A stretch of DNA of 36,352 nt from a virus, in the IMG/VR virus record IMGVR_UViG_3300038552_000061, positions 1 through 36,352 of that record, one strand, 5' to 3'. This document shows, one piece after another, positions 1 to 36,352 of this stretch; the stretch's first letter is position 1; each line of letters starts with the position of its first letter. The notes under the pieces are model-generated. The model was not told the DNA's origin, did not search any database, and saw only the letters and a list, made by a program, of their open reading frames with translations. A program made the translations under genes and the position numbers.

Positions 1-127
1 AGATAATAATGCACAGGGTTAACCTTGACGGTCCGTTCATGCTGCTGTATGCAGTCGTTTTAATAGTTGTCGTGATTATTGCATTTGTGGTATCATACCT
101 CATCAACAGGAGCAAAGATCGTCTGTA
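1..127. repeat. Terminal direct repeat, copy 1 (circular-assembly overlap)
   Basis: Bases 1-127 are identical to bases 36226-36352. The repeat lies inside coding sequence: it carries the end of one small gene and the start of a small membrane-protein gene. Its length equals a common assembler k-mer (127), so I read it as the overlap of a circular or circularly permuted genome, not as a physical phage terminus. The unique genome would be 36,225 bp. Confidence 0.9.
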
Positions 128-161
128 TACTTGTCTAAGTACATGGTCAGCATTGACTTGA
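9..161 (+). CDS. Small single-pass membrane protein (50 aa)
   Basis: Not recognised as a family. The translation has one strong hydrophobic segment at about residues 10-31 (start FMLLYAVVLIVV), followed by a basic stretch (NRSKDR) and a short tail, so one transmembrane helix with a cytoplasmic basic flank is likely. On the circle the start codon overlaps the end of the preceding small gene (36044..36247) by 14 nt, suggesting coupled translation. An internal ATG at 39 (M11) could be the true start. The 3' end overlaps the next gene. Possible roles are inner-membrane effector, superinfection exclusion or lysis; nothing in the sequence decides. Confidence 0.55.
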   Translation: MHRVNLDGPFMLLYAVVLIVVVIIAFVVSYLINRSKDRLYTCLSTWSALT

Positions 162-313
162 TTTCAGATCTATTTAGTGACGCAAGGCATGCCCATGAGT
201 GCGTAGACGGGTCATCATATATGGAGAGGTGGAATCATGCAGTAGATAGCGCAAGACACATAGTAAATGGAATCTTTGGAGAGGATGTTGAAATAGCGTT
301 TGTAAAAAAGTGA
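143..313 (+). CDS. Small hypothetical protein, third paralogue of the junction family
   Basis: A 56-aa protein from ATG 143; a TTG at 131 would add four residues. It aligns by eye with the products of 35856..36047 and 36044..36247. All three have a hydrophobic-Asp-hydrophobic start (SIDLIS, RLDTLA, SLDLLA), a variable acidic middle, an aromatic/Asn patch (ERWNHAV here, KYNFFV and QWDNTL in the others), and an ending of the form FG-x-D/E-hydrophobic plus a conserved Phe. No catalytic motif is visible. The spacing suggests a compact helical fold. Function unknown; the tandem arrangement suggests gene duplication within the early region. Confidence 0.6.
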   Translation: MVSIDLISDLFSDARHAHECVDGSSYMERWNHAVDSARHIVNGIFGEDVEIAFVKK

Positions 314-327
314 GAGGGCAACTTACA

Positions 328-486
328 ATGAATGACATTCCGGACCGGCACCCAATTGACCCTGACGAGCAGCATATGATCTATGCTAGGCGTTACGCTC
401 CGCAGGTCATGGAGCCTCTCGATGACGAGCACATTCGAGAGCTTAAGAAGGCGATCGCTGAGATGGTAAAACTCTGGAGCAAGTAA
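328..486 (+). CDS. Small acidic hypothetical protein (52 aa)
   Basis: ORF of 52 codons starting with ATG 328 after a purine-rich GAGAGGG about 10 nt upstream. The product begins MNDIPDRHPIDPDEQHM and ends in an amphipathic helix (IRELKKAIAEMVKLW). The stop is followed immediately by the next start (TAA then ATG at 487). The arrangement and ribosome-binding site make it a likely real gene. No family recognised. Confidence 0.6.
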   Translation: MNDIPDRHPIDPDEQHMIYARRYAPQVMEPLDDEHIRELKKAIAEMVKLWSK

Positions 487-675
487 ATGAACAACGTTCA
501 CATCAAGTCAGGTGACAAGGTCCGAACCTCTACCGATGAGGTGTTCGTGGTTCGTCGAGTGATGGAGTGCAGGGACTGGGCCGAGCTGGTTCCTGCCGGT
601 GATAACATCAGCAAGCGCAGGCGCAACCGATTTGCTCGAATCAGCGAACTTGAGTATTTGGGGAGCGCGCGGTGA
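487..675 (+). CDS. Small basic protein, possible SH3/KOW-like fold (62 aa)
   Basis: Starts directly after the preceding stop, so probably translationally coupled. The N-terminal half (KSGDKVRTSTDEVFVVRRV) has the 'G-D-x-V ... V-x-x-V' rhythm of small beta-barrel domains such as SH3 or KOW folds. The middle is strongly basic (SKRRRNRFARI), which would fit nucleic-acid binding. The fold assignment is inference from pattern only. Confidence 0.6.
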   Translation: MNNVHIKSGDKVRTSTDEVFVVRRVMECRDWAELVPAGDNISKRRRNRFARISELEYLGSAR

Positions 676-782
676 TGGACGCGGAACCCCGCATTTTGTC
701 GGTAGGACGAAAGATAGGGACGTTGCGAGTGAGCACTATGACTCGTGTCGAAGTGACCCATACAGCACCTGAACTGTGCTGA
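675..782 (+). CDS. Putative 35-aa micro-protein
   Basis: ATG at 675 overlaps the preceding TGA (TGATG), the arrangement seen repeatedly in this genome. The 35-aa product (MDAEPRILSVGRKIGTLRV and on) has no recognised motif. Supported only by coupling and by filling an otherwise empty gap; it may be chance. Confidence 0.35.
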   Translation: MDAEPRILSVGRKIGTLRVSTMTRVEVTHTAPELC

Positions 783-842
783 TAATCTCGGACACCAGAT
801 ACGAGTGGGCAAACTGTTGTACGAACTGGGAGGAGTCTTGAT

Positions 843-1058
843 ATGTGCAGGGTAGTAGCAGACGGGCGCCCGGGGGAGTGCATAGGCGCTCTGCCAGGGT
901 GCCACGCGGTGCGGGTGGTGGTGGATGGCGTGAGTTACCACCACGCTGGGAGTCAGTACACGGTGTACAGCTGCGAGCGAGTGCACCGGGTTCCGATGAA
1001 GCTATTCGGCATGTCGTGCACCTACTCGTGTCCGACGCCGGTGTGGGGTGTTCGATGA
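843..1058 (+). CDS. Cys/His-containing small protein (71 aa)
   Basis: A textbook Shine-Dalgarno (GGGAGGAG, about 829-836) precedes ATG 843, fixing the start. The 71-aa product contains Cys at the N-terminus, in GECIG and PGCHA, and in YSCER and SCTYSC near the end, so metal binding is possible. Its TGA overlaps the next ATG by 4 nt (ATGA at 1055). First of four consecutive coupled micro-genes. Family not recognised. Confidence 0.6.
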   Translation: MCRVVADGRPGECIGALPGCHAVRVVVDGVSYHHAGSQYTVYSCERVHRVPMKLFGMSCTYSCPTPVWGVR

Positions 1059-1267
1059 AGACGTGCTACACGTGCGCCCACGGGGCCCCTGCTTCGATGT
1101 CAGGCGCGATCTGCTTTGGGTGCCATGACTTGTCAACTGGTGAGAACACGCGCTGGCAGCCGGCGCCAACCTCCTCCAGGGGCGGCAGGTTTGCTCCGGT
1201 CGGGGAAGAGGGTGTCGAAGTCGAGGTTGCGGACGCTGCGTGCAGCGCTGGAGGGTGTGGGCTATGA
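1055..1267 (+). CDS. Small zinc-ribbon-like protein (70 aa)
   Basis: Starts at ATG 1055 inside the ATGA overlap with the upstream stop. The N-terminus shows two CxxC knuckles (CYTC at residues 4-7 and CFGC about 16 residues later), the spacing of a small zinc ribbon common in phage early proteins. A hydrophilic linker and acidic stretch (GEEGVEVEV) follow. A longer ORF in this frame begins at 845, but that part overlaps the 843 gene, which has the better ribosome-binding site, so I take the short form. Confidence 0.6.
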   Translation: MKTCYTCAHGAPASMSGAICFGCHDLSTGENTRWQPAPTSSRGGRFAPVGEEGVEVEVADAACSAGGCGL

Positions 1268-1338
1268 ACCGTGACGAGCTGTTGGTGGTCTCGCACCCGG
1301 CTGCGGAGGGCCGTTCGAGTGATGCGCGATGGCCATGA
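1264..1338 (+). CDS. Putative 24-aa micro-protein
   Basis: ATG 1264 overlaps the upstream stop by 4 nt (ATGA), and its own TGA overlaps the next ATG (1335) by 4 nt. The product is MNRDELLVVSHPAAEGRSSD plus four residues. The perfect chain of overlaps is the only support. It may work mainly as a translational relay. Confidence 0.35.
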   Translation: MNRDELLVVSHPAAEGRSSDARWP

Positions 1339-1451
1339 TGGTGTTCGTACAGTCGGGCGGGCGGGCGGTTCACCCGCTGACAGGCGAGGCCTTCATGGTT
1401 CCAGGGGTTGATGCAAAGATGGATGACGTAGTGCTATCCAGGAACACCTAA
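1335..1451 (+). CDS. Putative 38-aa micro-protein
   Basis: Start ATG 1335 sits in an ATGA overlap with the previous micro-gene. The product (MMVFVQSGGRAVHPLTGEAF and on) contains a 'HPLTGEAFMVPG' segment reminiscent of the TGE-type repeats elsewhere in this genome (4272 and 25501 genes). Last member of the coupled chain 843-1451. A non-coding region with a promoter candidate follows. Confidence 0.4.
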   Translation: MMVFVQSGGRAVHPLTGEAFMVPGVDAKMDDVVLSRNT

Positions 1452-1496
1452 TTAAACGATGTTCAGTTCATCTAGGTGTGCCACGATGCAAATAGA

Positions 1497-1536
1497 CGAA
1501 AAAAAAGCTCGCATGTCCGGCAGCATCGTCTATAAT
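1497..1536 (+). promoter_or_regulatory. Candidate sigma70-type promoter with A-tract
   Basis: A perfect TATAAT at 1531-1536 lies in a 128-nt gap without a supported gene, about 44 nt before the start of the 1580 gene. An A-tract (about 1499-1506) lies just upstream of the expected -35 position and could act as an UP element. The -35 itself is poor (CTCGCA at 1508-1513, 3 of 6). Probably drives the small genes from 1580 onward. Confidence 0.45.
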
Positions 1537-1579
1537 AGATCACAGATAGAGAGAAGACACCAGCACACCGGAGCTAGAC

Positions 1580-1741
1580 ATGATCAACCGAATCCGCAGC
1601 ACATACACGACCTTCGACGCAGCCGGATACCCGCGCGAAGTGTGCAACGAGTACTTCTTAAGCACATACTGGAACCTCGGCTACATCGCTGGCCTTGAGC
1701 TGAGCCTCGAGAGCTACTACCGCAAGCTGGCCGAGATCTGA
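1580..1741 (+). CDS. Small aromatic-rich hypothetical protein (53 aa)
   Basis: Preceded by GGAG seven nt upstream (CGGAGCTAGACATG). The 53-aa product has many Tyr residues (TYTTF, NEYFLSTYW, ESYYRKL) and looks alpha-helical. It is the first gene behind the TATAAT promoter candidate and is followed by a strong hairpin at 1752-1771. Family not recognised. Overlaps a competing out-of-frame ORF (1459-1698) that lacks a ribosome-binding site. Confidence 0.6.
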   Translation: MINRIRSTYTTFDAAGYPREVCNEYFLSTYWNLGYIAGLELSLESYYRKLAEI

Positions 1742-1751
1742 TAAAGAAAAC

Positions 1752-1771
1752 GCCCCCGGGAAACCGGGGGC
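1752..1771 (+). terminator. GC-rich hairpin (8-bp stem, GAAA loop) between small genes
   Basis: Perfect stem GCCCCCGG / CCGGGGGC around a GAAA tetraloop, starting 10 nt after the stop of the 1580 gene. It is preceded by AAAGAAAA but not followed by a T-run, so it is not a classical forward Rho-independent terminator. It may work as an RNA processing or stabilising hairpin or a partial attenuator before the next ribosome-binding site (AGGAG at 1777-1781). Confidence 0.55.
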
Positions 1772-1787
1772 CTCACAGGAGCTAGAC

Positions 1788-1994
1788 ATGAACGAAGCTC
1801 AAGAGTGCATGTACAACTATGCGCACTTCGACACTATCAGCAGCGATAGGACCGAATGGCTCGTTGATCTACTTGTGATCGGTTATCTGCGGTACTACAA
1901 TTCAAGCAAGTACCCTTCACTTGTAATGAAGGCTTATGACTCGGCATTCCAAGACGGACTGGATAGCACAGGCTGTCTGGATTCAGGACTCTGA
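1788..1994 (+). CDS. Small hypothetical protein (68 aa)
   Basis: AGGAG lies 6 nt before ATG 1788. The product is acidic and aromatic (MNEAQECMYNYAHFDTISSD at the start, then WLVDLLVIGYLRYY). The hydrophobic core suggests a small globular helical protein. Family not recognised. Its leader repeats the GAGCTAGACATGA sequence seen before 1580. Confidence 0.6.
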   Translation: MNEAQECMYNYAHFDTISSDRTEWLVDLLVIGYLRYYNSSKYPSLVMKAYDSAFQDGLDSTGCLDSGL

Positions 1995-2012
1995 ACACAG
2001 TTTAATTTACAG
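1993..2012 (+). repeat. Leader repeat, copy 1
   Basis: A 20-nt leader element (GAACACAGTTTAATTTACAG) that overlaps the stop of the 1788 gene and runs into the AGGAG site of the 2023 gene. It recurs with one mismatch at 2247-2266 before the next gene. Two intergenic spacers built from the same element suggest duplication of a gene-plus-leader unit or a shared regulatory site. Confidence 0.7.
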
Positions 2013-2022
2013 GAGCGCAAAC

Positions 2023-2244
2023 ATGCAACTGAAACCATGTAAGCACCTTGACCACGAAGGCGAGTACGTGAACTGCGAGCTTAAGGATCTTCCGGACGAT
2101 ATCTGCCAAGTGAAGTTCTGGCGCAGAACGGAAGTCCCATACAAAGGCGCACCAGTGGACGTTCAGTTCTGCAAGCTACGTGGGCGCATGAACGGTATTT
2201 TTATCTGTTACACCGGCGAAATGCCATGCTACGAACCAGAGTAA
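2023..2244 (+). CDS. Small Cys-containing protein (73 aa)
   Basis: AGGAG upstream supports ATG 2023. The product begins MQLKPCKHLDHEGEYVNCEL and later has DDICQ, QFCKLRG and IFICYTGEMPCYE. The six or so Cys residues plus a His suggest a small metal-binding fold, but the spacing does not match a family I know. Sits between the two copies of the leader repeat. Confidence 0.65.
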   Translation: MQLKPCKHLDHEGEYVNCELKDLPDDICQVKFWRRTEVPYKGAPVDVQFCKLRGRMNGIFICYTGEMPCYEPE

Positions 2245-2246
2245 CA

Positions 2247-2266
2247 GAACACCGTTTAATTTACAG
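2247..2266 (+). repeat. Leader repeat, copy 2
   Basis: Second copy of the 20-nt leader element (19 of 20 identical to 1993-2012), placed just before the 2276 gene. In this copy the following AGGAG is degenerate (AGTGG), and the start context GCTAGACATGA matches that of the 1580 and 1788 genes. Confidence 0.7.
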
Positions 2267-2275
2267 TGGCTAGAC

Positions 2276-2476
2276 ATGACTACAGAATCTCTTAAGCAGC
2301 GTGAAGATAAGGACTTGGCACTTGCGATCAGGTTCATCAGGGCATCATACGGACCTGAAGAGCCGCACAAGGCCATCAACTTCTCCGGAATGAGCCATCA
2401 GGCCTTCGCGTGGGCGTGTGGTCGGCTGACAGACAACCTCGAGATGGATAATCCTTACAGGAGCTGGGAAAAGTGA
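2276..2476 (+). CDS. Small hypothetical protein (66 aa)
   Basis: ATG 2276 follows the second leader repeat. The product has a charged N-terminus (KQREDKDLALAIRF) and a Trp-containing core (HQAFAWACGRL). Its TGA overlaps the next start (GTGA at 2473), making coupled expression likely. Family not recognised. Confidence 0.6.
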   Translation: MTTESLKQREDKDLALAIRFIRASYGPEEPHKAINFSGMSHQAFAWACGRLTDNLEMDNPYRSWEK

Positions 2477-2667
2477 AGACGAAGTTCACCGTTTATAACA
2501 TTGAAGACGTGATAGCTGCTTCATGGCATTGTGTCGTTTCAACCAATGAGATATTTTCTGGAGAAAAGACAGGCTTTGCTAGTGAGATTAAAGCGATGCT
2601 TTGGGCACGCAGAGGAATATCGAGGTGTCTTGAGGAAGCTGAAGACCGAACGGAGGAACAGAAGTGA
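2473..2667 (+). CDS. Small hypothetical protein (64 aa)
   Basis: Starts with GTG 2473 in a 4-nt GTGA overlap and ends in another (GTGA at 2664). The N-terminus (KTKFTVYNIEDVIAASWHCV) looks like a beta-strand-rich small domain, followed by a helical acidic C-terminus (RCLEEAEDRTEEQK). Family not recognised. GTG start chosen because no ATG occurs early in frame. Confidence 0.6.
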   Translation: MKTKFTVYNIEDVIAASWHCVVSTNEIFSGEKTGFASEIKAMLWARRGISRCLEEAEDRTEEQK

Positions 2668-2909
2668 TCAAGCAAACTCGAATCTTGCACCTGAAGGACT
2701 CGTACAGCGCAGCATGGACAGCAAAGCCTGAGACTTTCATGGAGCGCGCGGTATCCGTTAACTTGCAGATCGAAACCGATGGCCATATGGATGGCTTCAA
2801 GTCTCCCGAGAGTGCGCGCGCGTGGGCGTATAAGGAGGCTTGCAGGAGTGAGGAGAGGGTTCGCGGGTTCATTGAACGAATCACAGATATACAGGCTGTC
2901 GGAGGCTGA
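2664..2909 (+). CDS. Small hypothetical protein (81 aa)
   Basis: GTG start at 2664 overlaps the preceding stop. The protein is a beta-strand N-terminus (RILHLKDSYSAAW) followed by a segment FKSPESARAWAYKEACRSEE. The 'F-x-S-x-E-x-A-x-A' pattern is common in small phage proteins that bind nucleic acid or partner proteins. No family assignment. Confidence 0.6.
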   Translation: MIKQTRILHLKDSYSAAWTAKPETFMERAVSVNLQIETDGHMDGFKSPESARAWAYKEACRSEERVRGFIERITDIQAVGG

Positions 2910-2910
2910 C

Positions 2911-3072
2911 ATGAACGAGAACATGATTGAGATCAACGATCTATTTGACGGTGGCGATGATGCTGCTTACTGGCAGCGCTATTACGAGCGCACATCTGGC
3001 GATTCGAGCTGTGAGGACTATCTAGAGTGCGCTGAGACATGGTTTTTGAGTAGCATTCCGCATGATCTATGA
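2911..3072 (+). CDS. Acidic small protein (53 aa)
   Basis: A good GGAGG at 2901-2905 precedes ATG 2911. The product is very acidic (INDLFDGGDDAAYWQRYYE, then GDSSCEDYLECAETW). Small acidic early phage proteins often inhibit host nucleic-acid-binding proteins, but here that is only a possibility. It overlaps the next gene by 11 nt. Confidence 0.6.
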   Translation: MNENMIEINDLFDGGDDAAYWQRYYERTSGDSSCEDYLECAETWFLSSIPHDL

Positions 3073-3262
3073 CACTGGGGATGCGAGCGTGAAAGTCACT
3101 ATACTTCGAAAGTTCAACGTCCCATTCGCAGCGGTTGTACAGCTGGACAGCGGGATGGTTGTCTTGATCATGTTGGAGACGCACGAGCTATCGGTGGTTC
3201 GACTTGCTAACGACTGGTCATCTGCAATAAATGTTGCAGAGTTAGAAAGAATTGTGGTATGA
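3062..3262 (+). CDS. Small hypothetical protein (66 aa)
   Basis: ATG 3062 overlaps the preceding gene by 11 nt; a GTG at 3089 would be a non-overlapping alternative. The product is beta-rich (SVKVTILRKFNVPFAAVVQL, then MVVLIMLETHELSVVRL). Its TGA overlaps the following ATG by 4 nt. Family not recognised. Confidence 0.55.
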   Translation: MIYDTGDASVKVTILRKFNVPFAAVVQLDSGMVVLIMLETHELSVVRLANDWSSAINVAELERIVV

Positions 3263-3390
3263 GTTGGCAGACGATTTATGTGCTGTTCGCCATGGTTGCT
3301 TCCTGCGTGATGTTCGCCTTGTACTCACCGATGGAAGCTGTATTTACGGTCTCGGTTATGACATCAATCCTTGTTGGCAACCAAATTTGA
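3259..3390 (+). CDS. Small two-helix membrane protein (43 aa)
   Basis: Starts in an ATGA overlap at 3259. The product has two hydrophobic segments, about residues 4-22 (QTIYVLFAMVASCVMFALY) and 26-40 (AVFTVSVMTSILVG), separated by SPME, so a helical hairpin in the membrane is likely. Small hairpin proteins of this size can act as holins or as membrane effectors. No family recognised, and the gene sits in the early small-gene region, away from 27.6 kb where the other lysis candidates lie. Confidence 0.55.
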   Translation: MSWQTIYVLFAMVASCVMFALYSPMEAVFTVSVMTSILVGNQI

Positions 3391-3400
3391 GGTTTATCAA

Positions 3401-3613
3401 ATGATTAAGGACGTTAGCGCGCAGCGTGATGAGCGCACCGAGGACTCTCCATGCCGCTTCCAGGATCACGAGAATGACAGCCATGGGTACGAGCGCACGT
3501 GCCCTGGATCAAGCCTGGAGGACTACAAGGCCGATCCTGGTGGCTGGTTAAAGGGATTGTATGAGAGGTGCGCAAGGAAGCTGAAAGAAGCCGGCTGGAC
3601 CATGCCAGAATAG
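3401..3613 (+). CDS. Small hypothetical protein (70 aa)
   Basis: TGAGG eight nt before ATG 3401 supports this start rather than the TTG at 3371. The product is hydrophilic, with CRFQDHENDSHGYERTCPG in the middle and a helical C-terminus (GWLKGLYERCARKLKEAGW). Stops with TAG. Family not recognised. Confidence 0.6.
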   Translation: MIKDVSAQRDERTEDSPCRFQDHENDSHGYERTCPGSSLEDYKADPGGWLKGLYERCARKLKEAGWTMPE

Positions 3614-3625
3614 AGAGGTGGCGTG

Positions 3626-3835
3626 ATGTGCATCTACCTTGTCAGCGGATATCATCCGTATGCTCGCATTGGTATGGAGAAGTTGGTGGATGCCACTACG
3701 CCATTCGAGGCGGTGCAGAAGGAGGCAGGTGAGGAGCGCGTGCAGGGATGCAATCATAAGGGCAGTTATTATGTTTGCTATACGGCAAAAAGCCGGTATT
3801 ATGTTAGTCAGCAGGACATCAAGAAGCATGAGTGA
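3626..3835 (+). CDS. Small hypothetical protein (69 aa)
   Basis: AGAGGTGG at 3614-3621 fits ATG 3626 (GTG 3623 is an alternative). The product begins MCIYLVSGYHPYARIGMEKL and has a 'TTPFEAVQKEAGEERV' helix and a beta-rich end (SYYVCYTAKSRYYVS). The 'P-F-E-A-V' element resembles small domains that recognise nucleotides or proteins, but I cannot assign it. Confidence 0.6.
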   Translation: MCIYLVSGYHPYARIGMEKLVDATTPFEAVQKEAGEERVQGCNHKGSYYVCYTAKSRYYVSQQDIKKHE

Positions 3836-3983
3836 GGAAGAGTCAATGGTTTGCAATAGCTGCGGGGTTAATCCAGCAGAGGAGCCGCACTCGTGTCCTT
3901 ACGCTACCGAAATGGGAAGCACAGACGATCAATACTGCACATGTTGCCCTGAATGCACGCGCAATTGTGCGATGGACATTTGA
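3828..3983 (+). CDS. Small Cys-rich, zinc-binding-like protein (51 aa)
   Basis: ATG 3828 overlaps the upstream gene by 8 nt; ATG 3846 is an alternative. The product contains CNSCG, then SCPY, then CTCCPECTRNC, i.e. about nine Cys in 40 residues, consistent with one or two zinc knuckles. Rubredoxin- or ribbon-like folds use similar paired CxxC motifs. Function unknown. Confidence 0.6.
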   Translation: MSEEESMVCNSCGVNPAEEPHSCPYATEMGSTDDQYCTCCPECTRNCAMDI

Positions 3984-3986
3984 AGT

Positions 3987-4262
3987 ATGAGAGCAAATGC
4001 AATGAAAGCACTAGTTCTGCTTATGTCTATACTGTCAGGATGCGCGATGCTCTCGCAGAGCGCGCCTGTCGGAACCGGGCATTTCATTGCTTGTCACATG
4101 GACATGACGCAGTGTTTCAGGGAAGCGAATCGCTTGTGTCCTTATGGGTACGAAATCATTCACCTAGATGAAGTACGCGATCCATATGCTACTTCAATCC
4201 TGTATTATTCTGTGCAGGGTACGTCTGTTTATGGGAAGCTGCTGATCGACTGCGGAGAATAG
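3987..4262 (+). CDS. Small predicted lipoprotein (91 aa)
   Basis: The N-terminus carries a lipoprotein signal: short charged start, hydrophobic core (KALVLLMSILSG) and a lipobox-type LSGC, so Cys19 would be lipidated. ATG 4002 would give a more typical signal length. The mature part has Cys pairs (HFIACHMDMTQCFREANRLC) followed by PYGYEII; a 'Cys-x6-Cys-x6-Cys-Pro-x-Gly-Tyr' arrangement is familiar in small envelope lipoproteins of Gram-negative bacteria and their phages. Likely placed in the periplasm or outer membrane. Could be a superinfection-exclusion or spanin-type protein; no partner is obvious. Confidence 0.65.
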   Translation: MRANAMKALVLLMSILSGCAMLSQSAPVGTGHFIACHMDMTQCFREANRLCPYGYEIIHLDEVRDPYATSILYYSVQGTSVYGKLLIDCGE

Positions 4263-4271
4263 GGAAACATC

Positions 4272-4940
4272 ATGGGCAAATTACTACTCGTATTGCTTAT
4301 TTCGTTTACACTTGTTGGTTGCGACGGTATACCAGTTAAACTGGATATTAATTGCGGCTGTCCTTTTGAAGATGGCAAGATTGGAACTGCTAGAGGTTTA
4401 TCAGGAGAAGTTTATAAGGACAAAGACGGAAACCTTAGGTTTGATCTTCCAGATGACTCCGGTCCATGGTACAAGTACAGGCAAAACGAACATCCTAATG
4501 CACATCACAATCCAAAGATTGTCAAGAACGAAACGACTGGCGAGCGGCTGATGTGGGATGAGGCGGCTGGCCAGTGGGCTCCATACGCGACGAACGATGC
4601 CACTGGCGAGGCTATCTACTTTGACTATGCCAGGAATGTGTGGACTCCCGTCAACACAGGCGTATCCAATGGGCTCACCGACGTAGTCCAACCCATAAGT
4701 AGTAGGGTTTACACTGAAGGTGACATAACATACGAGGAGTTCGAATATGGAAATATCAGGCAGGATAAGCAAACTGGAATGTTCGAGTACCAGAAAAAAG
4801 ATGGAATGTGGTATAGAGCCAGGCTCCGTAAGGAAGTAATCGTCCCAGTAGTAGAGGTATTCGACGGGTCAGAATGGCGAGCTGTGCCGCAACACGCCGC
4901 TGAACTTGCGATCGAGAAGGCATTTCAAACACATGAATGA
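4272..4940 (+). CDS. Predicted lipoprotein with TGE/Trp repeats (222 aa)
   Basis: Signal peptide MGKLLLVLLISFTLVGC ends in a lipobox (LVGC, Cys17). The mature protein contains at least three related segments of about 20-25 residues: TTGERLMWDEAAGQWAPYAT, ATGEAIYFDYARNVWTPVN, and QTGMFEYQKKDGMWYRA, plus a last VFDGSEWRAVP. Each has Thr-Gly, an aromatic/acidic strand and a Trp followed by a Pro or Ala. The same motif begins the 662-aa ejection-type protein at 25501. This suggests a lipid-anchored envelope protein that may bind, or imitate, a virion component. Family not recognised. Confidence 0.7.
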   Translation: MGKLLLVLLISFTLVGCDGIPVKLDINCGCPFEDGKIGTARGLSGEVYKDKDGNLRFDLPDDSGPWYKYRQNEHPNAHHNPKIVKNETTGERLMWDEAAGQWAPYATNDATGEAIYFDYARNVWTPVNTGVSNGLTDVVQPISSRVYTEGDITYEEFEYGNIRQDKQTGMFEYQKKDGMWYRARLRKEVIVPVVEVFDGSEWRAVPQHAAELAIEKAFQTHE

Positions 4941-5109
4941 TCTAAAAGACGACATCATCGAGCTCATTCTAGTCCTGCTAGACGAATCACAGCTACTTAC
5001 AAATGAGAATTCTTACGTTGAAGACTACAAAGGGCTAGTCCACTACGCAGGAGACAGGGGAGACCGGTACTTCAAGATCGAGCTAATTGAAGTTGACCAG
5101 AAGGACTAG
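4933..5109 (+). CDS. Small acidic hypothetical protein (58 aa)
   Basis: ATG 4933 overlaps the lipoprotein gene by 8 nt. The product is acidic and helical at the N-terminus (DLKDDIIELILVLLDESQLL) and ends VDQKD. It lies directly before the terminase gene, separated by 2 nt. Small genes at this position are often small terminase subunits, but there is no HTH and the length is short, so I do not claim that. Confidence 0.55.
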   Translation: MNDLKDDIIELILVLLDESQLLTNENSYVEDYKGLVHYAGDRGDRYFKIELIEVDQKD

Positions 5110-5111
5110 CA

Positions 5112-6533
5112 GTGCCGCTCCTGGTTAGAGAATACACGCCTTCACCTACCATCCGTCGGTTCCATCTAGACGACACCTTCTATCGCGGTCTGATGGGACC
5201 GATTGGTAGCGGGAAGTCGGTTGCGTGTGTGGCGGAGCTCATGATCAGGGCGCAGGAACAAGAGCATTCTCCTGACGGTATCCGCCACACGCGCCATGTC
5301 ATCGTGCGCAACACCTACCGCGAGCTCACTGACACGACTATCAAGACGTTCCATTCCTGGATTCCGAGGGATGCAGGCGAATGGCTTGGGAAGGACATGA
5401 CATTCACCATTAATGGAGGTGATTTTCATACCGAGTTCATGTTCAGGGCGCTTGATAAGCCAGGAGATGTCAAGAAGCTCCTATCCATGGAGTTCACGGT
5501 TGGGTGGGTGAACGAAGCGAGAGAGATCCCGAAGTCGATCATCGACATGATGGGTGGACGTGCAGGGCGATATCCAGACAAAAGCTTTGGAGGCCCAACA
5601 TGGTACGGGATCATCATGGACACGAACCCACCGGACACAGATTCATGGTGGTACCGGATATTCGAACAACCTGACGAGTATGGGAATTATGCAGATGGAT
5701 GGCGACTGTTCCGTCAGCCTTCAGCGCGTGGACCTGATGCCGAGAATATCGAGAATTTGCCGCATGGCTATTATGATCGGCAGCTATTCGGAAAGACTGA
5801 AGAATGGATCTCGATCTATGTTGACGGGAATTACGGTTACACCATGGAGGGGAAGCCTATACATCCGAAGTTCAACCATAGTGTCCACGTCCTGGCGGGT
5901 GATCACGAGGTGTTGCCCAAGCGCCCGTTGCTCGTTGGCGCGGATTTTGGGCTGACCCCAGCTGCCGTTATCCTGCAATACCACCCGCTTGGGTATTGGG
6001 TGGTCCTAGACGAGATAGTGACGGAGGACATGGGAGCTGACGAGTTTGGGCCGGCAGTCATTGAGCACCTGCACCGGCACTACCCCGGGATGGAGTATTG
6101 TGGGTGGGGAGATCCGTCAGGGGACACGAGGAGCCAGGCGAACAGCCGGATGACGGTGTTCACCGAGCTCTACAAGACAGGCCTGATGCTCTCGCCTTGC
6201 CAAACGAATGACCTATTGGCGCGGATCTCGACGGTCAACCGGCTACTCGGAACGTTGGCCGCTGACGGAAAGCCGAGGCTGCGGTTTTCGAAGAAAGCGC
6301 AAATTTTGATCAAAGCAATGGCCGGGGGGTACCACTACCGGCGGGTCAATATCGCTGGTCTCGAGAAGTTCGAGGACAGGCCGAACAAGAATTCGTTCAG
6401 CCACGTGGCCGAAGCCCTCCAGTATGCCCTTGTTGGCGACGCTGGGTATACTGAGCAGAAGGAGGAGCGCACAATGCGAAGGCGATATGACGAGCGGCCT
6501 GCTGGCCGGCATCGGTCTTGGAAAACTGCATGA
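5112..6533 (+). CDS. terL: Terminase large subunit
   Basis: ATP-driven DNA packaging motor and headful/concatemer-cutting nuclease. The 473-aa product has a Walker A P-loop GPIGSGKS at residues 29-36, a Walker B region with catalytic Glu (TVGWVNEA, E135), and a C-terminal RNase H-fold nuclease: LVGADFGLTP gives the first Asp (D278) and WGDPSGD the second (D334), with a further conserved block (SFSHVAEALQYA) near the end. Length is typical for a terminase large subunit. GTG start at 5112, 2 nt after the previous stop; no earlier ATG in frame. It should dock on the portal encoded at 8775. Confidence 0.93.
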   Translation: MPLLVREYTPSPTIRRFHLDDTFYRGLMGPIGSGKSVACVAELMIRAQEQEHSPDGIRHTRHVIVRNTYRELTDTTIKTFHSWIPRDAGEWLGKDMTFTINGGDFHTEFMFRALDKPGDVKKLLSMEFTVGWVNEAREIPKSIIDMMGGRAGRYPDKSFGGPTWYGIIMDTNPPDTDSWWYRIFEQPDEYGNYADGWRLFRQPSARGPDAENIENLPHGYYDRQLFGKTEEWISIYVDGNYGYTMEGKPIHPKFNHSVHVLAGDHEVLPKRPLLVGADFGLTPAAVILQYHPLGYWVVLDEIVTEDMGADEFGPAVIEHLHRHYPGMEYCGWGDPSGDTRSQANSRMTVFTELYKTGLMLSPCQTNDLLARISTVNRLLGTLAADGKPRLRFSKKAQILIKAMAGGYHYRRVNIAGLEKFEDRPNKNSFSHVAEALQYALVGDAGYTEQKEERTMRRRYDERPAGRHRSWKTA

Positions 6534-6542
6534 GGGCACACG

Positions 6543-6821
6543 ATGGCGACGCTCTATGTTCCGGTCACGCTGGGGTCAATCCATGCTGATCGGCTGATGT
6601 CCGCTGTGAATACCCTGCGCAACGCCGAATGCAAATTGAGTTCGGTCAAGCAGGTGATGGACGCGATGATAGACGGTGCCGACTACTCGGAGCTGGAGAC
6701 CTACTTCGGGCTTCCGACCGGCGAAGGGTCGAGCGTGTGGACGAACGTCTCGAACGCGCTCACCGAGATCCAGAACGACGCAACCGTTCAGCAGCTGATG
6801 GACATGCTCGGCGCCTACTGA
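6543..6821 (+). CDS. Hypothetical protein between terminase and DUF2341-like gene (92 aa)
   Basis: GAGGG seven nt before ATG 6543. The 92-aa product is helical and slightly acidic (HADRLMSAVNTLRNAECKL, then DYSELETYFGLPTGEG). It ends 1 nt before the GTG of the next gene, so the two are probably co-translated. It may be a chaperone or partner for the following repeat protein. GC content rises sharply here. Confidence 0.7.
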   Translation: MATLYVPVTLGSIHADRLMSAVNTLRNAECKLSSVKQVMDAMIDGADYSELETYFGLPTGEGSSVWTNVSNALTEIQNDATVQQLMDMLGAY

Positions 6822-6822
6822 G

Positions 6823-8469
6823 GTGGCCTACTCCACCGGCTACTACGCAAAGATCACAATCGGGGGCGGCTTATCGGCCGCCGCCCTGTCGAACTACACC
6901 CTGTGGATCACGGCCGAGAACGTATCGGCCAACGTCCTGTCGAACATCCAGGCCAACGCAAGGGCGGACCTGAACGACGTTCGGTTCAGCACGGACACCG
7001 CCGGCGACAACCTCCTCAGCCTCTATAAGATCCTCGCCTCGCCTGCGAATGGCGACTTCGCGTTCCTCGTGGGACCGGTGAATTACACCGGCTCTACCGC
7101 CCTCGAGATTTACATGCATTGGGGCGACGGAACGCTCACCACGGACAGCTCCGCCTCGACGGTGTTCGACTCGTCCGTGGTATCGGCCTACACGCCTCGG
7201 GCCGTTGGCGCCGCCACGGACCTGGCTTCGACCGGGAACAACCTGGCTACGGCCGGCGGCACGATCGCAGTCAACCAGACGAGCGCGCCCCCGGGGAACA
7301 TCTACTCGTGGGACTTCAGCGCCAGCGCCAGCCAGTATATGAGCCTGGCCAACGCCACGACCAAAGGCATGGGCGTGGTTGGCACGGGCGCCACGATCCG
7401 GCTGCTGATGAAAAACCGCAGCACGGGCAACGCCGGGTTCGCGAATGTCGGCGACGGGAACGCCGCGACCTCGGGGCATTGGTTCGGTGCCGGCTACCTG
7501 ACATCGGCCGGGAACCATGATTACGTGGTCTCGCAGCGGGCGGGAACTGGCCAGCTGGCCCGCTCGGCCATCGCGTCGTCCACCCTGAACGCCTGGAACT
7601 ACTTCGCGGTCAAGTTCGATCCCACGACGAGCGCCGTGGGCGGCCTGGCGTGGAGCACCACGGCATCGAACGTCGCGAGCGGTTACGGGCAGACCTCGAC
7701 GCTCAGCAACATCTACGTGGGCACGGGGGACAACAACGCATCCCTCGTGATGGCTGGGCGCATTGCCTTCGCGGCCTTCGACGCGACGACGCGGTCGGAT
7801 GCGTGGCTTGCGGCAGACAACCGGCTGATGCTCGGCCAGGCCACATACGTGGCCTACGATGCTGACCCCACGGCGCACGGTGCGGGGGCGAGCGCCACCC
7901 CGACGACGGGCACGCTTGCGCTGATAGGTGGCGCGCCGACTGTGTTCCGGGCGGTGTCCGCCACCCCGACGACGGGCGCGCTGGCGATCGCTGGCGCGGC
8001 GCCTGAGGTGTTCCGAGCGGTGGCCGCCACCCCTGCATCGGGGTCGGTTGCGATCACCGGAAATGCGCCAACAGCGACCGCTGTGACCGGTGCGAGCGCC
8101 ACCCCGGGGGTCGGGTCGCTGGCGCTCATTGGCGCGGCTCCGCAGGTATTCAGGGCGGTGTCCACCACCCCGGCGGTTGGGTCGGTTGCGATCGTGGGGG
8201 CCGCGCCCGCGGTGTTCCGGGCGGTATCGGCCACCCCGGCGACTGGATCGGTTTCAGTGATCGGAGCGGCGCCGACGGTATTAACCGGCGCTGGCGTGGC
8301 AAAGACAGCGACACCGACCGTTGGCCATGTCTCGATTATTGGAGCCGTTCCAATGGTCGAGAAATATCTCATCACTGGCAGGCTTGTACGTTCGCGTCGC
8401 GTCCGTATTTGGGAAATAATCGAGCGTGACGACGAAGCGGTGATGCTTGCCTATCTATCAACGAGGTGA
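6823..8469 (+). CDS. DUF2341/LamG-like surface protein with Ala-Pro-Gly repeats (548 aa)
   Basis: Residues 1-130 begin AYSTGYYAKITIGGGLSAAA and run through a 'IYMHWGDGT' segment, the pattern of DUF2341 domains. Residues about 140-345 look like a concanavalin/LamG-type jelly roll. Residues 358-518 are seven repeats of 22-26 aa with consensus ATPxxGxhxhxGxAPxVFRAV. The last ~30 residues are basic and hydrophilic. This suggests a carbohydrate-binding virion surface or fibre protein. The gene is markedly GC-rich with C/G-ending codons, unlike the portal and capsid genes, which suggests acquisition. GTG start, 1 nt after the previous stop. The place between terminase and portal is unusual for a receptor-binding protein. 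Confidence 0.7.
   Translation: MAYSTGYYAKITIGGGLSAAALSNYTLWITAENVSANVLSNIQANARADLNDVRFSTDTAGDNLLSLYKILASPANGDFAFLVGPVNYTGSTALEIYMHWGDGTLTTDSSASTVFDSSVVSAYTPRAVGAATDLASTGNNLATAGGTIAVNQTSAPPGNIYSWDFSASASQYMSLANATTKGMGVVGTGATIRLLMKNRSTGNAGFANVGDGNAATSGHWFGAGYLTSAGNHDYVVSQRAGTGQLARSAIASSTLNAWNYFAVKFDPTTSAVGGLAWSTTASNVASGYGQTSTLSNIYVGTGDNNASLVMAGRIAFAAFDATTRSDAWLAADNRLMLGQATYVAYDADPTAHGAGASATPTTGTLALIGGAPTVFRAVSATPTTGALAIAGAAPEVFRAVAATPASGSVAITGNAPTATAVTGASATPGVGSLALIGAAPQVFRAVSTTPAVGSVAIVGAAPAVFRAVSATPATGSVSVIGAAPTVLTGAGVAKTATPTVGHVSIIGAVPMVEKYLITGRLVRSRRVRIWEIIERDDEAVMLAYLSTR
7894..8373 (+). repeat. Seven tandem coding repeats of 66-78 bp
   Basis: Each unit begins with Ala-Thr-Pro (Thr-Thr-Pro once) and contains a Gly-x-hydrophobic strand, then GxAP and usually VFRAV. 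Units are 22, 22, 24, 22, 22, 26 and about 22 residues. DNA similarity between units is high (for example the start of units 1 and 2), so recent expansion or recombination within the gene is plausible. Confidence 0.85.
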
Positions 8470-8472
8470 GGC

Positions 8473-8619
8473 ATGCCATTGACGAAGAAGGGGCGGAAGA
8501 TAAAATCCGCCATGAAAGCGCAATATGGCCAAGACAAGGGCGAGCGCGTGTTCTACGCCAGCAAGAATTCTGGCAAAATCACAGGCGTTGACAAGAAACG
8601 CAAGCGAGGCAAGAAATGA
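8473..8619 (+). CDS. Small basic virion-associated protein (48 aa)
   Basis: GAGGTGAGG precedes ATG 8473. The product (MPLTKKGRKIKSAMKAQYG, then GERVFYASKNSGKITGVD, then a poly-basic tail) matches a type of very short basic protein often found next to phage portal genes. The KKG...FYAS.N.GKITGV pattern is distinctive. Role unknown; DNA or head-shell association is likely given about 16 Lys/Arg in 48 residues. Confidence 0.8.
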   Translation: MPLTKKGRKIKSAMKAQYGQDKGERVFYASKNSGKITGVDKKRKRGKK

Positions 8620-8771
8620 AAGGCATTTTCGGAAGTTCGATGATCTCTGGTTCCGGCTCTGACGGGATGCAGATGAAGGGCAAGAAGCGCAAGATGAAGG
8701 ATCAGCCAAAGGTGAAGATTCGCAAGGGTGGAAAGCTGCCTGGGGGTGTGCGTCTAGGTCCGCAGAAGTAA
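8616..8771 (+). CDS. Small Lys/Gly-rich protein (51 aa)
   Basis: Starts in an ATGA overlap at 8616 and ends 3 nt before the portal gene. The sequence is Ser/Gly-rich at the start (GSSMISGSGSDGMQM) and strongly basic after that (KGKKRKMKDQPKVKIRKGGK). Probably a disordered DNA- or RNA-binding peptide, or a virion component expressed with the portal. Family not recognised. Confidence 0.65.
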   Translation: MKGIFGSSMISGSGSDGMQMKGKKRKMKDQPKVKIRKGGKLPGGVRLGPQK

Positions 8772-8774
8772 GTC

Positions 8775-11294
8775 ATGATCAAGAGCATAGACGGCAAGGT
8801 CGATATTGAGTCGATCCAACGCGCATTCAAGGCTTCTAGAGACAAGACTGCCGATTGGCGCAAAGAAGCCAAAAAGTGGTACGACTATGTAGCAGGCGAT
8901 CAGTACACCGAAGAGGAAATGGATCTAGCTGATCCAGAGCGCGCGTTTGTCGTATTCAATCGCACTGCCGTCTATGTTGAGACAGTAACCGGTATCGAGG
9001 CCTTGCAGCGGGACAAGGCGCAAATTGTATCGCGAGGTGTAGGACCGCAACGCAATCAGGTTGCGGATATATGGGATGCCGCATTAGGTTATGTCATAGA
9101 CGATAGCGCTGCTGAGGTTCACCAGTCCGAGGCGTTCCGAGACATGGTGATCTGCGGCATGGGGTGGACGGAATCGCACATGGACTTTGTCCGCAACCCC
9201 GATGGAGACCTGATAGCAGCGGCTCGCGTTGATCCGCTCCACATGTATTGGGACCCTATGTCAACGGAGCGCAATGCTAGCGATCGGAGGTGGAGCATTC
9301 GGATTGCGCCGTATGAGCGCTCCGAGATCGAGATGATGTGGCCTGATAAGGTCGATGAGATCTCGTGGAGCAATTTTTTCGCGCCTGTTCCGAATCCGGA
9401 TACTGATGTTGAGCGCGGGCCTAAGTTTTCATACACGGAAGAGGAGGATTGGAACCCTGACCCGTCTGATGTAATTTGGATATCGCATGTCAACTGGTAC
9501 GAGGTTGAGCCCTTCATGAGGGTGTCGATCGAAGGCAACAACGTTGACGTTCCTAGATCAGAATGGGATAGCTTCAAGGAGACGTTCCCGGAGCTGGCTG
9601 AGTACGGGAAGAAGGCAAAGAAACGAGTTTACAAGTATGCTTTCGTAGTTGGAAACACGGTACTTGAGGAGGGCGAATCCTTCGTTCAGGAGGGGTTCAG
9701 CTTTCAGGTGATGACTGGTCATTATCACCGGAGTGAAGGAACGTGGTTCGGTATCGTGAAGCCGTTCATCGATCCACAGGATTGGGTCAATAAGATGTAC
9801 GGCTCGATCATCGAGACCATGGCCACGAACAGCAAGGGCGGAGGTCTACTGTACGAGGAGGACGCTGTAGACGACATCAGGGACCTTGAGGAGTCATGGG
9901 CGCGCCCGGCCGGCCTGCACGCATTCCGCCCTGGTGCGATATCCGGCAGAAAAATCATGCCGAAGCCCGAGGCAACATACCCGGAAGGCCTCGACCGGCT
10001 GATGACCTTCGCATTCCAGATGTTCGGTGAGGTGTCCGGGGTAACCCCAGAGCTCATGGGTATGGTTTCCCATGATCAGCCCGGGGTTGTGGAGTACCAG
10101 CGCAAGCAGGCTAGCATCTCAACGTTGGCGTGGGCTTTCGATTCCAAGCGCTCGTATCTGAAGCACTGGGGGCGGATCGTCGCAGAGGCAATCCAGAAGC
10201 ACCTGGCCGACGGGCGCATCATCAGGGCGAGCGGTGGAGAGGAGGGTATGCAATACCTGCCGCTCCTGCGCGACGAGCTATCCCTTGAATACGAGGTGGT
10301 GGTGAACACCGCTCCGTCGGCTCCGAACGAGCGGGAGCGCGCCTTCGCGATCATGTCGTCGATGATGCCTGTCCTAATTCAGGCTGGCATCATGCCGCCA
10401 CCGGACGTACTCGACTACATGCCGCTACCGGCTAAGCTGATCGATTCGTGGAAGAAGGCGATATCCACCCCGAACCCGCAGCAGCAAGAATCGGCCCAGA
10501 TCGCCATGGAGGAGCGCAAGGCGAACATCGAGAAGATGCGGGCGGACGCGCTGGCTGCCCAGGCCAAGGCGAAGAAGGACGAAGCTGGAACCGAGCTGGA
10601 GATCGCCAAGATTCAGCGGGATAGCCAAGAGAATGCGGTTCGGGCGCAACTCGCGGTCGAGGAATCGAACCGGGCGCACCTGCTTGCGTTGCGGGACCGG
10701 GAGATCCAGGCGCTGAAGGTCCAAATGGAGCAAGAGAAGGCAGCCGCTCAAATGCGCAATGACCTGGCTTCGGTTGAGCAGAAGCGCATTGAGGGTCAGG
10801 CCAAGGTTCTATCGACGCTGGCTGACATTGAAGCAAAGCGGCAGAAGTCCGAGGCTGATAAGGAGGCCGCAGAGCAGAAAGAGCGCCTGGCATCATCCGA
10901 GCTTGCAAACAAGCAAATCGAGCTGGCAATCAAGGCGTTGGAGCTTCAGCAGAAGCTACTTGAGTCGAATGCCAATATCGGGAAGTCACTTGAGATAGTG
11001 ATCGGCAAAGTTGATGGAATGGAGGAGCGGCAGGACTCAATGGAAAACGATATGCGATCCATGTCCGGCGAAAGGGATCGCATGTACGGCATGATGGACA
11101 CGATGGCCAGATCGGTAGAAGAACAAAACGCCGAGATAGAACGCATGTACACTGATAAGATGAGCAAGGCAGAGGAAAAGCCAAGGCCTGCTATAATTGA
11201 AAGAGATGAAAACGGTTTCATAACCAAGATTGGCGACAAGACCGTGCTTCGAGACGAAGTTGGTCAGGTAATCGGTCTCACAAGCGAGGACTAA
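8775..11294 (+). CDS. P22-type portal protein with coiled-coil C-terminus (839 aa)
   Basis: Dodecameric DNA channel at the capsid vertex. Residues about 1-560 follow the P22-type portal pattern: helical N-terminus with WRKEAKKWYDYVAGDQ, a wing region (DPLHMYWDPMST), a core with YHRSEGTWFGIVKPFIDPQD, and the stem/clip region. Residues about 566-735 are a continuous charged coiled coil (many E-K-A heptads), followed by a Met-rich segment and an end module ITKIGDKTVLRDEVGQVIGL. P22's own portal has a long helical barrel at its C-terminus, so the coiled coil is probably the equivalent barrel. Larger than the P22 protein (725 aa). Interacts with terminase and neck proteins. Confidence 0.9.
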   Translation: MIKSIDGKVDIESIQRAFKASRDKTADWRKEAKKWYDYVAGDQYTEEEMDLADPERAFVVFNRTAVYVETVTGIEALQRDKAQIVSRGVGPQRNQVADIWDAALGYVIDDSAAEVHQSEAFRDMVICGMGWTESHMDFVRNPDGDLIAAARVDPLHMYWDPMSTERNASDRRWSIRIAPYERSEIEMMWPDKVDEISWSNFFAPVPNPDTDVERGPKFSYTEEEDWNPDPSDVIWISHVNWYEVEPFMRVSIEGNNVDVPRSEWDSFKETFPELAEYGKKAKKRVYKYAFVVGNTVLEEGESFVQEGFSFQVMTGHYHRSEGTWFGIVKPFIDPQDWVNKMYGSIIETMATNSKGGGLLYEEDAVDDIRDLEESWARPAGLHAFRPGAISGRKIMPKPEATYPEGLDRLMTFAFQMFGEVSGVTPELMGMVSHDQPGVVEYQRKQASISTLAWAFDSKRSYLKHWGRIVAEAIQKHLADGRIIRASGGEEGMQYLPLLRDELSLEYEVVVNTAPSAPNERERAFAIMSSMMPVLIQAGIMPPPDVLDYMPLPAKLIDSWKKAISTPNPQQQESAQIAMEERKANIEKMRADALAAQAKAKKDEAGTELEIAKIQRDSQENAVRAQLAVEESNRAHLLALRDREIQALKVQMEQEKAAAQMRNDLASVEQKRIEGQAKVLSTLADIEAKRQKSEADKEAAEQKERLASSELANKQIELAIKALELQQKLLESNANIGKSLEIVIGKVDGMEERQDSMENDMRSMSGERDRMYGMMDTMARSVEEQNAEIERMYTDKMSKAEEKPRPAIIERDENGFITKIGDKTVLRDEVGQVIGLTSED

Positions 11295-11300
11295 TTCAAT

Positions 11301-12107
11301 ATGGCATCTTCCGTTGACGATCTGATCAGCGGCCTCCGTGGGCATGATGACACCCCCGATCCGCAGCCGGAGCCGCGCGACCCTGAGCCGCAGCCTGAAC
11401 CCCGGGAACCCGCCCCACAGGACCCGCAACCGCCTCGTGAGCCCACGCCTGCACCGGTGCCCTACGCTCGGTTCCAGGAGCAAAACCACACCCTGCGCGC
11501 GACACAGGCCGAGCTTGCGCAGCTGCGCGACGAGATTGCCAAGCTGAGGGCACAGCCGAAGCCGGCCGAGGCCGAGAACAAGGTAAGCTACGAGACGGAC
11601 CCGGACGCCTACCTGAAGAGCAGGCAGGACCAAATCGATTCCGAGGTTAAGGAGATGCGCGCCTGGAAGGAGGCCCAGGCGGCGCAGGCAGCCGCTGCTG
11701 AGCGCATCAATCAGTACCAGAACTGGCACCGATCGCAGATCGAGGAGTTCAAGGCTACGCAGCCTGACGTTCTTGACGCGTACCGGTATATCTCCGATAG
11801 CCTGAAGCGCACCTTGGGGTATGCGGCCTCTCCAGGCGAGATTGGCCAGTACATCGAGCAATGGGAGTTTGCCGCCGTGAACAACGCCATTGCGGTCGGC
11901 AAGAATCCGGCTGCTCACCTGTACGATATCGCGACCAAGATGGGGTACAAGGCGCAGAGCTCTGGTGACGAAGGGAAGGAGCGGCTGAAGGCCCAGACTC
12001 CATCGCTAGGGGCGCAGCGCTCAGCCGAATCTGCGGCGCCTGCGCAGGACAAAAGCTTGAAGGGGTTCATCACTGATTTGCAGAGGGATGCAGGGTATAG
12101 GCGTTGA
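11301..12107 (+). CDS. Scaffold-like protein (268 aa)
   Basis: Position between portal and capsid gene, plus composition, suggest a scaffolding protein. Residues 15-55 are Pro/Glu-rich (PDPQPEPRDPEPQPEPREPA), followed by a coiled coil (ATQAELAQLRDEIAKLRAQ), an acidic-helical middle and a basic C-terminal tail ending LQRDAGYRR; scaffold proteins commonly bind the coat through a basic C-terminal helix. GAGGA 10 nt before ATG 11301. Sequence homology to a known family is not certain. Confidence 0.7.
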   Translation: MASSVDDLISGLRGHDDTPDPQPEPRDPEPQPEPREPAPQDPQPPREPTPAPVPYARFQEQNHTLRATQAELAQLRDEIAKLRAQPKPAEAENKVSYETDPDAYLKSRQDQIDSEVKEMRAWKEAQAAQAAAAERINQYQNWHRSQIEEFKATQPDVLDAYRYISDSLKRTLGYAASPGEIGQYIEQWEFAAVNNAIAVGKNPAAHLYDIATKMGYKAQSSGDEGKERLKAQTPSLGAQRSAESAAPAQDKSLKGFITDLQRDAGYRR

Positions 12108-12286
12108 AAGTGAGCGGCGCGGTGTATTGCAAAATTGCTGTGGTTTTGCAACACTTATAGATACGAAACCGCGCCGCTTGCAGATAGCGTAAAGCTGCCG
12201 CTCCGGGAAGCGAATATCCCGCATCACGTCCTGGCCTGACGAAACAAGGCATCGGTCACCACATGCGATCCCTTGGACACTAGTCA
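12108..12286 (+). promoter_or_regulatory. Structured leader of the capsid gene
   Basis: This 179-nt gap contains an 11-bp perfect inverted repeat (12113-12123 AGCGGCGCGGT with 12168-12178) enclosing an 8-bp inner stem (12127-12134 TTGCAAAA with 12144-12151) around a 9-nt loop. The inner stem is nearly central, so the RNA would fold into a nested stem-loop. No T-run follows, so it is not an ordinary terminator. It lies about 110 nt before ATG 12287. A promoter, RNA-stability element or translational control of the most abundant protein are all possible. Confidence 0.6.
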
Positions 12287-13390
12287 ATGGCAACCACAGA
12301 CTATCCCGTCAACCACCCTAATGCCCGCAAGCACTGGGCAAACGAAATTCACAAAGAGGCCTTGAAGCGCACGTATGCGCTCAAGTTCATGTCGGCTGGT
12401 CCTGACAATATTATTCAGGTACGCAACGAGACCAGCAAGTCAGGGCAGATGGGCGGAAAGGGTGACCTTATCCGCTATCCAATCAAGCAGCAACTGCAAG
12501 GCGATGGTATTCAGGGTGATGCTACCTTGGAGACCAACGAAGAAGCTCTCGTCACTTATTATGACGAGATGTACATCAACCAGCTTCGACATGCAACGCG
12601 GTCAGCTGGTCAAATGTCCGAGCAGCGCGTTCCGTATGATGTTCGCGAAGAGGGAATGGACTCTCTCGCAGACTGGTACGCGACTCGATATGACGTTTCA
12701 TTCTTCAACCAGATCTGCAGTCATTACCAGCAAACAGACACAAAGTACACTGGAAACAACGCAGCAATTACTGCATCAGGAACTGGCAACAGAATCTTTT
12801 ATGGGCACTCGACAACCGCATCATTGACTGCGTCTGCTACTGGCTTTGGCCTTACCGCAATCGATCGTTGCGTTGAAATCGCGCAGACCCGCCAGTATCC
12901 CATTCGTCCCATCAAGATGAATGGTGGCGAGTACTACGTGATGTTTATCAGGCCTGAGACATTCACGGCCCTTAAGGGAGCTGTGTCTGCTTCTGCGGTA
13001 ACTTGGTACGATGTGCAGCGCTCTCTACTCGAGTCTGGTCTAAACGCTCGTGATAACCCGCTCTTGACCGGCGCAGCTGGAATGTACGCAAACACGATTA
13101 TTCATGTTGCGCCTAACATTCCAAGAGGGGTTACGACTGAAATCGCCTCTGCAGGATTGTCGGTTGTCCCAGCTGTGTTTTGTGGTGCACAGGCCGTTAC
13201 CTGTAGTTTCGGTGTTGGTTATGGGCAGGGATCCCCGTTCACGTGGGCAGAGGAGCTATTTGACTATGGTAACCAGCTCGGAATCGCGTGTGGTAGTATC
13301 TTCGGGATGAAGAAAAATCAGTTCAATGGCCAGGATCATAGCGTGATTCAGGTGTTGCACACTATCTCTACCACGCAGAATATGGCATAA
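12287..13390 (+). CDS. Major capsid protein, N4-gp56 type (367 aa)
   Basis: The order after portal and scaffold, and the sequence, identify the major capsid protein. Characteristic features of the N4-gp56 (DUF4043) HK97-fold group are the early KHWANEIHKEALKR, the GKGDLIRYPIKQQLQGDGIQ strand/loop, 'ATLETNEEALVTYYDEMYIN', and the spine-helix region around QRVPYDVREEGMDSLADWYA. Length is in the usual 350-420 aa range. It probably assembles on the scaffold encoded upstream. Ribosome-binding site is poor (TTGGA), so the structured leader may matter for high expression. Confidence 0.88.
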   Translation: MATTDYPVNHPNARKHWANEIHKEALKRTYALKFMSAGPDNIIQVRNETSKSGQMGGKGDLIRYPIKQQLQGDGIQGDATLETNEEALVTYYDEMYINQLRHATRSAGQMSEQRVPYDVREEGMDSLADWYATRYDVSFFNQICSHYQQTDTKYTGNNAAITASGTGNRIFYGHSTTASLTASATGFGLTAIDRCVEIAQTRQYPIRPIKMNGGEYYVMFIRPETFTALKGAVSASAVTWYDVQRSLLESGLNARDNPLLTGAAGMYANTIIHVAPNIPRGVTTEIASAGLSVVPAVFCGAQAVTCSFGVGYGQGSPFTWAEELFDYGNQLGIACGSIFGMKKNQFNGQDHSVIQVLHTISTTQNMA

Positions 13391-13394
13391 CACC

Positions 13395-13820
13395 ATGGCA
13401 ACTACTACGTTTACTCCGGCTGCTGCGAGTTATATCCCGAAAGCCGACCACAGGGGCGTTACCGTTGTTACGTTCTTCAAGACGGCTACTGCGTCCGCTG
13501 TATGGGGAAAGGTCCTTATAGCCAAGATTCCGCATGGTGCGACTGTGCTCGATGGCATTTTGTACAACTCGCAGTCGCTTCTGGACTTGCGAGTCGGCAT
13601 CGGTACTACATCGGCCTCGAACAAGGCAATGTTCATCGGTACGAGTTCCGCGTTGACTGTTACGCGGTTCTACGTCGGTAGCACTGTTCCAGCGATTGGG
13701 CCGTACAAGGTGTCGGTGAGCGATGCCGCAGCGAATCGCTGGCAGATGGTAACTATGGCGGCATCGGCTAGCCTTTCAGGCATTTTTTCTGGCTGGATCA
13801 GCTATACCATGAATCCATGA
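13395..13820 (+). CDS. Possible head decoration protein (141 aa)
   Basis: Directly downstream of the capsid gene (4-nt gap), beta-strand-rich, Ala/Ser/Thr-rich (MATTTFTPAAASYIPKADHR and so on), with no Cys. Position, size and composition fit a decoration or minor head protein, but no family motif is recognised. Followed within 27 nt by the strong terminator at 13847-13879. Confidence 0.6.
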   Translation: MATTTFTPAAASYIPKADHRGVTVVTFFKTATASAVWGKVLIAKIPHGATVLDGILYNSQSLLDLRVGIGTTSASNKAMFIGTSSALTVTRFYVGSTVPAIGPYKVSVSDAAANRWQMVTMAASASLSGIFSGWISYTMNP

Positions 13821-13846
13821 TTCCTCCGTAAGCATGTGAGGCGTTT

Positions 13847-13879
13847 CAGCGCTGGCGGAATTTGCCGGCGCTGTTTTTT
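13847..13879 (+). terminator. Rho-independent terminator after head genes
   Basis: CAGCGCTGGC pairs with GCCGGCGCTG (10 bp with one T-G wobble) around a 7-nt loop, and TTTTTT follows directly. It would close the high-level head transcript before the sugar/radical-SAM cassette. Because tail genes lie downstream, transcription beyond it needs read-through, antitermination or a new promoter. Confidence 0.88.
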
Positions 13880-13920
13880 CGAAATATACTTACATTGTTG
13901 AAAACAAAGAGGGGCCATAA

Positions 13921-15489
13921 ATGGCTGTTATAAAAATATCGCCTGAAGACATGCAAAAACTTGTCTACGAAGCTTTGGAAGGACCGTTCGATCACCAGAA
14001 GCTTATGTATGCAGGCGAAGTTCTGACACAGGTTTGCATACAAAATCCTGATGAATTCTGGCCAAACTTCTGGCTTGCTGGAGTAAAAAGCAAGATAGGA
14101 GATGTTATTAGTGCGACAGCGATTCTTTATAGATGCCTTCAAATGAAGGATGCTCGTATATTTGATGTCTGGAACAATCTCGGAACGATATGGCGCAGAG
14201 TCAATGTAACTGAAAAATCGCGCGAGGCATACGACAACGCATATAGCATAGATGATAATGATCCTGATGTCATCAATAACCTTGGGACGCTATACGTTAA
14301 CGAGGGAAGCCCTGAAGAAGGCGAAGCCATCATGCGCAAGGGTCTGGAGATTAATCCAGGCCATCCACATCTGAATTGGAACCTCTCGCTGCTACTGCTA
14401 GAACAGCAGAGATGGGGTGAGGGATTCGACCGGTACGTGTGGGGGATGTGCACGAAGGATCGGCCGAATAAGCCCTACGTGGATAGCAGGGGTAGAACGG
14501 TGCCCTGGTGGCATGGCCAGAGCGTTGTGACGCTTGTCGTCTACGGAGAGCAAGGCGTTGGAGACGAAATCATGTTCGCCTCCATGGTTCCTGATCTTGC
14601 GCTGTTTTGCGACCGGCTGATCCTCGACATGCACCCGAGGCTCGTAAACCTGTTCAAGCGAAGCTTCGCCCACCTTCCGAACGTCACGGTCTACGGGAAC
14701 CGGAAGGATTACGATACGGTTCCAGATTGGGCAGGCTCAATGGAAATTGACGCCAAATGCGCGCTCGGGAATTGCGCTCGGTTTTTGCGCTTCAATGAAT
14801 CCATGTTCGAGCCGTTCAAGGGCGGGTATCTCAGGCCGAATCCAGATCTGAGGTTCGAGGCCATGAGGTTGATCAACCACACGGGGCCTGTAGTTGGGGT
14901 GTCGTGGATTGGAGGAACAACCTCCACCAGAAAGGACCTGCGCAGCATTCCACTGAAAGCCCTTGAGCCCATTCTGGAAGCTATTCCTAACGCTGCAATC
15001 GTCAGCCTACAATACACCGACGAACACGAAGAGATCGAAGCCTACAACGCAACTCACGATCGCAAGATCAAAAGCTTTCCTGATTGGACTGTTGCATCTT
15101 ACCAGCGCTCTTATACGGTAGCGCGTGATGGCCAAAAGGTAGCAGACTTTAGCGACAAAGAGGAGGCGAAGGCGTTCATTGGAAGCTACCTTCATGGGAA
15201 TGGAGCAATCACTGAGAACCGAGGCCCTGCGTTTGACCTTGACAGAAAGGCTGCAATGATGGCCGCATGCGACATTATCGTAACCGTAAACCAAACAAAT
15301 GTATGGATGGGTGGAGCGCTTGGTCTCCCCACTATGGTGCTAAGCCCAAAGAAAGCTGCATGGAGATACGGGCTTACCCGCACTGATACGGCATGGTTCT
15401 CTAGCATTCATCAGTTCAGAAACGACGGAGAGAGCTGGGAACAAGCAATACGAGAGCTTGCCAATTCAATAGAAGGATATTTGAAGTGA
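13921..15489 (+). CDS. TPR-containing glycosyltransferase (522 aa)
   Basis: Residues about 25-170 hold TPR-like repeats (VWNNLGTIWRRVNVTEKSRE; NNLGTLYVNEGSPEEGEA; LNWNLSLLLLEQQRWGEGF). Residues about 190-520 look like a GT-B glycosyltransferase of the OGT/GT9-like group, with VVYGEQGVGDEIMFASM (N-terminal Rossmann), VGVSWIGG, and ALGLPTMVLSPKKAAWRYG near the C-terminus. It would transfer a sugar to a protein or glycan acceptor. An extra segment of about 45 residues with YTVARDGQKVADFSDKEEA interrupts the GT domain. AGAGGGG before ATG 13921. Its stop overlaps the next gene (GTGA). First gene of a four-gene cassette placed after a terminator. Confidence 0.8.
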   Translation: MAVIKISPEDMQKLVYEALEGPFDHQKLMYAGEVLTQVCIQNPDEFWPNFWLAGVKSKIGDVISATAILYRCLQMKDARIFDVWNNLGTIWRRVNVTEKSREAYDNAYSIDDNDPDVINNLGTLYVNEGSPEEGEAIMRKGLEINPGHPHLNWNLSLLLLEQQRWGEGFDRYVWGMCTKDRPNKPYVDSRGRTVPWWHGQSVVTLVVYGEQGVGDEIMFASMVPDLALFCDRLILDMHPRLVNLFKRSFAHLPNVTVYGNRKDYDTVPDWAGSMEIDAKCALGNCARFLRFNESMFEPFKGGYLRPNPDLRFEAMRLINHTGPVVGVSWIGGTTSTRKDLRSIPLKALEPILEAIPNAAIVSLQYTDEHEEIEAYNATHDRKIKSFPDWTVASYQRSYTVARDGQKVADFSDKEEAKAFIGSYLHGNGAITENRGPAFDLDRKAAMMAACDIIVTVNQTNVWMGGALGLPTMVLSPKKAAWRYGLTRTDTAWFSSIHQFRNDGESWEQAIRELANSIEGYLK

Positions 15490-15911
15490 ATGAAAAAGAA
15501 AGTAACATAATTGGCGAACTAAATGTTATTGCAAAAGTATCTTCTTGTGGGAGGCGCCAAATAGCTGCTGCAATATGCGACTCAAACATGGATGTTATAG
15601 CCGTTGGCGTAAATGGGGTTCCAAGTGTATGTGAGTGCACATGCGAAGGTAGAAACGTTCCGGCTGGAGCTGGAGCAAAAATGAAAGTGAGCTGCGATGG
15701 AATCCATGCAGAAATTGCAGCTTTGATTAAGTGCGGATCTCGTATTGAGGATGCAAGATATGTGATATCAACTAAGGCTCCATGTACTAATTGCGCTGCA
15801 ATACTTATACATGGAACCAAAATTCATACTGCAATATTCGAGATTGACAGTATTGAGACAGCGAATTCAGAACTTTGGAAAAGATACGGCGGAAAGTGGG
15901 TGAAAATATGA
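15486..15911 (+). CDS. Deoxycytidylate/cytidine deaminase-family protein (141 aa)
   Basis: Zinc-dependent deaminase fold: the HAE motif (H74-A75-E76) supplies a Zn ligand and the proton shuttle, and PCTNC (residues 99-103) gives the other two Zn ligands. A Cys-rich insert (VCECTCEGRN, SCDG) before HAE is typical of the dCMP-deaminase branch, which often binds a second structural Zn. dCMP to dUMP is the likely reaction, but no thymidylate synthase is present, so the substrate may differ. GTG start in a GTGA overlap with the glycosyltransferase gene. Soluble. Confidence 0.8.
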   Translation: MNEKESNIIGELNVIAKVSSCGRRQIAAAICDSNMDVIAVGVNGVPSVCECTCEGRNVPAGAGAKMKVSCDGIHAEIAALIKCGSRIEDARYVISTKAPCTNCAAILIHGTKIHTAIFEIDSIETANSELWKRYGGKWVKI

Positions 15912-16426
15912 CACGTAAAGACCTGATTTCGAATGGATATCTCGAGCTGCAAAAGCGGCTTCATGATGAAAGACCTGATTATGGCGCAAATGGCCATCGT
16001 ATGTACAAAGAGATTGCGCGCCTAGCTGAGATTACTGGACTGCAAGACATCCTCGACTATGGATGCGGAAAGCAGACTCTCGCGAATGCTCTCCCTCAGT
16101 ACAACGTGAAGTGCTACGATCCGGTCATACCGTATCTTGCGGAATGCCCTGACTCTGCCGAGTTCGTGGTGTGCTCTGATGTTATGGAGCATATAGAGGA
16201 GGACAAGGTTGATGCGGTTCTCGACCACATCAAGGCAATTGGGCCTAAGCTCGTGTTTTTCCATGTGGCCACAGTACCAGCTCAAAAGATAATGGCTGAT
16301 GGTCGAAATGCTCATATCTGCCTGCATGAGTCAGATTGGTGGCTAGACAAGTTGCGTTCTCGCTGGCGCATGATCGAATTTTACGATAAGAAGCATTCGT
16401 TTAATTTCGTTGGGACTAAGAAATGA
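15908..16426 (+). CDS. SAM-dependent methyltransferase, class I (172 aa)
   Basis: Rossmann-type methyltransferase: motif I ILDYGCGKQTLA (D50-G54) for SAM binding, then VVCSDVMEHIEED (motif post-II/IV). The short length (172 aa) and start RKDLISNGYLELQKRLHDE resemble small phage methyltransferases of unknown acceptor. ATG 15908 lies in an ATGA overlap with the deaminase gene. Its stop overlaps the radical SAM gene by 4 nt. The acceptor could be a sugar, nucleotide or small molecule; no DNA-methyltransferase DPPY/NPPY motif is seen. Confidence 0.82.
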   Translation: MTRKDLISNGYLELQKRLHDERPDYGANGHRMYKEIARLAEITGLQDILDYGCGKQTLANALPQYNVKCYDPVIPYLAECPDSAEFVVCSDVMEHIEEDKVDAVLDHIKAIGPKLVFFHVATVPAQKIMADGRNAHICLHESDWWLDKLRSRWRMIEFYDKKHSFNFVGTKK

Positions 16427-17418
16427 GCATTACCGAAAGAATAGACGAAATAACGAACGTTCCTATCGATAGCTACAAGACAATACTGCCTGCGCCAAAG
16501 TCAGTAAAGATCGAGCTAACATCAAGTTGCAATCTTCGGTGCAAGTTTTGCAGCTTGCGCATGAGGGATAAGCAGCCGCATGGTCGAGATGCACAAATTG
16601 ATTTTGACTTTTTCAAGTATATTGTCCTGCAAATGGTGAATGAAGGGGTAAAAGAGATTGGCTTGTTCTATCTAGGGGAAAGCTTCTCGGCGTTTAAGCT
16701 TCTGCACAAGGCCGTAAGATACTGCAAAAATATTGGCGTTGAGTATGTGTTTCTAACGTCCAACGGAACGCTTGCTTTTCAAGATAGAGTCGCTTTGCTT
16801 ATGGAGGCTGGCCTTGATAGCCTCAAGTGGAGTGTTAATTGTGCGGACCCTAAGCAGTACCATGAAGTTACTGGTGTAAGTCCAGAGCTCTTTTGGAAAC
16901 AGTTAAAAAACATACATGATGCATGGGACATCCGTGAAGAAGTTGGATACAGCACGAAGCTGTATGCTTCGAGTATTCGATACGATGGAGAGCAGCACGA
17001 AAGGATGCAGGATACCATCGGCAGGTACGTGGCACCCTTCGTTGACGAGCATTATTGGCTGCCGCTTTACGGGATGGCGATGACAGCAAAGCGCATGCAG
17101 GAGGATACTGGGTGGACTCCTAACCTCGGGAATATCGGGCGCTACGATGAATCTATGGGAACCGGGAACCGCCATGATCAGCCTGTATGCTGGTCAGCTT
17201 TCACGGAAGGGCACGTGCGTTCCGATGGGCACATGAGCGCGTGCTGCTTTGGTGCGACCGACCGGTTTGACGTGGGCGACCTTGCCGAGCAGAGCTTCAT
17301 GGAGGCGTGGAATAGCCCAGCATACCAGGCCATCAGGGAAGCACAGCTCCGGTATGCGGTAGGGGAAAAAGATGCGCTGAAGGGGACGATGTGCGAAGTA
17401 TGCGTGGCATACGAATGA
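16423..17418 (+). CDS. Radical SAM/SPASM-type enzyme (331 aa)
   Basis: The CxxxCxxC motif (C36, C40, C43: CNLRCKFC) binds the radical SAM [4Fe-4S] cluster. The TIM-barrel continues with GLFYLGESFSA (glycine-rich motif) and TSNGTLAF. The C-terminal region CWSAFTEGHVRSDGHMSACCF and later TMCEVCVAY carry the cysteines for SPASM/twitch auxiliary clusters. SPASM enzymes modify peptides or sugars by radical chemistry. ATGA-coupled with the methyltransferase gene; last gene of the cassette. Substrate unknown. Confidence 0.87.
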   Translation: MSITERIDEITNVPIDSYKTILPAPKSVKIELTSSCNLRCKFCSLRMRDKQPHGRDAQIDFDFFKYIVLQMVNEGVKEIGLFYLGESFSAFKLLHKAVRYCKNIGVEYVFLTSNGTLAFQDRVALLMEAGLDSLKWSVNCADPKQYHEVTGVSPELFWKQLKNIHDAWDIREEVGYSTKLYASSIRYDGEQHERMQDTIGRYVAPFVDEHYWLPLYGMAMTAKRMQEDTGWTPNLGNIGRYDESMGTGNRHDQPVCWSAFTEGHVRSDGHMSACCFGATDRFDVGDLAEQSFMEAWNSPAYQAIREAQLRYAVGEKDALKGTMCEVCVAYE

Positions 17419-17459
17419 TCTGCTAAAGTAGCAGCTGTCAACCTCAACGAGGGCGCGAA

Positions 17460-17906
17460 ATGGCTGAGTCGAATTGGTACTTCTTCCACAAAGGCCTTCG
17501 CGCCATGTTTGACGGCACGGGTCTAAATTTCAGCGTGTCGGGAGCATGGACGCTTCGGCTCGTAACCGACGCCTGGACACCGGATCTCTCGACTTCCACC
17601 ACCGGATCGGTTACCTGGAACGACGCAGCCGGAGAGGGCAACACTGCGGCGCGTGCAGTTCTCAATATGCGCATCACGGCTTCGGCATCTTCGAACTGGG
17701 GATTCACCCACGACGCCGTGATTTTTACCGCAACCCCCGGAAGCAATTTTTCTGCCCAGTATGCGGTTCTGCAATACACCGGGGTAGCGCAACCTATTGC
17801 CGTATTCCGGATCTCTACAGGCGCAATGGTCGCATCTCAGATCACCATCAACCCTCCTGCTGCTGTTAAGATATTCGATATATCAGCCTCTTATACGATC
17901 GGGTAA
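17460..17906 (+). CDS. Putative structural protein (148 aa)
   Basis: GAGGG seven nt before ATG 17460. Beta-strand-rich, no Cys, Ser/Thr/Ala-rich (NFSVSGAWTLRLVTDAWTPD; FTATPGSNFSAQYAVL). Position after the cassette and directly before the neck adaptor suggests a minor head or tail protein. No family recognised. Confidence 0.6.
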   Translation: MAESNWYFFHKGLRAMFDGTGLNFSVSGAWTLRLVTDAWTPDLSTSTTGSVTWNDAAGEGNTAARAVLNMRITASASSNWGFTHDAVIFTATPGSNFSAQYAVLQYTGVAQPIAVFRISTGAMVASQITINPPAAVKIFDISASYTIG

Positions 17907-17907
17907 C

Positions 17908-18534
17908 ATGGCAACCTACGATGACATAATCGCGCGCATCGCAGATGACGTGATGCGCTCAGATATCAATTCTCAGATCGGAGCAGGAATCAATAGGGCA
18001 ATTCGCCATTACCAAGGTGAGCGAACTTGGTTCAATGAGTCGAGCTCGACGTTCTCAACAGTTACAGCGCAGGAGTCTTATTCAACAGCTGATGGCCTTC
18101 CGTCAGATATCCTAAAGCTCGATCTAGTAAAGATCGTCTATAATTCTGGTGAATTCCCTCTATTTCGTCAGCAGTTCAGCACGCTTGAATCCTGGCAATT
18201 CGATCGTACGGCAGGAGTCGGAACGCCAACTGATTATGCAGAGTATGCAGGGTCGGTATATCTGTACCCGATTCCAGATCAGGCGTATGAAGTAAAGCTA
18301 TGGTACCAAAAGGAATATTCAGCGCTTGCTTCCGGTGGTAGCAACGACTGGACGAATGAGCCAGAAGCATTGAATCTTATTGAAGCGAGAACAGGGTGGT
18401 GGGTCGCTACTCGAATACTAAGGGACGTAGAGCTAGGGTCAATATACAAGTCCGAGGAAATGCAGGCATTGAGCGCCATGAAGAAGCGATCACACAAGTT
18501 CACATCAAGTGGAAAGGTAAAGAGGTTTTTCTAG
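17908..18534 (+). CDS. Head-to-tail adaptor/neck protein (208 aa)
   Basis: The start MATYDDIIARIADDVMRSDI plus GAGINRAIRHYQGERTWFNE is characteristic of phage neck adaptors of the P22 gp4/tail-accessory type, which extend the portal channel. A conserved beta region with LYPIPDQAYEVKLWYQKEY follows, then a helical C-terminus and basic tail. About 200 aa is usual. 1 nt after the preceding stop; 1 nt before the next start. Confidence 0.72.
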   Translation: MATYDDIIARIADDVMRSDINSQIGAGINRAIRHYQGERTWFNESSSTFSTVTAQESYSTADGLPSDILKLDLVKIVYNSGEFPLFRQQFSTLESWQFDRTAGVGTPTDYAEYAGSVYLYPIPDQAYEVKLWYQKEYSALASGGSNDWTNEPEALNLIEARTGWWVATRILRDVELGSIYKSEEMQALSAMKKRSHKFTSSGKVKRFF

Positions 18535-18535
18535 A

Positions 18536-19279
18536 ATGCAACGCATAAGAAACATCACGAATAAGCCTCTAATCTGCGTTGGTTATGATAGCAATGAACC
18601 TCTTGCTTATAACGTATGCGTCAAGTCAATGATGCATTACGCCTCAAAAAGCCCAGATATAATGCCGATGGACATTGAGTTATTGCGTCGTTCATCGCTG
18701 TATCGTAGGAGCGCGCTAACGGTTGGAGCGTACCAGGTTGATACTCAAGACGAACGTCCATTCTCGACTGAGTTTGCATTCTCTCGATTTCTGTCCCCTA
18801 TCATAGGTCAGGTATTAGATCGAGACTATGTAATATTTGTTGACTCTGACTTCATGTTCCGAAGCGATATATATTCGCTCATGGATTGCGTAGACGAAGG
18901 AGCTTCAGTCAGCGTCGTCAAACACGACTATCGGTCGTACAACAAGACAAAAATGCGAGGACATGTTCCACAGCAAGCCTATAACCGAAAGTTATGGTCA
19001 GCGCTGATGGTGTTTAACTGCAGCCATCCTGACGTTCGCAATCTGACCACATATCAGGCAAATTATCAGCCAGGGAGCTGGCTTCATGGGTTCGAATGGA
19101 CATCTGACGGATCTATCGGTGCATTACCACATGCCTGGCATTGGGTTCCTGGACATAGCCACGCTGACATAATCCCGCACGCTGTTCACTACACCATGGG
19201 CACTCCTGATGTACCCGGGCATGAAGAAGAACCATATTCTGGTGAATGGAAAAGCTTCGCTGAGCAGTTTACATCATGA
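18536..19279 (+). CDS. GT-A glycosyltransferase (GT8-like, 247 aa)
   Basis: Nucleotide-sugar-dependent transferase: the metal-binding DxD is DSD at residues 103-105 (YVIFVDSDFMF), with SVVKHDY and a C-terminal HYTMGTPDVPGH. Architecture resembles small GT8-type enzymes. Located one base after the neck adaptor and ATGA-coupled to the fibre-like gene (19276), so its acceptor could be that fibre or another virion protein. It may also use products of the 13921-17418 cassette. The precise sugar is unknown. Confidence 0.78.
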   Translation: MQRIRNITNKPLICVGYDSNEPLAYNVCVKSMMHYASKSPDIMPMDIELLRRSSLYRRSALTVGAYQVDTQDERPFSTEFAFSRFLSPIIGQVLDRDYVIFVDSDFMFRSDIYSLMDCVDEGASVSVVKHDYRSYNKTKMRGHVPQQAYNRKLWSALMVFNCSHPDVRNLTTYQANYQPGSWLHGFEWTSDGSIGALPHAWHWVPGHSHADIIPHAVHYTMGTPDVPGHEEEPYSGEWKSFAEQFTS

Positions 19280-20178
19280 GCATCAAAGACTGGTCAACCA
19301 CAGGAGCGTCAAATGCAACCATCACAGACGCTACCTATGGAAATATCAACTTCGCGGAGGGTCAAGCCCCTAGCACAGTAAACGACTCCGCCCGCAACAC
19401 CATGGCGCAGCTTCGTGGATGGCATGACACCTTCCACGATATTGTCAGCAAAAGCGCTAACTACACAATGACTGCCGACGAAGCAAATTCGTTGGTTGTC
19501 GTAGATACAACTGCAGGTGATGTAACAATCACGCTCCCAGCTGTAGCTGGGACAGATGGGCGCAGTTATTACATACTGAAATCGGTTGCTGCAAACTCGC
19601 TTATCATAACTGCGCAAGCTGGCGAAACAATAAACGACACGCTCACCATAACTGCAAGCAACAAAAATGAATGCGTCCAGCTAGTAAGCAACGGATCTGT
19701 GTGGCTTATCGTTAACGATAACAGATTTGTTAGCGGCAAGTTCTACCTGAATGCAGCGGATCAGAATATAACAGCAACAGGAACTCTTATCCAGGTTGTT
19801 TTGGATGGAACAGATCATAACTTGTGCGGAGGTGAGCTATCAGCCGGTTTCTACGCTCCACCAATAGAAGGCTATTACTTTGTCAGGTATGGAATTTCAT
19901 TCACAGGTACAGCGGCCGGAATTGTTAACGTATCACTTAGCACAGACGGTGGAACTAACTTTTTCTCCGGTAAAACCGATTACATATACGGAGATTCTTC
20001 GGCTTCACCTATATCTATACATGCTAACGAAATTGTATTCTTAACTCCATTGAGTAGGGTTGGAATTTATGCATTGCATACCGATGGTTCTCCGCTTGCA
20101 GTAAGAGCTGTATCTGCACCAAGGTTTGTTAGATTCACGCACCTGTCTGTTTCCAGAGTAGGGGCATCGCACCAATGA
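19276..20178 (+). CDS. Tail-fibre-like protein (300 aa)
   Basis: The N-terminus has a motif common at the start of phage fibre/needle proteins: GNINFAEGQAPSTVNDSARN followed by TMAQLRGWHD. The middle is beta-rich (TADEANSLVVVDTTAGDVTI). The C-terminal half (EGYYFVRYGISFTGTAAGI; STDGGTNFF) has a C1q/TNF-like jelly-roll feel. Probable role is receptor contact or a tail spike/needle. Starts in an ATGA overlap with the glycosyltransferase gene. Confidence 0.72.
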   Translation: MSIKDWSTTGASNATITDATYGNINFAEGQAPSTVNDSARNTMAQLRGWHDTFHDIVSKSANYTMTADEANSLVVVDTTAGDVTITLPAVAGTDGRSYYILKSVAANSLIITAQAGETINDTLTITASNKNECVQLVSNGSVWLIVNDNRFVSGKFYLNAADQNITATGTLIQVVLDGTDHNLCGGELSAGFYAPPIEGYYFVRYGISFTGTAAGIVNVSLSTDGGTNFFSGKTDYIYGDSSASPISIHANEIVFLTPLSRVGIYALHTDGSPLAVRAVSAPRFVRFTHLSVSRVGASHQ

Positions 20179-20447
20179 CGCGTGACGAGCTCATTTCAAA
20201 AATGGTGACCAATAGATACAAGGTGGAGGTAATAACCTGGGAAGAATTCAGGGCGTACATTGTAAATTCTGATCAGTCATTCAAAGACAACATAGTATCG
20301 ATTATTAACTCGGAGGATCGTGCGTCCATTGGTGCATTGCTTGTCAATATATCAAACGCCATCAGGATGGCTAAGGCGCAGGCGTATGTTGACGCAATTG
20401 CAGCAGACAACACATTCACGACAACCGAGCTTTTGGAGCTTCTTTAA
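20175..20447 (+). CDS. Hypothetical tail-region protein (90 aa)
   Basis: ATGA overlap with the fibre gene. Helical, charged (TRDELISKMVTNRYKVEVIT; RASIGALLVNISNAIRMAKA), ending TTTELLELL. Might be a small fibre chaperone, given its position directly after the fibre gene, but this is inference. Its TAA overlaps the next ATG by one base. Confidence 0.65.
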   Translation: MTRDELISKMVTNRYKVEVITWEEFRAYIVNSDQSFKDNIVSIINSEDRASIGALLVNISNAIRMAKAQAYVDAIAADNTFTTTELLELL

Positions 20448-21979
20448 TGGCTGAGATACGATTCGCAGAGTGGACTCCTGACCTGGCACCGCTGGGTTCG
20501 CCTGGAATCGTTAATGCTCGAAACGTGTTGCCATCTATTGATGGATATATTCCTTTTCATGATCACTCATCATTTACGTCAACACTATCTTCAACAGCGA
20601 CTCAATCATGGGTGCTCGGAGCAATATCAGTAAAGTCTAATTCACTGAACAGCTATACCTACGCCGGAAACGGGTCCGATTTATTCGTTCTGTCATCCAA
20701 TAATTGGATTAATTACACTAGGACAGCAACGTCTAGCTCAAGCAGCACGAACATAGCAGTACAGTACGATACTGGTGCAGAAAACTATTGGGAATTTGCT
20801 AAGTTCAATGACATTGTAATAGCTACGAACTTCGATAATTATCCGCAGTATATTACCGCTGGAGAGTCAACTGTTTTTAAAAACCTGATTGACTCGCTGC
20901 GGTTCAAGACAGTTGATACAATAAAAGGCTTTGTAGTTGCAGGCGATATATACGATGTGTCTGCCGGAGTGCGTCGAACAAACCGCATCCAGTGGTGTGG
21001 ATACGAGGCGCCAATAGGTAGCGATAACTGGGTTCCGAGTATTGTTAATCAGTCTGATTATCAGGATCTTAATTCATCTGGTGGTGCTGTAAAAAAGATC
21101 GTAGGTGGTGAATATGGGTTGGTGGTGTGTGAGCAGTCTGTCTTTCGGCTTACATATATAGGCGCCCCGCTTGTGTTCCAGGTTGACGAAACGCTACCTG
21201 GGATCGGAACAGAATTCCCGAGATCAGTGTGCAAGTATGGCGACACCGTGTTCATGCTATCGCGCGCTGGGTTTATAGCAATCAGCGGTGGTGCAGCTCT
21301 TGAGTACATAGGTTCGAACAAGGTCGATAACACGATAATAAAGAATATTGATACTGAATATTTTTATAACGTTATTGGTTCAGTGGATGTATCGACAGGG
21401 CGTGTCTACTGGATATATCCATCGAATTCAGCAACTAGTGGCATGCCTGATACAGTAGTCGTTTTCGACACCAAATCAGGTCGCTGGTCTTATGCAAAGC
21501 AAAATCTATGGCTTATATTCAGCGGGATATCGTCTGCGGTATCACTTGATGAAATGACCGCAGGTAGCTCGTATTCAAACCTAGACACTCTCGGTGTTTC
21601 TCTAGACAGCACGTTCTGGAAAGGAAATTCCAGATACATAGGCGGCTTCAATGAAGCTCACGAGCTCGGAGACTTTACCGGCAGCGCACTGCCAGCCATA
21701 ATTGAAACAGGAGAGATCAAACCATTCGGTGATAGCCGGGCGCTCATAACATCTGTGCGTCCGCTTGTTGACGGAGCAACAAACGTTGCTGTTGCGATAG
21801 GCTATCGAGATAGGCAGCAAGATGCATACGTTGAAGGGCCGATAATCAATGTAGATGCATTCGGTAATTGTCAACAGCGCATAAATGCAAGATATGTCCG
21901 CGTTATCCTGAAGACTACTGGTTCATTCGACAAGATCATCGGGGTTGACCCGATGGCTACGAAGGCTGGAAAGCGATAA
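20447..21979 (+). CDS. Tail/neck protein of P22 gp10-like type (510 aa)
   Basis: Probably the tail hub/stabilisation protein that seals the DNA channel below the adaptor. The opening RFAEWTPDLAPLGSPGIVNA followed by a beta-propeller-like repeat pattern (many 'W-x-x-I' and 'G-x-x-Y' strands; VGVSL-type turns; KTVDTIKGFVVAGDIYDVSA) is typical of gp10-like proteins of short-tailed phages. No catalytic motif. Overlaps the neighbours by one base on each side. Confidence 0.7.
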   Translation: MAEIRFAEWTPDLAPLGSPGIVNARNVLPSIDGYIPFHDHSSFTSTLSSTATQSWVLGAISVKSNSLNSYTYAGNGSDLFVLSSNNWINYTRTATSSSSSTNIAVQYDTGAENYWEFAKFNDIVIATNFDNYPQYITAGESTVFKNLIDSLRFKTVDTIKGFVVAGDIYDVSAGVRRTNRIQWCGYEAPIGSDNWVPSIVNQSDYQDLNSSGGAVKKIVGGEYGLVVCEQSVFRLTYIGAPLVFQVDETLPGIGTEFPRSVCKYGDTVFMLSRAGFIAISGGAALEYIGSNKVDNTIIKNIDTEYFYNVIGSVDVSTGRVYWIYPSNSATSGMPDTVVVFDTKSGRWSYAKQNLWLIFSGISSAVSLDEMTAGSSYSNLDTLGVSLDSTFWKGNSRYIGGFNEAHELGDFTGSALPAIIETGEIKPFGDSRALITSVRPLVDGATNVAVAIGYRDRQQDAYVEGPIINVDAFGNCQQRINARYVRVILKTTGSFDKIIGVDPMATKAGKR

Positions 21980-22605
21980 TGCCGCTCAGATTTCCGAAGC
22001 TTCAGTATCCAGACTGGCTAACCGCAGTTCGAGATCTTGGAACGATACTGTCTTCACTTCTTAAGGATGAATCGCAACCCGAGCGGTGGTCTTTTGTTTC
22101 TAATATTGGAGACGCGGTCAAATCTACAGGTTTACCAAAGGCCCCTGAGTTCGATACTACCGAGTATGCATATCGATTTACAAACTCAGCTTCTCAGGTT
22201 ATAGCTAGCTCGTTCTCATTCCCATCGACTTTTAAGCTTGAGGGAAATCCATCTGTAATTCCACATATCCACCTGTATTCGCTTACTGCCGGTTCTACAA
22301 CCACGTCATGCAAAACGATATGGAGGTTTAGGTGGAAGTGGTACAACCCTAATGGCATTCATTCGGCATCATTCAATACAGTAACCATCACGAGTAGCTC
22401 AATAACAGGAGCAAGGCAGAGTTTCCCAATATCGATTGGTGAGCGCACTGCAAGCTTAAGCCTGTCGGTTATGAGCATATTCAAATACGAGCTCGCTAAG
22501 CTTCCAGGAGGAGGAAATCGCATCTATTACGTTGACGAGATTCACTTCGCAGCAAGACACGACACAAACAGAGGTTCAGCATTACCGTTCCAAAAATGGA
22601 TATAA
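21979..22605 (+). CDS. Hypothetical tail protein (208 aa)
   Basis: TAATG overlap with the upstream gene. The N-terminus (MPLRFPKLQYPDWLTAVRDL) is helical, the rest beta-rich with FSFPSTFKLEGNPSVIPHIH and a C-terminal INRIYYVDEIHFAA-like strand set (GNRIYYVDEIHF). Probably a receptor-contact or tail accessory protein. No recognised family. The 3' end overlaps the next gene by 10 nt. Confidence 0.65.
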   Translation: MPLRFPKLQYPDWLTAVRDLGTILSSLLKDESQPERWSFVSNIGDAVKSTGLPKAPEFDTTEYAYRFTNSASQVIASSFSFPSTFKLEGNPSVIPHIHLYSLTAGSTTTSCKTIWRFRWKWYNPNGIHSASFNTVTITSSSITGARQSFPISIGERTASLSLSVMSIFKYELAKLPGGGNRIYYVDEIHFAARHDTNRGSALPFQKWI

Positions 22606-23000
22606 AACGACTTAGGCCAGATGAGATTGAGGAACATTGGGCACGCGTTCGCCCCTGGCTAGACGCTGCTGCGAAGACAACGAGCGGCAGATTTGAGGTT
22701 GGCGACTTTGTGATTCCGCTCATGCGAGGCGCGGCTGAACTTTTCGTCTGCGAAACCTCTGCCGCACTCTGCCAGGTGATGGCCTACCCTCATAAGAGGT
22801 ATTATCTGGTTCAGCTTCTCGGAGGTGAACCGGGCGCGCATCACGACTGGAAGGCTTGGACAGATGCCGTCACAAGCAGAGCCAGGGAACTTGGGCTTGA
22901 TGGGGTTGAAACCTATGGCCTGACTGGATTTCGCATCATTGGGAAAAAGGCAGGCTGGAAGAACAGGCACAGCCTGTGGGAGATAGATTTCGATGGGTAG
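22596..23000 (+). CDS. GNAT-like/virion-associated small protein (134 aa)
   Basis: Starts DIKRLRPDEIEEHWARVRPW and continues with FEVGDFVIPLMRGAAELFVC, LVQLLGGEPGAHHDWKAW and a C-terminal GFRIIGKKAGWKNRHSLWEI. The order of strands and 'G-x-x-x-W' end resembles acetyltransferase-fold proteins that occur between tail and ejection genes of podoviruses. Catalytic activity not shown. ATG 22596 overlaps the preceding gene by 10 nt. Confidence 0.6.
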   Translation: MDIKRLRPDEIEEHWARVRPWLDAAAKTTSGRFEVGDFVIPLMRGAAELFVCETSAALCQVMAYPHKRYYLVQLLGGEPGAHHDWKAWTDAVTSRARELGLDGVETYGLTGFRIIGKKAGWKNRHSLWEIDFDG

Positions 23001-24429
23001 CGGTGGTGGCGGATCTGGCACTCAAACTGTGGTCAACGAATTGAGCCCTGAACAGCGGGCTATGATCTCAGAATCGATGCAAGCAGGGAGGGAGAACATC
23101 CTATTTAACCCTCAGTCTTATTATCCAGGAGCAACCATCGCTCAGCCTGGAGCAAACACAAACGAATACCTGCGGCAGTTATGGAACTATGGGATGGGTC
23201 CATCGCCGTCTGACCTAGAAATGAACCGGTACGCACAGAATGTTATCGGCGGACAGTATGCACCGGGTTCGAGTTTCTTCACAGGGATGTATGACTCAGC
23301 TGTGGCTCCCATGCGGAATGCCTATAACCAGGCCATGTGGTATTCGACTGCCGGAGGGCAGGGCCTAGCTGATCAGGCTGCATTGCTTAACCAGTTCGGT
23401 TCATCATATGATGCAAATCGATTTAGGAGTCAGATTGATTACCTGAACCAAATCGGTTCATCTGACGAAGCAAATAGGCTTAGGAGCCAAGCCGATTTGC
23501 TTAACCAATTCGGTTTATCTAACGAGTCGCAACGGCTGATCAATCAGGCTAATTACCTGAATCAGTTAGCAGACGCCAGTGGTTACGGCTCTGGCGGGTT
23601 CAATGCGGCCTATGAGGCTGCAACGAATCGAATCATCCCGCAGCTTCAATCACAGATTGCTGCATCCGGTCGATCCGGCAGCGGTATCGAGCAAGGATTG
23701 GTAACCCGAGAGCTTGGGGATGCCTTCGCCGGACTCTATGGTGAGGAGCAGCAGCGCAAGCTTGCGGCCCTGCAAGCGGCTGGTGGACTCCTCGGAACTC
23801 AGAGTCAGCAAGTTATCGGGGCACAGCAGGCTGCCGGTGGACTCCTCGGGACCCTAGGTCAGCAAGTTCTCGCTGGCCGGCAGGCAGCCGGTGGGCTCCA
23901 AGGGGATCTCAATCAGCAGATTCTCGCAGCTCAGCAAGCTGCTGGTGGACTCCTAGGGAATATCGAGAGCCTGCGTATGGACGCCCTTGGGACGGCGGGT
24001 AACATCGGGGCGAACATGGGCGACATGTACTCGACACTGGCGAATGCCGCTTTTCAGCGCCAGCTTGGCGCAGCACAGACCCTCCCGGTACTGGGGAACG
24101 AGCTCCAGATATCGCGCTTTAACGCGATGGGCGATGTGGGGCGTTATCTCGACGATCAGAGCCAGGCCTATATCAACGACCAGATCGCGCGGTGGAATTT
24201 CGAACAGCAAGAGCCATGGATGAGAGCGCAGGCATTCGCAGGGCTCCTAAGTGGATTACCGCAGTTGGGTAGTACCCAGACATCGACGACTCCATACCCT
24301 AGGACATCGCGCGCAGGTGGAGCCCTTGGTGGAGGTCTTTCCGGTGCATCGCTTGGTGGTTCAATCGGTGGACCGTGGGGAGCTGCAATCGGTGGGCTAG
24401 GCGGCGCAATTTTGGGAGCATTCATCTGA
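22993..24429 (+). CDS. Repeat-rich ejection (internal virion) protein (478 aa)
   Basis: Gly/Gln/Ala-rich protein. Residues 133-189 are three 19-aa repeats (pattern NQxGSSxxANRxRSQxxxL); residues 261-332 are four 18-aa repeats (QAAGGLLGxxxQQVxxxx). The C-terminal 37 residues are glycine-zipper-like (GGALGGGLSGASLGGSIGG then GLGGAILGAF), suited to membrane insertion. In short-tailed phages such proteins leave the head first and form a channel through the envelope. Start ATG 22993 overlaps the previous gene by 8 nt. Coded just before two further ejection candidates. Confidence 0.75.
   Translation: MGSGGGGSGTQTVVNELSPEQRAMISESMQAGRENILFNPQSYYPGATIAQPGANTNEYLRQLWNYGMGPSPSDLEMNRYAQNVIGGQYAPGSSFFTGMYDSAVAPMRNAYNQAMWYSTAGGQGLADQAALLNQFGSSYDANRFRSQIDYLNQIGSSDEANRLRSQADLLNQFGLSNESQRLINQANYLNQLADASGYGSGGFNAAYEAATNRIIPQLQSQIAASGRSGSGIEQGLVTRELGDAFAGLYGEEQQRKLAALQAAGGLLGTQSQQVIGAQQAAGGLLGTLGQQVLAGRQAAGGLQGDLNQQILAAQQAAGGLLGNIESLRMDALGTAGNIGANMGDMYSTLANAAFQRQLGAAQTLPVLGNELQISRFNAMGDVGRYLDDQSQAYINDQIARWNFEQQEPWMRAQAFAGLLSGLPQLGSTQTSTTPYPRTSRAGGALGGGLSGASLGGSIGGPWGAAIGGLGGAILGAFI
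23389..23559 (+). repeat. Three 57-bp coding repeats
   Basis: Three tandem 19-codon units inside the 22993 gene, each beginning Asn-Gln and containing GSS/GLS, a helical segment and Arg-Ser/Ile-Asn-Gln. The DNA of the units is clearly related, so they arose by tandem duplication. Confidence 0.8.
23773..23988 (+). repeat. Four 54-bp coding repeats
   Basis: Four tandem 18-codon units with QAAGGL at the start and QQV/QQI in the middle (the last unit diverged). High nucleotide similarity (ggtggactcct in three of the units) indicates recent expansion. Such runs are prone to slippage, so the copy number may vary between isolates. Confidence 0.85.
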
Positions 24430-25499
24430 TGGCAATTCTTGACAACCTCCAATCACTTCTAGCTGATCCAGGACAGGTGTTTGGTAATCCGATGTTTCAG
24501 GCTGGAATTGGCATGCTCGCTGGCAATACAGGCATGACCGGCAGGCAGGCTTTCGCCAACTCATTGCAGGGCGGCATGCAGGGTTACCAGAACGCGCGTC
24601 AGCAGCAGCTTGCCGACATGCTGCGCACTCTCCAGATGGAGAAAGCCAAACAGGACATGCAGGCTCAGATGCAGGCCAAACAGGCCAGAGAGCAGCTGCA
24701 GCAGCAATTCCCGAACATACCCGAAGCGGCCCTCACGCCGGAGTTCGTAACAGCCATGATGAAGCGGCAGTTCTTGCCGCCCGAACCAACCTCGCTCATG
24801 CGCGAGGCTCAGGACTGGATGCAGATGACCCCCGAACAGCGTCAGGCTGCCGCTCAGATTGCCCAGATCAACCCCCGCGGCACGAGCGTGAGCGTGGGTC
24901 TCAGGCTTCCGCCGAACATACCAGGCCCACCCCCTGGCGCGGCTTACACCAATCCTGCCGAGATTGCGGCGGGTGGGATGCCACAGCTTGGCATCATGTA
25001 CGGGGGCCCGCTTGACCCGAAGGCGCAGGAGCCATTCCGCAAGCAGAAGCTCGCCATCGACAACGCGCAAGGGAGCATTGCCCGCATGCTTGAACTCACA
25101 GAGCAAAGCGGGTGGCAGCTCCTGCCGGGTAAAACGAAGGAGCAGATGAAAGCCGCCATGACCGGTGCCACGAAAGCAGTTCTCGACGCCCTGGGCGCTG
25201 GGGCGCCGCAAGAGGCAGAACTGCGGTTCGCCGCCGAAGCCATCGGGAATCCCACGAAGGTCCGTGAGTATATTGGCACATTCGGTGTTGACCCATCGGT
25301 CAAGTTACGTGAGATTCAGGGGCTGCTAAAGCGCAGCTCTGAGAATCTCGCCGCACAGTACACACCCAGCATTCCTTATATAGGGGCGCCCACCGCGCCA
25401 CCTGTGCCACCCGCGCCACCTGTGCCGCAAGCAGGGACCATCCCACCGCCTCCCCCGGGATTCAAGGTTCTTCCGCCCAGCTCCGGAATGAAATACTGA
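24429..25499 (+). CDS. Second ejection-type internal virion protein (356 aa)
   Basis: Starts in a TGATG overlap with the upstream gene. Residues 1-50 are Gly/Gln-rich (FQAGIGMLAGNTGMTGRQAF), residues 55-110 a Gln/Met/Lys coiled coil (LADMLRTLQMEKAKQDMQAQ), and the C-terminus has Pro-rich strings (APPVPPAPPVPQAG). The mix of coiled coil and low-complexity parts fits internal virion or ejection proteins. No peptidase or glycosidase motif recognised. Confidence 0.7.
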   Translation: MAILDNLQSLLADPGQVFGNPMFQAGIGMLAGNTGMTGRQAFANSLQGGMQGYQNARQQQLADMLRTLQMEKAKQDMQAQMQAKQAREQLQQQFPNIPEAALTPEFVTAMMKRQFLPPEPTSLMREAQDWMQMTPEQRQAAAQIAQINPRGTSVSVGLRLPPNIPGPPPGAAYTNPAEIAAGGMPQLGIMYGGPLDPKAQEPFRKQKLAIDNAQGSIARMLELTEQSGWQLLPGKTKEQMKAAMTGATKAVLDALGAGAPQEAELRFAAEAIGNPTKVREYIGTFGVDPSVKLREIQGLLKRSSENLAAQYTPSIPYIGAPTAPPVPPAPPVPQAGTIPPPPPGFKVLPPSSGMKY

Positions 25500-25500
25500 C

Positions 25501-27489
25501 ATGGCGACGATCGCAACGAATCCGCAGACCGGCGAAGTGATGATCCTCGGAGCTGACAACCAGTGGGCTCCGGCGCAGGTTGCCACGAACCCGCAGACTG
25601 GAGAGCGCAGAGCCTGGGATGGGTCGCAATGGATTGGGCTGAGCCAGCAATCCGGCGGGATCTCAACCTCTCCGCCGGCACCCGCTGAACAGCCGCAGGG
25701 CGAATCGCTCAAGGACATGCTCTTGCGTGTGGGTCGGCAGGTTGGATACGAGGGCGGAGGGGCAGCCGCAGGCGCAGCGTTGGGAGCTCCGCTCGGACCG
25801 TTCGGGATGCTCGGCGGTGGAATCCTAGGGTCCATGGCTGGAACCTACGCTGATCGCGCTATCAGTCCCATGGTCGGTGGAGATGTCCTCCTGCAGACTC
25901 CGGCCGAAACCGCGCGCGAAGCTGTGACAGGGGCGTTGCTTCAACCCGTCGCCGGCGAGCTCGCTGGGCGCGGATTGACAGCGGCCAGGAAGCTCTTGCT
26001 TCCGCCGAACCCAAGGATGATCGAGAACGTGAGAAAGTTCGAGCGCGCCGGGGTTCCACCGCTTTACCCGGCAGTGGCTGAAAGTTCTCCGGCTGCATGG
26101 GCTTACAACGTAGCAGGCCGCATGCCAGGTGGTGCTACGGTGGCGTCACAGTATGCAGACGATGCCACGCGCGCGATCCAAGAATCGGTTCGGTCCGCTG
26201 CTGGCCCAACCGTTGGCAGCGAGCATGCCGCTGGCCTGATGATGCAGCGCGGCGGTGAGGACACCGTGACGCGGTTTTTCACCAAGGCGAACCAGCTGCG
26301 CAGCGCTTACAGGGCAGCCCTGCCAGATAACCTCTTGGTTGACCCGCAGAAATACGCTGACGTGCTGGTCGAGAGCCGGCCGCTACTGAAGATCGCAACC
26401 GCCAAGGCGCACGGTCATCCGATGTTGGTGAACCGGCTCGATGCCCTCGTGAAGGACTACGGTATCCTGGACGATGCCGGGGAGCTGGTGGGCTTCAAGC
26501 CTCTGTCCTTCGACACCGCCGATGAGCTCCGCAGGGTGATTGGTCGGGATGTCGGGAAAATGCAAGAGCGCGGGGCGCTCGTTGATCCCACCTACCTCGC
26601 TGGGCTGGAGCGCAGCTATTGGGCTGTAACAGAGGCAATGGAAGACTCGCTCAACGCTTCCGCACCTGGAAAAGCCGCACTCAAAGCCTGGCAAAAGCAG
26701 AAGGATTGGTTCAAGCGTGGGATAGAGGTAGTCAAGGAAACCCGTCGGGCGGTTCTTGAGAAAACACCCGAACAGCTCTACGGCGCCTTGGAGGGTGGCA
26801 ACTACACCCGCACGCGCGAGATCCTGGGGAAGATGCGGCCAGAGTATCGACAGGCCGCCCGCGGCGAGCTGCTGAACCGGCTCGGACAGGTGCCGCCACA
26901 GTCGCAGGACTTCGCCAATAGCGTGTGGGACCCCGGGCGGTTCATTGGCAACATCTCGAAGCTGACGGCCGAGAAAAGCCCAGAGGGAAAGTCCATGGTC
27001 CTTAACTTGCTGTTCGGTCGGCAGACGAACGCAAGGCGGACCCTGGAAGACCTCGGGGAGGTTGCGTCGAAGCTCAAGGCGATCCGATCGATCGGGATGG
27101 GCAGCCCGACGGCCCCGGCCGGGGAGTGGATTCGCGCGATCAACTCAGCCGGTGGCCTCGGAGCCGTCGGGGTTGCCCTGTTCAGCGATGTGCCCTTGGC
27201 CATGGGGCTGATGGGCGGTGTCGCTGGAATCAACATCGGGCCTAAGCTGCTAACGAAGCTGTGGACGAACCCGCAGTTCATCCGCGCCATGGCCTATGGG
27301 ACCAAGTTCGGCACGGCAAAGCCTGGCTCATTTCTTGCTAGACTAGGCGCCTTGTCCGGCGAACGATCCCTTGACGAGGACGAGCGCAAGTATGTGGAGA
27401 ACGCGGTTTCGTTCCTCAGAAGGCTCCAAGTCGGGCGCCGCTCAAATGCGCCTGAAATGGGTGTACAGGGCAACCAGGCAGGCCAGTAG
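25501..27489 (+). CDS. Third ejection-type protein with TGE/Trp N-terminal repeats (662 aa)
   Basis: The N-terminus has two copies of a short repeat: TNPQTGEVMILGADNQWAPA and TNPQTGERRAWDGSQWIGL, related to repeats in the lipoprotein at 4272. A Gly-rich region (GGGAAAGAALGAPLGPFGML, then GGGILGSMAG) follows at about residues 80-110, suited to membrane contact, then a long helical body with 'YWAVTEAMEDSLNASAPGKA'. A Gly-rich hydrophobic segment occurs at about residues 550-585 (GGLGAVGVALFSDVPLAMGL). Likely the large injectosome component. No lysozyme or transglycosylase motif identified. TAG stop. Confidence 0.7.
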   Translation: MATIATNPQTGEVMILGADNQWAPAQVATNPQTGERRAWDGSQWIGLSQQSGGISTSPPAPAEQPQGESLKDMLLRVGRQVGYEGGGAAAGAALGAPLGPFGMLGGGILGSMAGTYADRAISPMVGGDVLLQTPAETAREAVTGALLQPVAGELAGRGLTAARKLLLPPNPRMIENVRKFERAGVPPLYPAVAESSPAAWAYNVAGRMPGGATVASQYADDATRAIQESVRSAAGPTVGSEHAAGLMMQRGGEDTVTRFFTKANQLRSAYRAALPDNLLVDPQKYADVLVESRPLLKIATAKAHGHPMLVNRLDALVKDYGILDDAGELVGFKPLSFDTADELRRVIGRDVGKMQERGALVDPTYLAGLERSYWAVTEAMEDSLNASAPGKAALKAWQKQKDWFKRGIEVVKETRRAVLEKTPEQLYGALEGGNYTRTREILGKMRPEYRQAARGELLNRLGQVPPQSQDFANSVWDPGRFIGNISKLTAEKSPEGKSMVLNLLFGRQTNARRTLEDLGEVASKLKAIRSIGMGSPTAPAGEWIRAINSAGGLGAVGVALFSDVPLAMGLMGGVAGINIGPKLLTKLWTNPQFIRAMAYGTKFGTAKPGSFLARLGALSGERSLDEDERKYVENAVSFLRRLQVGRRSNAPEMGVQGNQAGQ

Positions 27490-27559
27490 CCGCATGTCTA
27501 GCAGCACCAGTACCCACGCAAGCAACAGAAGGCTGCCATAAACAAAGAGATCATGTGAG

Positions 27560-27634
27560 ATGCTCGACATTGCGTATGCCCTCATAGTCATGTTTGGCCT
27601 ATTGGCAGGACTGTTCGTCCTGGCGAAAAGGTGA
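27560..27634 (+). CDS. 24-aa membrane micro-protein, lysis candidate
   Basis: ATG 27560 gives MLDIAYALIVMFGLLAGLFV followed by LAKR: one transmembrane helix with a basic end. Its TGA overlaps the GTG of the next membrane-protein gene by 4 nt (GTGA, 27631-27634), a strong sign of coupling. Weak GAGA upstream. Position after the last virion gene and before the early operon is the usual place for lysis genes. Length compares with small toxic membrane peptides and single-gene lysis proteins, but function is inferred from position only. Confidence 0.55.
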   Translation: MLDIAYALIVMFGLLAGLFVLAKR

Positions 27635-27921
27635 CAGTAGACGAACTACGGATATACGTAGACATAGCTAAAGAGCTAGGCGTTCCGGCTCTTGATGCTA
27701 TACTCGTGTTTATAGTAGCAAAGTTTTACTTCATGGTGAAATCCATGGATAGAAACATTGCTATTAAATTCAAAGGACTAGAGAACTGGACAGAAAATAA
27801 GATAACATCAATTGAGAATAGTCATCACATGTACCAACTGAGGGTCGAAACCGACCTTGCATCCATAAGATCTACTCTAGATGCATGGCTTGAAACTTTC
27901 AGGTATAAACATATTCAATAA
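27631..27921 (+). CDS. Small membrane protein, holin candidate (96 aa)
   Basis: GTG 27631, coupled to the 24-aa gene. One hydrophobic helix near the N-terminus (ALDAILVFIVAKFYFMV, about residues 20-36), flanked by acidic residues before and a basic cytosolic part with MDRNIAIKFKGLENWTE after it. The topology is compatible with a type III-like holin or with a spanin i-component, but the tail is short and Cys-free. No endolysin is recognised in the genome, so this pair is the best lysis candidate. Confidence 0.6.
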   Translation: MTVDELRIYVDIAKELGVPALDAILVFIVAKFYFMVKSMDRNIAIKFKGLENWTENKITSIENSHHMYQLRVETDLASIRSTLDAWLETFRYKHIQ

Positions 27922-27929
27922 TGCCAGTG

Positions 27930-27958
27930 TTGTTGCATAACTGATAGTTTGTTAAACT
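27930..27958 (+). promoter_or_regulatory. Weak promoter candidate for the recombination operon
   Basis: TTGTTG at 27930-27935 and TAAACT at 27953-27958, spaced 17 nt, 32 nt upstream of the winged-helix gene. Matches to sigma70 are 3/6 and 4/6. The location, in the only real gap before the early operon, is the main support. Confidence 0.3.
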
Positions 27959-27989
27959 TCATCCGAATTAGACCAATGAAGTATCGGAA

Positions 27990-28286
27990 ATGTTAAAGAA
28001 TGTAAAAAGGATGCTCCACCAATTCAACTTACAGTACCCATGGCTTCACACAAAAGTGATGCGTCTGTTTGTGGAAGTAGCAGAGGAGCATGATAGTGGT
28101 GGTATTATCTTGACAGATCTGGTATCAATATTGAAGGAGAGGCCGTATAACGTGAGCAGGTACATAACCAGGCTAGAAGACCTAGGGCTAGTCAAAAGAA
28201 GCAGATGGGCTCTTGACGGCAGGAAGAAGCCTGTTATACTGACCGAGAATGGCAAGAAACTGATAGATAGCATAAAAGATGACTGA
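27990..28286 (+). CDS. Winged-helix DNA-binding regulator, MarR-like (98 aa)
   Basis: The pattern GGIILTDLVSILKERPYNVS then YITRLEDLGLVKRSR and DGRKKPVILTENGKKLIDSI follows the MarR-type winged helix: helix-turn-helix with the second part 'V-S-R-Y-I-T-R-L-E-D-L-G-L-V' and a wing ending in 'T-x-x-G'. Short for a MarR protein (usually about 140 aa), lacking the dimerisation helices. Likely controls the early operon from just upstream. Overlaps the exonuclease gene by 8 nt. Confidence 0.75.
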   Translation: MLKNVKRMLHQFNLQYPWLHTKVMRLFVEVAEEHDSGGIILTDLVSILKERPYNVSRYITRLEDLGLVKRSRWALDGRKKPVILTENGKKLIDSIKDD

Positions 28287-29166
28287 GCTTAGTCCGCTTC
28301 GCAAGTTGGACGTAACTTCAACTGACGTTGCAACTCTGTTTAACGCATCACCGTACCAGAGCTATTACAAGCTTTGGATGAGAAAAGCCGGCCGCATAGA
28401 GCATGATTCTGATGAGATGTCAGAACGCATGGAGTGCGGGCTTGCGCTGGAGGAGGCTATAGCGCAGTACGCTGCACAGCGCCATGGGTGGCGTATCGAG
28501 CGGTTCGATGAGTACATGCGCAACGAGGAGCTAAGGATTGGCTCGTCGTTCGACTTCATAACCGATGACAATAAGATAGTTGAAATAAAAAACGTTGATC
28601 TGTATCAATTCAATAATCTTTGGTACTTAGCTCCGCCAATTCATATTGAGCTACAGGTTCAACACCAGCTCCTGGTATCAGGGCTTAGTGGAGCTATAAT
28701 TGTTGCAATGGTGGGAGGAAATTCGCTGCGTATATACGAGAGGGGAAGAGATGAAGGCGTTCATAATGCGATTGTTTCGAGGGTCAGGGCTTTTTGGGAT
28801 GACATCAAGGGTGGAAACACACCAGAGCCTGACTTCGAAAGAGACGCAGCTCTCATCACGGAAATGCGGCGCACCGGAGGCGCTGGCGTCAAGGATGGTG
28901 GACCAGATATGTCTAGAACTGCTGCTCGTTATGATGAGCTTAGCAAAGAGATCAGAACCAAAACCAAAGAGCTAGAAAAGCTTAGGGCTGAGATATTGTA
29001 TGAAGCAGGTGAATTCGACAAAATCGAGTGCTCTGATATAGAGATATCAATAAGTGCAATAGCTGGATCACCAGGCAGGGTAATAACTGAGGAGGATATC
29101 GGAACAGTGATCGGGGAAAGGAAGCCATACCGCAGGATCTGCGTTAAGAATCGGAGGAACAAATGA
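28279..29166 (+). CDS. YqaJ-type viral exonuclease (295 aa)
   Basis: PD-(D/E)XK nuclease of the lambda-exo/YqaJ group: the DVTSTDVATLFNASPYQSYY start, the catalytic D92 (GSSFDFITDD) and E102-x-K104 (VEIKNVD), then LQVQHQLLVSG as the typical helical Gln motif. Processively digests one strand of duplex DNA to expose single strands for RecT, encoded directly downstream. The C-terminal 100 residues are charged and coiled. ATG 28279 overlaps the regulator gene. Confidence 0.85.
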   Translation: MTELSPLRKLDVTSTDVATLFNASPYQSYYKLWMRKAGRIEHDSDEMSERMECGLALEEAIAQYAAQRHGWRIERFDEYMRNEELRIGSSFDFITDDNKIVEIKNVDLYQFNNLWYLAPPIHIELQVQHQLLVSGLSGAIIVAMVGGNSLRIYERGRDEGVHNAIVSRVRAFWDDIKGGNTPEPDFERDAALITEMRRTGGAGVKDGGPDMSRTAARYDELSKEIRTKTKELEKLRAEILYEAGEFDKIECSDIEISISAIAGSPGRVITEEDIGTVIGERKPYRRICVKNRRNK

Positions 29167-29864
29167 GCGTGCTTAGCACTATCAATTCGCCTGATTTCGA
29201 GGCCGCAGTAAAGAAGCGCACGAAAGACGGCCCGAAGTTTCTTTCTGTAGTAACGAACTATATCAAGATGAATCGCGACATCTTGGACTGGCCAGAGCAG
29301 CAAGTGCTGTCGGCTATACTCCATGGCGCGGCATTTGGCGTCTTAATTGACGGAAAGGAGGGATACATATTTAAGCGAAGGGACAAAAAGAAGGGCATAG
29401 ACAGAGTTCTTTTTGATCCAATGATAGCTGGTATTCGTAAAGTCCTACTGCGTATCAACGCCTATATGGATACCGGTATAGTGTATGATGGCGACGAGTT
29501 CGACTATGCACTAGGCGATGGCGGATACATTCTTCACAAGCCTGCCAAGCTTGGCACTCCTCGCGGTGACATTATCGGTGCGTGGGCAACCATCACGATA
29601 TACACTACAACTCCACCTCACGTTTACCGAGAGGTTATGGATAGGGAAGAGCTCGATAAGATACAGCGCATGTCGCCATCAAGTGGCGGGCCTTGGTCTA
29701 CTCACCCGAACGAGATGCGGCGCAAGACCGTTGGGCGCAGGTGTTCAAAGCAGGTGCCGAATCTTCCGGATGGATTCTATGAAGCAGAGTCTGCGGTGGA
29801 CGTACCGGATCATGACAGTGAAGAGCCGGTTGACCTGATGAACAGGATTAGGAGCGCAACATAA
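29163..29864 (+). CDS. recT: RecT-family single-strand annealing protein (233 aa)
   Basis: Matches the RecT pattern: SVVTNYIKMNRDILDWPEQQ, LSAILHGAAFGVLID, RRDKKKGIDRVLFDPMI, and GGPWSTHPNEMRRKTVGRRC near residue 180, a well-known RecT block ('W-x-x-x-x-x-x-M-x-x-K'). Anneals complementary single strands at ends made by the exonuclease. GGAGG at 29153-29157 and an ATGA overlap with the exonuclease stop. Slightly short compared with RecT of E. coli Rac (269 aa). Confidence 0.88.
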   Translation: MSVLSTINSPDFEAAVKKRTKDGPKFLSVVTNYIKMNRDILDWPEQQVLSAILHGAAFGVLIDGKEGYIFKRRDKKKGIDRVLFDPMIAGIRKVLLRINAYMDTGIVYDGDEFDYALGDGGYILHKPAKLGTPRGDIIGAWATITIYTTTPPHVYREVMDREELDKIQRMSPSSGGPWSTHPNEMRRKTVGRRCSKQVPNLPDGFYEAESAVDVPDHDSEEPVDLMNRIRSAT

Positions 29865-30313
29865 TGGGTGGGCGCAGGCTTTACACAGACGAAAATGGAC
29901 GCGTGTGCACAACGTGTTTCGAGTACAAGCCATGGAACGAGTTCACCAACGATAGGCACAGGAAAAACGGTCATTCGCCTGAATGCAGGGAATGTGCCAA
30001 GAAGCGAAGGAACGACTTCTACTTAAAAAAGAAGCAGGAGCATGGAGAGCTCATACAGAACGACCACGGCCGTGAATGCGCTCGTTGCAGAAAGTACTTC
30101 CCATGGTCAGAGTTTGAAAATGGAACGTCTTGGTGCAAGAAATGCAAAGAGGCAGACGCTAGGCAAAAGAATGCAAAGGCCGAGCGCAAAGAGCGAGAAC
30201 GACTTGAGAAAATCCGCAACTTTACATGCGAATATTTCTTGAGTGCTGAAAATCGAGCTATCTGGTCGTGGGGAGGAGCTTGCAATATCAAGAGCAATAG
30301 TCGAAAATCATGA
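29864..30313 (+). CDS. Double zinc-ribbon protein, HNH-like (149 aa)
   Basis: Two related halves: residues 14-44 (CTTCFEYKPWNEF then HSPECREC) and residues 70-95 (CARCRKYFPWSEFE then SWCKKCKEADAR). Each has CxxC, a 'K/Y-P/F-W-x-E-F' linker and a second CxxC, the usual form of zinc fingers in phage HNH-type nucleases or recombination endonucleases, but I see no catalytic HNH triplet. A basic coiled tail (KAERKERERLEKIR) suggests DNA or RNA binding. ATG 29864 shares a base with the RecT stop. Confidence 0.7.
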   Translation: MGGRRLYTDENGRVCTTCFEYKPWNEFTNDRHRKNGHSPECRECAKKRRNDFYLKKKQEHGELIQNDHGRECARCRKYFPWSEFENGTSWCKKCKEADARQKNAKAERKERERLEKIRNFTCEYFLSAENRAIWSWGGACNIKSNSRKS

Positions 30314-30729
30314 CTCCATCAACCAACACGAGAGCGCAGCACATGGCAACGGTAATCTATCGAGCGGCAGACGGAAGCGAGTTCGAGACAGAGGAGCAGG
30401 CAGCGAAGTACGAGTCATCTATCGAGGATGTCAAGGCACTCGAAACCAAGATCAACGAATACATCAAGCACAGGACCGACCTGGAAGACCGAGGTGTCAG
30501 CCGCAAGGTCAGTGAGTACCGCGACTTCTGCATGTTCCTGGTGGTTGGGTGGACCCCTGACATGCAGCGCATGGTTGACCGTAAGACCGAGCTGAAGGCG
30601 GCACTAGCCGAAAAGATGAAGGACAATGTGGAGCAGGTGTTGGACAAGGTCGAGGTTCCTGTGGAGCAGGCCGAAGTTAGTGTCGAACAGGAAAACGGAA
30701 AGGACAAAAAGAAGCTGAACAAGGCGTAA
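30310..30729 (+). CDS. Hypothetical coiled protein of the recombination operon (139 aa)
   Basis: ATGA overlap with the preceding gene supports ATG 30310; ATG 30343 (MATVIYRAADGSEFETEEQA) would give a cleaner start. The N-terminal 25 residues form a small 'IYRAADGSEFETEEQAAKYE' unit, similar in rhythm to the inserted segment of the 13921 glycosyltransferase. The rest is a long charged helix with 'EVPVEQAEVSVEQENGKDKK' at the end. Followed by a strong terminator. Confidence 0.65.
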   Translation: MTPSTNTRAQHMATVIYRAADGSEFETEEQAAKYESSIEDVKALETKINEYIKHRTDLEDRGVSRKVSEYRDFCMFLVVGWTPDMQRMVDRKTELKAALAEKMKDNVEQVLDKVEVPVEQAEVSVEQENGKDKKKLNKA

Positions 30730-30746
30730 CAAACAACCGATAATAG

Positions 30747-30773
30747 CGGGGGCTACGGCCCCCGTTTTCTTCT
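30747..30773 (+). terminator. Rho-independent terminator before helicase
   Basis: CGGGGGC (30747-30753) and GCCCCCG (30758-30764) with TACG loop, then TTTTCTTCT. A canonical terminator ends the exonuclease-RecT transcript. The helicase ribosome-binding site (AAGGAG, 30774-30779) follows, so helicase expression needs read-through or a new promoter. Confidence 0.9.
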
Positions 30774-30784
30774 AAGGAGCTGTC

Positions 30785-32182
30785 ATGCTTAGGGATTACC
30801 AAATTAGAACATTAGAAAAAGCTCGTGAAGCTTTCGTGGCCGGCCACAAGTCCGTTCTGATGGTTTCTCCTACTGGATCAGGGAAGACCGTGATGTTCAA
30901 CCACATGGTCAGCAGATCTTACGAGAAGGGAAAGCGCGTGCTGATCCTAGCGCACCGCTCCGAGCTCGTTGATCAAACAGCTGAAAGCTTATCGGAATAT
31001 GGCGTTCCACATGGCGTCATATCTCCGCGTATCCGTAGAACAGCTCATCGCGTTCAAGCCGCTCGCGTGCAAACGATCATAAATAGGCTTGATACCTTCG
31101 ATAAGCCATTTGATTTCATTGTCGTCGATGAAGCACACCACATGGTGAAGGGCTCGATGTGGGCTAAGGTGATAAACTGGTTCCCATCGGCCCGCATCCT
31201 GGGCGCTACAGCGACGCCAGAGCGCCTAGATGGGAAAGGACTGGGTGACTACTTCACCTCTCTGGTGGAAGGCCCCACGGCGCGCGAGCTGATCGCACAG
31301 GGCTATCTCTCGAAGCCGATAGCCTACGGCCCTCCAGCCGGATCACTCGACCTCAGCGACGTTCACATGCGAGGTGGGGATTACGCTCTCGGAGAACTCG
31401 CTGATGCCATGCGCAAGCGCGTTCTGACAGGGGACGTGATCGAACACTACCGCCTGCTTTGCGACCGGCAGCCCGCAATCGGGTTCACCGTCGATATTGC
31501 GGATGCGCACCGGCGCGCGGAGGAGTTCAAGCAGCATGGCTACCAGGCCGCAGCACTGTCGGGGAAGACCAAAACACAAGAGCGCAAAGAGATGATCCGA
31601 GACCTCGGGAACGGCGCCCTGGATGTGCTGTTCAGCTGCGGGGTGGTAAGCGAGGGCACAGATATTCCGGTAGTCGCTGCCGCAATCCTCCTGCGCCCTA
31701 CGGAATCTCTCGCCCTCGCCATCCAGCAAATGGGGCGCGCGATGCGCCCGTTCCCGGGGAAGACACACGCCACGATCCTGGATCACGCTGGCAACGTCGA
31801 GGTTCACGGGCTCCCGCACCTGTTGCCAAACGCTGATCACCCGTGGTCACTCGAGTGTAGGCCAAGGGTCAAGCGCAAAACCAAGTTGATCAGACGGATG
31901 AAGCAATGCCCGGAGTGCTTCTCCTGGGTGGAGTCTACCGCGCGCGAATGCATGCTCGGGCACCGGTTCGAGGTCATTCCTCGCGAAGGTCCGGAAGAGG
32001 AGGATGGAAAGCTTGAGCTCATCGATGAAGATAGGCTCCTAGCTAAGAAATCTCGATTGCGTGAGCAGGGCCAGGCGCGCACCTTCGAGGAGTTGACGGC
32101 CCTTGCGGCAAAGCGTGGGTATCGCAACCCTGAAAAGTGGGCAGGCATAATATTATCTTATAGGAACAATAAGATGAAATAA
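30785..32182 (+). CDS. DEAD/DEAH-box SF2 helicase (465 aa)
   Basis: Superfamily 2 helicase: motif I SPTGSGKT (residues 28-35), motif II DEAH (D115-H118), motif III-type TATPER (about 141-147), and motif VI QQMGRAMRP (314-322), with the VLFSCGVVSEGTDIPVV block before it. The C-terminal 80 residues hold a zinc-finger-like CPECFSW ... ECMLGH (from C375). This resembles SSL2/UvsW-type phage helicases, which could unwind recombination or replication-fork structures. AAGGAG 6 nt before ATG 30785. Confidence 0.9.
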   Translation: MLRDYQIRTLEKAREAFVAGHKSVLMVSPTGSGKTVMFNHMVSRSYEKGKRVLILAHRSELVDQTAESLSEYGVPHGVISPRIRRTAHRVQAARVQTIINRLDTFDKPFDFIVVDEAHHMVKGSMWAKVINWFPSARILGATATPERLDGKGLGDYFTSLVEGPTARELIAQGYLSKPIAYGPPAGSLDLSDVHMRGGDYALGELADAMRKRVLTGDVIEHYRLLCDRQPAIGFTVDIADAHRRAEEFKQHGYQAAALSGKTKTQERKEMIRDLGNGALDVLFSCGVVSEGTDIPVVAAAILLRPTESLALAIQQMGRAMRPFPGKTHATILDHAGNVEVHGLPHLLPNADHPWSLECRPRVKRKTKLIRRMKQCPECFSWVESTARECMLGHRFEVIPREGPEEEDGKLELIDEDRLLAKKSRLREQGQARTFEELTALAAKRGYRNPEKWAGIILSYRNNKMK

Positions 32183-32256
32183 TTTTATTTCAACAAGTAG
32201 TAGCATTTGTGTATCATGTCTTTGCGTGCACAAACTAGATACAATGGATATGCTCA

Positions 32257-32613
32257 ATGAACGAAAAAGACGTCTCAAATTCAATCTTGATGGCTGCATC
32301 AAGTCTTGGGGTTACTTTGTTCCGTACGAATTCAGGTAAGGCATGGCAGGGAAGCAAAATCCGCTTCGCAAGCGGGCTTGCTATAATAGAGAACCCAAGG
32401 CGAATAGAACTACTGCCTACCGGATTCTTTGATTACGCTGGATGGACACTAGACGGCCGGTTTCTTGGCATAGAAGTAAAGGGGCCTAAAGGCCGAATTG
32501 GAGAAAAGCAACAGCATTTCATTAACAGGGCAAAACTGAGCGGGTGCGTTGCAGGCGTTGCTTGGACTGTTGAAGATGTAATTAAACTGATCGAGGACAG
32601 CAAGCATGACTGA
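32257..32613 (+). CDS. VRR-NUC-type nuclease (118 aa)
   Basis: PD-(D/E)XK nuclease of the VRR-NUC group: D59 (FFDYAGW), E73-x-K75 (GIEVKGP), then GEKQQHFINRAK with catalytic Gln and the typical following Phe. Short stand-alone VRR-NUC domains occur next to phage helicases and primases, where they cut branched DNA. No good ribosome-binding site before ATG 32257. The 74-nt gap upstream is AT-rich and holds a TACAAT at 32240 but no proper -35. Confidence 0.85.
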   Translation: MNEKDVSNSILMAASSLGVTLFRTNSGKAWQGSKIRFASGLAIIENPRRIELLPTGFFDYAGWTLDGRFLGIEVKGPKGRIGEKQQHFINRAKLSGCVAGVAWTVEDVIKLIEDSKHD

Positions 32614-32770
32614 TGAAGAGCTTTATATTCTGCTTAATGAGCTTTACGATAACCTCGAAAACACTCCTATGTGCAGCTCGATTATCACTAGAGAGATTAA
32701 TAAGCTTGAGAAAATGGAGATAGAGAGAAGGAACGTGATGTATCGAATGCTGTCGCTTCCGGATTACTGA
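32606..32770 (+). CDS. Small acidic/helical protein (54 aa)
   Basis: ATG 32606 overlaps the nuclease gene by 8 nt. The 54-aa product (MTDEELYILLNELYDNLENT then ITREINKLEKMEIERRNVMY) is strongly helical with an acidic start and a basic end. Probably real because of coupling and a clear ORF end; function unknown. A hairpin follows 12 nt after the stop. Confidence 0.55.
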   Translation: MTDEELYILLNELYDNLENTPMCSSIITREINKLEKMEIERRNVMYRMLSLPDY

Positions 32771-32782
32771 CCGGAAAAAAAA

Positions 32783-32803
32783 CGGCCCCAGGGGATAGGG
32801 CCG
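32783..32803 (+). other. Hairpin before replication gene
   Basis: CGGCCC pairs with GGGCCG around a 9-nt loop. It is preceded by an A8 run and lacks a T-run downstream, so it is the mirror image of a forward terminator; on the minus strand it would have a T8 run. It lies 23 nt before ATG 32827. May act as a leader structure or a reverse-strand terminator. Confidence 0.5.
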
Positions 32804-32826
32804 CAAAGCTGTCATGGAGCTTAAAC

Positions 32827-34338
32827 ATGACTAGGAACACCGTAGTGTCAGAGTCTAGAATACTGCCATACATTAGTCAACAGCCAATAACAAAAAATCA
32901 TTACATTAACATTTTTAGGTCGGATATCGAGCTCAGGGCAGGTGAGCAGGACAGGCTAGCCGAGATACAGAAGCGAATCGCGGTAAACCCGAACCTTGAC
33001 ATCCTCGACAAAGAAGTACTCCTCAATGAGGCTCACAAGGTTGGAGGACTCTCGAAGTCGAGTATCGACCGGTGGTTATCGAACCAGCGCAAGGGCAATG
33101 GCAAGGCGAAGCAAAGCGAGTGGTTCGAAGGACTCGGCATCAAGCCTGGAGACGATGGAGAGCCAGAGGCGACGGTATCTAACGCGGAGCTGGCGCTCAT
33201 TCATCACCCCATGTTCAAGGGATCGCTCATGTATGACGTGGTGACCGACCGGGTGGAGTGGACGCGCGAAGTCGATACCCTCGACGGAGCCGAGAACATC
33301 CAGCCAGGACCCTTGCGAGATTCACACCTGACGAAGGTACGGGGGATGCTCGATACCATCCTGTCCGGGAAGCTCTCGAAGGACGACGCCCACTCCGCCA
33401 TCGTCTCTGCCGCCGAAGCAAACCCAGTTGACCACGTCAGTAACTACCTCTCGCGTCTGCGGTGGGATGGTGAGCCGCGCCTGGACACCTGGTTGATCGA
33501 CTACCTGAACGCCGAGGACAGCGACTACACCCGCGCCGTGGGGCGTAAGCAGCTCATCGGGGCCGTGGCCCGCGCGCTCACACCAGGGTGCGAGATGCAT
33601 ACCGTCCTGATGTTCGTGGGCGGGCAAGGCATCGGAAAATCGCGGGCCATCAAAGCGCTGGTCCCAAACTCGGCCTGGTTCACCGACGCACTTCCCGCCT
33701 TCGGCTACAAGGACATCGCCATCCACCTCAGCACCCACTGGATCATCGAACTCGCCGAGCTCTCGGCCATCGCCAAGCGCGACGTGGAGACGGTCAAGAA
33801 CATGCTCTCGCAGAGCGCGGACCGCTTCCGCCCGCCATACGGCCGGTTCGAGGTGTTTAAGCCGCGCCGTTGCTGCTTCTTTGGATCCACGAATGCCGAC
33901 GGCTACTCGCTCATAGATGCATCGGGTAACCGCCGGTTCTGGCCCGTGGCCCTTCCAGACAAGCTGTGCGATCCCGATGCCATCGGGGCCGTCCGTGACC
34001 AGCTGTGGGCCGAAGCCGTGGTCGCCTTCAAGTCGGGGGAACACTGGTGGCTGGAGGAGGCCATGGAAGCGGTAGCCCGTGAGCACCAGGAGGCGCAGCG
34101 AATGCTGGACCCATGGGAAGACTCACTGCGTGAGTGGCTCTCGATACAGGATGAGATCACCGTTGGCGATGTGCTCGAACACCTCGGACTCGAGAACCGA
34201 GACATCCGCGGTCCGGAAGCAAAGCGCGTGGTCAACATTCTGCTTAGGGATGGGTTCAAGAGGATGAAATTGCGAGATGGAGCAAACCGGCGATGGGCCT
34301 ACGTTAGGCGCCGTGTGGTCCTATGCGGTCCCATCTAA
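32827..34338 (+). CDS. VapE-family P-loop replication protein (503 aa)
   Basis: AAA-like ATPase of the virulence-associated E (VapE/VirE) group, used as a primase-helicase or origin ATPase by many phages and satellites. A Walker A motif is GGQGIGKS (265-272), and FGSTNADGYSLIDASGNRRF with FWPVALPD is the characteristic family block. The C-terminus (LREWLSIQDEITVGDVLEHL to RRWAYVRR) is a winged-helix-like domain. A full TOPRIM primase part is not evident in the N-terminal 130 residues. GGAGC before ATG 32827. The stop lies directly before the palindrome/iteron region, consistent with origin recognition. Confidence 0.85.
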   Translation: MTRNTVVSESRILPYISQQPITKNHYINIFRSDIELRAGEQDRLAEIQKRIAVNPNLDILDKEVLLNEAHKVGGLSKSSIDRWLSNQRKGNGKAKQSEWFEGLGIKPGDDGEPEATVSNAELALIHHPMFKGSLMYDVVTDRVEWTREVDTLDGAENIQPGPLRDSHLTKVRGMLDTILSGKLSKDDAHSAIVSAAEANPVDHVSNYLSRLRWDGEPRLDTWLIDYLNAEDSDYTRAVGRKQLIGAVARALTPGCEMHTVLMFVGGQGIGKSRAIKALVPNSAWFTDALPAFGYKDIAIHLSTHWIIELAELSAIAKRDVETVKNMLSQSADRFRPPYGRFEVFKPRRCCFFGSTNADGYSLIDASGNRRFWPVALPDKLCDPDAIGAVRDQLWAEAVVAFKSGEHWWLEEAMEAVAREHQEAQRMLDPWEDSLREWLSIQDEITVGDVLEHLGLENRDIRGPEAKRVVNILLRDGFKRMKLRDGANRRWAYVRRRVVLCGPI

Positions 34339-34355
34339 CAAGATGCCATGGGACA

Positions 34356-34378
34356 GCTGGAGCCCTTGTGCCGCAACG
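34356..34378. repeat. Left outer arm of the palindrome (23 bp)
   Basis: Begins GCTGGAGCCCTTGTGCC; reverse complement is exactly present at 34515-34537. The 136-bp interior holds the iterons. Perfect identity of long arms points to recent formation or to selection for a cruciform/hairpin. Confidence 0.95.
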
Positions 34379-34514
34379 CTGGTCCCATTGGTCCCATTAG
34401 GTCCCATCACTCTATATATATACGCGCAAGTAGAATAGTAAGAGGTATGTCTTACCATTTTGCGCGTAATAGTACTCTATGGACCCATGGGACCCATGGG
34501 ACCCATGGGACCTA

Positions 34515-34537
34515 CGTTGCGGCACAAGGGCTCCAGC
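34515..34537. repeat. Right outer arm of the palindrome (23 bp)
   Basis: Exact reverse complement of 34356-34378, followed by CGTTTTTGG. Seen directly in the sequence. Confidence 0.95.
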
Positions 34538-34725
34538 CGTTTTTGGGCTCGTGGACATGAAGGGACCCCATGGGACCCATGGGACCAAAACGAAATGGGT
34601 CAGAGTGAAGTTTAACCAGACAAGCGAAATATTCGTGCCAATGTTAACAGGATGTCAAATGCAAATAATTCCCATCATCGATTGAATGTTACAGATATGA
34701 CACATTCTGAAAAGGTACCATAATC

Positions 34726-35139
34726 ATGACGATACACGACATGAACGTCGAGAAGCGCAAGCGGCTACTCGAAGCACTGAGAGGCGGCTACATGCCAGGT
34801 GCAGCCTGCAAAATGGCTGGGCTTTCGCGAAACACGTACTACCACTGGCGCAAGACCGATCCCGAGTTCACGGCGGAAGCGAAGGACGCAATGAGCCAGG
34901 GATACTCGAACTACACCATCCGGCTGGTGGAGCTGGCCTTGGCAGGCGAGCGGTGGGCACTGGAGCGCTGCCTGGACCGTCACCTGGGCGCGATCGACGC
35001 TGGGGAGCAGGTTCTGCCCGATCAGCTGAAGATCGAGGCTCAGAGGGCCGCACAGGCGGGCGCAGGGGAGGATGACGATTGGGCAGAGCGGTTCCGGCTG
35101 ATAATCAACCTGGACAAGACCGCAGCAAACAAGGGTTAA
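34726..35139 (+). CDS. HTH protein, possible small terminase subunit (137 aa)
   Basis: Residues about 12-45 form an HTH unit (EALRGGYMPGAACKMAGLSR then NTYYHWRKTDPEFTAEAKDA), a pattern common to small terminase subunits and related transposase-like HTH proteins: the 'G-x-x-x-x-A-A-x-x-A-G-L-S-x-x-T-x-Y-x-W' match is good. A helical core with LVELALAGERWALERCLDRH and an acidic C-terminus (GAGEDDDWAERFRLIINLDK) follow. AAAGG 10 nt before ATG 34726. If it is the small terminase, it is separated from the large subunit by about 6.2 kb across the circle. Confidence 0.6.
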   Translation: MTIHDMNVEKRKRLLEALRGGYMPGAACKMAGLSRNTYYHWRKTDPEFTAEAKDAMSQGYSNYTIRLVELALAGERWALERCLDRHLGAIDAGEQVLPDQLKIEAQRAAQAGAGEDDDWAERFRLIINLDKTAANKG

Positions 35140-35181
35140 AGACATGTCTACTATTCTTAGGTCTCTTGCAGGAAGAGCCAC

Positions 35182-35307
35182 ATGTGCTTCTGGTGCGCGC
35201 AGACAATCACACAGAATGTAGAGCTGCGCAGGGACGCCTTCTTTATGAAGACCCACATGCGCTTTCTGACGGTTGGTTCGCTGGAGACTACGCAAGAGGT
35301 TCGGTAG
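35182..35307 (+). CDS. Small Cys-containing protein (41 aa)
   Basis: AGGAAGAG precedes ATG 35182. The product begins MCFWCAQTITQNVELRRDAF and is basic in the middle (MKTHMRF), with a CxxC at the start. Stops with TAG. Too short for a family call; support is the good ribosome-binding site. Confidence 0.45.
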   Translation: MCFWCAQTITQNVELRRDAFFMKTHMRFLTVGSLETTQEVR

Positions 35308-35402
35308 AGACTCAATAGATTTTATGGGCCATAGAAATGTCTTTCTGTCGAGATAGTCCGTGAAGTGGCATACTATCCTATCAGTCAAACTAGTAGCACA
35401 TT

Positions 35403-35669
35403 ATGGATGATTATGACGATGATGGTTTACAGTTATCTAGGCAGAAGTCATAGAGGAACAACCGGAACGTGATTGCCATAGTGTCAGCAATACATGAGAT
35501 TCTGTCAGACAATGACGAATCACCGTCTATTGGACACCAGCTTTCCATTATTAATAGCAGGCTCTAGAGGATCGAGAGGGCTATCAAGTCGCTTTCGTCT
35601 TCCGTTCCATGGAAGAATGACGCTATCGATATCCTATCCGGACGTGACATCAGCAATGAGCAAGAATGA
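35403..35669 (+). pseudogene. Small gene with two in-frame amber codons (88 codons)
   Basis: From ATG 35403 one frame reads MDDYDDDGLQLSRQKS, TAG (35451), RNNRNVIAIVSAIHEIL..., TAG (35565), RIERAIKSLSSSVPWKNDAI and on to TGA at 35667. The segments between stops look like one ordinary helical phage protein, and the last stop overlaps the next gene (ATG 35656). Both ambers are followed by AGG and each could derive from CAG by one C-to-T change. A GTG at 35469 could restart the second part. TAG is used as a real stop in other genes here, so whole-genome recoding is not indicated. Either a decayed gene or one expressed by suppression/restart. Confidence 0.55.
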
Positions 35670-35859
35670 ACACAGAGCGTTTTTCGCAGCTGTTGACCTT
35701 GACAACCCGGCAGATTTCGCAAACGCGCTTAAGTTCATATCCAAGTCGGTCGCGCTGATGAACATCAGGGTTATCGAGCTTCGCTTGGTTAAGCACAGCG
35801 AGAGGATAGCCAACATAAAATGCGAGGGCTTTTTGATAAGCAACGAGGATCAGCAATGA
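35656..35859 (+). CDS. Small hypothetical protein (67 aa)
   Basis: ATG 35656 overlaps the end of the amber-interrupted gene by 14 nt. Product MSKNEHRAFFAAVDLDNPAD, then ALKFISKSVALMNIRVIEL. A longer ORF starts at 35494 in this frame, but the other frame upstream is more protein-like. Its TGA overlaps the next ATG (35856) by 4 nt. Family not recognised. Confidence 0.6.
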   Translation: MSKNEHRAFFAAVDLDNPADFANALKFISKSVALMNIRVIELRLVKHSERIANIKCEGFLISNEDQQ

Positions 35860-36047
35860 AACTTGAACACCACTGCGTTAGGCTTGATACGCTAGCTGAC
35901 GAAGTGCGCAGTATTAGCCCATCAAAAACTGATAATGAAGATTACATAGAAAAGTATAACTTCTTTGTTGAGGCTCTGAACGACATGATTTATAATCATT
36001 TCGGAACAGATATTGCTATAGAGTTCGAAAAGAGGTGCGAGCAATGA
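35856..36047 (+). CDS. Small protein, first paralogue of junction family (63 aa)
   Basis: Starts in an ATGA overlap at 35856. Shows the family pattern: VRLDTLADEV at the start, acidic variable middle, YNFFVEALNDMI, and HFGTDIAIEFEKR at the end. The ending 'FG-x-D-hydrophobic-A-hydrophobic-E-F' is shared with the 36044 product. Coupled to the next paralogue by another 4-nt overlap. Function unknown. Confidence 0.65.
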   Translation: MKLEHHCVRLDTLADEVRSISPSKTDNEDYIEKYNFFVEALNDMIYNHFGTDIAIEFEKRCEQ

Positions 36048-36247
36048 ACATAAGCAATTGCGCAATAAGCCTAGATCTGCTAGCTCAGTGTATCTCGATG
36101 TCTCGGCCGGCCGATGACGATATCGACGAAGTTAAGGACCAGTGGGACAACACGCTGATGATGATACTGGAGCAAGTCGAGGGCTTATTTGGGTTAGAGG
36201 TTGCTAGGGAGTTTCTTACAATGGTAGATAATAATGCACAGGGTTAA
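36044..36247 (+). CDS. Small protein, second paralogue of junction family (67 aa)
   Basis: ATGA overlap at 36044. Product MNISNCAISLDLLAQCISMS, acidic DDDIDEVKDQWDN middle, and GLFGLEVAREFLTMV near the end. Same arrangement as the 35856 and 143 products. The gene ends inside the second copy of the terminal repeat, so on the circle it continues into the membrane-protein gene at 9. Confidence 0.65.
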   Translation: MNISNCAISLDLLAQCISMSRPADDDIDEVKDQWDNTLMMILEQVEGLFGLEVAREFLTMVDNNAQG

Positions 36248-36352
36248 CCTTGACGGTCCGTTCATGCTGCTGTATGCAGTCGTTTTAATAGTTGTCGTGA
36301 TTATTGCATTTGTGGTATCATACCTCATCAACAGGAGCAAAGATCGTCTGTA
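36226..36352. repeat. Terminal direct repeat, copy 2
   Basis: Identical to bases 1-127. Holds the first 39 codons and part of the 40th of the membrane-protein gene (36234 onward), which is complete only at 9-161. Confidence 0.9.
36234..36352 (+). CDS. Partial copy of the small membrane protein gene
   Basis: Same coding sequence as 9-127, cut by the window end. On the circular genome there is only one gene, starting 14 nt before the stop of the 36044 gene. Included so the reader does not count it as a second gene. Confidence 0.6.
   Translation, partial: MHRVNLDGPFMLLYAVVLIVVVIIAFVVSYLINRSKDRL

Follow-up and report, generated by a model that had tools for sequence, protein, structure and literature searches.

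Why does a phage carry a set of enzyme genes in the middle of its head gene block? This question arises from the window studied here, which spans all 36,352 bases of an IMG/VR virus record that may be incomplete. Its head module is P22-like and comprises a portal (PF16510; 8775-11294, upstream of the enzyme set), a major capsid protein of the Phage_capsid_3 type (12287-13390, + strand; PF13252, 9.3e-56; phrog_334, 2.3e-68), an SU10-type head-tail adaptor (17908-18534, + strand; PF24175, 2e-16) and a stabilisation-type protein (20447-21979). As described in the initial annotation, four enzyme genes lie on the + strand between the capsid and the neck genes (13921-17418), and successive genes share exactly 4 nt (GTGA, ATGA and ATGA). 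Overlaps of this kind are ordinary translational coupling. The order of the cassette genes, unlike the overlaps themselves, is beyond chance, as it is kept across many divergent contigs. At the DNA level, the region had no match among annotated phages. We propose that the genes probably constitute a virion-glycosylation island whose sugar is most likely attached to the capsid cement protein, a reading based on sequence comparison, structure models and analogy to known systems.

The initial annotation had missed two genes, the cement gene before the cassette and a GT8-type glycosyltransferase gene past the adaptor (18536-19279, + strand; slot-GT8 profile, 1.2e-65; phrog_28018). In this transferase, a DxD motif (D103, D105) and H218 are invariant across 15 relatives. 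With it, the window has five enzymes of the set and not four. The product of the cement gene (13395-13820, + strand) has no family match itself. A profile from 71 relatives of this protein matches the cement proteins of cyanophage Pam1 (5e-7) and Ralstonia phage GP4 (2e-6), and for its AlphaFold model (pLDDT 77) the best Foldseek matches are the cement proteins of GP4, Pam1 and KHP30. Profile, fold and the position of the gene adjoining that of the major capsid protein all identify it as an Ig-like capsid cement (decoration) protein. In GP4, 540 copies of the cement protein are located on the outer surface of the capsid (PMC9698820).

The junction between the cement gene and the enzyme genes is occupied by an intrinsic terminator (13847-13879, + strand), for which the earlier description as a strong one was confirmed: a 12-pair stem (13847-13873) is followed by TTTTTT (-21.4 kcal/mol, z = -3.1). 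A terminator-like structure is present at the cement/TPR-transferase junction in 36 of 60 relatives; between the capsid and cement genes the number is 3 of 73, and shuffled controls gave 0 of 60. We infer that the terminator separates enzymes in low demand from highly expressed virion proteins.

The first enzyme (13921-15489, + strand, 522 aa) appears to be a TPR-glycosyltransferase. Pfam recognises its TPR repeats (3.6e-6; approximately residues 1-180), and neither Pfam nor NCBIfam gives a name to the transferase domain, which is visible in the AlphaFold model (mean pLDDT 94.7) as a GT-B domain of the GT9 fold (residues 198-522). The best structural matches of this domain are GT9 enzymes (Z 19.0 over 259 residues for 3tov, 18.2 for WaaF and 16.6 for TibC), whereas the sequence profile of the domain against GT9 stays below significance (WaaF, E = 0.28). 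When the whole chain is used in Foldseek, SPINDLY (SPY) and OGT of family GT41 become the top matches, and the fusion of TPR repeats to a GT-B domain is indeed as in GT41; at the domain level, however, GT9 structures rank first. The aspartate of the N-terminal GD motif (D215) is invariant in 82 sequences of the TPR-transferase family and a histidine in the C-terminal half, the putative donor-site residue, is kept in 96% of the family; both would be counterparts of WaaC residues. The window has Trp462 instead of this histidine, which is also absent from MW202512 and a few other relatives. With this replacement, the transferase of the window may use another donor or may have a weakened activity.

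The resemblance of the transferase domain to the LPS heptosyltransferases WaaC and WaaF might also be taken as a sign that LPS or another host glycan is altered and superinfection excluded, which is the kind of host-surface modification performed by the gtr genes of P22. We consider this improbable, since a TPR domain is typical of protein substrates, in most relatives the genes reside among the late virion genes, flanked by cement and adaptor, and no flippase or membrane transferase was found among the slot genes scanned. The plasmid-borne relatives of the TPR-transferase likewise suggest protein acceptors: they are located beside a YadA-like adhesin or beside a giant Ig-like protein, the latter in the company of further glycosyltransferase genes and one for an FkbM methyltransferase.

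Two known protein glycosylation systems are comparable in part. The TPR domain of FlmG from Caulobacter crescentus binds flagellin and its GT-B half transfers the sugar (PMC7591256). Like the enzyme of the window, FlmG consists of an N-terminal TPR and a C-terminal GT-B part, and its target is a protein of a self-assembling surface structure. However, FlmG is encoded by a bacterial motility gene and acts on flagellin with pseudaminic acid. The likeness drawn here is one of architecture. A crude motif search found no flagellin near bacterial TPR-transferases. TibC and the bacterial autotransporter heptosyltransferases share the GT9 fold with the window's enzyme, and TibC glycosylates a protein. 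In this case the acceptor is an autotransporter adhesin, and the enzyme of the window does not have the C-terminal histidine present in most members of its own family. To our knowledge, TibC and the autotransporter heptosyltransferases possess no TPR domain.

The relatives of the locus indicate what the remaining genes might be needed for. Scans of IMG/VR yielded 31 relatives of the radical SAM enzyme, at least 385 of the transferase and at least 570 of the methyltransferase, of which 80 each were kept for the latter two. From these, 92 distinct loci with both a TPR-transferase and an adaptor were obtained; since similarity to genes of the window itself was the criterion for retrieving them, counts from them describe the kin of the window and not phages overall. 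In the window and most of the 92 loci, the order is major capsid protein, cement, TPR-transferase, slot and adaptor, with the adaptor as the right border of the slot, and glycosyltransferase genes are thus placed among virion genes. Among the loci with enough upstream sequence, a capsid gene lies within 3 kb upstream in 84 of 107 and a cement gene in 83 of 107.

Most slots hold both of two families: together they contain 79 ORFs of the methyltransferase family, represented in the window by a 172 aa member of the phage DGRNAH family (15908-16426, + strand; Methyltransf_23, 5.7e-7; phrog_24759, 3.9e-26), and 74 ORFs of the GT8 type. The initial annotation had regarded the gene combination as lying outside any standard module. 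This view is not supported, as the TPR-transferase, the methyltransferase and the GT8-type enzyme are the usual slot content in this group. The radical SAM gene is present in 15 of the 92 slots and the deaminase gene in only three loci. Because slots of relatives also hold genes for GT29 (sialyltransferase type), GT-B, FkbM, GDP-mannose 4,6-dehydratase and DegT aminotransferase proteins, the slot is best described as a putative glycosylation island. The earlier proposal of one coupled pathway, in which a sugar is made and then attached to a virion protein, gains support from these relatives, as they keep the set beside the cement gene and add glycan genes.

It could be argued that the slot is merely a hotspot of unrelated late cargo and that the four genes do not belong to one pathway, as HNH endonucleases and a trypsin-like gene were also found in some slots and the deaminase is rare. 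That glycan enzymes are the most recurrent slot families, and that the radical SAM gene accompanies GT8 genes outside the phage group of the window too, makes this very improbable.

In the radical SAM enzyme (16423-17418, + strand, 331 aa; Radical_SAM, 3.9e-13; SPASM, 9.9e-11), the CX3CX2C motif (C36, C40, C43) is invariant in 30 sequences, and so are the auxiliary cysteines C256, C274, C324 and C327, with C275 nearly invariant. This pattern is twitch-like and fits one cluster; the full pattern of a SPASM peptide maturase, with seven auxiliary cysteines and two clusters, was not found in the window's radical SAM family. The best solved relative is BtrN (1.2e-14), a 2-deoxy-scyllo-inosamine dehydrogenase acting on a cyclitol, with which four auxiliary cysteines are alike although the relation is remote; DesII, a deoxysugar enzyme, was also matched. 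A viperin-like match (1.8e-7) was set aside, since it covered the core domain only. Of 34 loci with the radical SAM gene, 25 have a GT8 gene at a distance of at most 3 kb, and in 18 the distance is at most 150 bp. The association extends to phages outside the group of the window, in which FkbM, MptE-like, UDP-galactopyranose mutase and aminotransferase genes are among the neighbours. The BtrN-type single-cluster pattern and the glycan-gene neighbours suggest that sugar chemistry suits this enzyme better than peptide maturation. As the gene changes seven times on the capsid tree among the sampled loci, it is an accessory that is often acquired or lost.

The deaminase (15486-15911, + strand, 141 aa, GTG start; dCMP_cyt_deam_1, PF00383, 1.7e-8) is similar to dCMP deaminases. 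The zinc motifs HAE (H74, A75, E76) and PCxxC (P99, C100, C103) are invariant in its family, and the family profile matches dCMP deaminase structures with 6e-14 (5.8e-14 for 4p9c). It occurs in only three slots, those of the window, of L104 (L338 is the same contig) and of L160, and each of them possesses a radical SAM gene. With radical SAM genes in 16 of 93 slots, this would happen by chance with p of about 0.004 (about 0.025 excluding the window), which gives a thin hint that the deaminase is linked to the radical SAM step. Neither type of thymidylate synthase (PF00303, PF02511) was detected in the record, and the earlier statement that the deaminase has no such partner holds for this record, which may be incomplete. 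The enzyme may feed the thymidylate synthase of the host or may serve the sugar pathway.

Both enzymes bear on two further ideas of the initial annotation, a radical-modified, RiPP-like peptide and a sugar linked to DNA. Several RiPP maturases do match the radical SAM protein weakly, and the presence of a dCMP-deaminase-like gene would be compatible with DNA modification. With invariant cysteines for only one auxiliary cluster, BtrN as the best solved relative and glycan enzymes as neighbours, the peptide is disfavoured, and the lack of any thymidylate-synthase-like gene in the record disfavours the DNA-linked sugar, so that we regard a pathway of either kind as highly improbable.

If the island modifies the virion, it has to be asked which protein is the acceptor. 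For an independent sample, the capsid gene served as the only query, and 58 distinct loci extended far enough downstream of it. The TPR-transferase is present in 38 of them, i.e. about two thirds, and 37 of these 38 possess the cement type of the window. Among the 20 loci without the transferase, 19 do not have this cement type and one does. In most of these 20, the small cement-like gene is of another kind, and the adaptor follows soon after a short slot in which glycan enzymes are few or absent. The serine content is 9.9% in the cement type of the window and 5.4% in the other type. Island and cement type thus appear to change together. A Fisher test of cement type against transferase (p = 4e-13) ignores relatedness and is not relied on. 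Mapped onto the capsid tree, the island is gained or lost only about four times, with the cement following and two of the changes being forced, so that the link to the cement type depends on few independent events. A mirror-tree comparison of distance matrices did not single out a coevolution of cement and TPR-transferase. Taken together, the sample provides moderate, not strong, evidence for the cement protein as the acceptor.

An acceptor elsewhere in the virion, such as the capsid protein, the adaptor or a tail or fibre protein, has some points in its favour. The slot abuts the neck genes and the GT8 gene of the window lies past the adaptor. The 148 aa product of the gene at 17460-17906 (+ strand), which had no family match and no relative in the other fetched loci, is rich in serine and threonine and is perhaps a second virion protein. 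Furthermore, mycobacteriophages do glycosylate capsid and tail proteins: phage-encoded transferases modify one or the other in Che8, Corndog and Myrna (Freeman et al. 2023, as summarised in PMC12363180). It is, however, the cement gene that is kept beside the TPR-transferase gene, and relatives that possess the transferase differ in cement type from those that lack it, so that we consider another virion acceptor rather unlikely.

Reading acceptor, donor, linkage and order of steps from gene order, conservation, fold classes and terminator, we infer the following route for glycosylation of the virion. The TPR half of the first enzyme would bind a newly synthesised virion protein, for which the cement protein is the most likely candidate, and the GT-B half would add the first sugar to serine or threonine. 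The GT8-type enzyme could then lengthen the glycan and the methyltransferase cap or O-methylate it, while the radical SAM enzyme might oxidise or rearrange a sugar or nucleotide-sugar. The deaminase would be either an enzyme of the nucleotide pool or an accessory of the radical SAM step. The terminator after the cement gene would hold the enzymes at catalytic instead of structural levels.

Direct evidence of phage virion glycosylation comes from a few mycobacteriophages (PMC12363180, PMC11652166), in which it shields the particles from antibodies. No BLAST-level relative was found among mycobacteriophages, and in contrast to their systems the island of the window is variable and comprises several enzymes, one of them a radical SAM enzyme. 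Virion glycosylation as such is already known. In the literature searched, whose coverage leaves out most subscription journals, we found no paper describing the module, and the TPR-GT9 enzyme, the radical SAM member, the link to the cement protein and the variability are undescribed there. Reyranella sp. CPCC 100927 is a named strain that bears a prophage of this kind.

What emerges is an island of several enzymes that is widely shared, varies in content and is linked to a single surface protein, a candidate acceptor that is testable. It would account for many of the methyltransferase, GT8 and radical SAM genes that occur as orphans in the capsid regions of environmental phages and are currently annotated as unknown or as metabolic cargo. 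Tentatively, and with more doubt than conviction, one could go further and assume that a large uncultured P22-like group possesses an exchangeable, phage-encoded glycan coat that includes radical SAM sugar chemistry, and that cement and glycan genes are swapped together. If this were true, the capsid surface of these phages would change by cassette exchange, much like bacterial serotypes.

The terminator that lies between the capsid cement gene (13395-13820) and the enzyme genes (window positions 13847-13879) is kept at the same junction across relatives. The first enzyme gene behind it encodes the TPR-transferase (13921-15489, plus strand), which carries a Trp at residue 462, a position that is occupied by His in 96% of the family. 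This family-typical His is also replaced in MW202512 and in the relative loci L090, L144, L167 and L184.

In the loci L010-L013, the reading frame of the radical SAM family (16423-17418 in the window) comprises 605 amino acids with approximately 288 additional residues at the N-terminus, and it is possibly a fusion. A single phage contig, L038, possesses three genes of this family (961-8963). In another phage contig, L002, a small open reading frame (4783-4947; MPTLRCQKDGKPGYKYGESGTC...) directly follows the radical SAM gene, and there are no glycosyltransferases near that gene.

Elsewhere in the window, the region 28279-30313 contains a YqaJ exonuclease and RecT recombinase pair and, behind it at 29864-30313, an endonuclease VII / Lar-like gene.

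Two bacterial contigs, one from the named strain Reyranella sp. CPCC 100927 (L217) and one from a Thiotrichaceae MAG (L195), carry the capsid-cement-TPR transferase module in prophage-like form. Bacterial TPR-transferases of the window's family (L190-L268) frequently form tandem arrays with two to six members, and in some cases the methyltransferase family represented in the window by 15908-16426 is present as well.
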